DNA of 64,000 nucleotides from Rhododendron vialii. Lineage: Eukaryota; Streptophyta; Magnoliopsida; Ericales; Ericaceae. Within the stretch, counting starts at the first letter, position 1. Each line of letters starts with the position of its first letter. The notes beneath the pieces were generated by a model. It ran no database searches. It had not been told where the DNA came from and was given only the letters and a program-made list of their open reading frames with translations. The stretch lies in assembly GCF_030253575.1 (NCBI RefSeq), contig NC_080561.1, positions 38,487,564-38,551,563 on the forward strand, given 5' to 3'. Shown here one piece after another: positions 1 through 64,000 of the stretch. The position numbers were made by a program, and so were the translations under genes.

Positions 1-614
1 TACTTTTCCAGCCGTCATGTGAGATAAGGATTTCAAAATTCAAACCATCTGATGCAGTTCTCTCACTCTCAAACACGCAAATCCTCCCCTATCCACCTAT
101 GGAAACTTTACATCCATCTCTAAATTCTCTCTCAAACACGCAAATCCTTCGTTTTCCACCTATGGAGACTTTACATCCGTCTCCAAACTAATTTGTCAAT
201 GAATGGAGAAGTCCAAACATTATGTTAAGTGATCACTTTTTTTCACTTTCAAGTAATATGAGACTATTAATGCATGGCATGGCTTGAACAATCAGCATGC
301 GCAAACAAATACTGGACATTCAACCTAATATATCAACCCCTACCCAATGAATTCAACTTTGCGGAAAACAATAACCCAAACAAATTTATTGACCTGTTTA
401 ACTTGAATTAGCAAGTGAAAAGCAAATAATTTTTCAATTCCTAACTTTTGTTTGCACAAACTCAAATGCATAAAACTTTGATAAAATAAAAACGCCATCC
501 AAACACCAATACAAACAAAAAATAATACATAATACTGGAAATGCGTGTCTCGAGTAGATATATAAAAAACACAAAAACATATGTATCTTTGTATCTCCTG
601 TAAAGAGATATTTA

Positions 615-660
<46 letters not shown>

Positions 661-2307
661 CATTATGGGTACTAATCAGGATTTGCAAGAAAATCCGAAA
701 CCATTCTACATCAAGATTTTTCATAAGATTCTAACCCATATTAGATGTTTGTCGAATCCCTATTCAGTACTTTCCATCGCCAAATTTCTATCCTCATCTG
801 CCTGTAGCAATAGTAAAACTCATGTGCCATTGACGCTACCTTCTAGCCTGGAACCAGGAATAGTAAGACTCATGCACCCACCCACCTCCACTGCCATATT
901 CCAATGATTTTCTTTTGTTTTTGTTTCTTTTTGGTTTGTTTCTAGCAACAAACCCGTGCTATGAACGAGAGTTCAACAAAAGGATCTCAACACCAAAGAT
1001 ACATATGCATTTTGAATTTCTAAATGAAAATGATCTCAACCTCTCTCATGTATCTGCTCACAAAAATACTTCGTAAAACACTACATATGGATCATACAAA
1101 CCTAATGTATGAGTTTTAACTTTTAACCGTTTTCCCTTCAACTGTCAAGATTCATAATATACAAAGAATAAAATTGCAAGACTATCATAGTACTGATACT
1201 TTTTAAACAAATTGTGCAAAATATAAGGAGGTGGTTTTTTTAGTAATATTGTGAGCAAAAAGAGAAACTTTATTACACATATTTGTGGGCAATACACATG
1301 TGCTTAAATAGACATAATGAGGGTGTTTCAATGTTTCTATAGTGTCACATGAAATAAACCTAATTTTCAAACTTAAACGTTTAAATTACAACAAAAAAAT
1401 ATCTCACAATTAAATTATAGAAAATTGAGAGTTTACCTATTTGCTCCTTCGACTTTACGTGGTTTAACCACAAATACAACCATTTTATGTGTCCTCGAAG
1501 AAATTCGCCTTACATTGCACCCCATCCAAACATTGTAATGCAAAGATTATAAAACAAAAAAAACAAAAATTAAACATATATGTTTGTTGTTAAGAAAAAA
1601 TCTCTTTGGAATTTTTCAAGATTAAACAAAAATAAAAGCGTGAATGAGCATTAAAGGCTGAATCATTCACCAAAAAAGGAAAAAAAATTCTTAAAGAAGT
1701 TTTTTGAATCATAGATTTGTAAAAAGATAAAAGAAAAAAAAAAGGAAAAGATCAATAATAGCAAGAGGAGTGTTAGTCATTGGTAGGCACCATACACTCC
1801 ATGCATTTGATAGGATTTTAAACTTCATTAACTATAACTAACAATATTAATTTTGGGTAGGGAAAAAAATCAATAATAATAAAATGACAAAATATATGGT
1901 TGTATACCATTTTTCTTGCCTACGATGTGTCCCTAGAAAGCAATTATGAAGAGGGCAATCCAAACATTGATATCTGTCAATAGATAATAGAAAAAGCCCA
2001 TTTCCAATTAACAAAAGCTTAATTGTATCAAATTAAGATTAGGCAAAAATCAAATTAATATTCGGAAAAAATCACACATCGCGTGAACAAACATTACACT
2101 AAATTAAATTCATGTCATTACCTTGGTTGATGTTTGGTTTGCTCAAAAGAACCTCAGGAAATCTGTAAACGACGTCTAAAACCATAGGAATCCATGAATT
2201 TTCTTTTGAATACGTAAGAAAATAAAATCATAGAAAAATTATGTAAATCACACTCACTTTGGTTGCACATGATCTCCACGTTGAATGCCCCTAAGAACAA
2301 ACTAACC

Positions 2308-2344
<37 letters not shown>

Positions 2345-3822
2345 TTTTGAAAATTGATATTAGAAATCCCATAAAATTAAGGACGAAATGATTAGCTGTA
2401 AATCTTCTGTTTTTTTAAAGTTTCTTATAAGCGAACCTATCAGTTAAACAATTTTTTAATCAGTAGATACCTATATGCATATGGAGATTATGGGATCAAT
2501 CACAAAATTACCTTGCTTTCCATAATTTGTGACAAAATTTGAATTTGAATGAGATAATATATTAAAAATTCCATTAGATTAGGAAGGATGTGATTTATGT
2601 ATTGACTAACATTACCTTAATCAAAGAAGATGAAGTTTTGTTAAAGTAATGTTCCATTTCAGTTTCGAATCTTACCCATTTGAAAATAATGAAAATTAAA
2701 AAACAGAGTCTGAGATTTCGGTTCCACCATAAATGTGCTCTCTTCTTTCTTTTTTTTTTGTCATAAAAAAACAAAGTATATACCAGAATGCCATTTTGTA
2801 AAATAAAAGAGAAACATTGGAAGGTGGAGATTTATGCAGAATGAGGGGATAAATCTAGAGCGTTGATTATGTTTAGGATTCAAAAGCAGCTTTGTTTTAT
2901 TAAACGGTCTTGCTATTTTCAGCCCATTGGGCTGACGATAAGCACATTAGAAGCCAAGAAAAGTATGTATTTATATTTATTTTTTACACCATTTAATATA
3001 TATTCACACACCTACTACTGTCAGCCCATTTGGCTGCTTTTAGAATTTTTCTTTATTATATAGATATTTTTGAACATCCTCTCTCATTTCCAAACAAATT
3101 GATAATGAATGAAGAGGTCCAAAGTTTATGTTAAGTGATCACTTATTCCACACTCAAAGAATGTGTGATTATATTTCTTTAACATCATACTTTACATTCA
3201 ATCACATCTATTGTCTGTCATGTGTAACATCTTTTGGGTTTATCATTGTGGGGTATGGATGGTGAATTTTTAAAACGTGCATGGGGCGGAATGGGCTCCG
3301 CTTTGATATCATTTAAAACTTTTTATCCATCTTGAAACCAATTGGTAACGAACAGAGTAGTCCTAATATTATATTAAGTTATCACACATTTTACTCCGAA
3401 GCAACGTGAAACTAAATTTCCATAACAGCCACTGACCTACTATTATTGTTCACTCTACACTTACGCCTCGCTTGATCAATATACGGATCGCCCGGAACGT
3501 GCCCCAATTTTTGTGAAGGCACTGACATCTCCTTCTGTTCTGATCAGACCACGCCTCGCGCCTCCAATCGGTTCACTTCTGCTCCCTTTGTGTTGGAGTT
3601 TTTAGAAAAGTTTGTGGTACAGTAAAATCAACTAGCAATGGAAGCATAGGAATTGGACAAGTACAACTTTTCCTTATCTTTTTCGGATACATGAGTGAAA
3701 CCAAGTCTTAACAAAAAAAAAAAAGGAGTTTTATTAATGCTTTCAGAATAACTGATTTACAACATTATGGAAAGAACGATATATAAATAAGAAAAAAATA
3801 AATGAAGACCAACATTTGAAAA
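1..3822. other. AT-rich spacer downstream of GLOX copy 1
   Basis: No gene seen. At 66-191 is a 63-bp tandem duplication (CTCTCAAACACGCAAATCC units). Diverged relatives of its flank recur at about 3070-3160 and 3290-3400 (GTTAAGTGATCACTT). A (TA)n tract lies at 617-658 and a (TC)n tract at 2311-2338. From about 3597 the sequence matches the 3' flank shared by the other GLOX copies. Confidence 0.7.
617..658. repeat. (TA)n microsatellite
   Basis: About 21 uninterrupted units. It creates spurious Ile-Tyr open frames on both strands. Confidence 0.95.
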
Positions 3823-5415
3823 TTAGGAGATCAATTGGACCCAGCTAGCGACACTCGGCACGCCTTCGATAACCACAAACATCATATAATACCCTGGTGG
3901 AGCCACCATCCCATTGGGCGGCGCCATACACCCAATCCTGAGCTGTTTATTACCTTTCGAAATTACATTGGTGACCAACTTTACCAATCTCTGCCCCTGC
4001 GAAAACGAATGCGTAGAGAAAGGCGCACTTGCAATATTCACCTCCACTATCTTCCCCAATAATGGCACCGTTACGAGCAACTCGAAATTCTTCCCGTACC
4101 ACACCGTCTCTGGCGGCTCCACCACCATCGGCCTGAAATACGCCTTGTCCAAATACTCCGGCGAAAAGGCCTCGATTCTCAGCTCTGTGGGGAAAGGCTG
4201 AACCCACGTGTATGCCCAATGCGTGTTACTTCCAGCGAGCAAAATTCTCCCGTCGGGCAATAAATTTGCGGTCGAGTGGTACAATCTAGGGATTGTAGTG
4301 GGATTTAGGGTCGTAAAGCGGGAGCCCAAAAGTTGATTAGGTTGGTATAGAACCGGGTTCAAAGCTGGGTCAGTTGCCAATCCGAACCCTTGCGACCCTG
4401 CTTGAGCCCCGCTGATGATTAATATGTCTCCTGTTGGTAGCATCACCATTTCCCCCATGATTCGAACAATTGGCATGGTATCCATCTCCCAATAAGGGTT
4501 GGGATCAGTCGCCACGATCCGCCCGCAGCTCCCTTTGGCCGGTAGATTCACATTATTATTCAGGTAGGCATCGTATTGGGCCCCACCGCAAATGACAATT
4601 GTAGCTGTGGAATAGTCTCCTTCCAATGCAAGCATGGTAGAGGATCCGGCAGACGGGTAGTTACGTGGGCCCCCCTCCAGCTGAGGAAAAGTTTTTAAAA
4701 TCACGTTACTATTGTAATCGTATAGCACGGATTGATTGTTAGCAAATATAAACAGATTTCCTTGAGGGAGAAGGTGAACATATGGATACAGGTTATCCCC
4801 TTGGTTGTCTCCCTCATTGGCGAGGAACGGGAAACTGACTGTGCCGCCAGGTCTCTGTGGATAATACTCTAAGGTGCTGCCGCCGACGCCCCCGACTATT
4901 ATGATAGAACCGTCGGGGAGTATCTGATTCGTGGCATACCAACGCCACTCGAACAAATTGACGTTTTGAAGCTCATACCAATCGCACAAGGAGCCGGGTT
5001 CGCAGGGGGTGAACATTCGGAACTTGTTGGAGCCATCGTTCCAGCCGCCGGATTGGAGGAGGGTGCCATTAGGGAGGAATTGGCCCGAGGAGCACCACGT
5101 GTCGGTTTGGATCATGAGGGGACGGACTGTGTTGGTGTTGAGGTCGAGGAGAACGGAATGGGCGGTGTAATCGGGCTGTGGACCCAGGTCATTTGTGTCG
5201 TTGCGGTATTTGCCGTTTGGGAGCGTTATATTGGACGGGCCGATGTCAGTCCGGTCGAGCAGGACGACGGTGTTGTACCGGGTGACGGCGGCGTGCATGG
5301 CGGCAATGCCAGCGTTTGGCACAATGACTTGCCAGGAGCCCCCCTTGGCATGTGTTCCGATGATTGCGAGGGTGAAGCAGAGGAATTGTAGACACAAGGA
5401 AATCGGAGCGGCCAT
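3823..5415 (-). CDS. GLOX copper-radical oxidase, copy 1 (intact, 530 aa)
   Basis: Intronless secreted oxidase of the glyoxal oxidase/galactose oxidase family. These enzymes oxidise aldehydes or primary alcohols of sugars with O2 and release H2O2 in the apoplast. A hydrophobic signal peptide spans about residues 1-23. The glyoxal-oxidase N-terminal beta-propeller follows, then a C-terminal early-set domain (DUF1929 type). The expected active-site residues are all visible: Cys108 in DTWCSSG (thioether partner), Tyr160 in RWYAT, Tyr379-His380 in RLYHST and His469 in STHSFSQG. The length matches the family and the start is the ATG before the signal peptide. It is the most divergent copy: two cysteines present in every other copy whose N-terminal half is in the window (KCR...YDC region) are Tyr70 and Tyr83 here, and the Cys of NPCL is Ala351. 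Tandem paralogs lie to the right on the same strand. The substrate cannot be told from sequence; galactose-type and glyoxal-type activities are both possible. Confidence 0.93.
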   Translation of the reverse strand: MAAPISLCLQFLCFTLAIIGTHAKGGSWQVIVPNAGIAAMHAAVTRYNTVVLLDRTDIGPSNITLPNGKYRNDTNDLGPQPDYTAHSVLLDLNTNTVRPLMIQTDTWCSSGQFLPNGTLLQSGGWNDGSNKFRMFTPCEPGSLCDWYELQNVNLFEWRWYATNQILPDGSIIIVGGVGGSTLEYYPQRPGGTVSFPFLANEGDNQGDNLYPYVHLLPQGNLFIFANNQSVLYDYNSNVILKTFPQLEGGPRNYPSAGSSTMLALEGDYSTATIVICGGAQYDAYLNNNVNLPAKGSCGRIVATDPNPYWEMDTMPIVRIMGEMVMLPTGDILIISGAQAGSQGFGLATDPALNPVLYQPNQLLGSRFTTLNPTTIPRLYHSTANLLPDGRILLAGSNTHWAYTWVQPFPTELRIEAFSPEYLDKAYFRPMVVEPPETVWYGKNFELLVTVPLLGKIVEVNIASAPFSTHSFSQGQRLVKLVTNVISKGNKQLRIGCMAPPNGMVAPPGYYMMFVVIEGVPSVASWVQLIS

Positions 5416-5474
5416 AGTGCTGAAATTAAGCGAGAGAGTGTTCAGATGTGTGTGTCTACCGCTTTTTGAACTGA

Positions 5475-5482
5475 TATATATA
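5475..5482 (-). promoter_or_regulatory. TATA box of GLOX copy 1
   Basis: TATATATA on the minus strand, 60 bp upstream of the ATG. It is preceded by the block TTGAACTGA-TATATA that recurs upstream of copies 2, 4, 5 and 6, so the core promoter was duplicated with the genes. Confidence 0.6.
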
Positions 5483-6606
5483 GGTAATAAAACCCAACGA
5501 CCGCCAACCCTGTAGTTGGTGGTTGGTGGAGAGAGAGAGAGAGGGGAATGTCAACTGAAATACCCATAATGTTTTAGGATACAGAGAAGAGAGTTGGATT
5601 TCTTGCAGGACTCATAGGGAATGTTTTTGGAACTGAGACTTGTTTACTTGAAAATAGCACGTCGCTTCCACGATCTTATCATTGTCATTCACCAATCAAC
5701 TATTATATTTTTGGAACAGATTGGATGAATGGATTTGGATGAATGGATTGAATGATCCACGATGTCTCCAATATTATTCAATTCACCAACTATATACAAG
5801 TTAATGATTTCTTTCCTATAAGAAATGTACAAGAAGTAGTTGGTTTTTTCTTTACAAAATCGGATGTCCGGACTAGCTACACCGCGACTAATATCAGGGC
5901 TCTGAAGTTTAGGAACAGACAAACTCTCTAGCGGCCTCAAGATATGGAATGTTTGGCCTCCTTGAGAATTGAATATGCGAACTCATATAAGACAAGCACT
6001 TATTTGCTTTCTCGTATCTACTTGGCCAAACTTTTTGGGTTAATGAAAATGGAAGTAGTTGGTAAACATAAAAATATGCACTCCATATATTGTTTAAAAA
6101 ATTTCAAACGAGAAGCCCACTGCAACAAATAATTTTTTTTTTTTTTGGTACATCACTACAACAAATAATGGTTTTAGGGCGAGACATACATTGGTTGGGA
6201 AAGCCAAAATTTTGGTTGCCAATGAGATTTGAGACAATATTTCATATGATAAGGTTTGAAATCACTTTTTGCAACCAATTTGGTCCCTAAAGGCCTTGCA
6301 CCCCAATGCTCCATTTTGTTGCTAAAACCCTCTTTTAACTATTAATAATTGCGGTCTCTAAATGAGTTACTCATTATCAACCAATTTTATAAGAATAAAT
6401 ATCTGGTCCCAAACGGCCTTGCAAATTAGGGTCATGCTTGTATAAATATGTGACAACCCAAAAATAATGAATTCGCTAATGAAAGATGAATTTTCAAAAT
6501 AACAAAAAAATGATGAATTCCCTAATGATGTATTAATAGGTACGTTATGGACCCATTGGATTGCCCTCAATTCAAAGCGTATTGCGTATACACTATTCCT
6601 CTTTTA

Positions 6607-7146
6607 GAGCAAGTCCAGTGGTGCAGAAATGGCTCAAGCCATTCCCAAAGAATGGCACAATTGACATAAAACCTTACCCCAATGGGAGGCTATTTGTTGG
6701 GCCAATTTTTCAGCCATTTTCAACAAAAAGAAATGGCACCTAAAATGGCTCGGCCATTTTTGCCACATCATCAAAAACCAACCAACGATCCTTCACTCGA
6801 GTCTTCTTCCCGACAAAACTGTGGCTGTGTACATGTGGTGTGTGCGCGCGCTTGAGAAAATGAAAACATTGTTCCATGAGGATAATATTCTTGCACATTT
6901 GCTCAAGAATATTGCCCTCTTAATTGAAATAAATTGCACCCGATTCACTACATGTGGGTAGTGTGATAGTCGGTGAAAGTTAGTTAGGAAAAGGATACAA
7001 GGAGAATTGTTGAAAAAATGGCCTTACAAATGGAAATGCACCATTGGTCCTATCATTGTCATTTCTTGGCCAAATGACACTATTCATGGCCATTTTAAGA
7101 AAATGCCTAGATAGAGCCAAAATGGGCCCAACCATTAGACTTGCTC
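6607..7146. mobile_element. Harbinger/Tourist-like MITE, 540 bp
   Basis: Terminal repeats GAGCAAGTCCAGTGG and GAGCAAGTCTAATGG (inverted), with the 3-bp duplication TTA at 6604-6606 and 7147-7149. The interior repeats AAATGGC motifs. No coding capacity. Confidence 0.8.
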
Positions 7147-7374
7147 TTAGTGTGTATGTTATGGTAGTACCTTTATCTTGAAGAATTTGGTGGTCTATTA
7201 CTTAGCTCCCAGATTTAATTTTATCCATAGTTTTTTTATTTTTTGCTATATAAATTTATCCATAGTTAGTCATTACAACAACATCAATAAGAACAGAACT
7301 TGATCATCTAGTCCTCAATTATTGGGGTATGGGGAGGAGAGATTTGAGACAAACCTAACATTATATATAGAGGA

Positions 7375-7715
7375 ATTTTCAAGTGAGGGATCCCTCATTT
7401 TGTTAAAATGAGGGACTTTCATTTCCCGATCAAATTCTGAAAATCCGAACCGTTCAATGTGTGCAGAACGTAATTTTAAGGGTCCTCGCAAGAAATCAGC
7501 AAAAAAAATGACCGGGAAGGGCGTCATCCGAGCAGTTTTTTTTGAACAGTTCAATGAAAACTGCTCGGATGAAGCCCTTCCCGGTCATTTTTTTTGCTGA
7601 TTTCTTGTGGGGACCCTTAAAATCACGTTCTGATCACTTTGAGCAGCTCGGATCATTGAAATTCAATCGGGAAGGGGAGTCCCACATTTTAATAAAATGA
7701 GGGATCCCTCACCGG
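7375..7715. repeat. Long foldback (hairpin) MITE
   Basis: Two arms of roughly 160 bp (about 7375-7540 and 7555-7715) pair almost throughout around a short loop. The innermost about 50 bp are nearly perfect (AGCAAAAAAAATGACCGGGA). The flanks share AACCTAAC-TTATATA (7352 and 7716), possibly a target duplication. Confidence 0.8.
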
Positions 7716-7721
7716 AACCTA

Positions 7722-7729
<8 letters not shown>

Positions 7730-7786
<57 letters not shown>
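7730..7786. repeat. (TA)n microsatellite
   Basis: About 28 units directly beside the 7375-7715 foldback. Confidence 0.95.
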
Positions 7787-7789
<3 letters not shown>

Positions 7790-8124
7790 TAAAGTGATTG
7801 CTCTCAGATTACTATTGACAGTGGACCCCTATACCTCCAAGAACCGAGGTTCAGGAGGGGCATTTTGCTGTAGAACCATAGCCTACAAATCAAAGCCGAA
7901 AGGCATCAAAGAGGATATGCCTAAAGACCAAAATCAACTATATATGCATATTATCATGCTTTCTTCATTCATAGTCCAGAGCACTAAAAAACACATTACC
8001 CATAGTTAGCTAGTCATTGAATCAAAATAAAGAACCTTCTCATTGTTTTTCTTTTCTTGACAAATGAACACCAAAAATTTGATTTTCATGTGTAAAATTC
8101 TTTTGTTACATGAACATTTGTAAA

Positions 8125-8345
8125 CCCCATGGGGTTCGTTTAGTGGTCAAGACTTGAGACTTAGGGTTTGCTATTTTCTAAGATTTTAGGTTCGAAACCA
8201 AATGTGTTATCAACTCATTTGAGGCCAGTACACATAGAGTTTTGCTCTGGTTTTAATTGAAACCCTAACAAGTAGGCCGTGGGATTGGTCCACCATGATT
8301 AGGTGAGGTGCACATAAACTGACCTGACACATGAGTTAAAAATAG
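8125..8345 (+). mobile_element. tRNA-derived SINE fragment
   Basis: An A-box-like TTTAGTGGTCAAGAC and the B box GGTTCGAAACC (8189-8199) are spaced as in a tRNA promoter. A non-tRNA body follows. No clear tail. Confidence 0.55.
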
Positions 8346-8871
8346 GGTATCTAATGAAACAAGGGCAATTTCAGGCTTATTCAAATTTTGAGATAAAAAC
8401 GTAACTTCCATAGTGATCGGGATGAAACATAAATGCCTGCATGTGAAGGACTAATATTTAAGTGACCCCATTAAACTACTAAATCATAAAATCAGAACCT
8501 ACCAAAATAGTGACGGACTCAGGGTTTCACAGTTTTTTCTTTTAACACGAAAGGAGCGAAATTTTATTTGAGTAGAGGCGCGGTCCGAAGACCTCATATC
8601 AGCAAGGGCCAAATTAAGAAATTTTTGGGAGACAGGACCCCCAAATCTTCCAATCGGACACCTAATATGAGCTACCCTATTTACAGGACGTTAACTTGAC
8701 AAAAAATACGAGAGGAGAATAACGTAACAAGTTATAAACAATCAGAAATGATAGAGTCAGAAAAAGAAATTCCCCCTTGGTTCAGAGCCTGAAAGGCGAA
8801 AATTGGAATTTTTTTTCCCAACTGAAAGGCGACGTAAATTAACTTCTACCATTGATATCATAGATGCACAC

Positions 8872-8875
<4 letters not shown>

Positions 8876-8928
<53 letters not shown>
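8876..8928. repeat. (CT)n microsatellite
   Basis: About 26 units, perfect. Confidence 0.95.
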
Positions 8929-8931
<3 letters not shown>

Positions 8932-9943
8932 ACGGAAGAAGCATATCCATTTATAAAATCCATACGGCATCTACATATTATCACCGGAATATAGATCAAG
9001 CTATATTATACAGTAACAAATTTCCACCCGAATACAATCTTGGAAGGGCACCCATTCTTGAATTATTAACATGTCTTTCGATTAGATAGGTGTTAGATTT
9101 TTTTTTTTTGGAAAAGTCCATGGTACAGGAATCAATCAACTAGCAATGGAACTAAAAGCATTGGACAAGTACCCCATTTCTATCTTTCTGCAAATGCATG
9201 AGGGAAACCAAATCTTAAAAGCAAATGCGTTTTATCACTCTCTCAAAATTTGTTTTTGAAAACATCATAGATGGAACAGAAGGTATAAATGAATTAAAAA
9301 ATGAAAAACCAACATTTGAAAATTAGGAGGTCAATTGGACCCAACGAGCAACACTCGGCACTCCCTGGTTAACAACAAACATCATATAATATCCTGGCGG
9401 TGCCACCATCCCATTGGGCGGCGCCTGAAACACGATCCTGTAGTCTCCATTAACTTGCGACACGACACGAGTGACACCCAACTTTACCAATCTCTGCCCT
9501 TGCGAAAACGAATGGGTAGCGAAAGGCGCACTTGCAAAATTCACCTCCACCTCACAGTCTTCTAATATTGGCGACAACACCGTTACATACACATTGTAAA
9601 GATTCCCGTACTGCACCGTCTTTGGCGTCTTTGTCACCACCGGCCTCAAATTCACGTTGTCTGCCGCCAAATACTCCGGCGAAAACGCCTCGATTCTAAG
9701 CTCCGTCGGAAAATCCCAGTCAAAAGTGTAGTAGTAATGCGTGTTACTTCCGGCAAGCAAAACTCTCCCATCGGGCAATAAATTCGCGGTCGAGTGGTAT
9801 AATCTAGGGATTGAACCGGGGTTTAGCGTCATAAACCGGGATCCCTCAGGTTGGTCAGGTTGGTATAGAACCGGGTTCAAACATGGGTTTGTTGCCAATC
9901 CGTACCCTTGCGACCCCGCTTGAGCCCCGTTGATGATTAATAC

Positions 9944-10507
9944 TGTTGCGGAAACAAAGGACCAAACCAGAACACAAACACATATACAAACACAGAGACA
10001 AAGATTTACGTGGTTCCTCAAAATCGGGTACGTCCACGGGAGAGGGCCGACAAATTTCTATTTATAGAGGAAGAGGAGGATTACAAAATCACTCAAACTC
10101 ACACTCACTCAGAGACTGATACAAATGCATACATATGCTGCTCTCAAACTCTCTCTGATTTTCAGATGCTCTATCATTCTCTTTTTGACAGAGCCTCCTA
10201 GGATGAGCTCGGCTCCCTCCCGAAGGAGGAGCCCTCACGCTGCTCTACTCTCTCTACACTACCTCACTCTCCTCTCTGGTCTCTCACTCAAGAGAGATAC
10301 AAACCCCAAGCAGAGGACTCCAATTTATAGCCAAAACCTGGAGCCCTATTCATGAGCCACGAGAGGCTCATTTACTGCAATCCCATGCCTGGGATTTTCA
10401 AGATTTAGGCAAATCTTTTGAAGTCTACAAAGGCTGCCAAGGCTGCCATCTTTGACCAATGAGAGAATTGGAGCCACACTTCAGCAGCCCATGTGCTGAT
10501 TTCAACA
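9944..10507 (-). repeat. 3' LTR (element orientation)
   Basis: 564 bp, offset by exactly 2,351 bp from its partner throughout. It contains the minus-strand TATA box CTATAAATAG at 10058-10067. Confidence 0.95.
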
Positions 10508-12294
10508 ATCTCCACCTTGACGACAATTCTCCAAAAAGTCCGATGCTGCCCCCAAATACAATCCAAAAACAGAACAAACAGACTCTCTACAAACTCGAAC
10601 AAACAAAGAGAGACAAGAGAGCAAACTATAGAAGCAAACAACAGTGCTCTCAAAACAGAACAAACAAACAGACTGACTGCAGATAACAGATGCTCTTAAC
10701 AAATTCAAAATACCGGAACAAACCAACAGAAGAGCCAGATTTCCGAAGTCTTCGAGTAAACTTCAGAACAGATTCGGACAAGTCGCGCGACAACTCAAAA
10801 GTCCCGGCAACAGATTCATATACAAATTCAGATGCTTGACCCACATCAAGCCAAATGCTCAACCTCGATTGAGCCAGGCGCCCCAGAGGCGCATGCACCC
10901 CGAAGGTGCTTAACATTGAATCAGGTGGACTGAGCTTGAACCACCATCAAACTCACTCCCAATAACTTCAGCGGACAGATCTGCAGTAGATTCAAAATCA
11001 AATTCCCCAATAACGGTGGCAGCTCCACCTTCAGCTTTACTCACACACACACAGTGCACACACTGCACTTTTCATACAACAAGGGGAAGTGATCCCCTGT
11101 GGTCACACCCACCCACTAAGGGTGTACCCCAACAATCACCCCCTTCCGCGTTCGTCAATCCCGTTCTGCCCCTCTAGTCAAGCGCCTGTGTCACTGCTAG
11201 CCATCAGAAGTTTCACCACCCCCACACCGGAAGTGTATCTACCAACTGACCGAGTGTCTCCTTGCAAGACCAGATCTTCCGCGACTGAACCCCGAACGCA
11301 CCGTGCCCAATCACAGAGCACAAAATCCGATTGAACCAGACTGCTTCCGATCACTGTCAATCATCTCCGCAAACCAATGCACTAGTGAGCGCCTGTGTCA
11401 CTACCAACCCGAGTGTATCCTTGCTCACTAGCTCCGCGCATGTTTGCCTCGATCAACCTCCGATCTCTGCAAGTCTGCTCCGCTAAGCGCTCGCACCGGC
11501 CTAGGAGCCCCCAATCCGAAAATGGAGCCCGCGGTTGCGTCCGGAACGTCGAGATAGTCAAAATCGACTAATCATACGCGAAAAACGGAGTCCGAATGGC
11601 CCCGAAATCGCAAAAAACCAAAACTGGCAGTTTGACCATTGACCAGCCACTGTACCGCTGACTGGACTGCCATGTCAGCGTTGACCTGCTGACGTGGACA
11701 GTTGACCTCTGACGTGTCACCAAAATGGGACATTCCTGCTGACGTGGCACCGCCACGTGGTCGCTGACGTGGCTGCTGACTGGGCCGCTGACTCATCGCC
11801 TAGTCAGCGTTGACCGCCCATGTGGCGTTGACCGGCACACGCTCTCCACACGCCAGCGTGTGCTCTCCGCGTGCCAGCGTGCGCTATCCACGCGCGCGCG
11901 CAGATCTGACGCGCTCCGCACGCCCCACCTTTGACCGGCGCGTGCTCGCTCCTCCGGCCACCTCCGACGACGTTCCGACCACCGTTGTGATCGTCTCAAC
12001 AATCCGAATTTGGGTCTTTGATCAAAAAAAAATTTCCGATCACTTTTCGGAACTGGGTTCTATCTGGACAGAACTAGCGGTGAACGCCGCCGTCGAACGG
12101 AGCGTTCTGCTTCTGTGGTGCTCGGTTCGCGACGGGCCTTGGTGCGTTGGAATCGTCTCGGAGAGACGCACGAGACTCAGTGATCAAACTGAGTTTTTGA
12201 TCAGAATTCCGTGACTGTAATTTTCTGGACAGAAACGGAAAACAGAGCCGAAACAGAGTTTGTGTTCTTGGTAACCAAATGCTCTGATACCAAT
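10508..12294. other. Internal region of the LTR element, no coding capacity
   Basis: No recognisable gag-pol. At 11630-11835 it holds a dense run of TTGACC and TGACGTGG-type motifs. At 11820-11960 there is a GC-rich part with CpG-rich runs. Open frames here are short and show no family resemblance. Confidence 0.7.
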
Positions 12295-12858
12295 TGTTGC
12301 GGAAACAAAGGACCAAACCAGAACACAAACACATATACAAACACAGAGACAAAGATTTACGTGGTTCCTCAAAATCGGGTACGTCCACGGGAGAGGGCCG
12401 ACAAATTTCTATTTATAGAGGAAGAGGAGGATTACAAAATCACTCAAACTCACACTCACTCAGAGACTGATACAAATGCATACATATGCTGCTCTCAAAC
12501 TCTCTCTGATTTTCAGATGCTCTATCATTCTCTTTTTGACAGAGCCTCCTAGGATGAGCTCGGCTCCCTCCCGAAGGAGGAGCCCTCACGCTGCTCTACT
12601 CTCTCTACACTACCTCACTCTCCTCTCTGGTCTCTCACTCAAGAGAGATACAAACCCCAAGCAGAGGACTCCAATTTATAGCCAAAACCTGGAGCCCTAT
12701 TCATGAGCCACGAGAGGCTCATTTACTGCAATCCCATGCCTGGGATTTTCAAGATTTAGGCAAATCTTTTGAAGTCTACAAAGGCTGCCAAGGCTGCCAT
12801 CTTTGACCAATGAGAGAATTGGAGCCACACTTCAGCAGCCCATGTGCTGATTTCAACA
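12295..12858 (-). repeat. 5' LTR (element orientation)
   Basis: 564 bp. The minus-strand TATA box CTATAAATAG at 12409-12418 lies about 440 bp into the LTR, leaving roughly 110 bp for R-U5. The adjacent PBS places this as the 5' LTR. Confidence 0.95.
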
Positions 12859-13859
12859 AATACGTCTCCTGTTGGTAGCATTACCATGTCCCCCATTATC
12901 CGAACTAACGGCATTTCCTCCATCTCCCAAACTGGGTTGGGATCCGTCGCCACAATCCGCCCGCAACTCCCCTTGGCTGTACTATTCACACTCTGATTAT
13001 TAAAGGCGTCGTACTGGGCCCCACCACAAATGATGATCGTGGCCGTGGAATAATTCCCTTCCAATGCTAGCATAGCTGAGGATCCTGCAGACGGATAACT
13101 ACGTGGCCCCCCCTCCAACTGAGGAAAATCTAGTACAATAGTATTATTAACATAATCGTATAACACAGATTGATTGTTAGCAAATATAAACAGATTTCCT
13201 TGAGGGAGAAGGTGAACGTATGGATACATATTATCCCCCTCGTTGTCTCCTGCATTGGCAAGGAATGGAAAATTGATTGCGCCGCCAGGTTTCGGGGGGT
13301 AATACTCCACGCTGCTGATGCCAATGCCCCCGACTATTATGATAGAACCGTCGGGAAGTATCTGGTTGGTAGCGTACCATCGCCCTTGGTACAGCGACGT
13401 GGTGTTCGGAAGCTCTTCCCAATCGCAAGCGGAAGTGTTTATGCAGGGGGTGAATGTTCGGAACTTGGTGTTGCCGTCGTTCCAGCCGCCGGAATGGAGT
13501 AGGGTGCCGTCAGGGAGGAAATGGCCCGAGGAGCACCAAGTGTCGGTGAGGATCATGAGGGGACGGATTGTGTTGGTTTCGAGGTCGAGGAGAGCGGAGT
13601 GGGCATAGCAATCGGTCGTTAAAGCCAGGTCGTTTGGGTCGATGCGGCATACGCCGTTTGGGAGGGATAAATTGGACGCGCCGATGTCAGTCCGGTCGAT
13701 AAGGACCACGGTGTTCCACCGGGTGACCGCGGTGTGCATAGAGGCAATGCCGGCGTTCTGCACCAGGAGTTCCCACGTGCCCGGGGGCTGGGCACGCGTT
13801 CGGATGACTGTGAAGGCGAAGCAGAGCAATTGTAGACAGAAGAAAATGGGAGCGGCCAT

Positions 13860-13930
13860 AGTGAAAAGCGAGTGAGTGTTCACTGTTCAGTTTTGTGTGT
13901 CTGCCGTTATTTGAACTGAGATATATATGT

Positions 13931-13967
<37 letters not shown>

Positions 13968-14559
13968 GGTTGAGTTGGGGAAAATGATCAAGTTGTCCAA
14001 AAACAGTTGTCGCATTGATGCAAGGTCAACTGAAAGAAAACCCAAGCTAGGGCTGCCAACCTGTCCTCCATGTGAGAAATACCCAGAACAGTTTCAATGG
14101 CGGCCTGAGCCCCAATGGCTTCTGGGTCTTCTTCTGCAATAGGTTTAATTCCGTTTGAAATAGTAAACGAGTTTCCACACGAGCCCAGAGCCTTCACACC
14201 ACCCCGGTGAGTTCTTTAATTTTTTTTTTTTTTCCGCTTAGATTCTAGTGAATGTTTATCGGTCAGCCCTGGGAAATTGGGAATAATACTGTTGTCATCC
14301 GGTAAGAAGATCCAGTGGAGACACGAATTTCTAGTTGATGATTGTCGGTGAAGTCAAAACCCAGCCTTGAGTGGTTCAATTCGTCAAGGCACTGCGCTGT
14401 CGCGGCTTCCGCGTAATTTCTCCTGTTCTTTCAATTATATCACTAAGTGGGCGTTTTCTCTAAAAAAAATTTGAATTACAAATTATTGCATTTTGTCGTG
14501 TCGTTCAAATGACAATATGGGTGGTAATTAATACAAGCCTGTGTTTGCAGCATCCTTAA
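13860..14559. other. Upstream region of GLOX copy 2
   Basis: Contains (AG)n at 13932-13963 and a block at 14280-14430 (AATACTGTTGTCATCCG, GATTGTCGGTGAAGTCAAA) duplicated upstream of copy 3 at 30766-30920. No gene. Confidence 0.6.
13921..13928 (-). promoter_or_regulatory. TATA box of GLOX copy 2
   Basis: ATATATAT on the minus strand, 62 bp upstream of the ATG, in the same TTTGAACTGAG context as the other copies. A (GA)n tract follows immediately upstream (13932-13963). Confidence 0.55.
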
Positions 14560-14930
14560 TCTTTTCAGAGTCATCTGTTACAAAGATCGAGGAAAGTTTG
14601 GGTGATGTTCTGGCAGGGAAAGCTGCACTTAGTGAATGGAACTTTCTCTTTAGAAGAAACCTGTGTATGATTGGGAAAAGGATTCTCACTATCTAATTTT
14701 CTTAATGCTTCTGGGGTGGTTGCAAGTGAGGATATATAGGTCGGATAGATTTATCTTGGGTTGGTTGCAACTCAAATTAATGTTTTCTCAGTCAAATCTT
14801 TTTACAACTTATTCAGAGCTTACTCCTCCACTCCTGACAAAACCTTTGATCTTATCTGGAGAAATGCAGCACCTTATAGAGTCCAATGCTTTGGTTGGTT
14901 GGTCTATCTTGGCAGGGTTAAGACTTCAAA
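14560..14930 (+). mobile_element. LINE fragment (RT C-terminal zf-RVT region), left part
   Basis: Broken frames encode the zinc-binding region that follows plant LINE reverse transcriptase, for example FSVKSFYNLF, IWRNAAPYRV and FGWLVYLGRVKTSN. It stops abruptly at 14930, where the hAT-like remnant begins, and resumes at about 25474. Confidence 0.75.
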
Positions 14931-15055
14931 CAGGAGCGGAGCTAGGATTTGCATACAGAGGTGGCACCAATTGAATTCATGGAAACCGCTATATCCCGCT
15001 TTATCCCTTCTCCGGCGACATGAATTTACTCTTGGTGAATATTGTCATAAAATAA
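14931..15055 (+). mobile_element. hAT-like remnant, left part
   Basis: Begins CAGGAGCGGAGCTAGG, a typical plant hAT terminus. It is interrupted by the 10.2-kb MULE and resumes at 25300-25465, ending in the reverse complement of CACGGGCGGTG. The flanking octamers ACTTCAAA (14923-14930) and ACTTCAGA (25466-25473) match at 7 of 8 positions, as expected for an aged 8-bp duplication. Confidence 0.55.
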
Positions 15056-15064
15056 AATTAACAA

Positions 15065-15150
15065 TAAAAAATTGGCCTAGGGTCCACTATAGCCTACTTC
15101 TAACCCATTAGGTCCACTGATCAAATTTGTAACCCACTAAGTCCACTAAT
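15065..15150 (+). repeat. MULE left terminal inverted repeat
   Basis: 86 bp, pairing with 25205-25290 without gaps. Best-conserved stretches are GTCCACTATAGC and ACCCACTAAGTCCACTAAT. The outermost 18 bases are diverged. Immediately outside is AATTAACAA. Confidence 0.88.
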
Positions 15151-15719
15151 ATATATTTGATAAGGCATAAAGTCCATTACATTTTAAAAGGGAAATAATG
15201 ACTTACAAATTTACCCTCCAATTGAAATCTTTTCTGTTTACCCCATTATCTTACCTTATGTTTGAAATCACTCACGCAAAGATCTCGGGGAATAACGGTT
15301 ACGCTGAATAGAGCGACAGGGAGAAAGAGGAGTCTCGTGAAAATTGATTGATCTCGCATAATCTTTCTCCGGTGATCGTCTGTCGTCTCCCTGTATTGAT
15401 CCAAGCAGTATCGCCTCCCTCCATATCGGGTATCTCTCTCACTCTCTCTCTCTATCTCTATCGTATCTCTCTGTTTATGTTGTAGGCACTATCTCTCTCT
15501 TGGGTATCTTTGTCATTCTCTATGTGGTCTCTGTCTCTCTCTATTTCTCTCGTCTCTATCTGTCGTCTCTCTCTCAGTCTCTGTATCTATATACAACGTT
15601 ATATAATTATATGTAAGTATAACAAAGTTTTACTTATATAACGTTATATAACTTTCTATATTATCCTTTCCAGATATTATGCATATAACGTTAGTGTTCT
15701 TATATAACGTTTTTGAAAC

Positions 15720-15900
15720 TGATATAACGTTATTGGTATTATATAACGTTATATCACATTGTATATAGAGTTACGAATTACATATGACATACGGAAAACG
15801 TTTTTGCAACTTATATAACGTTATTGGTATTATATAACGTTATATCACATTGTACATAGAGTTACGAATTACATATGACATACGGAAATATATGACCATA
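15720..15900 (+). repeat. Tandem duplication rich in ATAACGTTAT palindromes
   Basis: Two adjacent units of roughly 85-90 bp. Each has TATAACGTTATTGGTATT, a second ATATAACGTTATAT and a GTTACGAATTACATATGACA segment. A third, diverged copy lies beyond the transposase at 17675-17785, so the motif cluster brackets that gene. Confidence 0.8.
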
Positions 15901-15987
15901 TATGTTTGAAACTTTGTTCTCTTTTTGATAGATAACATTATTTATCGGTTTTTCTTTTTGTTGTGTATTGTTACGTGTGCAGTTGTT

Positions 15988-17477
15988 ATGGATTCAACAG
16001 TCATGTTTATTTGTAAGTATGTGTTGGAGATTATGAAGGTTCATTCGATAGGCTTCGGTGGTACGTTGAAGCTGCAAGGGCTACGAATCCGGGTAGCGTA
16101 TTGAGGCTAGAATCTGATCCTGTAACCAAAGAGTTTTCACGGCTATTTGTGTCGTTTGATGCTTGTATCAGGGGTTTCAATTACTGTCGGCCTTTTCTGT
16201 GTCTTGATGCCACCCATTTGAAAGGTAGATTCAAAGGAACACTCCTTGCTGCAACAGGGAAAGATGCAAATCAATGTAAGTTTGTTGTCGTTGTTTATGT
16301 TATGTCCTTATATATTATATTTCATTTGTAGATTTTTTAATATATAACATTATATGTTCTATTATGTGAAAGAGGTTCGCATATAACGTTATACGTTTAT
16401 CATTCATGTGCAGGTTTATTCCCTATAGCTTATGCAATTTGTGACGCTGAAAATGATCTTAATTGGACTTGGTTTCTTGGCCTTTTGAGGAGTACATTGT
16501 CCACTCGTCCTGTTACCTTTATTACTGATCGTAACGCAGGTCTTGTCAACAACATTCCTGTTATGTTTCCCGGTTGTCATCATGCATACTGTCTTTATCA
16601 CCTACAGTTTAACTTGAAGGATCACTTTCCTGGTCGGTTTAGAAAAGGTTTTCGGAACAGGCTCGTAGAATTGTTCAACAAATGTGCATATGCTTCATCG
16701 GTGTCGGTTTACAAAGCTGCGGAGGAAGATTTTTACCAATTTGGTGGGGATAAAGCTAGGACCTTTATTGCGAGTGTCCCTAAAGAGCATTGGAGTAACG
16801 CGTATTTTAAAGGTCAACGGTACGGTGAGATGAGCTCTAGTGCTGTGGAGTCGTTTAACAATTGGATTCTTAAAGCTCGTGAAATGCCTGTTTTTTATTT
16901 AGTTGATGAACTTCGTCGCAAAATTATGAAGCAAATGGCAGATAGGAGAGTAAAGTCGATGAAATGGAATTCAGTTATTTGTCCGAATATGGATAAGAAG
17001 TTAGCTCGATTTATCAAGAAAGGAAGGTCGTGGAGGATTATTATGTCAAAGGGTGGTTTGTACGAGGTGCGTTGTCTTCCCCCTAAGGTAGTGTCTGTTG
17101 AGGAAAGGACGTGCTCTTGTGGTAAATGGCAGTCTACCGGTTTCATTTGTAGGCATGCTGCAACGGTTATTATAAAAGCTTGCGGAGGGGAAGGAACTTT
17201 GGTGGACCACATGGATCCGTTATACCTTGTTGATGCGTATCGTCGTTCATATGAAGAACCCATATATTCAGTTGTAGAGAGTGACATTCCTGATTTTACA
17301 AATGGAGGTGAGCGAGTTATAAACCCTCCACGGAACAGGAGGCCAGCAGGTAGGCCCAAAGTAAAACGCATTCGTTCAAGGGGTGAAGATTCATATACTA
17401 GGCCAAATAAATGTGGGAGGTGTCACAAGGCTTCAAAGCACAACCGAAGAACATGCAAAGAGCCAAGCGATATATGA
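15988..17477 (+). pseudogene. MULE transposase, N-terminal DNA-binding part lost
   Basis: The conserved catalytic half is open over two exons, 16023-16275 and 16414-17477, joined across a GTAAG...TGCAG intron with the frame kept (DANQ|CLFPIAYA). The DDE residues are visible: Asp in LDATHLKG, Asp in ITDRNAG and Glu in AVESFNNW. CHHAYCLYH precedes the last. A SWIM zinc finger (CSCG...CRH) and a C-terminal zinc knuckle (CGRCHK...RRTC) follow. An ATG at 15988 starts MDSTVMFICKY, a plausible true N-terminus, but it is out of frame with the downstream part, which joins it at about 16020. The MuDR-type N-terminal domain expected between them is absent. I infer an internal deletion removing it. The alternative is an unrecognised microexon arrangement. 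Confidence 0.82.
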
Positions 17478-17639
17478 GGCAAGGATTCAAATATGAGAAT
17501 AAAGGAGAGATTATGATGAAGACTGGAATAAAGTTGGAGGGTTTTAGTTTTTTTTTTTTTCCTTATTCATGTTTAAATATTGAAGTTGTTTCGTTTGGAT
17601 TATGGATAAATAAATAGTTTAATATTTTGTATACATGAG

Positions 17640-18551
17640 TTTTGCACAGATTGTTCCCATGTTCAGGTACACTGTATATAACGTTATTATAGTTATATAA
17701 CGTTATATAACATTATATATGTCTGCTTTTTAAAGTTACGTATGTCATACTCAATTATATGACCATATATGTTCGTAATGTTGTCCAGTTTTTTGATAAC
17801 TAAATCATTACCAAGGTTTAAAGGGATGTTTTGCACATGAAAAGTTATGTTCCTGATTTTTCATTGCAAAACTTGTGGTTGGTCTTTGTCAGTTGTATGG
17901 AGATATATCCTTTTTTTGGAAAAACCAGCTTGCAAAATGAGATTACACATTCTGTTAATAGCATTACAGCATGATTTGGACAGCATAACAGCAGAACTTT
18001 ACACATTCCGTTTTATACATTCTGTTACAAAAGCCTTTGGAACTTCAGATGTGTTTAAATTGGACAGCATAACAGAATCAAAACAGATGCATAACAGGCA
18101 GAAAAACAGCATGAACCTAGTTTCAGAATACAAACAAACTGCAGCAGATGAGATAAGACACCATCTTTATTTTAACAAAGTATCCAAGACATAATACTAG
18201 TAATAAACAGGAGCATTAACAGATTAGTAATAAACAGGGGCATTAGCAGCTGTAACCCTTCTCAATTATATTAAACTGTACCAAAACATCATGAACAGCT
18301 GTACAAACATAACTGTACTAACATAACTACAGCAGCAGCATTATTACAGCCCAAAAAAGATTGTTTGGAATGACCTATATAAGATAGGATTTTGTTTACA
18401 AGTCAGTGGTCAAGTCAAACTTCGTTTGGAATGAACCATTCAAGAGTTTAGTACCATGTAAGTCCAATCTTTCTTATATCTTTACACAAAACTTAAAACC
18501 ACAATTGTCCTGAGCACACCATCATCATCTCACTGTCCATCTCTTCATTGG
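17640..18551. other. Convergent intergenic stretch between transposase and ULP gene
   Basis: Non-coding. It holds the second ATAACGTTAT cluster (17675-17785). About 17990-18370 is a segment also present, diverged, inside the ULP intron at about 19640-19980. Shared landmarks are AACCCTTCTCAATTA and ACAGCAGCAGCA. Confidence 0.6.
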
Positions 18552-21500
18552 TCATTGCGATCCCTTCCCCATCCGTCTGGCTTCCCATTTCTTTATTGTC
18601 CAGCTTCTACCTTCATCGTTCAAAAATCGAGAGACTAAACTAGCTCTGAACTGATCAATTTCAGACTTCGGCAATGTTTTTGGGATTGGCTCAAGGTGCG
18701 CCACTAGTTCCATGAGCATGCATACGATAACCCCACAATCAACCCTGCATAGTTTCGAGGCAAATAAATATGATAAGTTTATTTTCAGTTCTTGACAAAC
18801 TGCTGTATGTAGGATTTTTGAAGCTTACGATGTATTTAGTTGTTGTGGAGCATTTTTTGGTGAGCATATTGGAGCATCGAACTTCTGGTCTTCAAATAGA
18901 ACTTCTGTATCGGTACTTTGGTTTTTCAGCTCAGCATGCCTGGCATTCATGTAATTCTCCACGTATTTTTTCTACATTTGGAAAGCACAACATTAGTGGT
19001 GTTGATATTGTTCGTGATTTATAGTATGAGTATTTGTGTATATGGTATTGGTAAGTGTACCACAACGGTAGCGTCTTTCAGAATTGGATCACTGCCGTCT
19101 CTCTTCTTCAACGAATTGTAGTGCATCCAGTTCTTTTTCCTAACATCAAATAACAGGATGGTCCAATGGTACGGTGTAAATCTTAGCGGTTTGTTCCCGC
19201 TGCCATTCATAAGGAATACCAAGTACCGATAGTATTTAGACCCATGTTGCTGGACGTTCTCAAACACACGATGAAGCTTTACGTCTAGCAGAACTGTTCT
19301 CATGTCACTTTTGTCGTTGTGCAGTATAGTCTGATGCATTGGAAAATCTTATAAGGATAGTATGTAGATAATCATGCATGTAATTGCAAAAAAAACATAT
19401 AGCAATGACTTACTTGAGTTAATATGATAAACAATGCAAATATCATGTAATTCAATAGTACCATGTGAGGTTGTATTATATAACGTTATAAAACGTTATA
19501 TAATATTACATTCATAACCCAAGTTTAAAGATATGCTTCGTAAATTAAAAGTTATGGATCTTAACTCAGTTGTTTTTCTAACGTTAATGTACTTTATGAT
19601 TAAGTAAGATTATGAAGTTCAACTGAGTTAAGATGTATAAAACATCAGAACAGCTGTGTGCAAATGAAAACATAACATTACATCTGATGCACACAACAGA
19701 ACAGCAGAAGCATCTTAATTCCAGCAACGTTTATATAACCATATATACGAATGAAATCAGGAGACATTCTGGTACATAGCTGTACGAAATATCAGATTCC
19801 AGTCGTATAAGACACCATTTGTACTTATAAACTGTAGCCAATACAGAAATAAACAGGATCAGTAGCAGTTGCAACCCTTCTCAATTAGATTTTGGTACCA
19901 AAATTTCTGCTACAACTGGAATAACAGAATTGGACTAACAGAACTACAGCAGCAGCAGAATTACAGACAAATATATTAGACAGATAATCATATATAACCT
20001 TAAATAAGCAGGCATTTACGAAGTAAAGTATATGTTGCTTACCCAGATTGTACATGGGAAATATGCAACGTTACCAATGTTAAGGTTATCTTTATCCAGT
20101 TGGATTGTTAACATACGCGCGAGACCGTCGATCATCTGCATTTGTTTGCATATTTAAGAACAGAATCGACCAATACGCAGTTTTGATATGTATTTGCAGT
20201 ATGATATAAGATATGATTTCCATACCCAGTTTGAGACGTCCCCTCCTTGCAAGAGTTTCATTATGTCTTCCAGAGGTACAACTTCTCTCATCACATCATT
20301 GGTCCAGACAGTACAACTGTTATCAAACATGTGTACCAAAAAACTGTAAGAAAAAATGTACTTGAGATCATGTGATGCGCAAAAAAATTTGTACCAAAAA
20401 AGATTCGTCTCATAGATCATGTTGAAAACAGCAGCAAATATCATGTTATGCAAGCTTTACATATGAGGTTAGATTAGTTTAGTATTTTTACTTACGTCAT
20501 ATCAGCGTCAGAACAATCAACAATTTGTTACAATAGGTTCGCATCGGTATTCGGGAGCAAGTGCATCAATGGTGCTTCACGTGGATTCCACTTTTGTTTC
20601 GGTATATTCTTTGTCCCCTTTTTCAATTCAACGTATACATAATCATCTGATCGCTTCTCCACTCTGGTTAAAGTTTTTTTGACTCCTCTGGTCAAAGATG
20701 ATGATTTCACTTTTATTTTGTTTCTTCCCCTTTTTCCTTTAGGTGTGTTGCATTCTAGTATACTTGTGTATGCCTCTACTGTTGTACTGTCCACTTTTGC
20801 ATCTGGCACCATTATTTTCTCTGGTCCACCCTCATCCTGGACAATATCAAACCCCCCCTCTTCTTCTTCTTCTTCTTCTTCTTCTTCTTCTTCGTCTTCA
20901 TCTTCTTCTTCTTCTTCTTCTTCTTCTTCTTCTTCTTCGTCTTCTTCTTCCACTTTTGTAGTCTGTTTTCAAAAAACAGTCATCACTTATAATTGTTAAA
21001 TTACTGCCTACATATATAACCATACATATATAACCTAATATCTATGAGGTACCTGGTACATTTGTGTAACATTGTGTGTCACAAAATCATCAATGATATC
21101 TCCGGCGACTTCCAGTTTTTCTTCAACAATGTCTTTATCTATGATCATGCCACCAATTTCTGTCTGTAAAGTAATGTTTACGTGTTCAAGGTGGTCTTTG
21201 TCAAACTGTGCGGAAATGCCTTCGAATCCTAAACCAGCTGTTGTGTTTTGTGGATGATTCGCAATCCTTCTCCTGAGTTCAGAAATTGTGGAATTTTTGT
21301 CCTCATTTTCCTTCTGAAGAACAGAAATTATCCGATCCTTTTCCAGATTTTCTTCTGTCAACTTTCTGATTATAGCTCGGAGGTTTACCACTTCATCCTG
21401 CTCATCATCCGTATCCTCATCACTTGTATCCTCCACGACCTCGTCCTCCGACTTGTTAACTGCTGTCTTCAACTTACTGGCCTTCACATCAGCATCGTGT

Positions 21501-23903
21501 TCGGGTAATTGGGAAAACCGATACAACTCTTCCTCCTTGTCGTATGGCTGCAACTCTGAGGATAATACCTTCAAAAAAATACCATAAACAATGATGTTTA
21601 TAAATCACATGCAGCAACAAAACTGTTTTATAATTGATCATCTATGTTCCTTAACAAAACACATAACTCTATCTAGTTTTTACCAATTGCGGATCAAGAG
21701 AGTCCAAGTTGTTTGTACGTAATTCCTTGGTTAGGTCACCAAGCCTCCACTTTATGAACCTTGGTATGATTTGTGAATCTCCTTGTTTAATTATAGACAC
21801 ATGCTCACATAGCCAATACTGTTTTCAAAATAAAGCACAAATTAGTTTAAAACTTAACAACAAAATGGAAAGACTATGGAAGTTAAAAAGTGGGATGTTA
21901 TTGTTACCATAAGCCCCATTACGCATCCTCCTACTTTTGTTGGTAAGGAAGAAGCCCTTTTGTTTAGTTCTTGGATGACATCTTCGGTGATGAATGTTGC
22001 CCAATCGTATGTGGTGCTATTATCCAAATATTCCACAAACTCCAAGTAACCCCAACTAACTCTCGCTTGTGTGTTTGCAAAAAATAATGTCCCTATTAAC
22101 AAAAGGCATAGGACACGTGCCAAGTCCTTCGCATCCTGCAAAGTGTTGCCTTTAACAGCCTTGGTAAAGAATTCCCTTAGTACCGGAATTGTTAATATCC
22201 TTTGGCCTTTGGGACCTGGGCAAAGTCGATCAGCAAAGTCTGATTTCGGTACCCTTGGAGTTGGATTTAGTACAATCCTTGTAGGACCGGATTGTATTCC
22301 AAATATGAGTGTTACCTCTTTCGACGTTATTCTCACAGACTTGCCACCCAATTTAAACCTCCCACTCGTCCCCTCATACTGCTTTACCAACTTTAAAACG
22401 TCGGTATCACTCTTCCGTACGTAGGCCTCATCCAGATTTGCTTCGATAATACCCAACAGAAGTTCAGCAAATGGTGTCTTCTTGATCTCCTGAACTTGAA
22501 GTTGTGTGAATTGCCCAGTAGGAATACTCCTTATAAGTTTTACCACAGTGTTTAAAGTTGACCTACATAAAATACAGAAATTGTTACAGAATATCACATG
22601 CAACCATATATAATTCAAATTATGACATCATATATTTCAAGTTAGATTAAATATAACATTATATCAAAGTTAATATGCAACAAATAACAATTGTATGGTG
22701 TTGCAAATACAATGAAATTGATACAGATTAACATATATAACCATATATATGGCAGGTTACAACAATACATATAACCTTCCAATATTATGTACATCATATA
22801 TAACATTATATCATTTTTAATATGCAACATTCAACAATCATATGATGGTGCAATATGATTAAAATGAAACATAAAATCATATATAACCATATATATTACA
22901 GGTTTTAAACATATAAATCCTTGCACATTCACCGTATAAAATATATGACGTTATATCATTACTTTCATATCCATATTATCATGTAATTTTACCTGTACTG
23001 AATGGCCCTCTTGTGTTCCACTTTTTCCTGCTTTGGACGGCTTGACGTGCTCTTCATTCCTTTTCTCTTCTGCACCTTTTTTTCCTTTTCAATTTCTTCT
23101 TCATCTTCCTTGTCTTCATCCCATTCCTCTTCTTCTTGACCCCCCTTTCCCTTTTTGTTAACATTTGGTTTTCTATTTAAACTTCCACTCTCGGAGACTT
23201 GATACTTTGGTTTTCGTCTAAACCCTTTGTCCTCCCTTTCTTCTTTGTCCTTACTCCTTTTCATTTTCTTCAATGCTTCAGCAGACCGTGTGACTCTCTT
23301 TGTTGGGGTGTTCAGATCTATAACTTCTACGTCTCCACTATTTGGCCTTTTCCTCTTTCTCTCATAAACCATTTTAGTGTCTGGCTTCTTTCCATGGTGT
23401 TTCCTATTGATATGAATTGGGGTTGGGGAGGAACTTTGGACAGTTGCTTCTACGGCATCTTCTTTTGTTCTTTTTCGTTTCCTTGGGGACACAATCTTCC
23501 GGTGGGATGGGGAGGAAGACTTTACTACCTCAGTCTTATGTGCAATGTCTTCATTAATTATGGTCTGTTTCCTTGCGGACACATTCTTCCGGTGGGAGGG
23601 GGAGGAAGACTTTACTACCTCAGACTTACGTGCACTGTCTTCAATATTTATGACAGCAGGGTCTGCTGTCCGTTTCCTTGCGGACACCTTTTTCCGGGGG
23701 GAGGGGGAGGGGGAGGAAGACTTGACAACCTCGGATTTTTGTTTACTTTTTTCTATAGTTATGACAGCAGGGTCTGATGTCCGTTTCCTTGGTGTTTTCT
23801 TCTGCCTGATCTCTTTTGGGGGGTCAATCATTGCTAACGGACGGGCTTCTGTAGCGTACGCCGCAGGTACCAACTCTTTACCTGTTCTTTTTGGTTTAGT
23901 CAT
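18552..23903 (-). CDS. ULP1-like (C48) cysteine peptidase carried by the MULE, 10 coding exons, 1154 aa
   Basis: Hand-spliced exons: 22993-23903, 21908-22562, 21684-21818, 21053-21568, 20532-20962, 20226-20343, 20043-20135, 19061-19330, 18829-18971 and 18552-18744. All introns are GT-AG. Phases agree and no stop interrupts the 3,465 bp. Residues 38-145 are basic Ser/Pro repeats (EVVKSSSPSHRK). Exons 2-3 resemble the DUF1985 region of ULP-bearing transposon proteins (FGIQSGP, PRFIKW). Exon 4 is a coiled coil. Exon 5 begins with a long Glu/Asp tract. The C-terminal peptidase fold shows His1008 in PYHWTILLFD, Asn1025 in MHYNSL where ULP1 has Asp, Gln1087 in PQQLN and Cys1094 in VDCGVIVC. Related enzymes cleave SUMO; whether this one is active is unknown. 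The start is the first in-frame ATG after a 5' UTR intron. A frame runs on upstream across that intron but has only GTG/TTG starts. Confidence 0.88.
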
Positions 23904-24970
23904 TGCTGCACATACAATAAGTAAATTAAATCCATGGGAACATACATCAGACCCTGATATTACAAATTATGTTCTAACATGGACCGGTGAAAATCAAATG
24001 TAAATCATAGACGTAAAAAACAAAAACTGATAGTCAGTCAAGTTCAAATTTATATATCCGTCAGTCAAGGAAAAAAACTGGACTGATAACCTAACCAGAT
24101 ATAACCATAAGCATTAGCATATCACTATATAACCATATTTCAAAATTATGCCACACAGAACATCTATTCACACACAGTTTATATAACCATATATTCCATC
24201 AATGATATCCCTAACTTAAATCAACAACACCCTTACTGATCAAAAAATGATATAACCACATTTACTTTCAATCAAAACCCTAATTGAACTTAACCAACAC
24301 TTTACTGATCAGAACCATAACTGAGCCAATGATTCATGTAACCATTTAATCAAGAATAAACATACTTGTAAACCAACAATCAAACAACAAACACTTATAT
24401 AACCATATATGCCATATATACCATATATGAAATACATAACTTAATTCAATCATACCCTAACGGATCAAATATTGATATAACCACATTTACTTTCAATCAA
24501 AACCCTATCTTAACTTAACCATCACTTTACCGTTCAGAACCCTAAAGGATTCATATAACCATATATACAGGAATAAACATACCTGTAAACCAATATTCAA
24601 ACAACCACCCATTCATATAACCATATATTCAAAGACAAACATACCTGGTAATCGATTTCGATGTAGGATTTGACGGTTTTTGATAAACGAAAGCGAACAA
24701 CTGCGAAGAGCGGGACGGCGTCCGACTGGAACGAAGGAGAACAACGGCGTAGAACAGCTACTACCACCCGAATACAATGGGCGAAGTATGGCGTCTACCA
24801 CCCTACCAGAATGGGCGACTGAAACGCGTCGTAGGACGGCGACGAACGGAGAAGAACGGCCGTCTGAAATTATGGAGAAGGCGAGACCGTTGGTGAACGA
24901 AGAACGCCGACGACGAAGGAGGCCGACGACAAAATGTCAGGCGATCAATTTCTTCTCACGAACCGTCTAG
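23904..24970 (-). promoter_or_regulatory. 5' UTR exon, leader intron and promoter side of the ULP gene
   Basis: A donor TTACCAG|GTATGT at 24645/24644 and an acceptor GTGCAG|CAATG at 23906/23905 define a 739-bp leader intron full of ATATAACCATAT repeats. The leader exon would start at or above about 24900. This is inferred from splice signals only. Confidence 0.55.
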
Positions 24971-25015
24971 GGCTTTTCTCGTTTTTCACGAACTGGGGTT
25001 CGTTCTGAGAAATGA

Positions 25016-25056
25016 GGGGGGGAAGGGGGGGAAAGGGGGGGAAGGGGGGGAGTGGG
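25016..25056 (+). promoter_or_regulatory. G-run cluster upstream of the ULP gene
   Basis: Four runs of about seven G separated by AA or AAA, then AGTGGGG. This is a strong G-quadruplex-forming pattern on the plus strand, just inside the right TIR and upstream of the inferred ULP transcription start. Confidence 0.7.
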
Positions 25057-25204
25057 GATTCCATTTGTACTGAAATGTGAGAGATTTTCGGGGTTCGAAA
25101 ATTTCAAATAAATATTTTTGAAATTGATGGAAAAACGGGGCAATCAACTTTTAAAGAACAGGGGTATTTTAGACTAAGCAGTGTTATTATATCATTAATA
25201 ATAG

Positions 25205-25290
25205 ATTAGTGGACTTAGTGGGTTTTGAAATTTAGAAGTGGATTTAGTGGGTTTGAAATATGCTATAGTGGACTTATGAAAAATTCTCCC
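25205..25290 (-). repeat. MULE right terminal inverted repeat
   Basis: Reads GGGAGAATTTTTC on the minus strand from 25290 inward and pairs with the left repeat. The AATTAACAA duplication follows directly at 25291-25299. Confidence 0.88.
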
Positions 25291-25299
25291 AATTAACAA

Positions 25300-25465
25300 G
25301 TAGCACCAATAGGGGGAGCTATCACATTTCATTGGCATACAACTTAGCCACTCGAGCAAAGTACCTTTGGTGTTCATTTTACATGCATGAATGTTATTTA
25401 ACAGTTTTCGTGTAAATTTTTTTTTTTGGAATTCTTGAAGGGTGGCACTTGTCACACCGCCCGTG
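25300..25465 (+). mobile_element. hAT-like remnant, right part
   Basis: Continuation of 14931-15055 beyond the MULE. It contains GGGTGGCACTTGTCACACC and ends at 25465 before the octamer ACTTCAGA. Confidence 0.5.
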
Positions 25466-25691
25466 ACTTCAGAATATCTTTTCAGATTGGGATCATTAAC
25501 AATGAAGAAGAAGTATTGTGCAAATTCTGCTCTGCATCAATGGAATCAGCAAATCATATATATGTTGCTTCATTGTGAACATGTGTGGGACACTTGGTGC
25601 AATATTCTGTCAAGGTGGGGTGCTCAGGCCCTGTTCTGCTTTCTCAGATAAATATTTACAAAATAAAAATCTATTTTCAAGTTTAAAAATA

Positions 25692-26659
25692 GGGAAAAAA
25701 ACCGAAATGATCCTTGTAGTTTAGTGTTTGTGTCAACATGGTCCCTGCAGTTTGAATTGACTCGATTTACACTCTGTAGTTTCCATTTCGTTTCAACTTG
25801 GTCCAATTACTAACTGTCGTTAGCCTCCGTTAACTCCCGACACAAATGGGTCCCTTTTCTAGTGAAAATTACCAAACGCTTTCTTCTCTAACCTCGCAGA
25901 CTTAAAACCTTTTCCTAAGAAGCAAAATCGAGTCAATTTTTTCTAAAAATCGGGTTCTCTGGCCCGTGTTTTTTTTTCTAAAATACTTGAATTATTCTTC
26001 CGATATTCAAAAGGTTACAAGGCACACCTAAACTCTATACCCGGTGGAGACACTAAGTTTTTTTCTAAACCCCTTTTATGGCCCAAACTATGGCCGGACT
26101 TGATTCTCCTTTACCCGGAGATATGTAGGTAGCTTGATGAAAGCTCGGTTCTTTTTAAAATAAAACTCACTTCATTTTCTAAAATCCAAACATTTTTCAA
26201 AATATCCGAACCCCTTTTATAGAATATAAAACTCCTCATTTTTTCTTTTTTTTTTTCAAGAACCACGTTGCAATCCATAAGAATCGGATAATTTATTTTG
26301 GCCATAATCCCTCTCACTCCTTCCCCCCGAAGGTGAACGAGACTCGTTTCGGTTGAAGGTAAAATTTCGGGCGCGACAAATAGAGAATGGAAGCCGTGAA
26401 AAAAATGGAGAATGGAACAATGAGACTCTGTGTTTTGGTTTAGAGGTATATTAGGGTAAGAGGAAAATGACAAATTACGATTTTAACCCTAGAAAAAGGG
26501 CTCATTCGTGTCTGGGGTTAACGAAGTCTAACGGCAGTTAGTAATTGGACCAAGTTGGAACAAAATAAGAACTACAAAGTGTAAATTGAGTCAATTCAAA
26601 CTGCAGGGACCAAGTTGACACAAACACTAAACTACAAGGACCATTTCGATTTTTTTCCC
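25692..26659. mobile_element. 968-bp MULE-type MITE with about 170-bp TIRs
   Basis: Terminal repeats start GGGAAAAAAACCGAAATG and extend to about 25864 on the left and about 26491 on the right. The 9-bp target duplication TTAAAAATA (25683-25691, 26660-26668) is perfect. There is no transposase inside. Confidence 0.88.
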
Positions 26660-27317
26660 TTAAAAATAATGTGCTTACGAAATAATTTTTTAATTTGTTT
26701 TTTAGGATTTGATAGATCTCATCGAAATCTATCAAATAAGATTCATATTGCATTTTTTTTTATTTCAGTAAGCATATTATTTTTAAGCTTGAAAATTACA
26801 AATAAGTACTTATTTTTTAAGGGGGAAATCTAGAACACACCCTCAATGAGCCTTACCTCAATCACTGGAGGAATTATTCAAATGGTGGGATGACTGGAAC
26901 TTTAAAGCCGAAAAAGATGATTGTTTGCAGTCATATGAATCATCTGGCTAACAAGAAATGAAACTGTGTTTGATCACAAGTACTTTAATTGGGGTAGAGT
27001 GGAAGAAACTATCAAGATAAGGGCGGCTCTCTGGGTCAAAACTATAACTTGGGACAAAGATTACACTGTGGATGACTTTATTTTCAGGTTAAAAAAGCTT
27101 CATTGATGCTGCAATCTGTTAGTGTTGAACTGTGTTCCTGTTTTGTGGGTGTGCTTCTCATGTGTCTTTGGTTATGTGCTCATCATGGCGTTGGCATAGT
27201 CTTATGTTTTTTTATTCTTTCTTCTCTTGTGTCTGGGTGCGTCTCTTTCTTTTTGGTAGTTAGTAGTTTTTTGCTTGTCTTGTGAAATTGTATATTTGGT
27301 GGGGGAGTATTAAGTTG

Positions 27318-27530
27318 GAAAGAAACTTATTCACGGCTCGGCACAATCACAGACATCTGTTTCGGTAATAAATGGTTGAGATACGGATTTAAACTTTGAC
27401 CGGTAATAAATATTTCTAACCGGTAATAGTGTGTTTTTAACACGGACCATCCAAAACAGTTTTAAACACGGGAGATTGGGTGCCATAAATTTTATTTACG
27501 GAGGTTCTGTAAATAAGTTTTTCCCATCAG
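27318..27530. repeat. Possible short foldback MITE in the LINE 3' UTR
   Basis: Ends resemble each other in inverted orientation (AAACTTATTCACGG versus AAACTTATTTACAG). No target duplication could be fixed. Confidence 0.35.
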
Positions 27531-27947
27531 GTTGGGTCTCTTTCCTAGGAAAGTTGGTTTTAGTTTTTTGGTTTTAGGCTTGGGGAGTACACCAGGTGGG
27601 CTTTTTTGTTTTGGGGTTGTTGAGCACACCAGGTAGTCTTTTCTGAGGTGGGTTGTCCCTCTTCAGAATAGGACCAAATTTGGCTGTTTTTGTGGGTGTT
27701 GGCTTTTGCTGTTTTGTGTTTGAATTGTATGGTTGAAAACTTGCCAACGGTGGTACCTCATGGGAGTCGAGTTAGCATATGATTGTCGAGCGTATGGGGT
27801 GTCAATATAGTTGGGATTTCATTCACTCGTTGTGATGCCTTCTTTCCCTGCTAAACACACTTGTTCTTTGAAAAATATGTAAGAACTTTGTAACTATGGT
27901 TTTGAGATTAATAAAATTCTTCTTTTGCTGAGTAAAAAAAAAAAAAA

Positions 27948-28922
27948 ATGTAAGAACCACATCGTAAATTTTATTAGCTTCGAGCTCGTGAATATTACTC
28001 GATTTCAAAACACATGCAACAACAAGCTAGTGAATTTCATTAGTTTCGACTTGAATTTCACCGGGTTTCAAAACACAACTAGCTATTGTAGAACTCCATA
28101 AGAACAACCTACTGAATTTCATTTGCTTTGAGGTCATGAATTTTTTTGAATTTCAAAACACAACAAATTAAACCACCTAGTGAGTTTCATATTTCTGGGC
28201 TGATTTACAAAAAATTGACAGAAAACTACCACATGCGAAAAAAATCAAATGAGAACCAAACAAATGTTCCAAAATGATATATAAGAAACCAGAATAGTAC
28301 TTGATGGCCGATTCTTCCACATGAACAAACACTTCAGTACATTCACGAAAGTCAGCTCAATGGGTTATTCAGTACTCCCGGCCGGTGTATACTCTCTCCC
28401 TCCGATGACTTACTATTGAATACCACTCATCGTCGCACTATCAGTAATTTGATCATGTATATATATGGCTTCTGTCTCTTCAAATACCTCATAATCCGAT
28501 GTGCACAAGTGCATTCTCCGAAACCTATCGAAAGCAATATCTGAATACCTATTTTCAGCACAACCCGTGATTATCGCATTCCAAACCGACCGCAACCAGG
28601 CCCGGTCCTAGGGCAAGGCCCAAGAGGCCGCTGCCTAGGAACTCCAATTTCAAGTAAGTAAAATACTTAACAGGCTAAAATTCACAAATTAATCTGCTTG
28701 ATGGAGTAAGTGTTAAGCTGGCTACCGGCAGTGGTGTGGCGGAGTTGGGCACAGGCGGTGATCGGGGTGGAGTGGACTTGATAGAAAAGGAGAAGGGAGT
28801 CTGAGCAGTGGAGGGAAAATTGCCCAGGGTAGTTTTGGTATAAAAGTACTCTCGGATGCATATGCGTGCCAGACCGTATATATAAGTCACTACGAAAATA
28901 AATGAAAACCAACATTTGAAAA
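27948..28922. other. Spacer and 3' flank of GLOX copy 3
   Basis: No gene. At 27950-28200 are diverged repeats of the type AGTGAATTTCAT-TAGCTTCGA. At 28595-28660 is a segment like the conserved end of a plant hAT element (GGCCCGGTCCTAGG...GGCCGCTGCCTAGG). The last 60 bp match the 3' flank of the other GLOX copies (AAAACCAACATTTGAAAATT). Confidence 0.5.
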
Positions 28923-30530
28923 TTAGGAGGTCAATTGGACCCAACTAGCAACACTCGGCACTCCCTGGTTAACCACAAACATCATATAATACCCTGGTGG
29001 CGCCACTATTCCGTTGGGTGGCGCCGTACACGCAATCATGTACTGTCCATTAACGTTCGGCACGACACTGGTGACAACCAGCTTCACCAACCTCTGCCCC
29101 TGCGAAAATGAATGCGTATTGTAAGGCGCACTTGCAAAATTCACCTCGACTATCCCCGTCAACGGTGTCGGCACCGTTACAGATACATTGTAAAGTTGTC
29201 CGTACTTTACCGTCGTTGGCGTGTTCACTACTGCCGGCCTCAAATTTGCATTGTTTGCTGTCAAATACTCAGGCGAAAACGCCTCGATTCTCAGCTCCGT
29301 TGGGAAATCCACGCCGAATGTGTAGTAGTAATGTGTGTTACTTCCAGCAAGCAAAACTCTCCCGTCGGGCAATAAATTCGCAGTCGAATGGTACAACCTG
29401 GGGATTGAACTGGGGGTTAATGTCATAAACCGGGATCCCTCAGGTTGGTCATGTTGGTATAGAACCGGGTTCAAACACGGGTTCGTCGCCAATCCATACC
29501 CTTGCGACCCCGCTTGAGCCCCGTTGATGATTAATACGTCACCTGTTGGTAGCATCACCATGTCTCCCATGATTCGAACAAATGGCATTTCCTCCATCTC
29601 CCAAATGGGGTTGGGATCAGTCGCCACGATCCGCCCGCAACTCCCCTGAGCCGGAGTATTTACACTTTGATTATTGTAGGCGCCGTATTGAGCCCCACCG
29701 CAAATGACAATCGTGGCCGTGGAATAATTACTTTCCAATGCCAGCATGGCAGAGGATCCTGCAGATGGATAGTTACGTGGACCCCCCTCTAGTATAGGAA
29801 ATTTTTTTACAATCACGTTATTATCGTAATCATATAGCACAGATTGATTGTTAGCAAATATAAAAAGATTTCCTTGAGGCAGAAGGTGAACATATGGATA
29901 AAGGTTATCCGTCTGGTTGTCTCTTGACTCGACGAGGAACTGGAAATCGACTGCGCCGCTAGATCTCGGCGGGAAATACTCCACGCTGCTAACGCTGATT
30001 CCCCCGATTATTATGATAGAACCATCGGGGAGTATCTGATTAGTGGCGTACCAACGACCTTGGGACAACTCGACATTTTGAAGCTCAACCCAATCGCAGA
30101 AGGAAGCGGCTTCGCAGGGGGTGAACATTCGGAACTTCCTGTTGCCGTCGTCATTGCCGCCCGATTGGAGGAGGGTGCCATTAGGGAGGAATTGGCCCGA
30201 TGAGCACCACGTGTCGGTGAGGATCTCAAGGGGACGGATTCCGTTGGTGTTGAGGTCGAGGACGGCGGAGTGGGCAGAGCAATCGTGCTTTAAGTCCTCT
30301 TCGAATGGGTCGTCGCGGCATTCACCATTCGGGAGCGACAGATTGGACAGGCCGATGTTAGCACGGTCCAGGAGGACGACGGTGTTGAACGGGGTCACGG
30401 CGGTGTGCATGGAGGCAATGCCGGCGTTGGGGACCAGGAGCTCCCACGTGCCCGGGAGGTCGGCACTGGTTTGGATGATCGCGAAGGCGAAGCAGAGGAA
30501 TTGTAAACCGAAGAAAATGGGTGCGGCCAT
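28923..30530 (-). CDS. GLOX copper-radical oxidase, copy 3 (intact, 535 aa)
   Basis: Complete intronless member of the array. The signal peptide is about residues 1-23 (MAAPIFFGLQ...). Active-site residues are Cys109 (DTWCSSG), Tyr161 (GRWYAT), Tyr380-His381 (RLYHST) and His473 (NTHSFSQG). The N-terminal cysteine pair missing from copy 1 is present (ECRDD, KHDC), as is NPCL. The open frame runs 103 codons further upstream, but only to a TTG, through a (GA)n tract encoding Ser-Leu repeats. The ATG at 30530 aligns with every paralog and is chosen. Closest in the window is the split copy 2: both share the MAAPIFF start and a paralogous upstream block (30766-30920 versus 14280-14430). No clear TATA box like that of the other copies is seen; the (GA)n tract occupies that position. 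Secreted; probable apoplastic aldehyde/sugar oxidase producing H2O2. Confidence 0.93.
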   Translation of the reverse strand: MAAPIFFGLQFLCFAFAIIQTSADLPGTWELLVPNAGIASMHTAVTPFNTVVLLDRANIGLSNLSLPNGECRDDPFEEDLKHDCSAHSAVLDLNTNGIRPLEILTDTWCSSGQFLPNGTLLQSGGNDDGNRKFRMFTPCEAASFCDWVELQNVELSQGRWYATNQILPDGSIIIIGGISVSSVEYFPPRSSGAVDFQFLVESRDNQTDNLYPYVHLLPQGNLFIFANNQSVLYDYDNNVIVKKFPILEGGPRNYPSAGSSAMLALESNYSTATIVICGGAQYGAYNNQSVNTPAQGSCGRIVATDPNPIWEMEEMPFVRIMGDMVMLPTGDVLIINGAQAGSQGYGLATNPCLNPVLYQHDQPEGSRFMTLTPSSIPRLYHSTANLLPDGRVLLAGSNTHYYYTFGVDFPTELRIEAFSPEYLTANNANLRPAVVNTPTTVKYGQLYNVSVTVPTPLTGIVEVNFASAPYNTHSFSQGQRLVKLVVTSVVPNVNGQYMIACTAPPNGIVAPPGYYMMFVVNQGVPSVASWVQLTS

Positions 30531-30574
30531 AGTGTAAGCGAGAGTGTTCACTGCTCGGTTGTGTGTGTGTCTAC

Positions 30575-30578
<4 letters not shown>

Positions 30579-30609
<31 letters not shown>
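30579..30609. repeat. (GA)n microsatellite at the GLOX copy 3 promoter
   Basis: About 15 units, 50-80 bp upstream of the ATG. Shorter GA tracts sit at the same place in copies 2, 4, 5 and 6. Confidence 0.9.
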
Positions 30610-30611
<2 letters not shown>

Positions 30612-33072
30612 ATTTCTTACGTTAGAGGGAGAAGAGTTTGGGTTTCTAGCTGAACTTAACTGGGATCGATGATGGTGAAATGATAGATTCCCACGGCTCT
30701 TTGCCCACCTACCAACTTGTTGACTGACTGTCCTCTGCTTTGTTTCTAGTGAATGATTCTCGGGAATAATACTGTTGTCATCCGCTAAGAAGTTCAGAGA
30801 AGATACGAATTTCCAGTTGATGATTGTCGGTGAAGTCAAAGCCCAGCCTTGAGTAGTTCAATTTTTGTCAAGGCCACTGCGCTGTCGCGGAAGCTGCGCG
30901 CGAAGTGTAGAGGTAGTTCTCCTGAAATTATAATTAGTACTCCTACCGAAAATCACCACCTTACGGGTCATTTGCCGATCAGATTAACTTTGGGTAGATA
31001 TAGCATGTGAAATGATATTTTAAAAAAAGAAGGATATATATAAAGGGGGAATATTATATCCGTTGTCTATATCCGGGTGGTAAACACCGTATATAAGACC
31101 TTCGAATATAATATTCGGGGTGATAACATATCTGCTCCTATATCTCATTGACAAACGAGTCGGTATGATATCTTTGAAAGTTTTACATGGTACGCTGAAT
31201 GTGCCCTTTTTGGACAACCTCCTGTCCTCCTCAACTACTCGGACAGCTAAGAGATCTGTTCAAGTAACATGCGGACTAATTGAAGTAATGAATGTTCACA
31301 AAAATAATACTCCGAGTACTACAAATATTGAAGTGATGAACTTCCCAATATGGTATGGATTATTGCTCTTGTTCCTCTTTCACTTTAGGTGGTTTGTATA
31401 CAGGTACAGCCAATCTATTGTTTATTAACGTAAATAAACATGAATCACTTCAAGTAACTATAAAATTGTATGTCTTTCGTAGTGAACTATCTTTGCGGGA
31501 CGGAGGGTGGGGTGGTGTTGAAGTGATGATGGTGGTGGTGATGATATATATATGCTGGTGGTAGAGTGGGAGAATTTCAGATATTTTAAATTTATTACGT
31601 AACCAAACTCAAGGTTTGTTGTACATAGAAATTGCGATAGAATCCATTTATAACAAATTTGAAATCCCTTTTTTTGTCAATATCGTCGATCAGTATCTTC
31701 TTTTTATTCAGTCGGTCACCCCTAGTTAATAAACATGGTGTAGAGAAACTATACTAGCTAACAAATTAAGAGCAAATAAGTAATCTGAACCCATAACTAG
31801 ACTTTGAATTAACTAAATACTAACATTAGACAGGTAACAAGTACGAAGAACTGGAGCAGACAAGAGTTTCCCTTCGTTAATTGGACAGCTACATATTTAG
31901 CCCCTGATGAGCTGGGGGAACATTTTTAATGGGTGGTTTGTTACTAGGGCCTTTATGAAAAGGCCAAGCCTGCATATATAGTCTTTGGGCTTTGGGCCGA
32001 ACTTGAAAATGTTGGTTTCCTTTTTTCTGTAGCATATTTTCTGAATTAATTCCATATCCTGATACAGCCAACAGGCATGTAAGGCTGTAACCGGCACTTT
32101 CTTACCTCTTTCTCATGAAAGGTGAGGGTTTGATTCGCACCAAAATCACAAGTGTTTGGTGTGATGGTTAGTGCCCTTTGGACTTGCCTCACCCGTATGT
32201 CGCTTAGCAGTATCCCATCCCCATTCCCTTGGGAGTAGGCTAGACATCTATCGAGTGAAAATATAAATGTAAATATATCTTGTGATACACATGGACCTAC
32301 AAGGCCTACTCAGTGAATAAGACTTCTCTGTTATCTCAGCTGGACTGTCCTTTGTAGTTCAAGTGATTTGGGTGACTGGGTCTAGTTAGGTCTCACCTCC
32401 AACTGATTTGCTCGGAGTCGATTAACTAGGTTCCTTCGTACGTGAAGTAGAACATATGTACAAAAGCTTATCTTGATCGGCATTAATGAGCTAGATCCTA
32501 AGCTAACACATTAGTTCTTTGTGTGCATAAAATTGGCTTCTCTGCTTCAAGTTATAATGAGACACCGAAAATTCGCACCATATTGCTGTTTGCAAGAGCT
32601 GTTGAGTGTGCAGTGACTACGACCATTTGAAGCCACGATATATCTAGTATCCAGGAAATAGCGATGCAGGACGAATCACTTGAGCAAATTCGGTGAGGTA
32701 GCGTATTCGGAATAAGGACAATGGGTGAAACGAGCCTTGATTTGCACAATCATTTCTATATTCTGTTTATGTTTACCTTCAATTTCCAATTCCTGATTTG
32801 ATATATTCTCTAGTTTCAGTTTCTAAAGTGTGTATCTGTTTTTATTATATATATTTTTTGAAATTAATAAAACAGGTCAAAATTTTACTTATCCATTCTG
32901 ACCAACAAATGTGCGCGAAGAAACAACGTACAAGGTCAAGAAAAAAAAAATGTAAGCAACATACACAAGTGCACACTCACAAATACACTCTTTTACGTAG
33001 TATGAAGTGTTATTCAATGGAGCGCCCACCCTGTACGCACTCTGTCTCAAATCCAATCATAATGAAGGACAT

Positions 33073-33297
33073 TTTTTTTGAAATCAGTCAATTCATTCAA
33101 ACATACCCGAAGGCAAAGATTACATCGCAATATACAGGAAAGCACCAAACCACCTAATCTGAGACACAAGTTACTGCACAAAGCACACCAGGCTATAGAC
33201 TCAAGGACACCCTGCATAAACAGCCGACACAAGTGTCGACATAAGAATCCACAGCACAAACCATTAGACAACAAGCACAGATGTAATCACAACAACA
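33073..33297 (-). mobile_element. 5'-truncated retroposon with 15-bp target duplication
   Basis: CATAATGAAGGACAT occurs at 33058-33072 and 33298-33312. The insert begins with poly(T) on the plus strand, so it is a minus-strand poly(A)-tailed LINE- or SINE-type insertion. The family is not recognised. Confidence 0.75.
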
Positions 33298-33965
33298 CAT
33301 AATGAAGGACATGATTCTAGCAGAAACCACCCATCTATGGCTCTTAATTCATAAAGCTTAATTCTTTCTTATTAGATCGTATATATGTAATTTCTGAAGC
33401 TTGAGCTACAAATGTATTCTTTTTTTTTTTTTGGGTAATTAAACTGAATATGTAATTTATCTCTACTTTCTTTCTCATTCTCACGTTGATTCCGGAATGG
33501 GAAATCCTGCAGTGCAATTGCACTGCAGGAGCTGTAGAACAGCCGATCCTGCTATCCATTTTGACACCTACTCCATCGCCGAAATAGACAACCGGATCAG
33601 CCGCCTTCAGCTCTGCAATGCAACCTGCACTGCAAGATTCCCCGGTTGATTCCACTCTTCCAATGAAGTCCGACCAATTATGCTGTCCCATGGCTTTATC
33701 TGCAATCCTTTTTCGTTTGAATACAATATTGTCTTACTTATCCAAAAAAAATGTTGTCTCTCTCACCTATATGTCTGCGTCTCTAACAGCGAAAGTTTAG
33801 TTTATCTCTGCGCAGTGGGGCCAAATAATTCTTGCTGCGCACTGCTAAAGAATCCTCGATCGATATGGTCCTTAATTCCTCAAGTTGTTAAAAAGTTTAC
33901 TTCACATATGAGAGGTGTCCAACAAAAACAATGAACAATAAGCAGTCGGGGTACCCATTCTCGTA

Positions 33966-34253
33966 GAGCAAGTCCACTTATCGGCACTAAAATGTCATTG
34001 TCAAAGTTATTTTTATGAATGCTATATCATTGAAATGATCATGTGCCAGACTTGCCAGAAAAAGAGAAAGAAAAAGAAATGATGTACCAGTTTCATACGT
34101 TTCAGTTTGGCAATTCTCAAATTTGGACCATTAATTTAATTAAACTCGTGTTATTTTTCAATACATATCTATTGGCGTGAATGAAGTAAGAGAAAGGGCA
34201 ATCATCATCGGTGCCACTTATTGGCATCAATAAAAATGACAATCGGTGGACTT
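33966..34253. repeat. Probable foldback MITE
   Basis: AGCAAGTCCACTTATCGGCA at the left end is echoed in inverted form at about 34209-34253 (AAGTCCACCGATTGTCATTT). The boundary bases are uncertain. Confidence 0.4.
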
Positions 34254-34965
34254 AAATTTTAACAAAAGATTGTGGCAGTTTTTGCCTGCTCTTGTAATCC
34301 AACCACATGCCAATTGCGATGCCAAATCCGACGGGGATTTGGCAGCCTTCCCATTTGCTTCAATTTTTATGCCTCATGCCAAGTACAATTATAAGAGTTC
34401 AGAAACAAGTAGAAGTCAAAAATGGTTTAGCACTATACGATTTGACTCTATGATTGGAGAGGAGTGTTTGTTGATGTCAAATTTGACGGTGTCAAAACGC
34501 CGCACCGGTCTTAAAAAATTTTTTGAAACCTCTCAATTTTAAGTAAAGGTTTGGAGACGTTCTAACAAAAGCAAAACAACTGGCTATATGGAGTAGACTT
34601 GCAAGATTATGTGCATATTAACAAGCCAATCACCTCTTATATGGAGTAAATAAGTAATGTAATTATTCACAAAAGTCGCCTTTCATTTGGTGCGACAAAG
34701 ACTGAACGGAAATTACAAAAGGTTAAATGGACTAATGGCACAATGGCAAAGCGCCACCCTACAGACAATAAAATCTAGAAGGCGGATGCCAACCAAAACA
34801 TCTAGGATCAAATTAAGGAAGGAATCCCAAACCACAAGAACCCACCGATGGACACCTGAAAAAGCCTAGCAAGCCACAAAGGTCAATCGCATCTTCTCAA
34901 CATCCAAGGTAGTAGTACTGAATAATTTGTATTTTAGTAAGTTGTGAAGACACGAGGACAACTAA

Positions 34966-35348
34966 GGGTGGGTTTGGATGATGTAGATTAGTAACTTATT
35001 TTTTTGTCTTTATTTGAATTTTTTTTGCATTTAATTATTTTGCGTTAAACTTTTGGGACTTATTGATTTGTCTCGACGAGAGGTATCAAAAAAGAAAAAA
35101 TTGTGATCGAAATTCATAATTTTTTGAATAAAGACAAAAATAAGTCAATAAATCAACTTTTTTTTACTTATTCTTGTTTTTTTTGAAAAAAATTACTAGT
35201 TTCGATTAAAATTTTTTACTTTTCCGATTCCTCTCGCCAAGATGAATTAATAAGTCACAAAAGTTATGCACAAAACTAACAAATACAAATTTTTTTTGAA
35301 TAAAACGAAAAAAAATTATTGTTCCTACTTTTAAAGCCAAATGAGGCC
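34966..35348. mobile_element. Harbinger/Tourist-like MITE, 383 bp
   Basis: Ends GGGTGGGTTTGGATGAT and GGCCTCATTTGGCTTT (inverted), with TAA duplicated at 34963-34965 and 35349-35351. An interior motif, TTTTCCGATTCCTCTCG, is shared with the insert at about 54725-55085. Confidence 0.65.
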
Positions 35349-36095
35349 TAAGTTAATTTGTACAGCAACGTACTGATCAACGGTACCCATTCTTTTATGA
35401 GTTGATGATTCGTTTGTTCCGTGCAGTTTAATACTAATATGTAATTTAGTGGTTGGAGTATTTGACTTTTTGTTGGAAATATTCTCGAAAATTTCTGTAG
35501 ACTATAATAATCAGAGATGACAACAATAAGATGTTGAAATAATTAATATTTGAAGTAGATAGAAATATATAGGAGAATAGAGAAAATTAATTGATTGAGT
35601 CACGGATATAGTGCTCTCTTTAGAAAGAATACATGTCCTCTTGCACTGGCTGTTTTCAACTCCCAAGATACAACGATCGATCATCTAGGAAGCTATGTGT
35701 GCACGCTCAGCTAAGGATTTCCCAGTAAACCAAGAACCACCAGTATGCTGAAAATGTGTTTATATACCGTATGTATATTTGATCAAATTCTCTAACGAAA
35801 ATCACACCAATCATCGTGTACCAACCACCTTTATATAGTAGACCAACCACAAATTAAGGCAATTCCTCATTCATATAATAGGAATTGAAACGCACAATAT
35901 AATAACTGGGAGTTAAAAATGTTTTTTCGCCATAACTCAATTCCATTAGTAAATCTAATTAACATACTACACAGTTTTAAAGAGGTTTTTAAAAGCTTTT
36001 ATCTAACATATTTTCCCTCTTCGTGTTTGAGATTTACTTTTTTTCTTTTTAAGATGCACCTAAAACCTGAAGTAACAATTTTGAGTTTGTTAATT

Positions 36096-36512
36096 GAGAT
36101 TAAATTCTTTTCACCTTAGGTAGAACACCCCAAGTTTGCAATTTGTGGGTTCCATCATGAATTTGTTATATTAATCTGAACCGTTCATCTTGTAGGACTC
36201 GCAAAATAGTATATCCATACAAAAAATTATCTTTATCAGACATCGATAGGTATATCAAAATTAAATTTTGATTTGTAAAATGGACGATATGATTCTTTAA
36301 AGTCAAATTGTCCATGACCGTCTATTTTATAAACCAAAATGTAATTTTTGGTACACATATCGATTTTCAATCAAGTTGATTTTTGCGTAGATATACTACA
36401 CTGCGGGTCGTATAAGATGAACGGTTCAGATATTTATAATGAACATCCGATGGCCCCACAATAGGTGGTGGAAATCGTGGGTATTCAACCTAAGATAGAA
36501 AGAATTTATCTC
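36096..36512. mobile_element. MULE-type MITE, 417 bp
   Basis: Inverted ends GAGATTAAATTCTTT and GAGATAAATTCTTT. The 9-bp duplication is TTGTTAATT (36087-36095) and TTGCTAATT (36513-36521). The paralogous block at about 39770 lacks the insert (GTTAATTACTTCTGCTGG), confirming the boundaries. Confidence 0.85.
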
Positions 36513-36955
36513 TTGCTAATTACTTCTGCTGGAGATGCTCTAAGTCAATCTTTTTTTTAAAGAGAAACAAAACATTTAATGTTCTTTACTTTGTTATTTT
36601 CCTTTCTGTTTCCACTCAAACCATATAAGGGAAAATTATTTTCCCTTCTTTTTCATAGGTTCCAAACAGAGCCTTAGATTGTTTCAGAAAAGTTTATTGT
36701 ACAATAATCAATCAATTAACTACCAATGAAACTAAAAGAATTGGACAAATACCACTTTTCCTTATCTTTTAGAAGATACATAGTGAAACCAAATCTTAAC
36801 AATAAATATGTTTTTTCAACACTTTTACAATAAATTCTTGAAAACCTTGTCGAGACGACATGAACAAATAAATAAAAACAAAAGAAAACCAACATTTGAA
36901 GATGTTTGGCATACATTTACATATGCATACATCAGCGGTTGTTTAGGCGATATGG

Positions 36956-38560
36956 TTAGGCGATCAAATGGACCCAATGAGCAGCACTTGGCACTCCATC
37001 GTTAACCACAAACATCATATAATAACTTGGTGGCGCCACCATCCCATTGGGAGGCGATGTACATCCAATTTTGTATATAGTACCATCCCGCTTGGCACCG
37101 GTGATAGCCAACTTTATCAATCTCTGCCCCTGTGAAAATGAATGTGTTGTGAAAGGCGCACTTACAAAATTCACCTCCACTGTCCCACCCACCAAAATCG
37201 GCACCTTTATATATACCTTGAAAAACTTCCCGTACCCCACCATTTTTGGCGCCTTCACCACTACCGGCTGAAAATTTGCTTTGTCTGCCGCTAAATACCC
37301 CGGTGAAAATGCCTCAATTCTCAGTTCCGTTGGATACTCCCCGTTGAATGCGTAGTAGTAATGCGAGTTACTTCCGGCGACCAAAATTCTCCCGTCGGGC
37401 AATAAATTCGCGGTCGAGTGGTACAATCTCGGGACTGTACCAGGGTTTAACATGGTAAATCGGGATCCCAGAGGTAGGTTGGGTTGGTATAGAACCGGGG
37501 TCAAACACGGGTTCGTTGCCAATCCGAACCCTTGTGACCCCGCCTGAGCCCCATTGATGATTATTACATCTCCGGTTGGTAGCATCACCATGTCTCCCAT
37601 GTTCCGAACAAGCGGCATGGTATCCATCTCCCAAAAGGGATTGGGATCAGTCGCCACGATCCGCCCGCAAGTCTTTTGGGCCGGTTCGTATATAGTCTGA
37701 TTAAGGTAGGCATTGTACTGAGACCCACCACAAACTACTATTGTGGCCGTAGAATAGTCTCCTTCCAATGCCAGCATGACAGAGGATCCTGCAGACGGGT
37801 AGTTACGTGGGCCCCCTTGCAGCTGAGGATAAGTTTTTACAATCACGTTTGCATTGTAATCGTATAGCACGGCTTGAGTGTCATCAAATATAAATAGATT
37901 TCCTTGAGGGAGAAGGTGAACGTATGGATACAGGTTATCCCCCTGGTCGTCTGCAGCCTGGCCAAGGAATGGGAAATCGACCGCGCCGCCAGGTCGCTGT
38001 GGGTAAAACTCCAAGGTGTTGACGCTGATGCCCCCGATTATTATGATAGAACCATCGGGGAGTATTTGATTCGTGGCGTACCAACGCCCATTGTACAACT
38101 CGACGTTTTCAAGCTCTACCCAATTGCACCAGGAACCGGGTAAGCAGGGCTTGAACCTTCGGAACTTCTGGGCGCCATCGTTGAAGCCGCCGGTGTGGAG
38201 TAGGGTGCCGTCAGGTAGGAATTGGCCGGAGGAGCACCACGTGTCGGTGAGGATCTTGAGGGGACGGATTTTGTTGGTGTAGAGGTCGAGGACAGCGGAG
38301 TGGGCGTAGCAATCATACTGTAGACTCTGGTCGTTTGCGTCGTAGCGGCATTTGCCGTTTGGGAGCATTAATTCGGTCATGCCGATGTCGGTCCGGTCGA
38401 GGAGGAGGACGGTGTTGTACCGGGTGACGGCGGTGTGCATGGAGGCAATGCCGGCGTTTTCAACCAGGAGTTCCCACGTGCCCAGGTCCTGGGCACTTGT
38501 TGGGATGATTGTGAAGGCCAAGCAGAGGAATTGTAGACACAAGAAAATGCGAGCGCCCAT
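36956..38560 (-). CDS. GLOX copper-radical oxidase, copy 4 (intact, 534 aa)
   Basis: Complete intronless copy with signal peptide (MGARIFLCLQFLCLAF). Ligand residues are Cys109, Tyr161, Tyr380-His381 and His473 in the same motifs as the other copies. N-terminal cysteines are at KCRYD and QYDC. It belongs to the MGA-start subgroup with copies 5 and 6; the partial copy 7 resembles these but its start is outside the window. A stretch of about 200 bp (37617-37815) is almost identical to copy 5, while the 3' third is clearly more diverged, which suggests local gene conversion. Copy-specific changes in surface residues (RRFKPCLPG, TNKIRPLK) raise its positive charge compared with copy 5. The 3' flank keeps the shared block with GTTAGATT/AATCAATCAACTACCAA. 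Function as for the family; substrate undetermined. Confidence 0.93.
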   Translation of the reverse strand: MGARIFLCLQFLCLAFTIIPTSAQDLGTWELLVENAGIASMHTAVTRYNTVLLLDRTDIGMTELMLPNGKCRYDANDQSLQYDCYAHSAVLDLYTNKIRPLKILTDTWCSSGQFLPDGTLLHTGGFNDGAQKFRRFKPCLPGSWCNWVELENVELYNGRWYATNQILPDGSIIIIGGISVNTLEFYPQRPGGAVDFPFLGQAADDQGDNLYPYVHLLPQGNLFIFDDTQAVLYDYNANVIVKTYPQLQGGPRNYPSAGSSVMLALEGDYSTATIVVCGGSQYNAYLNQTIYEPAQKTCGRIVATDPNPFWEMDTMPLVRNMGDMVMLPTGDVIIINGAQAGSQGFGLATNPCLTPVLYQPNLPLGSRFTMLNPGTVPRLYHSTANLLPDGRILVAGSNSHYYYAFNGEYPTELRIEAFSPGYLAADKANFQPVVVKAPKMVGYGKFFKVYIKVPILVGGTVEVNFVSAPFTTHSFSQGQRLIKLAITGAKRDGTIYKIGCTSPPNGMVAPPSYYMMFVVNDGVPSAAHWVHLIA

Positions 38561-41130
38561 GGTGAAAGGGAGAGAGAGAGTTTTCAGCTGATATTGCTAC
38601 CTTTATTGGAACTGAAATACGTACTTGTATATATAGAGATAGGAGAAGAGGGAGATCGAGAGAAGTAACGTGAAATGTGGGGCCTAATTAAGTTGATGTG
38701 GACTTTTGGCTGACGATCAACGCTGATAAAGGGCTCCACTGATGTGGGTCCCACGACTCACACCCTCCAACTGTTTGATCGTATTTTAGTTTTTTTTTTT
38801 TTTTTCCCCGCTTAATTTCTAGTGGAATATTGCTGTCTTCGTCCGTGCAAATACGTAGTATGACTTTTTTTTTGGTAAATACGGATGAGACCGTCACCTT
38901 AAGTCGTACAGTATTTACCAAAAAATGATTCTTCAGTCGCTGACCTTGGAACCGGTCTTTGTAAGTTTTATTGATTACGCCGGCTGTTTGTATCGCTTAT
39001 GGGACGGCAACCTTCCGAACCACGGTTTTGAATACCGTATTGGTTTTGGTACCGGTTTTCTTACTGATATAAAATTTCGCAGTTCTGTCCCTGTGAATTT
39101 AGAAAACATACGTATCGATTTTTGTTTGAGCTGATTTTTTATAAGACCTCATAAATAATTATTTTAAAATTTATGAGTATTTTTTATATTTTGTGGGTCC
39201 ACTCTAGGCCCCACATGGCGTGCGGTGGCCTATGCGGTGGTCGTATCATTTCTGTAGAAAACCTGCGTGGTTGTATCTCCCTCGCACCCAAAATCAGCCG
39301 TCGTGGGAGGAAATTAAAGAAGCAGCAGCCGCCATGGTGCCTTCGTCTCCCTCACATACACAGAGATGAAAAGGAGGATGAAATATGAGACCTCCATGGA
39401 TGAGAGGCGTAGATTCGGATCGATCAAGACTGGAGAGTTGAGAGCGAGGCACAGAATACACCGAATTGAGGTAAAATCACACAATGATCATGTACCAACC
39501 ACCTTTATATAGTCAAGTCAACCATAAATGTGCCAAATTACTCATTCATATAATAGGAACTTAAATGCACAATATGATGAAAGGGAGTTAAAAATGTTTA
39601 TTCCCCATAACTCACAGTTCAATTAGTAAATCTAATTAACACAACAAACTATTTTAAAGAGGCTTTTTAAAGCTTTTTCTAACAAACTTTCCCTCTTCAA
39701 GTTTGAGATTTACTTTTTCTTCATAAGATGCACCTAAAATCTGTCAGAAGTATCAAATTTGGAGTATGTTAATTACTTCTGCTGGAGATGCTTTAAACCA
39801 ATCTTTTTTTTAAAGCGAAAACAATCATTCAATGTTCTTTTTTTAATGAGTGGACATTCATTTACGGTAGTACTGTTGTTTTTACCACTTCAAAGTGAAG
39901 TGTCATTTTGGAACTAGGGGAAAAAGAAAACAAAAAAACCATGAAGTGTCACGTACTACCTTTCATATCCTTTGCTCCAATTAAATACTAATTAATTATA
40001 CAATCGTAAAAGCAATTGCCAACTCAACAAATACACAATGCGCAAAGAATAATCGAGAACAAAAACGAGAACGCGAACATAGAGATTTTACGTGATTCCC
40101 CAACAAAATGTTGAGTACATCAACGGCACACGCTAGTTTCATTATGTATAAATCGAATGAAAAAAGTGTGTACTTTTATCGGCTATTGAGTATATAGCAA
40201 GTATTGTATATCCTATGGTTTACATCATCAGTTATACTGTACGTAACAACTCTGTTCAATTTGAACCCCAAACCCTCAACGAAACGTGAACCTAATCGAA
40301 ACAGGCCTTCACAAGCCCAATACTAGGATGGGTGGAAAATAAAAACGGGAACTTACATGCATGGTAATTGACATCATAAAACTAGTTCCCTTAATAAGGA
40401 CTCTATCGGTAGTATAGTACGATGAAAATCATATAGAAGTCTTCACCATAGTTGGTTAGAATACTAAAGTTTTCATTCACTGTATATGATATATTTATCT
40501 TATTTTATGGTAAATTTGTTATATATTTACATGTACACATACACATGATAAATTTTATTATACATGATAAGTTTGTTACATTTGTTTCCGGCTTTATGAT
40601 AAATTCATAACATACGTTATAAGTCACGATCGATGGTGACAAATTTCTCGCATTTCAGTGGATATTATAAAAATAATACCAGAATATTATCATAGATGCA
40701 TGATCAATTGATACAATTCCCAATATTGGCCGTATATATATATATATATATAATAAAAGATCATATAATCTTGCATTCATATCCATGTTAAAAGTAAAAA
40801 TATATAAACTAGTGATAAACTTGTTATAGATGCTTACAAAATCTTACGCAGTTCTTGAATTATTAACATTTCTTTTGAGTACATAGGTGTTAGATTTCGT
40901 AGAAAAGTTCATTCTACAGTAATCAATCAACTACAAACGAAACTAAAAGAATTGGACGAGTACCACTTTTCCTTGTCTTAACAACAAATGTGTTTTCTCA
41001 ACACTTACACAATAAGTTTTCGAAAACCTTGTCGAGACGACATAAATAAATAAGAAAAGAAAAACAGCATTTGAGGATGCTTGGCATGCATTTGCAGATA
41101 CATACACCAAAGGTAGTTTAGGAGAGATGG
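38561..41130. other. Spacer between GLOX copies 4 and 5
   Basis: Upstream of copy 4. The block 39475-39800 is the MITE-free paralog of 35810-36530. At about 40020-40320 is LTR-like sequence (AGATTTTACGTGATTCCCC) with no partner found. (TA)n lies at 40733-40752. The block 40590-41130 is duplicated at about 62745-63330, as the shared 3' flank of copies 5 and 7. No gene. Confidence 0.6.
38628..38635 (-). promoter_or_regulatory. TATA box of GLOX copy 4
   Basis: TATATATA on the minus strand, 68 bp upstream of the ATG, with a short GA tract between them. Confidence 0.55.
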
Positions 41131-42735
41131 TTAGCCGACCAAATGGATCCAATGAGCGACACTTGGCACTCCATTATTGACCACAAACATCATATAGTAA
41201 CTTGGCGGTGCCACCATCCCATTGGGAGGCGATTTACACCCAATTTTGTACGTGGTACCGTCCGGCTCGGGACCGGTGATAGCCAAATTTACCAATCTTT
41301 GGCCCTGTGAAAATGAATGCGTAGTGAAAGGCGCACTTACAAAATTTACATCCACGGCCCCACCCACCAAAGTTTGCACTGTTATAACTACCTCAAAAAA
41401 CTCTCCATACCCCACCGTTTTTGGGGCCTTCACCACCTCCGGCTGAAAATTTGCATTGTCTGCTGCCAAATACCCTGGCGAAAATGCCTCAATTGCCAGC
41501 TCTGTTGGGTACTCCCCGGTGTAAGTGTAGTAGTAATGTGTGTTACTTCCGGCGAGCAAAATTCTCCCGTCAGGTAATAAATTTGCTGTCGAGTGGTATA
41601 GTCTAGGGATTGTACCGGGGGTTAGCTCAGTAAATCGGGATCCTAGAGGTAAGCCGGGTTGGTATAGAACTGGGGTCAAACACGGGTTTGTTGCCAATCC
41701 GAACCCTTGTGACCCCGCCTGAGCCCCGTTGATGATTATTACGTTTCCTGTTGGTAGCATCACCATGTCCCCCATGTTCCTAACAAGCGGCATGGTATCC
41801 ATCTCCCAAAAGGGATTGGGATCAGTCGCCACGATCCGCCCGCAAGTCTCTTGGGCCGGTTCGTATATAGTCTGATTAAGGTAGGCATTGTACTGAGACC
41901 CACCACAAACTACTATTGTGGCCGTAGAATAGTCTCCTTCCAATGCCAGCATGACAGAGGATCCTGCAGACGGGTAGTTACGTGGGCCTCCCGGCAGCTG
42001 AGGATAAGTTGTTACAATCACGTTTGCATTGTAATCGTACAGCACAGCTTGAGTGTCATCAAATATAAACAGATTTCCTTGAGGGAGAAGGTGAACGTAT
42101 GGATAAAGGTTATCCCCCTGGTCATCTGCCGCCTGGCCGAGGAACGGGAAATTGATCGCGCCGCCAGGTTTCTGTGGGTAAAACTCCAATGTGTTGATGC
42201 TGATGCCCCCGATTATTATGATAGTACCGTCGGGAAGTATCTGATTTGTGGCGTACCAACGCCCATTGTACAACTCGACGTTTTCAAGTTCTACCCAATT
42301 GCACCAGGAACCGGCTTCGCAGGGGGTGAACATTCGGAACTTCTGGGCGCCGTCGTTGAAGCCGCCGGTGTGGAGAAGGGTGCCGTTAGGGAGGAACTGG
42401 CCCGAGGAGCACCACGTGTCAGTTAGGATCTCGAGGGGACGGATTGTGTTGCTGTTTAGGTCGAGGACCGCCGAGTGGGCGGAGCAATCGTACTGTAAAC
42501 TCTGGTCGTTTGCGTCGTAGCGGCATCTGCCGTCTGGGAGTGATAACTCGGACGCGCCGATGTCAGTCCGGTCGAGGAGGATGACGGTGTTGTACGGGGT
42601 GACGGCGGTGTGCATGGAGGAAATGCCGGCGTTTTCAACCAGGGTTGCCCACGTGCCCAGGTCCTGGGCACTTGTTCGGCTAATTGTGAAGGCCAAGCAG
42701 AGGAATTGTAGACACAAGAAAATGTGTGCGCCCAT
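41131..42735 (-). CDS. GLOX copper-radical oxidase, copy 5 (intact, 534 aa)
   Basis: Complete intronless copy. The start is placed at the ATG of MGAHIFLCLQ (42735), which aligns with copies 4 and 6. An upstream in-frame ATG at 42783 would add 16 residues made largely by a GA tract (SLSLSLP) and spoil the signal peptide. Cysteine, tyrosine and histidine ligands are present (DTWCSSG, GRWYAT, RLYHST, TTHSFSQG). The closest relative is copy 4, and both share the DDTQAVLYDYNANV segment. Upstream sequence (42880-44160) is duplicated at about 54555-56760 without a gene attached. The product should be secreted, with the seven-bladed propeller plus early-set domain of this family. Confidence 0.93.
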   Translation of the reverse strand: MGAHIFLCLQFLCLAFTISRTSAQDLGTWATLVENAGISSMHTAVTPYNTVILLDRTDIGASELSLPDGRCRYDANDQSLQYDCSAHSAVLDLNSNTIRPLEILTDTWCSSGQFLPNGTLLHTGGFNDGAQKFRMFTPCEAGSWCNWVELENVELYNGRWYATNQILPDGTIIIIGGISINTLEFYPQKPGGAINFPFLGQAADDQGDNLYPYVHLLPQGNLFIFDDTQAVLYDYNANVIVTTYPQLPGGPRNYPSAGSSVMLALEGDYSTATIVVCGGSQYNAYLNQTIYEPAQETCGRIVATDPNPFWEMDTMPLVRNMGDMVMLPTGNVIIINGAQAGSQGFGLATNPCLTPVLYQPGLPLGSRFTELTPGTIPRLYHSTANLLPDGRILLAGSNTHYYYTYTGEYPTELAIEAFSPGYLAADNANFQPEVVKAPKTVGYGEFFEVVITVQTLVGGAVDVNFVSAPFTTHSFSQGQRLVNLAITGPEPDGTTYKIGCKSPPNGMVAPPSYYMMFVVNNGVPSVAHWIHLVG

Positions 42736-42804
42736 GGTGAAAGGGAGAGAGAGAGAGAGAGAGTATTCAGCTATGTGTGTCATCTGCCGTTATTTGAACT
42801 GAGA

Positions 42805-42812
42805 TATAAATA
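42805..42812 (-). promoter_or_regulatory. TATA-like box of GLOX copy 5
   Basis: TATTTATA on the minus strand, 70 bp upstream of the ATG, in the TTTGAACTGAG context shared with copies 2 and 6. Confidence 0.5.
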
Positions 42813-44308
42813 GAGATAGGAAGAGGAAGAGAGAAGTATAGAATGTGGGGCCTAAGTTGGTGTGGGTCCCATGACTCACACCCGCCAACTGTTTGCTTGT
42901 TTTTTTAATTTTTTTTTTTGCCCCCCGCTTAATTTCTATGGAATATTGCTGTTCGATCTCTTCGGCTGGGAACATCCTTGAAAATATGATTTTTTTTTTC
43001 GGAAAAAAACAACCACCTTAAAGTCGTATATACCAAAACAAAGTTGCTAGTCGATGTCTTCTTAACGCCCATCTTTGTAAGTTTTACTGGGTATCCTAGC
43101 TTCTGGGCCGGGTAACCTTCCAAACAGTTAAAAGCGTCTCAACTTTTCATTTTTTAATCGAATTCTTTTACTGTGCCCAAAGGCAATGTTCAATAAGACA
43201 TGAGGGTGCATTTGCTCCGAACAATTTGCACGCCTCGCTTAATTTTAAGAACTTACAAGGCGTTGGTTGTGCAAATTTAATGTGGCCCGAGATTTGAAAA
43301 TATAATTGGTTTTCGTCAAATTCCACCTTTCAACTTTTTGAGGAATAAACTTTTTGGTTGAATGTCTCGTGCACAAATAAAATTATTCGGGTTAATCACT
43401 TGTGTCTATATATCTTGTGTTGCCGTGTGGATGGTGATAGTCCATTCTTCCTATGACAGAAAACCATTATCCTCAACGACTTTTCCTTTTTGAAACCATT
43501 GCGTAAAAGAATAAATTTTTCTAAACCACCGTGCTTTCATATAAGACTTTTTAATAATAAATCTTCCACCAAAAAATATAGAGTATATATATAATGATTA
43601 ATCGATAGTCTAATCAAAAGTTAAGAATACAGATATGGAAAGATTATGAGGGAGACTATAAGTGGACAATCGCATCTGGCCTCTCAGGAACTGCAAGTAG
43701 ATTAAAAAAAAGAATCTATATGTGATCTTACATTTTAGGGTAAAACTTTGATAAGTGTACAGACTAAGAAACGCCATAATATCCAATCTATAACTTGATT
43801 CTTGAAGCATGCCAATTAAGCCAATAAATGTCGTAATTAGTTGTTTAATTCTTTCTAAAAGGAACATTTTTTTTAACTGATAGTAGTATTTTGATTTTTC
43901 AAAAAAATGATATAGTATTGATTTCGTGGAATCCCATTCAAGTATAGTTGTCATGAACATTTCATTCTAAAAGGAACGCTTTTTTTTTTTTAAGTGATTG
44001 TATATTAATTATTCGGTGGATGATGTAGTTTTGATGTCCGGTCCTAACTTCCCATCGAAATGCAGTTATCAAGAAAAGGAATGATATACTCCTTTTCACT
44101 ATAAAAAGAATATTGTCCGTTTCGCAAACGAGAATTAATTTAATGCATTTTGCCAAAGAAATTCATAACTTATATATATTAAAAATCTTATAGACGCTTA
44201 CAAGATCCTACGCCAGTTCTTCTATTAGCATTTCTTTTGAATACACAGGTGTTAGATTTTCTAGAAAATCTCGTTGTACAGTAATCAATCAACTACCAAC
44301 GAAACTAA

Positions 44309-45214
44309 CGCCCTGTTTGGATGCCGGATTTGGAGGCCGAATATGTTGCCGCCCGGATTTCATCTCCTGGTCCCACTCATATCCTTTTTTTGTTGCATTT
44401 TTGGGAGGGTGAATTAAAACACTGTTGGGACTACAAATCCACTTCCAACAGTGTTTTGGGTGGATTTGCCAAGCAGAGCCTCACCCCTGTCGTTAGCAAA
44501 TCCGGGGGATTTGGGACTTTTTTACCCCTCCAAATTCACCATCACCCCCACACAATATTTTACAAAGAAGAAGAAGAAGAAGGAGAGAGAGAGAGAGAGA
44601 GAGAGGTACCTCACAAAGCTAGTCGGCGTCGGAGAAGAACAGGATTGTCGTTGCTCAGTCGGCGTCGAAAAAAGAGTTGTACCTCTGGAATAGTTTCTTT
44701 TTTTGGAAGAAACGATAAAAAAATAAGGATTGTGTATATCTCACATATATATGATGGGCTCATGGGGTATATGTGAATTGTATTTTTAGCCATAAGGCTC
44801 TTAACTGTGTATGTGAATTGTAATTTTTTTTATAAAAAAAAATTCACTTTTCAATTACATTTTTTAAAAAAATTCAGAAAATAATACTTTTTCTAATAAA
44901 TAATATGGTTTAAACATTTGTAAAATAAAATGAATTTATTTTATCCCATAATTAATGATAAATATGTATTTACTTTAATTATAATTAAGTAAACGAATTT
45001 TGATCATTTAAAAATCTAAGTGGGAGCAATTTAGTCATTCAACACCTAATCCCATCATATCCACCATCTATATCATCCTTCTCAAAAAATCATCTAAACA
45101 CCTCATTACAAATCCATCATTCTTAACATATCACCCCTCATTACAATCGACCTCCAAATCTATCCTCATTCTATATCCACTCAAAACAAATCATCCATGC
45201 ATCCAAACGGGCCG
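44309..45214. mobile_element. Tourist-like MITE, 906 bp
   Basis: Ends CGCCCTGTTTGGATGC and CGGCCCGTTTGGATGC (inverted), with TAA duplicated at 44306-44308 and 45215-45217. Paralogous flanks of the other GLOX copies read straight through the site (GAAACTAAAAGAATTGG). An internal (GA)n lies at 44583-44606. The open frames inside are not gene-like. Confidence 0.88.
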
Positions 45215-45353
45215 TAAAAGAATTGGACAAGTATAGACCACTTTTTCCTATTTTTATAGGATATACATGAGTGAAACCAAATCTTAACTACAAATGTGTT
45301 GTCTCAACACTTTCACAATAAGTTCTTGAAAATTGAGTCGAGACGACATAAAT

Positions 45354-45356
45354 ATA

Positions 45357-45420
<64 letters not shown>
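45354..45420. repeat. (TAA)n microsatellite in the 3' flank of GLOX copy 6
   Basis: About 22 units. It replaces the short AAATAAATAA seen in the paralogous flanks. Confidence 0.95.
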
Positions 45421-45423
<3 letters not shown>

Positions 45424-45486
45424 CCAACATTCAAAGATGCTTGGCATACATTTACAGACACATAAGCAGTTGTTTGGGCGGTATGG

Positions 45487-47090
45487 TTAGGCAATCAAAT
45501 GGACCCAATGAGCGAAACTTGGCACTCCATTGTTAACCATAAACATCATATAGTAATTTGGCGGCGCCACCATCCCACTAGGAGGCAATGTACACCCAAT
45601 TTTGTACATAGTACCGTCCGGCTCAGGACCGGTGATAGCCAACTTTACCAATCTCTGCCCTTGTGAAAATGAATGCGTGGTAAAAGGCGCACTTGCAAAA
45701 TTCACCTCCACTATCCCACCCACCAAGGTCAGCACCGTTATATATACCTCAAAAAACTCTCCATACCCCACCATTTTTGGCGCGTTCACCATCACTGGCT
45801 GAAAATTCGCATTGGCAGCTGCCAAATGCACTGGCGAGAACTCCTCGATTCTCAACTCCGTCAGGTACTACCCAGTGAAAGTGTAGTAGTAATGTGTATT
45901 ACTTCCGGCGAGCAAATTATTCCCATCGGGCAATAAATTCGCGGTCGAGTGGTATAGTCTGGGGATTGTACCAGGAGTTAGTGTGGTAAATCAAGATCCC
46001 AGAGGTAAGTCGGGTTGGTATAGAACCAGGGTCAAACACAGGTTCGTTGCCAATCCGAACCCTTGCGACCCCGCCTGAGCTCTGTTTATGATTATTACGT
46101 CTCTTGTTGGTAGCATCACCATGTCCCCAATGTTCCGAACAAGCGGCATGGTATCCATCTCCCCAAAAAGGTTGGGATCAGTCGCCACAATCCGCCCGCA
46201 AGTCCCATGGGCAGGTTCATATATAGTCTGATTAAGGTAGGCATTGTACTGGGACCCACCGCAAATGACAATTTTGGCCGTGGAATAGTCCCCTTCCAAT
46301 GTCAGCATAACAGAGGATCCTGCAGACGGGTAGTTACGTGGGCCCCCTGCAGCTGAGGATAAGTTGTTACAATCAAGTTTGCATTTTAATCATATGGCAC
46401 GGCTTGAGTGTCATCAAATATAAACAGATTTCCTTGAGGGAGAAGGTGAACGTACGGATACAAGTTATCCCCCTGGTCGTCTGCCGCCTGGCCGAGGAAC
46501 AGGAAATTGACTGCGCCTTTAGGTTTCTGTGGGTAAAACTCTAAGGTGTTGACGCTGATGCCCCCGATTATTATGATAGAACCATCGGGGAGTATATTAT
46601 TTGTGGCGTACCAACGCCCATTGTACAACTCAATGTTTTCAAGTTCTTCCCAATTGCACCAGGAATCGTCTTCACAGGGGGTGAACATTCGGAACTTCTG
46701 GGCACCGTCGTTGAAGCTGCCGGTGTGGAGTAGGGTGCCATTGGGGAGGAATTGGCCCGAGGAGCACCACGTGTCAGTGAGGATCTCGAGGCCACGGATT
46801 GTGTTGGCATAGAGGTCGAGGACAGCGGAGTGGACGGTGCAATCGTACTGTAAACTCTCATCGTTTGGGTCGTAGCGGCATCTGCCGCCTGGGAGCGTTA
46901 AATTGGACGCGCCAATGTCAGTCCGGTCGATGAGGATTGCGATGTTGTACAGGGTGACTACGGTGTGCATGGAGGCAATGTCGGCGTCTTCAACCAGGAG
47001 TTCCCCCGTGCTCGGGTCCTGGGAACTTGTTCGGATGATTGTGAAGGCCAAGCAGAGGAATATTAGACAAAAGAAAATGCGAGCGCCCAT
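45487..47090 (-). pseudogene. GLOX copy 6, eroded pseudogene
   Basis: Recognisable over the full length from MGARIFFCLI (47090) to the stop near 45487, but interrupted. A premature TAA follows QAVPYD at about 46386, where the intact copies read YDYNAN. A 1-base loss in the CCCCCTGCAG run near 46350 shifts the frame. An arginine codon has become TGA in the LGSRFT segment at about 45990. There is a TAG in the GGTAGTACC segment at about 45866. The ligand motifs survive as fragments (TWCSSG, GRWYAT, TTHSFSQG). It is most similar to copies 4 and 5, so it is a recent duplicate that decayed rather than an ancient relic. Its 3' flank carries a Tourist-like MITE (44309-45214) and a (TAA)n tract (45354-45420). 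Confidence 0.92.
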
Positions 47091-48139
47091 AGTGAAAGGG
47101 AGAGAGAGTCTTCAGCTATGTGTGACTACCGTCATTTGAACTGAGATCTATATATAGAGATAGGAAAGAAGGAGAGAAGTAATTTAAAATGTGGAGCCTA
47201 AGTTTGAAAAGATTGGTTTGCTCTTACTTTAGCATATTTTCTGATTCCATATCGTGATACATATATCTGACCCTACAAAGGCATACTCAACCAGTAAGAC
47301 TTCTCTAAGTTCTCAACTGGACTGCACACTTTAATTCAGGTGTTTTGGGCCTCCCTAGCTAAGACTCACCTCCAATGCTAGCTTGGAATCAGTATACATT
47401 TTTGATAACTCAATTGTCTGGGTCCAACTTATGCACACTTCGACTAAAGTCAGAGCAAAATTCTATATGGACTGATCTTCATGTAATTGATAGTACCTGA
47501 GGGATTTCGAAATGAGTCCTTATGCACACTTCGACTAAAGTCAAAGCAAAACTCTATAGTGTTCATAAAAATTATAAATAGAGGAGGAATAAATTGGTTG
47601 AGGGGGAGTCATTTATTATTATTTTTTGGCATGAAACTAGTATCCTTGATTGCAAGGTTTGATTTTGTGAGGGCCAACCAGGGGAGACATTTTGACAGCC
47701 CAAGGTTACTTGAGAATCCTAGCTCCTTGCAGCTATTTTCTTAATAATTTATGACGTGTTGCACACATTCACCATGTCATAGACTCGCGTGTGATCTCAT
47801 AACCGAGAACTAGTTCCTCAATTGGTGTGAGTGAGTATATTTTAGCCTAGCTAGTTAGTTTCTTTTAATTGTTAGTATATTTTCGCCTATGGGATTATTG
47901 GGAGTATGGTTCAGAGTTTATGAATTAATTATATAGCATTAATGGATATTCCTTATTCGAGTTATACATTAATTTTTTGGCTTGCTAGATATTGCTTGGT
48001 TCGTGTGCATGTTAGTTCGTATTCCATTTTCCTACTTCTACCTTTGTTATTCTGTGACAAAAAGAGGATAGTAGTGTTAATTCTAACAGAATGTGTATTT
48101 GAGTGTTGTGTTGTAGCTTTACAGGTGGCCACATTATGG
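47091..48139. other. Upstream region of GLOX pseudogene 6
   Basis: No gene. A segment at 47220-47400 resembles 32020-32420 and 59800-59890 (AAGACTTCTCT...CAACTGGACTGC). The phrase TATGCACACTTCGACTAAAGT occurs twice (about 47431 and 47520), a local duplication of about 90 bp. Confidence 0.55.
47149..47156 (-). promoter_or_regulatory. TATA box of pseudogene GLOX copy 6
   Basis: TATATATA on the minus strand, 59 bp upstream of the former ATG. The core promoter is better preserved than the coding frame. Confidence 0.5.
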
Positions 48140-48523
48140 AGTACTGCTATTGGTACCGATGGTACAATAGAGAAAATGCACCGACGGCCACCGGACGGCC
48201 GTCTCCAGCCACCGAACAGCCGATACGAGCCGTCCAAAAATTTTAAAAAACAAAACCGAGTGGGCCCACGCGAGAATTAATGGCATCCGAGGTGTGTAGG
48301 GTACTTGATCCAAGCACCCATTTTTCGTCTATATATGTATATACGTGTATATACATGAAAAAGGGGTGCTCGGATCAAGTACCCTACACACCTCGGATGC
48401 CATTGATTCCCACGTAGGCCCACTCGGTTTTATTTTTTAAAATTTTCGGACGGCTCGAATCGGTTATCCGGTGGCTGTCGGTGCATTTTTCCTACGGTAC
48501 CATCGGTACCAATAGGATTTTCG
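48140..48523. mobile_element. Foldback MITE with about 180-bp arms
   Basis: The arms 48147-48330 and about 48335-48515 are near-perfect inverted repeats (CTATTGGTACCGATGGTAC ... GTACCATCGGTACCAATAG) around an alternating TATATA/ACGTAT loop. CACATTATGG flanks both sides (48130-48139, 48524-48533), which fits a 9-10 bp MULE-type target duplication. Confidence 0.8.
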
Positions 48524-48537
48524 CACATTATGGTAGG

Positions 48538-49409
48538 TGTCACGGGGCTGTTTTTGGCCTATAAATCTGCCCGTGATGGCACCAAGTTTGCCAACAACTT
48601 GGTCTCAATCAACTAATGTTTACTCACACACCCGATATGTTTGAATGTCTAGAAACACACTTAAGAGTTACGGGAACCGTCCAACCTTTATTAAACACCA
48701 ACTTACAAAGGAATACACTCAAGAACCTAGACAGTAACATCCTTCTGCCTTAGGCTACGAAAGTGCTTGCCTAAATAGGCTTGCAATCATAAAAACGTGG
48801 CCACTAAGTACATGAGATCATGAGGCCAACCCATGATCTTGCAATTGACACCCCCAACTGCCCTAGGGCTATGCTGGCACTGCCAGAATCTGCCAGCACA
48901 CTGAACTGTGAAGCTGCCTGGAGATGACTGCCGATAACTACCTGTTTCTGCCTTGGACACCTGTTCCTTGCTGCCAGCAACACATGCAGCCCGTTTCTAC
49001 CTTGGACACCTGTCCCATGCTCCCAGCAACAAGTGCAGAATGCTGTTAACCGTCAATAACCGTTTTGCCTGAGCCAACTCAAGTCTGCCTCCGTTTTGCC
49101 CGAGCCAACTCAAGGCTGCTTGGCCAATTTCATGATCCAACGCCCAGCTCCGAATACTTAGCTGTTTTTCTCGATTGCCTTGTCCCACAAGCCTGCTTCC
49201 CGTTTAGCATCCCTGCCTCGATATCATCAGGCCATCACGTGCATCACAACTGCCACTTGCCTTAGGGACTAGTGCCGACACCAACCGACACCGTCGGGTC
49301 ACCTTGTAAAGACATGCCTGCCTCATGCCTTAGTTTCCACCGGTTGGCTAGGGTGCAAGGTGCCACCGCTAGTCAAGCTTAGCAAGCCTTGGAAATCAAG
49401 GTGCTAACA
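48538..49409 (-). repeat. 3' LTR of the gag-protease element
   Basis: 872 bp, next to the purine tract. Contains repeated CTGCCTTGGACACCTGT and GAGCCAACTCAAG units. Confidence 0.92.
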
Positions 49410-49638
49410 AACCACCCCCACCAGAGGAAGCCGACGTCCTCGTCGGTAAGGCCCGTAAGTACTCCAGTACTTGCTTCTCAGACTGCCACAAAGTCCCATC
49501 CGCTTCCCATGTAGCCTCCGAGTCTTGCCTATTTTCACACTTCGCCAAACAGGAGGTTCTCCCATTTGCCTCGCTCTGCCCTTTCGCCTTATCATCCAAA
49601 ATCCCATGCATCTAAACTGCGAGAGAAGCCCGTTGAGC

Positions 49639-51227
49639 TTATTTTCTTCCAGCAACTACCAAGTCTGGAAAATTCTGCAATTGAATTGCCGATAGCCAGC
49701 CACCCGTTCCTTCCCTTCCCCGCTTTTCCTTCTCTGCCTTGGAACAACGCGATACAAAGTAGGGCCATTTCTCATCAGCAATCAAAATCCCACCGAGATG
49801 TGGCATCACAGCCACTTTTGCAGCCACAAAGAACTCATTACCCAGTATAAGTTCGAAGTCATCAAGCGGATACACCACCAAATCCACTTGCCCGTTCCAG
49901 TCCCCGATCCCCAAAGCGACACTGCCCGTCATTCCATGCCCCACCTGTGCATTGGAATTTATTGTCTTGATCCGACTGAAACTTTCAACGACTTTCAATC
50001 CAAACAACTGCACCACCCGTTCTAAAACAAAGTTGTGTGTGGCTCATGTGTCCATCATAGTCAACACTTCCATTCCACAAAGCAACACTTTGACATACAT
50101 CAAACCCGATCTCTGCGAGGTTACTGCCTTGTTTGCATGAATCGCGTTGAGCAATTGCATAGGGTTGACCCGAACATGCACTTCCGAGTCTGAATCACCA
50201 TCTTTCCCTTCATCCACGCAAATAGCATTCAGCTTTTCACGCTTTGGGCAATCCTTTGCCCGATGAGGCCCATCGCAAATGAAACAACCCTTGTTGAAAT
50301 TCCCTTTGCCTTGCCGTTTGTCCTCCGCAACCGATTTCGATTTCTGACCCTTGTCTTTCTGACTCTTATCCCATTTCTTTGAACTAGATTTTGACGTGCT
50401 GGATTCAAAAGAATTGGATTCGCCCGTCAGTTTGAAATCTACCAACCCGTCGGTAGCAGCAACAGCCGACGGCAAGTCCTTGATTCCCAGCCTTCGTAAT
50501 TCCAACTGTGCCCAATTCTGCAAACCCGACATAAAATTGAAAACCTTGTCCTCCTCCGACATGTTCTTGATATCCAGCATCAAAGAATTGAATTTCTTCA
50601 CATAATCTCGCACTGAATCCGTGTGCTTCAATTGTTTCAGTGACTCCCTTGCAAGCCACGAAGAATTGCAAGGCAGGAATTGATCCTTCAATTCCTTCTT
50701 CAGCGTTTCCCACTGCTCGATCTTTGGATGCCCGCTGTCCTCACATCGAGTTCTCCACCAGAGTTTCGCATGCCCATGAGAAACATCGTGGTGATTGTCA
50801 CACGATCTGCCTCTGGAACACGCGCAGCAGAGAAGTACTGCTCCATATCCCACAGAAAGTTCTCCAACTCCTTGGCATTTTGGGCACCACCGAAAGCCTT
50901 CGGTTCAGGGACTTTTACACGAGTCTCGAATCCGTCTGAGCGACCAAGGAAGGCCCTCTTCACAACCAGCAATTCTGACTCCAAGTTAGAAACCCGCTCC
51001 TTCATGACATCTGAGAGTTTGTTCAAGTCCGCCAGCATCTCTGTAAACTTGGTTTCAGTCTAACCGACGTGTGTTTTGTGAGCCTTTTTCTGTGACTCGA
51101 CCGAAGCCAACACGACGTCCAGGCATTCAACCAAGGTAACACCCTCATCAGAATCATCATCACCAATGAGCTTTTCCAACTGTGTAACTCTGACCCGTAC
51201 TGCCTCGAGTGCAGCATTTGCAGCCAT
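49639..51227 (-). pseudogene. Retrotransposon gag with retropepsin fragment, disrupted
   Basis: The frame opens at the ATG at 51227 (MAANAALEAV). A TAG interrupts it near 51060. The conserved gag core then reads ELENFLWDMEQYF and, after a frameshift near 50770, LWWRTR and LKKELKDQFLP. A CCHC zinc knuckle (CFICDGPHRAKDC) follows. The aspartic protease begins with LTMMDT, where the Gly of the catalytic DTG is replaced by a TGA stop. It then continues as a separate frame (LDDFELILGNEFF) to 49639. Gag packages the RNA and the protease matures it; here both are dead. The domain order is Ty3/Gypsy-like and no polymerase domain follows. Confidence 0.85.
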
Positions 51228-51281
51228 ACCTTCAACCCGAAGTTCTGCAACTTTTGCTCACAACCTGGCTTTGATACCAAC

Positions 51282-52153
51282 TGTCACGGGGCTGTTTTTG
51301 GCCTAGAAATCTGCCCGTGATGGCACCAAGTTTGCCAACAACTTGGTCTCAACCAACTAGTGTTTACTCACACACCCGATATGTTTGAATGTCTAGAAAC
51401 GCACTCAAGAGTTACGGGAACGGTCTCAACCTTTATTAAGCACCAACTTACAAAGGAATACACTCAATAACCTAGACAGAACATCCCTCTACCTTAGGCT
51501 ACGAAAACGCTTGCCTAAATAGGCTTGCAATCATAAAAACGTGGCCACTAAGTACATGAGATCATGGGGCCAACCCATGATCTTGCAGTTGACACCCTCA
51601 ACTGCCCTAGGGCTGTGCTGGCACTGCCAAAATCTGCCAGCACACTGAACTGTGAAACTACCTAGAGATAACTGTCGATAACTGCCTGTTTCTGCCTTGG
51701 ACACCTGTCCCATGCTGCCAGCAATACATGCAGCCCGTTTCTGCCTTGGACATCTGTCCCATGCTCCCAGCAACATGTGCAGAATGCTGTTAACCGTCAA
51801 TAACCGTTTTGCCTGAGCCAACTCAAGTCTGCCTCCGTTTTGCCTGAGCCAACTCAAGGCTGCCTGGCCAATTTCGTGATCCAACCCCCAGCTCCGAATA
51901 CTTAGCTGTTTTTCTCGATTGCCTTGTCCCACAAGCCTGCTTCCCATTTAGCATCCCTGCCTCGATATCATCAGGCCATCACGTGCATCACGACTGCCAC
52001 TTGCCTTAGGGACCAGTGCCGATACCAACTGACACCGTCGGGTCACCTTGTAAAGACATGCCTGCCTCATGCCTTAGTTTCCACCGGTTGGCTGGGGTGC
52101 AAGGTGTCATCGCTAGCCAAACTTAGCAAGCCTTGGAAATCAAGGTGCTAACA
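51282..52153 (-). repeat. 5' LTR of the gag-protease element
   Basis: 872 bp, next to the primer-binding site. About 95% identical to the other LTR. Confidence 0.92.
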
Positions 52154-53080
52154 GTAGGGGATAAGTTGTTTCAGTGTTAGTGTGTTCTGTGGGGGAGATT
52201 TTAAGCTCCATAAGCCAAGCTCCGTCGTGGTTGGCAATTCAATTCCATGTCAAAACACACATTTATTTGTATTCCTATTATTATCGAGTTGTACTTTTTT
52301 ATATTATTTAGAGCGTTTGTTTGAGATCGTGGAATTGAATCATCATGTCTTGTAATGAGTGCGAGTGCGATAGAATATAAGCCGAGCTTTGTTCGGAAGT
52401 TGCAGAATAGGCTCGAGTGACTATCAGGCAAAATCTCGGGAGAGGCTTACTAGAACATTTCGCTACCTCGAGCGGCTTTTCTTTGGCTTGAGCGACTTTA
52501 TATATCGAACTGTTAGGTCCGAAAGGGTTACAACGTACATATATCATAGCAGCCGGACATTCGTTTGAGAGGAGAAAAACACCCTTGAGGTTTCTGATCA
52601 CTTTGTATCTTGGAGTATGTACGATCCATGGATCATTGAGCGTATCTATCTCCAAGAGGTTAGTACAACTGTTGAACCAACCTATTTGAGTCATCTTTAA
52701 GTAGATTTCTGAAAGCATAGCGAAAAGCTTATGCGATTCAAGGCAAAGTTGGTCACGCACTGGGTGTGATGTACGAGGATTCGGCAAGTACATCTTAGGG
52801 TGGTTGTGAGCGATTCAAATCGTAGAGTAAGATTGCTTGTAACTACACTTTTAATTATAGTATTTTGATTCATTCCCGTGATTTTTACTATTTTCGAGGT
52901 TTTCTGCATGTATATCTGGTATTCATCGCTACTTTTAATTTTCTATTAGTTGCTTGGCGATTAGCTGGATATTGAAATAGGAATTTCGATCAGCATTTGA
53001 GTTAGACCCAAAATATTTGAACCACATGGTATCGTCCAAAAGGTGGTTGAAAATAGACATTTTGTTTAACAGTTTTTGGT
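52154..53080. other. Spacer without recognisable gene
   Basis: Minus-strand frames at 52308-52793 have no recognisable family. From about 52980 the sequence is paralogous to 60720-60832. Confidence 0.45.
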
Positions 53081-53093
53081 AACTTTGAGCCGA

Positions 53094-53342
53094 TCCCCGC
53101 GGCGGCGACAGCTACGTTTCGTATTCAGTCAGGGGGCAGTTCGGGCGATACGTGGCTGTTAGGGTTTGGTTTTTCTGGTTTGGGGGTGTTTTAGGTTTTT
53201 GTTGGTCTTTGACCAACGTCTGGGTCTCGAGTACCTATGGAGATTAAGTAATATTAATTTTCTTATGCCTTTGTCCTTTTAATCTTTGTAATTTTCGAAT
53301 TTGAAGATTAATAGTAAAAAAAATTGCTGATAAAAAAAAAAA
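53094..53342 (+). mobile_element. 5'-truncated LINE 3' end
   Basis: G/T-rich LINE 3' UTR with poly(A) at 53331-53342. The 13-bp target duplication AACTTTGAGCCGA lies at 53081-53093 and 53343-53355. The paralogous block has the empty site at 60820-60832. Confidence 0.9.
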
Positions 53343-53420
53343 AACTTTGAGCCGAAAATTAAGTGGGACCCAAACATCTTTTGAGTTGAGTTCAATTGGG
53401 TTTTGATACTAAAGGGGTTT

Positions 53421-54027
53421 TTTTTGGGGTCAAACTGAAATGTTTGGATTAAACTACAAAGAAAGAGTCAAAAATACTAAGTAGTATATTACAGACAAAT
53501 AGATCAAGGGAAACAGGTTCCACAACTAGGTCCTAATGTGCCCCCCATGCACCTATAGCATCAGCTATAACAAATTCCCCAGCAGTAAAAAATGGACTAT
53601 TAGCTCCTCCTCTTGCTGTGAACCAAACCGGGCCAAATAGTCTGCGGTTTGATTTGCTTGACGAAAGATATGGGATATGGTGGAGTTGGTCCTTCATGCA
53701 GTTCTCGCCTCCTCAACAATGTGGTGATGGGCATGATTCGCAAGGGGGGCCTTCGTTACAAAGCTTGACGACTTGAATCAGATTCAATTGTGACTTTAGA
53801 CATCCATTTTTCCAGAATAATAGTGAGACCTCGCTATAACGCTCAGATCTCCACTTCAAGGCTACTGGTACAATTAATTTATTCCATGGAACCCAAGGGT
53901 CCAACTACCATTGATCTCTAAAATGCCTCCAAAGCCTGATTTGTTGTTAAACTCGTAGAAAAAAATAAAAAATAAACCCTCGTAGAAACAACCCTCTGTA
54001 TTTAACTTAATAGTCATGAGGGATGCG
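53421..54027 (-). mobile_element. 5'-truncated LINE with RNase H-like domain remnant
   Basis: The minus strand reads SGFGGILEINGSW and further RVT_3-type sequence, ending in poly(A) (plus-strand T run at 53418-53425). ACTAAAGGGGTTT precedes it (53408-53420) and recurs after it, the second copy now split by a MITE. The empty site is preserved at 60885-60897. Confidence 0.8.
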
Positions 54028-54032
54028 ACTAA

Positions 54033-54488
54033 GAGCATCCCTATTGTAATAATCAAATTGGTATGGATAAGCAAACTTAACAACAATGCTAAAAAAATAC
54101 CTCACATTGTAATAAGCAAAGTTACAAGTCTTTTAGAAAATAACCTAATTCCACTCATTCCATAACCAAACTTAACAATTTTTACCAATAACCAAAACTC
54201 AATAACCAAACCCAATAACCAAATTCAAAACTCAATAACTAAAAAATACCCCACATTAGAATCGTCTCATCGTGACGAATAATTTGGTGTGGTCGGGTAT
54301 GTGATTGAAACTCGTTTGAAATTGGACATAGGTGCATTGCGTACTATGGGGTTTTTTTTTATAGGGATGCAAAAATAACCAATGTGGAGGTAAATGTTGT
54401 TAAATTTGATTATAAACTAAATGGGTAATCAAATGCTGACGTGACACATTTTGGTTATTGATTTTGATTATTCCCATTACGGATGCTC
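54033..54488. mobile_element. Harbinger-like MITE, 456 bp
   Basis: Inverted ends GAGCATCCCTATTGTAATAA and GAGCATCCGTAATGGGAATA, with TAA duplicated at 54030-54032 and 54489-54491. The interior has AATAACCAAA repeats. Confidence 0.85.
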
Positions 54489-54724
54489 TAAAGGGGTTTA
54501 AACCACAGAAAAAATGAACAAAATTCATAAAGTGATAAATCAAAAATCGTCAACTGTTTGATTGTTTTTTTAAAAAAAATTTCCCCGCATAACTTCTAGT
54601 GGAATGCTGAGAACATCCGCTGAGAACATCCGTGAAAATAAGATTTTTTTTTTTGGAAACAACCACCTTAAAAAGTCGTATTTACCAAAAAAGATTCTTA
54701 GTCACTGTCTTTGTAAGTTTTATT

Positions 54725-55085
54725 GCGGTGGTGTTCCTCCATTAAGAATTTTTTGGACTTTTTCGCGTTTTTGTCCTTATTCAAATTCTTTTTGCGTTTC
54801 TTAGTTTTGCGTCTTACGTTTTTGGTTTTTCGATTCATCTGACGAGACGAATCAAGTAAAAATTATGGCTTTTACTCAAATATTTTGGTAAATAACTACT
54901 TTTCAGCTAAACAAATTTGGGTAAAACTTAAAAGTAAAAAAAAATTACTTTTCCGATTCCTCTCGTCGAGACAAATCAATAATCCACAAAATTTTGGCAC
55001 AAAACTAACAAAGAGGTTTTTTTAATAAGGACAAAACCTTAAAAAAAAAAAGTGTAAAAAGATAAACAGAACGGAGTCTCGGAGT
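54725..55085. mobile_element. Insertion interrupting a duplicated spacer block
   Basis: The paralog at 38960-38980 reads straight from TTTTATTG into ACGCCGGC, whereas here about 360 bp intervene. The insert shares TTTTCCGATTCCTCTCG with the MITE at 34966-35348. Exact ends are uncertain. Confidence 0.5.
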
Positions 55086-55380
55086 ATGCCGGCCGCTTAT
55101 ATCGTTTTTGTGCAGGCAACCTTCCAAACAGGTTAAAGGGTCTCCACTCTGTATTTTTTAATCAAACTCTTGTAACTTCATGTGTTACATGGTGTCACTG
55201 CAATACCGTCAAGTTGTGCTTTTGGTTTTTTATTTCCAATCATAAATAAGTGTTGAGCTCAAGATATGTCCCACCTTAATGTGTGATTGAATAAGGACGT
55301 GGGGCACCGTGCCCAAAGGGAATGATCAATAAAAGCATGATAGTGCATTTGCCCCGATTAAGAGACATGGTTTTTTAATT

Positions 55381-55666
55381 GGGAAAGTCTTTAATACACA
55401 CTCTTTTAAAGTGTGTACCATATGCACCTATTGTGTGGTTCATATTGTGCCACCTCATAAAAAATTACTTGTAGGACCGGTCATTTATAACATTTTATTT
55501 CGTATCGTAACTTTTATATTAAAAATTCGTAACTTTTCAACAATATGATTCGTAACTTTTAAGCAATAGATTCGTAATATTTTGGAATTCATAACATTTT
55601 GGTGTATTTTAATAAGGGTGCATATAATACACACCCAAATAAGGGGTGTGTATTGTAGCACTTCCC
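55381..55666. mobile_element. MULE-type MITE, 286 bp
   Basis: Inverted ends GGGAAAGTCTTTAATACACAC and GGGAAGTGCTACAATACACAC. Flanks are TTTTTAATT (55372-55380) and TTTTTAATA (55667-55675), 8 of 9 identical. Confidence 0.72.
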
Positions 55667-55675
55667 TTTTTAATA

Positions 55676-55945
55676 TCTAGGTTTGGTGGTTTTGGGTTGT
55701 AGTCTTAGTTTCGGTTTATTCCCTTGTGTTTCGGGTTTTTTTTTTTTGGTCTTAAGTGTTCTGGCTGTTTCGATTTTTTCAGCGGTTGTTTCGGATTTGT
55801 TTTGTTGCGGTTTTTTTGTTGGTTCCTTACCTTCCTTTGAGTTTGGTTCTCGGGTGGCGTTTCGTTGATGTGTCCTTGATCCGTTATATCTTTGTTATCC
55901 TTTTCAAAGATTTATTAAAAAAAAATTTCTAATTAAAAAAAAAAG
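55676..55945 (+). mobile_element. LINE 3' UTR fragment with poly(A)
   Basis: G/T-rich sequence ending in CAAAGATTTATTAAAAAAAA and a second A run at 55935-55944, typical of plant LINE tails. The open frame inside is low-complexity Phe/Val/Ser. Confidence 0.5.
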
Positions 55946-56037
55946 ATAAGACAGGCGGATATATGATGGTCATTTAGAAGAATAAGAAATATATAGTATA
56001 AATATGTATAAAAAATAATTAATCACTAGTCTCCTTC

Positions 56038-56240
56038 TTTTTTTTTCTTTTTTTTTTTTTTGCCACAGCGATATACATCAGTGGGGGTTAGTAGGGGTGT
56101 TAGAGTTAGCACGGGGAGACCAGAAGCTATCCATAGCCCTGGTCCCCTAAAGGCCCTGCCCTCTGTGGGGCTCGAACCCAAGACCTTCCACAAATGGGAG
56201 GCAATGACTGACCAACTGCTTTAAGCAGTGATTGATAGCG
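56038..56240 (-). mobile_element. tRNA-derived SINE with poly(A)
   Basis: On the minus strand an A-box-like AGCAGTTGGTCAGTC is followed by the B box GGTTCGAGCCCC (56167-56178). A CTTTAGGGGACCAGGGCTA body and an A-rich tail (plus-strand T run 56032-56062) follow. Confidence 0.72.
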
Positions 56241-57209
56241 AGATTAGGGGAGACTTAGGACAATCGCCTCCAGCCTCTCGAGAATTACAAGTAGATTAAA
56301 AAAAGAATCTATGAGTGATCTTACAATTTAGGGCGAAACTTGATAAGTGTAAACCCCCTATATAATATCCAATCTATGACTTGATTCGTGAAGATTGGAG
56401 CTCAAAGACCTGAACAATTAGAAGAGCAACCAACCAATCAATTAAGCCAATAAATGTTCTAATTAATTGTTCGATTCTTTCTAAAAGGAACATTAATTTT
56501 TAACTGAGTAGTATTTTGATTTTCCAAAAATGATATACTCCAGATTGATTTCGTGGAATCCCATTCAAGTATAGTTGTCACGAACATTTCCCTTTTTAAG
56601 TGATGATTGGATATTAGTTATTTATTCAAGGGATGATGTAGTTTTGATGTCCTACGTCCTAACCTCCCATTGAAATGCAGTTGTCATGAAAATGAACGAT
56701 ACACTCCTTTGATCCTTTCATCACTATAAAAAGATTTTCCGCTTCACAAACGAGAACTTAATTTAATGCATTTTGTCAAAGAAATTCAAACTTATATTAC
56801 ATATAGAACTCGGTGATATCTAGCTAGCTAGTAATGTTCCCACTTCGTTGCTAGAACATGCAATTCGGTGGCAACAACTCAAACAAACTTGTATTTCGGC
56901 AAGGAAAGCAAAAAGATCCGAAAAAAAAAACCTAAAGAAACATATGCGTTCTTTCTTTTTACCCCATATTTATACTTGGTTCACGAAACAGAAAAAATAT
57001 TGGACTAAGCAATCTCATAAAGGTGATCAGTTGAATTCTCAATCTATTTGCCACTATATATAGATCAATCTTACATGTCCGCCAATTTTTCAAGAAAAAT
57101 ATTTTCGACTTTGATCCGCAAAAATCATGCATCTAAGGAATTAACTTTTAAGGCAGAAATAGGAAATAGTACTGTTATTGGTGGATAGGAAAAACATTGA
57201 AAGAAGAGT

Positions 57210-57800
57210 CCGATGAAATATTTTTGGACAGAAATACTTTTTCATTTGAATCACAAGTTGATTGGGATTTTCCTCCAAAATTTGATGAGTACACAAATTA
57301 AGAGTTTGAAATCTTTGAAGCCAACATTGTTGAGAACGTATGTTGTGGTTCAGGACGATGAAACTCGAGGACGAGTTTTTTCAAGCACGGAAAAATGATG
57401 CATGTTGATATTTTAATTGTTCTAGAAATATAGAAATTTTAGTTTATTATTTTAAAATTAATATATTATTAAGAATCTTTCCATTTTAGCATAAATTGCC
57501 TATAATATTAGGTTTTCTTAATTAGGTTTATTATATAACCCTTTTTATTGTTTCTTGTTCTCCAAGACATAGATTTAGTTTTTCATTATTTTAATTTTCA
57601 TTTTAGTATTTCTAGGATATTATAAATTGAGTTGTAAGCCTTAGGACAAGGTGGCTGTTATTCAATTAAAGAAAAATTGAGAGTTTTCTCATTATAGTTT
57701 GTTCGTAGAGTAGTGAGTAATATCTCTTGTCCAAATTTGTTCATGATTACTTTGTGCAAATAGTTTTTGTTGTCATACGCTTCCCTGAACCATTTACTTT
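57210..57800 (+). mobile_element. Degenerate LTR retrotransposon 3' end
   Basis: DETRGRVFSSTEK near 57390 resembles the conserved end of Gypsy-type open frames lying just before the 3' LTR. The following 400 bp include LTR-like AT-rich sequence with TATTATAAATTGAG at about 57620. No partner LTR was found. Confidence 0.4.
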
Positions 57801-58979
57801 GTCAAGAATTATATTAACTCACCAATCATATATGGGACAATTTGAAAAATCATTTGTCACTTTTCAAACTTGAAGAGTTAGAGAACTACACTAAATGGCG
57901 TAGACACTTCAAAAATGTTTTGTAATGTCTTTTGCTATATGACGTTTCAAATATGTTATTCTTTTGATTTTGCTACCTCCACAAACAAGAAGAAAATACC
58001 AACATCAAAATATAAGTCAGTCATTCGTAGTTGAAAAAACTATGTTGCGTAAATGACTAAAATATGATATACATATATATATATATATTCATTTTCAAAT
58101 TGAATAATAAAAATTGATGTGAGTTCGCCTACGCTTTCAAACATATAGGGCCAGTTCTAAAAAAGGGACCCCTCTATAAGAAATTCCTGAATCCGTCACT
58201 GCCTCCCTTGAAATGTCTTTTGCTATATATATGACACTTCAAATATGTTTTCTTTTGATTTTGCTACCTCCTCTTTAACATATTTTAGTCATTAATTTAC
58301 GCAATATAGTTTTTTCAACTACGGATGATTGACTTATATTTTGGTGTTGGTATTTTCTTATTGTTTGTGGTTGGCATGGCGTAGTCGACTAGTCGGTGGT
58401 CCTAAAGATGAAAGTTTGACTTTCATAAACTACTTCCTTTTGCGTTTTTTTTTTTGGCTGTATGTGGCGCAAGTGATTACGGGGTGTTTCCACTAACAAA
58501 AATCACAAAAATTTTAACGTATTTTACCATTTCGTTTTCACTAATAAAAAAAGTTTCATCATTTTACCATATCGTTTTCACTAACAAAAAATTTGTCAAC
58601 AAAATTTTTTTTTTGCTTCAATTACTTTACTCACAAACTCATCAACTTATTTACTACTGAAAATACCTAACAACTTCTCAACCACAAATAAAAATCTATA
58701 AATTTTTCACAACCGGAAACACCCCTCAGTTATTTAGTACTTTCCCAATGAAAAACTTTAATTCTTTGATAATGACAGGAAGAGTGAATATGGTTTTTAA
58801 TTCTTTTGCGATGTTGGTGAAAGGAAAAAATTCCGAAATTACTTGATAATTTCACTATTACTCTAGTTTATTCAGTATCATCCTTATCATCGCTGTCAAA
58901 AAAAGAACGAAGTGCATGTGTCTCCAATTCTTCCTATGTTTCCTTAGATTGGAAAGGAGGGTGCTTTTTTCTGACAGCG

Positions 58980-59606
58980 ATGATGAGGAAGATATGGAGA
59001 GAGATGATAATTTCAATATTTCTCTGGATACTAATGGTTGTAAACAGGGGTGTAAAACTTATAAGTAGTATGGAAATTAAAATTGATGCTTTGGGTGTGC
59101 TACAACTCATTAATGATCATCATACGGCAAACCATTCACTTTTTAACATTTTACTTGATTGCAGGTCTCTAATAGAGGAATTTAAAGCGGTGTCCATTAA
59201 GCATATCTACCGTGAATCAAATCATTGTGCGGATGCATTGACAAATTGACGCACCGATATCGGTGGGAGATTTTCATATCTACCCTTACATTCTAATTTG
59301 TATTGCTAATTTACTTTATGTAGATTTAATTAGGATTGTATACCCCCGATTTGTAAACTCTTAATTTAAGTTTATAATGCATCGTTGAGTTGCTTATCTT
59401 TTTCCTTAACTTTTGTTCTCTTGTCATTCACCTCTCTATTGGATGACTTCTTTTTGGGGAAGTTCTCTCAGCACATAATTCGATTGGGTTCTCCCTCTCA
59501 TTGATTCTTGTTTACTCCTTCTCGACGTACCCTATCGAGTTTTTTTCTTAATAATTTTTTTTTTTGCCAATAAAAAAATGCATCGTTGAGTTAAAAAAAA
59601 GAAAAA
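58980..59606 (+). mobile_element. LINE fragment with RNase H-like (RVT_3) end
   Basis: The frame 58980-59249 ends with LLDCRSLIEEFKAV and IYRESNHCADALTN, the RVT_3 C-terminus of plant LINEs. The 3' UTR is interrupted at 59392-59576 by another LINE tail, and a poly(A) follows at 59593-59606. Confidence 0.7.
59392..59576 (+). mobile_element. Nested 5'-truncated LINE tail
   Basis: The 16-bp target duplication AATGCATCGTTGAGTT lies at 59376-59391 and 59577-59592. The insert ends in TTTTGCCAATAAAAAAA. It lies inside the 3' UTR of the older LINE. Confidence 0.85.
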
Positions 59607-60089
59607 AAGAGAGAGACCAAATAAGTAATCTGAACCCATAACTAGACTTTGAGGTCACTAAATAGTAAATACTAGAAGTGGCAAATGGGTACGAAGAACT
59701 AAACTCGACATGGATTCTCTCTTTGTTAATAGCACAGCTAAATACTCCAGTTAGAACGTGGTGAGCTATGAATAGGCCAACCCTGCATAGTCAAAGGCTT
59801 TTGCTCACATGCTTGGAGTCTCAACTGGACTGCACTTTGTAGTTCAGGTGTTTTGGGCCTGCCCAATACTCACCTCCAGTGCTTGGAATCAATTTACTTT
59901 TTTGTTGGGATAACGAAAAAAATTATGGGCCGGTCTCCCTTTTTTTGGTGGACTTCCCACGCACTCCAGCCTAATTTTAAAAAGAACCAACAAGGACGGC
60001 CCGTTGCGGAGGCAACTAGACTTAGATATAAATTAAAACATGATTAATACTTAATGGGAATTTTACACAACTCCTTAAGACCGGCCGGT

Positions 60090-60340
60090 AAATCTCAAAG
60101 TGTTCGGGTCCAACTTATGCACAATTTGACTAATTTCGGGAAATTCACCCGTCGCTCCTTTTGCGAGGGGTCCCAATTTGAATCAAAGCAAGACTCTGTA
60201 TGGACTACGCTGAGCTCATCCCCACATAACTTATAGTTCCTGAGAGATTTCAAACAAAAGACTTTATGAAAAAGCAAACCCTTAAGTCCGAGATCTTGAC
60301 CACTTGGCCAACCTTTTGGGGTTTTGGAGTCCAAAACTTA
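60090..60340 (-). mobile_element. SINE-like fragment
   Basis: The minus strand has TTGGCCAAGTGGTCAAG (A box) at about 60300 and GATTCAAATTGGGA (B-box-like) at about 60180. The spacing is longer than in a tRNA. Related sequence occurs at 47430-47540. Confidence 0.4.
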
Positions 60341-62376
60341 GCTTCATCGGCATAAATGAGATACAAAGCTTAACACATTTCTGTTGAACTTGTTCAATTG
60401 GCCTCTTCCCAGTATTTTTTGTGTACTCTTCGATCCTTATCCTCCCATCCTCTCTATCTTTCTTATATCTTCCTCATCATTACCATCATCGTCCCCATCC
60501 TGCCCATTTTGATCGTCTCTCTTTGTATCTTCCTCATCTTTATCCTCCCCCATCCTGCTCACATTTCTTTGTTTTCTTTCGCATCGATCCCTCGTGACTA
60601 TTTATTTTTTTTGTAACACTGATGTATCTAGCTGATCACCGATTCATATATCTAATTAATCAAACTAATTTTCACATGAACTTTATGATTCACGGAATCT
60701 AAAAATTGAACGGTTCTGCATTTCAGTTAGACGCCAAATTGACCTAAAATATTTGAACCACATGGTATCGATCGTCCAAATGGTGGTTGAAATAGGCATT
60801 TTGTTTAAGAGTTTTTGGTAACTTTGAGCCGAATTTTAAGTGGACCCCAAACATCTTTTGAGTTGAGTTCCACTGGGATTAGATACTAAAGGGGTTTAAA
60901 CCGTGGAAAGAATGAACAAAATTCATAAAGAGATAAATAAAAAAACGTCTCTCAAAGTGAGAACGATCGAGAAGGTTTCCCCCAATTCTAAACCATCATA
61001 TTAATTAACCTAAAAAGGGATAATTAACTTACAAATAGCAGCGGAACTTCGAATGGAAATAAATAAATAAACTCACATTTATTCCATCATCCTGCTACAA
61101 CATTATTTACATAGCCCAAAACCGAACACTACTTAGAGTTGTGCCTTTATTATGTGTGTAACATACATAGACTTCGAACATTTTAGAAAATAAAATTTAT
61201 AACATAAATAGACTTCAAATTAACATCTTGGAAAAACACATTACGAAACATTTTCATTATAACGTATCGCTCAACACACAAACATCTCACTTCATAACAT
61301 AGAAAAACCAAATCACATTTTATAGAAAAGACAGTTCATAAAATTTTCCATTTCAAAGTATGAGGTGACTGACACTCCTTAATTTGTGCGTCAAAAAATG
61401 TCAAGTTGACTCCTTTAAATCCTTCTCTTGTTCACCGATTCCTACATATTATATATGCACGCATATCATTCACACAGAGCTCATGAAAAAACCAACACTC
61501 ACTTGACGAATTTATGTGAACAAACCATAACGAGTTATGTCTTAAAGAATTTTACCACATAAAGATGACTCATATTGATCATATGCTATCAAAAAATTTC
61601 AACAATTAACGAGGTCAAGACCTATGCTCATGAATTATAAGAATAAAGACTAGTTATGCAGAATTCAGTACAATCCGTAACAGAACGCGCGCAGCTTAGT
61701 AAAAGAATTGTTTAACACTATTCCCCATGAATTTTACTCTAATTTTTTGATACAATCTACTAGACACATATGGGCACCTCAAATAAAAATTATAGAATAT
61801 AATAAGGTGAGGAACTAGGTCAAACACACCCAAAATTAAAGACCAAAACACAGATTTAGTAGTAACAGCAAAAATAGAGTGCAGCTTAGTGTGTGATTTT
61901 TGTAGACTTCGTTTTAAGAAATTTGAACTTGAAATCTTTACACAACATATAAGACTCATAGAGGAACATTCAATAAATATTTCGTAAAATTATGAGATGT
62001 TTTACTATGTCAAAAATTCATGACTTTAGGGTATAAAATTAAGTAGATCTTTGGACAGAATTTCTTCAAACTCTCCTTTTTTTTTCAAAACGAGGGCTTA
62101 TTCTCTTCTTTTACCAAACCAAACTATAGAAATACATCATCTAAACAATATCATTGCATAATTTCAAGCAAATTATCTTATATATTCTCTAAGATGCATA
62201 CTTAAAGATTCATGCTATACAAGAAAACTCATCACTTCTACGTTTAGATCATGGATTGCGAGATCCAAATACTTGGATAAGAGATGGAATTGAGGGTTAA
62301 TTTAGCTCTAGGAACTTCATTTGGTCCTAGATTGAAACATTAGAAGTAGAAGATCACTGAGGTTTCTTGAATTCTT

Positions 62377-62378
<2 letters not shown>

Positions 62379-62435
<57 letters not shown>
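62379..62435. repeat. (GA)n microsatellite
   Basis: About 28 units, perfect. Confidence 0.95.
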
Positions 62436-62439
<4 letters not shown>

Positions 62440-63329
62440 TGGCTGATATTTTTCTCTCAAGGGAGAAAAATTATCCTATTTGGTGTGGTCTAAAATGTTT
62501 CATATGGTGATACATGAATTTGGTTAAATACAATTATTTTACCATATAAAATTCTCATCACATAACACATAAATTATATACATGGCATATAATGCAGACA
62601 TAACTTGTGTGTGTCACAAAGCACGTAGAGGACACGTAAGCATTTAATACGGCATAATTTAACATCTATGATTAACTTATACTTAGATAACCATAATTAA
62701 TTACCTTAATTAAACACCTTAGGTGTTACAGTAAATTGTTACATTTATTTGCGGCTTTGTGATGTATTCATAACATACGCTATAAACCACGATGGATGGT
62801 GATAAATTCCTCGCATTTTCGTGGATATCATGAAAATAATACCAGAACATTTTCATAGATGCATGATCGATCGATTGATACAACTACCAAATTATGGCCG
62901 TGTATATATAATAAAAGATCATATAACCTTGCATTCATATATCCATGTTAAAAGGAAATATATATAAACTAGTGCTTAACTTTTTATAGATGCTTACAAA
63001 TTCTTAAGCCAGTTCTTTTATTATTAATAACATTTCTTTTGAATATATAAACAGGTGTTAGATTTTTTAGAAAAGTTCGTTGTACAGTAATCAATCAACT
63101 ACCAACGAAACTAAAAGAATTGGACAAATATAGACCACATTTTCTTATTTTTACGTGCAGGATACAAGAGTGAAACCAAATCTTAACAACAAATGTGTTT
63201 TATCAACACTTTCGCAATAACTTCTTGAAAACATTGTCGAGACGACATAAACAAATAAAAACAAAAGGAAGCCAACATTTGAAGACGCTTGGAATTAATA
63301 CATTTACAGATGCATACACCAGCAGTTGT

Positions 63330-64000
63330 TTAGGCGATCAACTGGACCCAATTAGCAGCACTTGGCACTCCATTGTTAACCACAAACATCATATAGTAAC
63401 TTGGCGGCGCCACATTCCCGCTGGGAGGTGACGTACACCCAATTTGGTACGTAGTACCGTTCGGCTGGGGACCGGTGATAGCCAAGTTTACCAATCTCTG
63501 CCCTTGTGAAAATGAGTGTGTAGTGAAAGGCGCACTTACGAAATTCACCGCCACTGTCCCACCCACCAAATTCGGCACCGTTATAAATACCTCAAAAGAC
63601 TGTCCGTACCCAACCGTTGTTGGTGCTGTAACCACCTGCGGCTGATAATTTGCGTTGTCTGGTGCCAAATACCCCGGCGAAAACGCCTCGATAGCCAGCT
63701 CCGTCGGGTACTGCCCGTCGTAAGTGTAGTAGTAATGCGTGTTACTTCCGGCGAGCAAAATTCTCCCGTCGGGTAATAAATTCGCGGTCGAGTGGTACAA
63801 TCTGGGGATTGTACCAGGAGTTAGTGGGGTAAATCGGGATCCCAGAGGTAAGTCGGGTTGGTAAAGAACCGGGGTCAAACACGGGTTCGTTGCCAATCCA
63901 AATCCTTGTGACCCCGCCTGAGCTCCGTTGATGATTATTACTTCTCCTGTTGGTAGCATCACCATGTCCCCCATGTTCCGAACAATCGGCATGGTATCCA
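63330..64000 (-). CDS. GLOX copper-radical oxidase, copy 7 (partial, C-terminal part)
   Basis: The frame is open from the window edge to the stop at 63330. It begins within the MDTMPIVRNMGDMV segment and continues through the C-terminal propeller blades and the early-set domain. It carries RLYHST (Tyr-His ligands) and TTHSFSQGQR (His ligand). The Cys and first Tyr ligands lie outside the window. It groups with copies 4-6 by sequence (LATNPCLTPVLYQP) and has the same duplicated 3' flank (63055-63329). The part seen has no lesion, so it is probably an intact gene whose start lies roughly 0.9 kb beyond the right edge. Confidence 0.9.
   Translation of the reverse strand, partial: DTMPIVRNMGDMVMLPTGEVIIINGAQAGSQGFGLATNPCLTPVLYQPDLPLGSRFTPLTPGTIPRLYHSTANLLPDGRILLAGSNTHYYYTYDGQYPTELAIEAFSPGYLAPDNANYQPQVVTAPTTVGYGQSFEVFITVPNLVGGTVAVNFVSAPFTTHSFSQGQRLVNLAITGPQPNGTTYQIGCTSPPSGNVAPPSYYMMFVVNNGVPSAANWVQLIA

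Follow-up and report, generated by a model that had tools for sequence, protein, structure and literature searches.

A TIR-bearing MULE family of Rhododendron vialii with an Ulp1-type gene and family-specific noncoding words, a probable VANC/KIU-type anti-silencing transposon

We observed that a 64,000-nucleotide stretch of Rhododendron vialii DNA (NC_080561.1, positions 38,487,564 to 38,551,563; hereafter the window) contains a single, worn copy of a plant DNA transposon that was mobile until recently, a MULE in which a short word, ATATAAC, is arrayed in the noncoding parts. These noncoding arrays, which the original prediction had not mentioned, were the best pointer to function. We consider the element to be probably a VANC/KIU-type anti-silencing MULE of MuDR type, with two genes coding for a transposase and a VANC/KIU-type protein. 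Its features are collected in Table 1.

Table 1. Features of the element, in window coordinates
Feature	Position	Strand	Remark
Whole element (MULE)	15065-25290		worn copy of a plant DNA transposon
Target-site duplication, left copy	15056-15064	.	AATTAACAA
Target-site duplication, right copy	25291-25299	.	AATTAACAA
Left TIR	15065-15150	+	86 bp
Right TIR	25205-25290	-	86 bp
Motif cluster	15598-15846	+	12 ATATAAC/GTTATAT sites, upstream of transposase
Transposase remnant	16020-17477	+	MULE DDE core, SWIM zinc finger
Junction of 796-bp deletion	16026-16032	.	GGAGATT
Motif cluster	17676-17711	+	5 sites, downstream of transposase
ULP gene, 10 exons	18552-23903	-	splice sites compared over 13 copies
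ULP exons 1-5	22993-23903, 21908-22562, 21684-21818, 21053-21568, 20496-20962	-	
ULP exons 6-10	20226-20343, 20043-20135, 19061-19330, 18829-18971, 18552-18744	-	
C48 protease part, exons 6-10	18552-20343	-	
Protease residues			exon 8 holds His and, at the catalytic Asp position, Asn; exon 10 holds Cys
Nonsense codon TAA, ULP exon 5	20528-20530	-	
DUF1985/PMD-like exon	21908-22562	-	proposed motif-reading domain
Motif cluster	22651-22956	+	6 sites, ULP intron 1
Motif cluster	24099-24621	+	8 sites, mostly ATATAACC, upstream of ULP gene

The original prediction had described an element with 86-bp gap-free TIRs and a perfect 9-bp target duplication, and all of this was borne out. The duplication was exact on both sides, and the two TIRs were 72% identical without a gap; the two 200-bp element ends had a best ungapped score of 46, and none of 60 pairs of 200-bp stretches drawn at random from the window scored above 16. 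A module recurred about every 30 bp in the left TIR (TCCACT at 19, 49 and 78) and at the same places in the right TIR. When the window flanks were joined without the element and searched in the genome, 11 of the 32 rows (two of the 32 being the window's own flanks) aligned over the junction at 65-89% identity, revealing uninterrupted related sites elsewhere.

Both TIRs were repeated in the genome, and neither this search nor the TIR score above refuted the original prediction. The left TIR gave 289 first-look candidates, of which 40 were scored, all with at least 89% identity, and the right TIR gave 628, again with 40 scored and all with at least 88% identity. Pairing of the TIRs yielded 12 other copies: 11 measured 10.6-12.8 kb, and the twelfth, at 32.9 kb, contains a large insert. 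Taking copy boundaries as given by the TIR matches, without re-fitting, the 9-bp target duplication was 9/9 in 8 of the 11 uninterrupted copies (8/9, 7/9 and 6/9 in the remaining three), 5/9 in the 32.9-kb copy, and 4/9, 8/9 and 4/9 in three copies of about 3 kb. Several full-length copies thus had the exact duplication together with the same gene order, supporting an amplified, recently mobile family of ULP-bearing MULEs. The B-type copies showed 88-92% identity to the DUF1985-like exon of the window.

The transposase part contained MULE and SWIM domains, in keeping with the predicted DDE core, and it was rightly called a remnant. The N-terminal half was lost with 796 bp that are gone at a GGAGATT microhomology, and at this place all 11 uninterrupted sister copies had about 790 bp or more extra. 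The remnant has one intron (approximately 16276-16413) that holds two motif sites. In one sister copy a 791-aa frame contained DBD_Tnp_Mut, MULE and SWIM, as expected of a MULE-type transposase.

The ULP gene was convergent to the transposase and coded for a C48 peptidase, as predicted, but the claim that it is intact, with an open 10-exon frame, could not be upheld. At the conserved splice sites, exon 5 of the window copy contains a TAA codon that is CAA in 12 of 12 sister copies. The conserved exon-5 donor, GTAAGT, has its GT in 11 of 13 copies, and its use puts the TAA in frame. The open model depends on another GT, created by the same C-to-T change that created the TAA; since this GT is missing in 11 of the 13 copies, the open-frame model was dropped, although RNA of the window copy may be spliced there. 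The ULP frame was broken in 12 of the 13 copies, one sister (C2:4649138-4660151) being fully open. Neither gene of the window copy is functional in form, and the copy would need service in trans.

The ULP protein (a DUF1985/PMD-like domain, a coiled coil, an acidic tract and an Ulp1-type C48 protease) is most likely of the VANC/KIU type. The domain list originally given was fair; the suggestion that it sets apart a distinct subfamily was not sustained, since the DUF1985-like exon had 150 scored matches in this genome (from 646 candidates, at 100% down to about 27% identity, some being pieces of one gene). The Pfam DUF1985 domain was not matched in the window exon and was found in 4 of 10 aligned relatives; PMD was likewise matched in 4 of 10, and was below the cut-off in the sister protein. 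Both domains have been under constraint. Among variants common to at least two of the 13 copies, the ratio of observed to expected N/S was 0.27 for the DUF1985-like part (p 0.0004) and 0.53 for the protease part (p 0.04), and dN/dS was 0.19 between the window DUF1985-like exon and its relative of 76% identity. Private changes were likewise under expectation (0.65-0.78), so that the neutral guide is imperfect. The fold predicted for the DUF1985-like exon had a mean pLDDT of 83.2 in the best model (58-83 across five). Foldseek against the PDB returned 33 rows with a best E of 0.96 and TM-scores of at most 0.21, and PDB sequence searches with the exon and with the alignment gave no match; this speaks neither for nor against DNA binding.

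The C48 domain, which is expected for the KIU subset, scored 33.4 bits (cut-off 20.7, E 5.2e-8). Among the relatives, His and Asn were seen in six (one, family G, by a weak match only) and Cys in four, and Asn occupied the catalytic Asp position in every relative where this position was visible. SENP1 and SENP2, which matched weakly (best E 0.011), differ from the ULP protein in not having Asn at this position. The Asn found throughout makes protease activity a direct question.

We further examined the distribution of ATATAAC. The word occurred 39 times in the element, with none in the exons (47% of its length), and 7 times in the other 53.8 kb of the window. It lay upstream of both genes, near the ends, in introns and between the genes, and the TIRs had none. 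Markov controls of order 1, 2 and 3 (100 runs each) gave means of 2.8, 6.8 and 12.8 and maxima of 8, 14 and 25. All 12 near-full-length copies (the window copy counted) had 35-44 sites, and two of the copies of about 3 kb had 22 and 23, despite having little in common with the window element (none or end pieces only in the copy comparison). Genome-wide, ATATAACGTTATATAAC gave 143 matches and the reversed control none. Among the matches listed, 64 of 100 had a listed family TIR or DUF1985 match no more than 12 kb away, as compared to 0.4% of random points (the size of contig C4 being an assumed value); for the 17-bp word, 28 of 55 loci were away from any listed family match. The best single spacing period of the sites was 9.0, not 10.5, although 1 of 300 jittered sets equalled their power at 9.5-11 bp.

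AT richness as the cause of the enrichment was unsupported by the Markov controls, by the reversed pattern and by seven control segments, of which five came from the window (two of these sharing 1.3 kb) and two lay within the insert carried by the 32.9-kb copy. One segment of that insert, ctl6, had CGGATAG 13 times, with a score of 66 as against 65 for the window family's word. As enrichment alone is therefore no proof, we also relied on dispersal, exon avoidance and relatives fetched later.

When we examined six related families, one (76% identity) kept ATATAAC, four diverged families each had a different dispersed word, and one had none, so that five differing words were found across six of the seven families of this ULP gene. 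ATATAAC occurred at 16 per 10 kb in the 76% relative, where 4 of 16 sites were inside coding matches and no 10-bp spacing was seen (151 of 300 jittered sets were equally good). The words of the diverged families were ACAGATA (52 per 10 kb), GAGATAA (31), AACACTG (25) and TATGAGA (63). Outside its own family each occurred at 0-5 per 10 kb, apart from ACAGATA, which reached 7 in family D. The family words occupied 7-14 of 20 bins, each 500 bp long, and in the four diverged families 2/52, 1/64 (six-base word), 0/25 and 0/63 fell in coding DNA by tblastn marking. Family D (L044, 48% identity) was counted as being without a dispersed word because its enriched words were confined to one local tandem array (about 9300-9950). 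The best spacing periods were 10.6 bp in D2, 10.3 bp in E (six-base word) and 10.4 bp in G, whose 21-bp spacing may reflect nothing more than a tandem repeat. The seven-base word of E gave no spacing signal (68 of 300 jittered sets), and F had 3-4 pairs only. Separately fetched relatives (L050-L052, provisionally placed in G, E and D2 by similar DUF1985-like match scores) had, as predicted, 24 TATGAGA in 1.7 kb, 15 GAGATA in 2.2 kb and 15 ACAGATA in 2.1 kb; in each relative the four remaining words were present 0-3 times apiece.

These observations suggest how the intact form of the family might work. The ULP protein would most likely bind the ATATAAC word in the element's own noncoding parts, and, once bound, would remove or block silencing marks at the arrays. 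Cognate copies, including non-autonomous ones that keep ATATAAC, would stay expressed and mobile, and this word-specific anti-silencing would leave the rest of the genome alone. As for the protease part, one guess is that it removes SUMO-like marks where the protein sits.

We also evaluated other explanations. The ULP gene could be an old captured host-type gene (transduplication) with no role for the element, the arrays being AT-rich minisatellites. The broken frames, the tandem look of some arrays and the strong enrichment in ctl6 fit this, but the gene is present in diverged families, with conserved domains and with constraint on common variants, and the words are family-specific, dispersed, exon-avoiding and found again in later-fetched relatives, which makes it unlikely. 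About as improbable, in our view, is that the words have nothing to do with the ULP protein and are instead bound by the transposase or by a host transcription factor that drives expression of the element. The clusters upstream of the two genes and close to the element's ends fit this; against it, the words are also in introns and between the two genes, the TIRs, where a MULE transposase would be expected to bind, hold no ATATAAC, and the words change together with the ULP protein (relatedness having been gauged for this protein alone). The least likely explanation, to which we give very little credence, is a general SUMO protease acting in trans and weakening silencing without reading words. 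The C48 domain and the conserved His, Asn and Cys are consistent with it, but it leaves the family-specific words unexplained, the Asn sets the protein apart from SENP1 and SENP2, and KIU proteins are held, in passages of PMC6117577, to be unlikely to act on SUMO.

Returning to the anti-silencing reading, we tentatively offer a wider proposal, which is rather doubtful as a whole: that at least five distinct sequence-specific anti-silencing systems coexist in this genome, in TIR-keeping MULEs. Each would pair a DUF1985/PMD-like reader with a helically phased word of its own, 7-9 bp long, and a Ulp1-type protease having His-Asn-Cys instead of His-Asp-Cys would be recruited to that word, where it would strip SUMO-like marks off silencing chromatin. 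If it is true, the protein/word pairs would form a natural recognition code for DUF1985-type domains. Five such pairs can be read from the sequence of one genome, and provide material for decoding DUF1985-type DNA reading.

Sequence-specific anti-silencing has been worked out in the VANDALs of Arabidopsis, and the same anatomy is now seen in another plant genome. Sasaki et al. 2022 (EMBO J e110070) reportedly described diversified VANC systems of eudicots, with Ulp1-bearing VANC-type genes having their own motifs, and are also said to have reported helical spacing of the motifs. Their systems may already cover relatives of the window family. Diversified eudicot systems with Ulp1-bearing VANC-type genes and own motifs are described in PMC13317346. 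The VANC proteins of Arabidopsis bind to short words that lie in noncoding tandem repeats of the VANDAL family they belong to and cause methylation to be lost at those repeats, and some VANC genes carry Ulp1 (PMC5735166, PMC10398659, PMC13317346). VANDAL21/VANC21 and VANDAL6/VANC6 resemble the window family in being MULEs that combine a transposase gene with a DUF1985-type second gene, and in having own-family noncoding short words that differ between related families; their words, YAGTATTAY and AGTTGTCC/AC, are other than ATATAAC, their TIRs are degenerate or absent, and their binding and demethylation have been demonstrated, whereas the window family is known from sequence alone (PMC5735166, PMC10398659). 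The Kaonashi (KI) MULEs of Arabidopsis, with KIU genes, also have an Ulp1-type domain, in reverse orientation to the transposase gene, but are non-TIR, and are set apart here by description (PMC6117577, PMC2528002, PMC13317346). The presence of TIRs, each conserved between copies, in the window element was counted against the anti-silencing reading, since VANDALs and Kaonashi are non-TIR. Some elements of a Brassicaceae VANDAL group have TIRs (PMC6446971). TIR loss and VANC genes have been suggested to go together (PMC10398659), and the window family, in which clear TIRs accompany the word arrays, should be weighed against this. The two arms are only 72% alike, which calls for caution over the word clear. 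Compared by description, the ULP-bearing TIR-MULEs of grapevine and melon are similar in their TIRs, their 9-bp duplications and a ULP gene downstream of the transposase in either orientation; unlike for the window element, motif arrays go unmentioned in the relevant passages of PMC2528002. Together, the kind of system is one known from Arabidopsis, and the window family is a new addition to it, with clear TIRs.

The MULE was borne out at its boundaries: the original prediction of 86-bp gap-free TIRs and a perfect 9-bp target-site duplication held, and the two TIRs (72% identity) gave a pair score of 46 against 16 or less for random pairs (n=60). A module recurs about every 30 bp inside both TIRs, at identical offsets in the two arms (TCCACT at 19, 49 and 78; ACCCAYTA at 39 and 68). 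When the flanks were joined without the element, the alignment spanned the junction elsewhere in 11 of 32 rows (65-89% identity), so the flanks are part of an older repeat with related sites lacking the element. The MULE lies within an apparent tandem cluster of glyoxal oxidase/galactose-oxidase-like genes.

Features of the window (window coordinates except in the first row)
Feature	Position	Length	Strand	Basis
Window	G000:C5:38487564-38551563
MULE element	15065-25290	10,226 bp
TIR arms	15065-15150, 25205-25290	86 bp each
DUF1985-like exon	21908-22562
Glyoxal oxidase N-terminal + galactose-oxidase-like frames (four)	3829-5550, 28929-30857, 36962-38596, 41137-42789		minus	domain matches
Similar frames	9326-10057, 12759-13886, 46389-47111, 63333-63998			by eye

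We searched the genome (13 contigs, 532.6 Mb) with each TIR, scoring 40 of 289 left and 40 of 628 right candidates. The prediction had hung on the TIRs recurring elsewhere; pairing them gave at least 12 further copies, of which 11 measure 10.6-12.8 kb and one 32.9 kb, besides three about 3 kb long. The closest sister copy (C2:4649138-4660151) showed 98.75% identity over 10,207 aligned bases with a single 796-bp gap. Two short loci, L032 (C2:11669558-11673237) and L033 (C1:4499636-4502709), have the family TIRs and little else in common with the window element, and carry 22 and 23 ATATAAC sites, respectively.

The transposase of the window copy is indeed a remnant, without its N-terminal half, the loss falling between two GGAGATT words. 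In the closest sister, the reading frame is open on both sides of an intron (408 and 378 aa); in a further copy, DBD_Tnp_Mut, MULE and SWIM all lie in one 791-aa frame. In sister copies at 41.99 Mb on C2 and 22.98 Mb on C8, a single frame of 791-793 aa (L019:850-3222) spans the entire transposase, running through the apparent intron of other copies.

Comparison of 13 copies gave a ULP gene of 10 exons. With the conserved exon-5 donor, it was fully open only in the closest sister (1/13; 1160 aa). The open frame first read in the window copy was not confirmed, as it depends on a GT created by the nonsense change itself; the conserved donor gives one stop, at a codon that is CAA in 12/12 sisters. 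Both genes of the window copy are therefore most likely defective, the transposase for want of its N-terminal half and the ULP gene because of the stop codon. We conclude that the ULP-MULE family is real and recently amplified, and that the window holds a worn copy.

We estimated selection on the ULP gene from shared variants (in at least 2 of the 13 copies), taking the spectrum of private changes as the N/S expectation; this guide is not perfectly neutral, since private changes themselves stood at 0.65-0.78. Relative to that expectation, N/S of the shared variants was 0.27 for the DUF1985-like part, 0.53 for the protease, 0.73 for the N-terminal part and 1.2 for the coil/acidic part. Exon 2 of the window against the 76% relative gave a dN/dS of 0.19.

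Six relatives (C, D, D2, E, F and G; identities 76, 48, 47, 39, 30 and 27%) were sampled, 10 kb each around the DUF1985-like exon. Ten such exons from seven families aligned with 19 invariant columns; Pfam matched DUF1985 in four and PMD (plant mobile domain) in four, and neither in the window's own exon. The predicted fold of this exon had fair confidence (pLDDT 83) and no match among solved structures. In the sister ULP protein, Pfam recognised peptidase C48 (5.2e-8) and, below cut-off, a weak match to the plant mobile domain. In weak alignments with SENP2/SENP1 (best E 0.011), the His and Cys of the window ULP fall on the catalytic His and Cys, with Asn at the catalytic Asp position. The His-to-Asn stretch was present in C, D, D2, E and F, and weakly in G (E 0.12); C, D, D2 and E also have DCG around the Cys, which the 10 kb fetched for F and for G did not reveal.

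The element contains 31 plus-strand and 8 minus-strand ATATAAC sites, none in exons, and the remaining 53.8 kb of the window contains 7. All 12 near-full-length copies carried 35-44. Spacing in the window element had a best period of 9.0, and its power at 9.5-11 was reached by 1/300 jittered sets; pooled distances from 12 family copies, which are not independent, peaked at 10, 19, 29 and 39 bp. Genome-wide, ATATAACGTTATATAAC occurred 143 times versus 0 for the reversed control. Sixty-four of 100 places listed (27/55 loci) had a listed TIR or A/B/C-type DUF1985 match no more than 12 kb away, as did 0.4% of random points. The remaining 28 loci may belong to the family outside the matches listed, or be something else.

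ATATAAC was shared by relative C (16 sites, 4 in marked coding DNA), with no period in its spacing (151/300 jittered sets equally good). Four relatives had other words, with few or no sites in marked coding DNA: ACAGATA in D2 (2/52), GAGATAA in E (0/31; GAGATA 1/64), AACACTG in F (0/25) and TATGAGA in G (0/63). Best periods were 10.3 for the six-base E word and 10.4 for the G word (each 0/300), and 10.6 for D2 (13/300); the seven-base E word gave 68/300, and F had too few pairs for a period. In separately fetched later relatives, the G word occurred 24 times in 1.7 kb, GAGATA 15 times in 2.2 kb and the D2 word 15 times in 2.1 kb, with each other word only 0-3 times. No dispersed word was found in D within 10 kb around its DUF1985-like exon. 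A local tandem array lies upstream of that exon (L044:9300-9950; word steps 57, 108 and 165 bp).

Our literature search found no published description of the window family, the most relevant paper lying outside its reach. A DUF1985/Ulp1-type second gene, word arrays restricted to noncoding DNA, diverged families with other words, and short copies retaining the word are jointly the anatomy of the VANC/KIU anti-silencing systems, as excerpts of PMC5735166, PMC10398659 and PMC13317346 give it; from this combination we propose that the family works likewise. We do not file the element as VANDAL or Kaonashi, since both are described as non-TIR whereas it has TIRs. TIRs alone are not new, since grapevine and melon have TIR-MULEs with ULP genes (excerpts of PMC2528002) and some elements of a Brassicaceae VANDAL group have TIRs (excerpts of PMC6446971); the point to stress is TIRs combined with such word arrays. 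The system is of a known kind, has a new word, and comes with several partner families in one genome.
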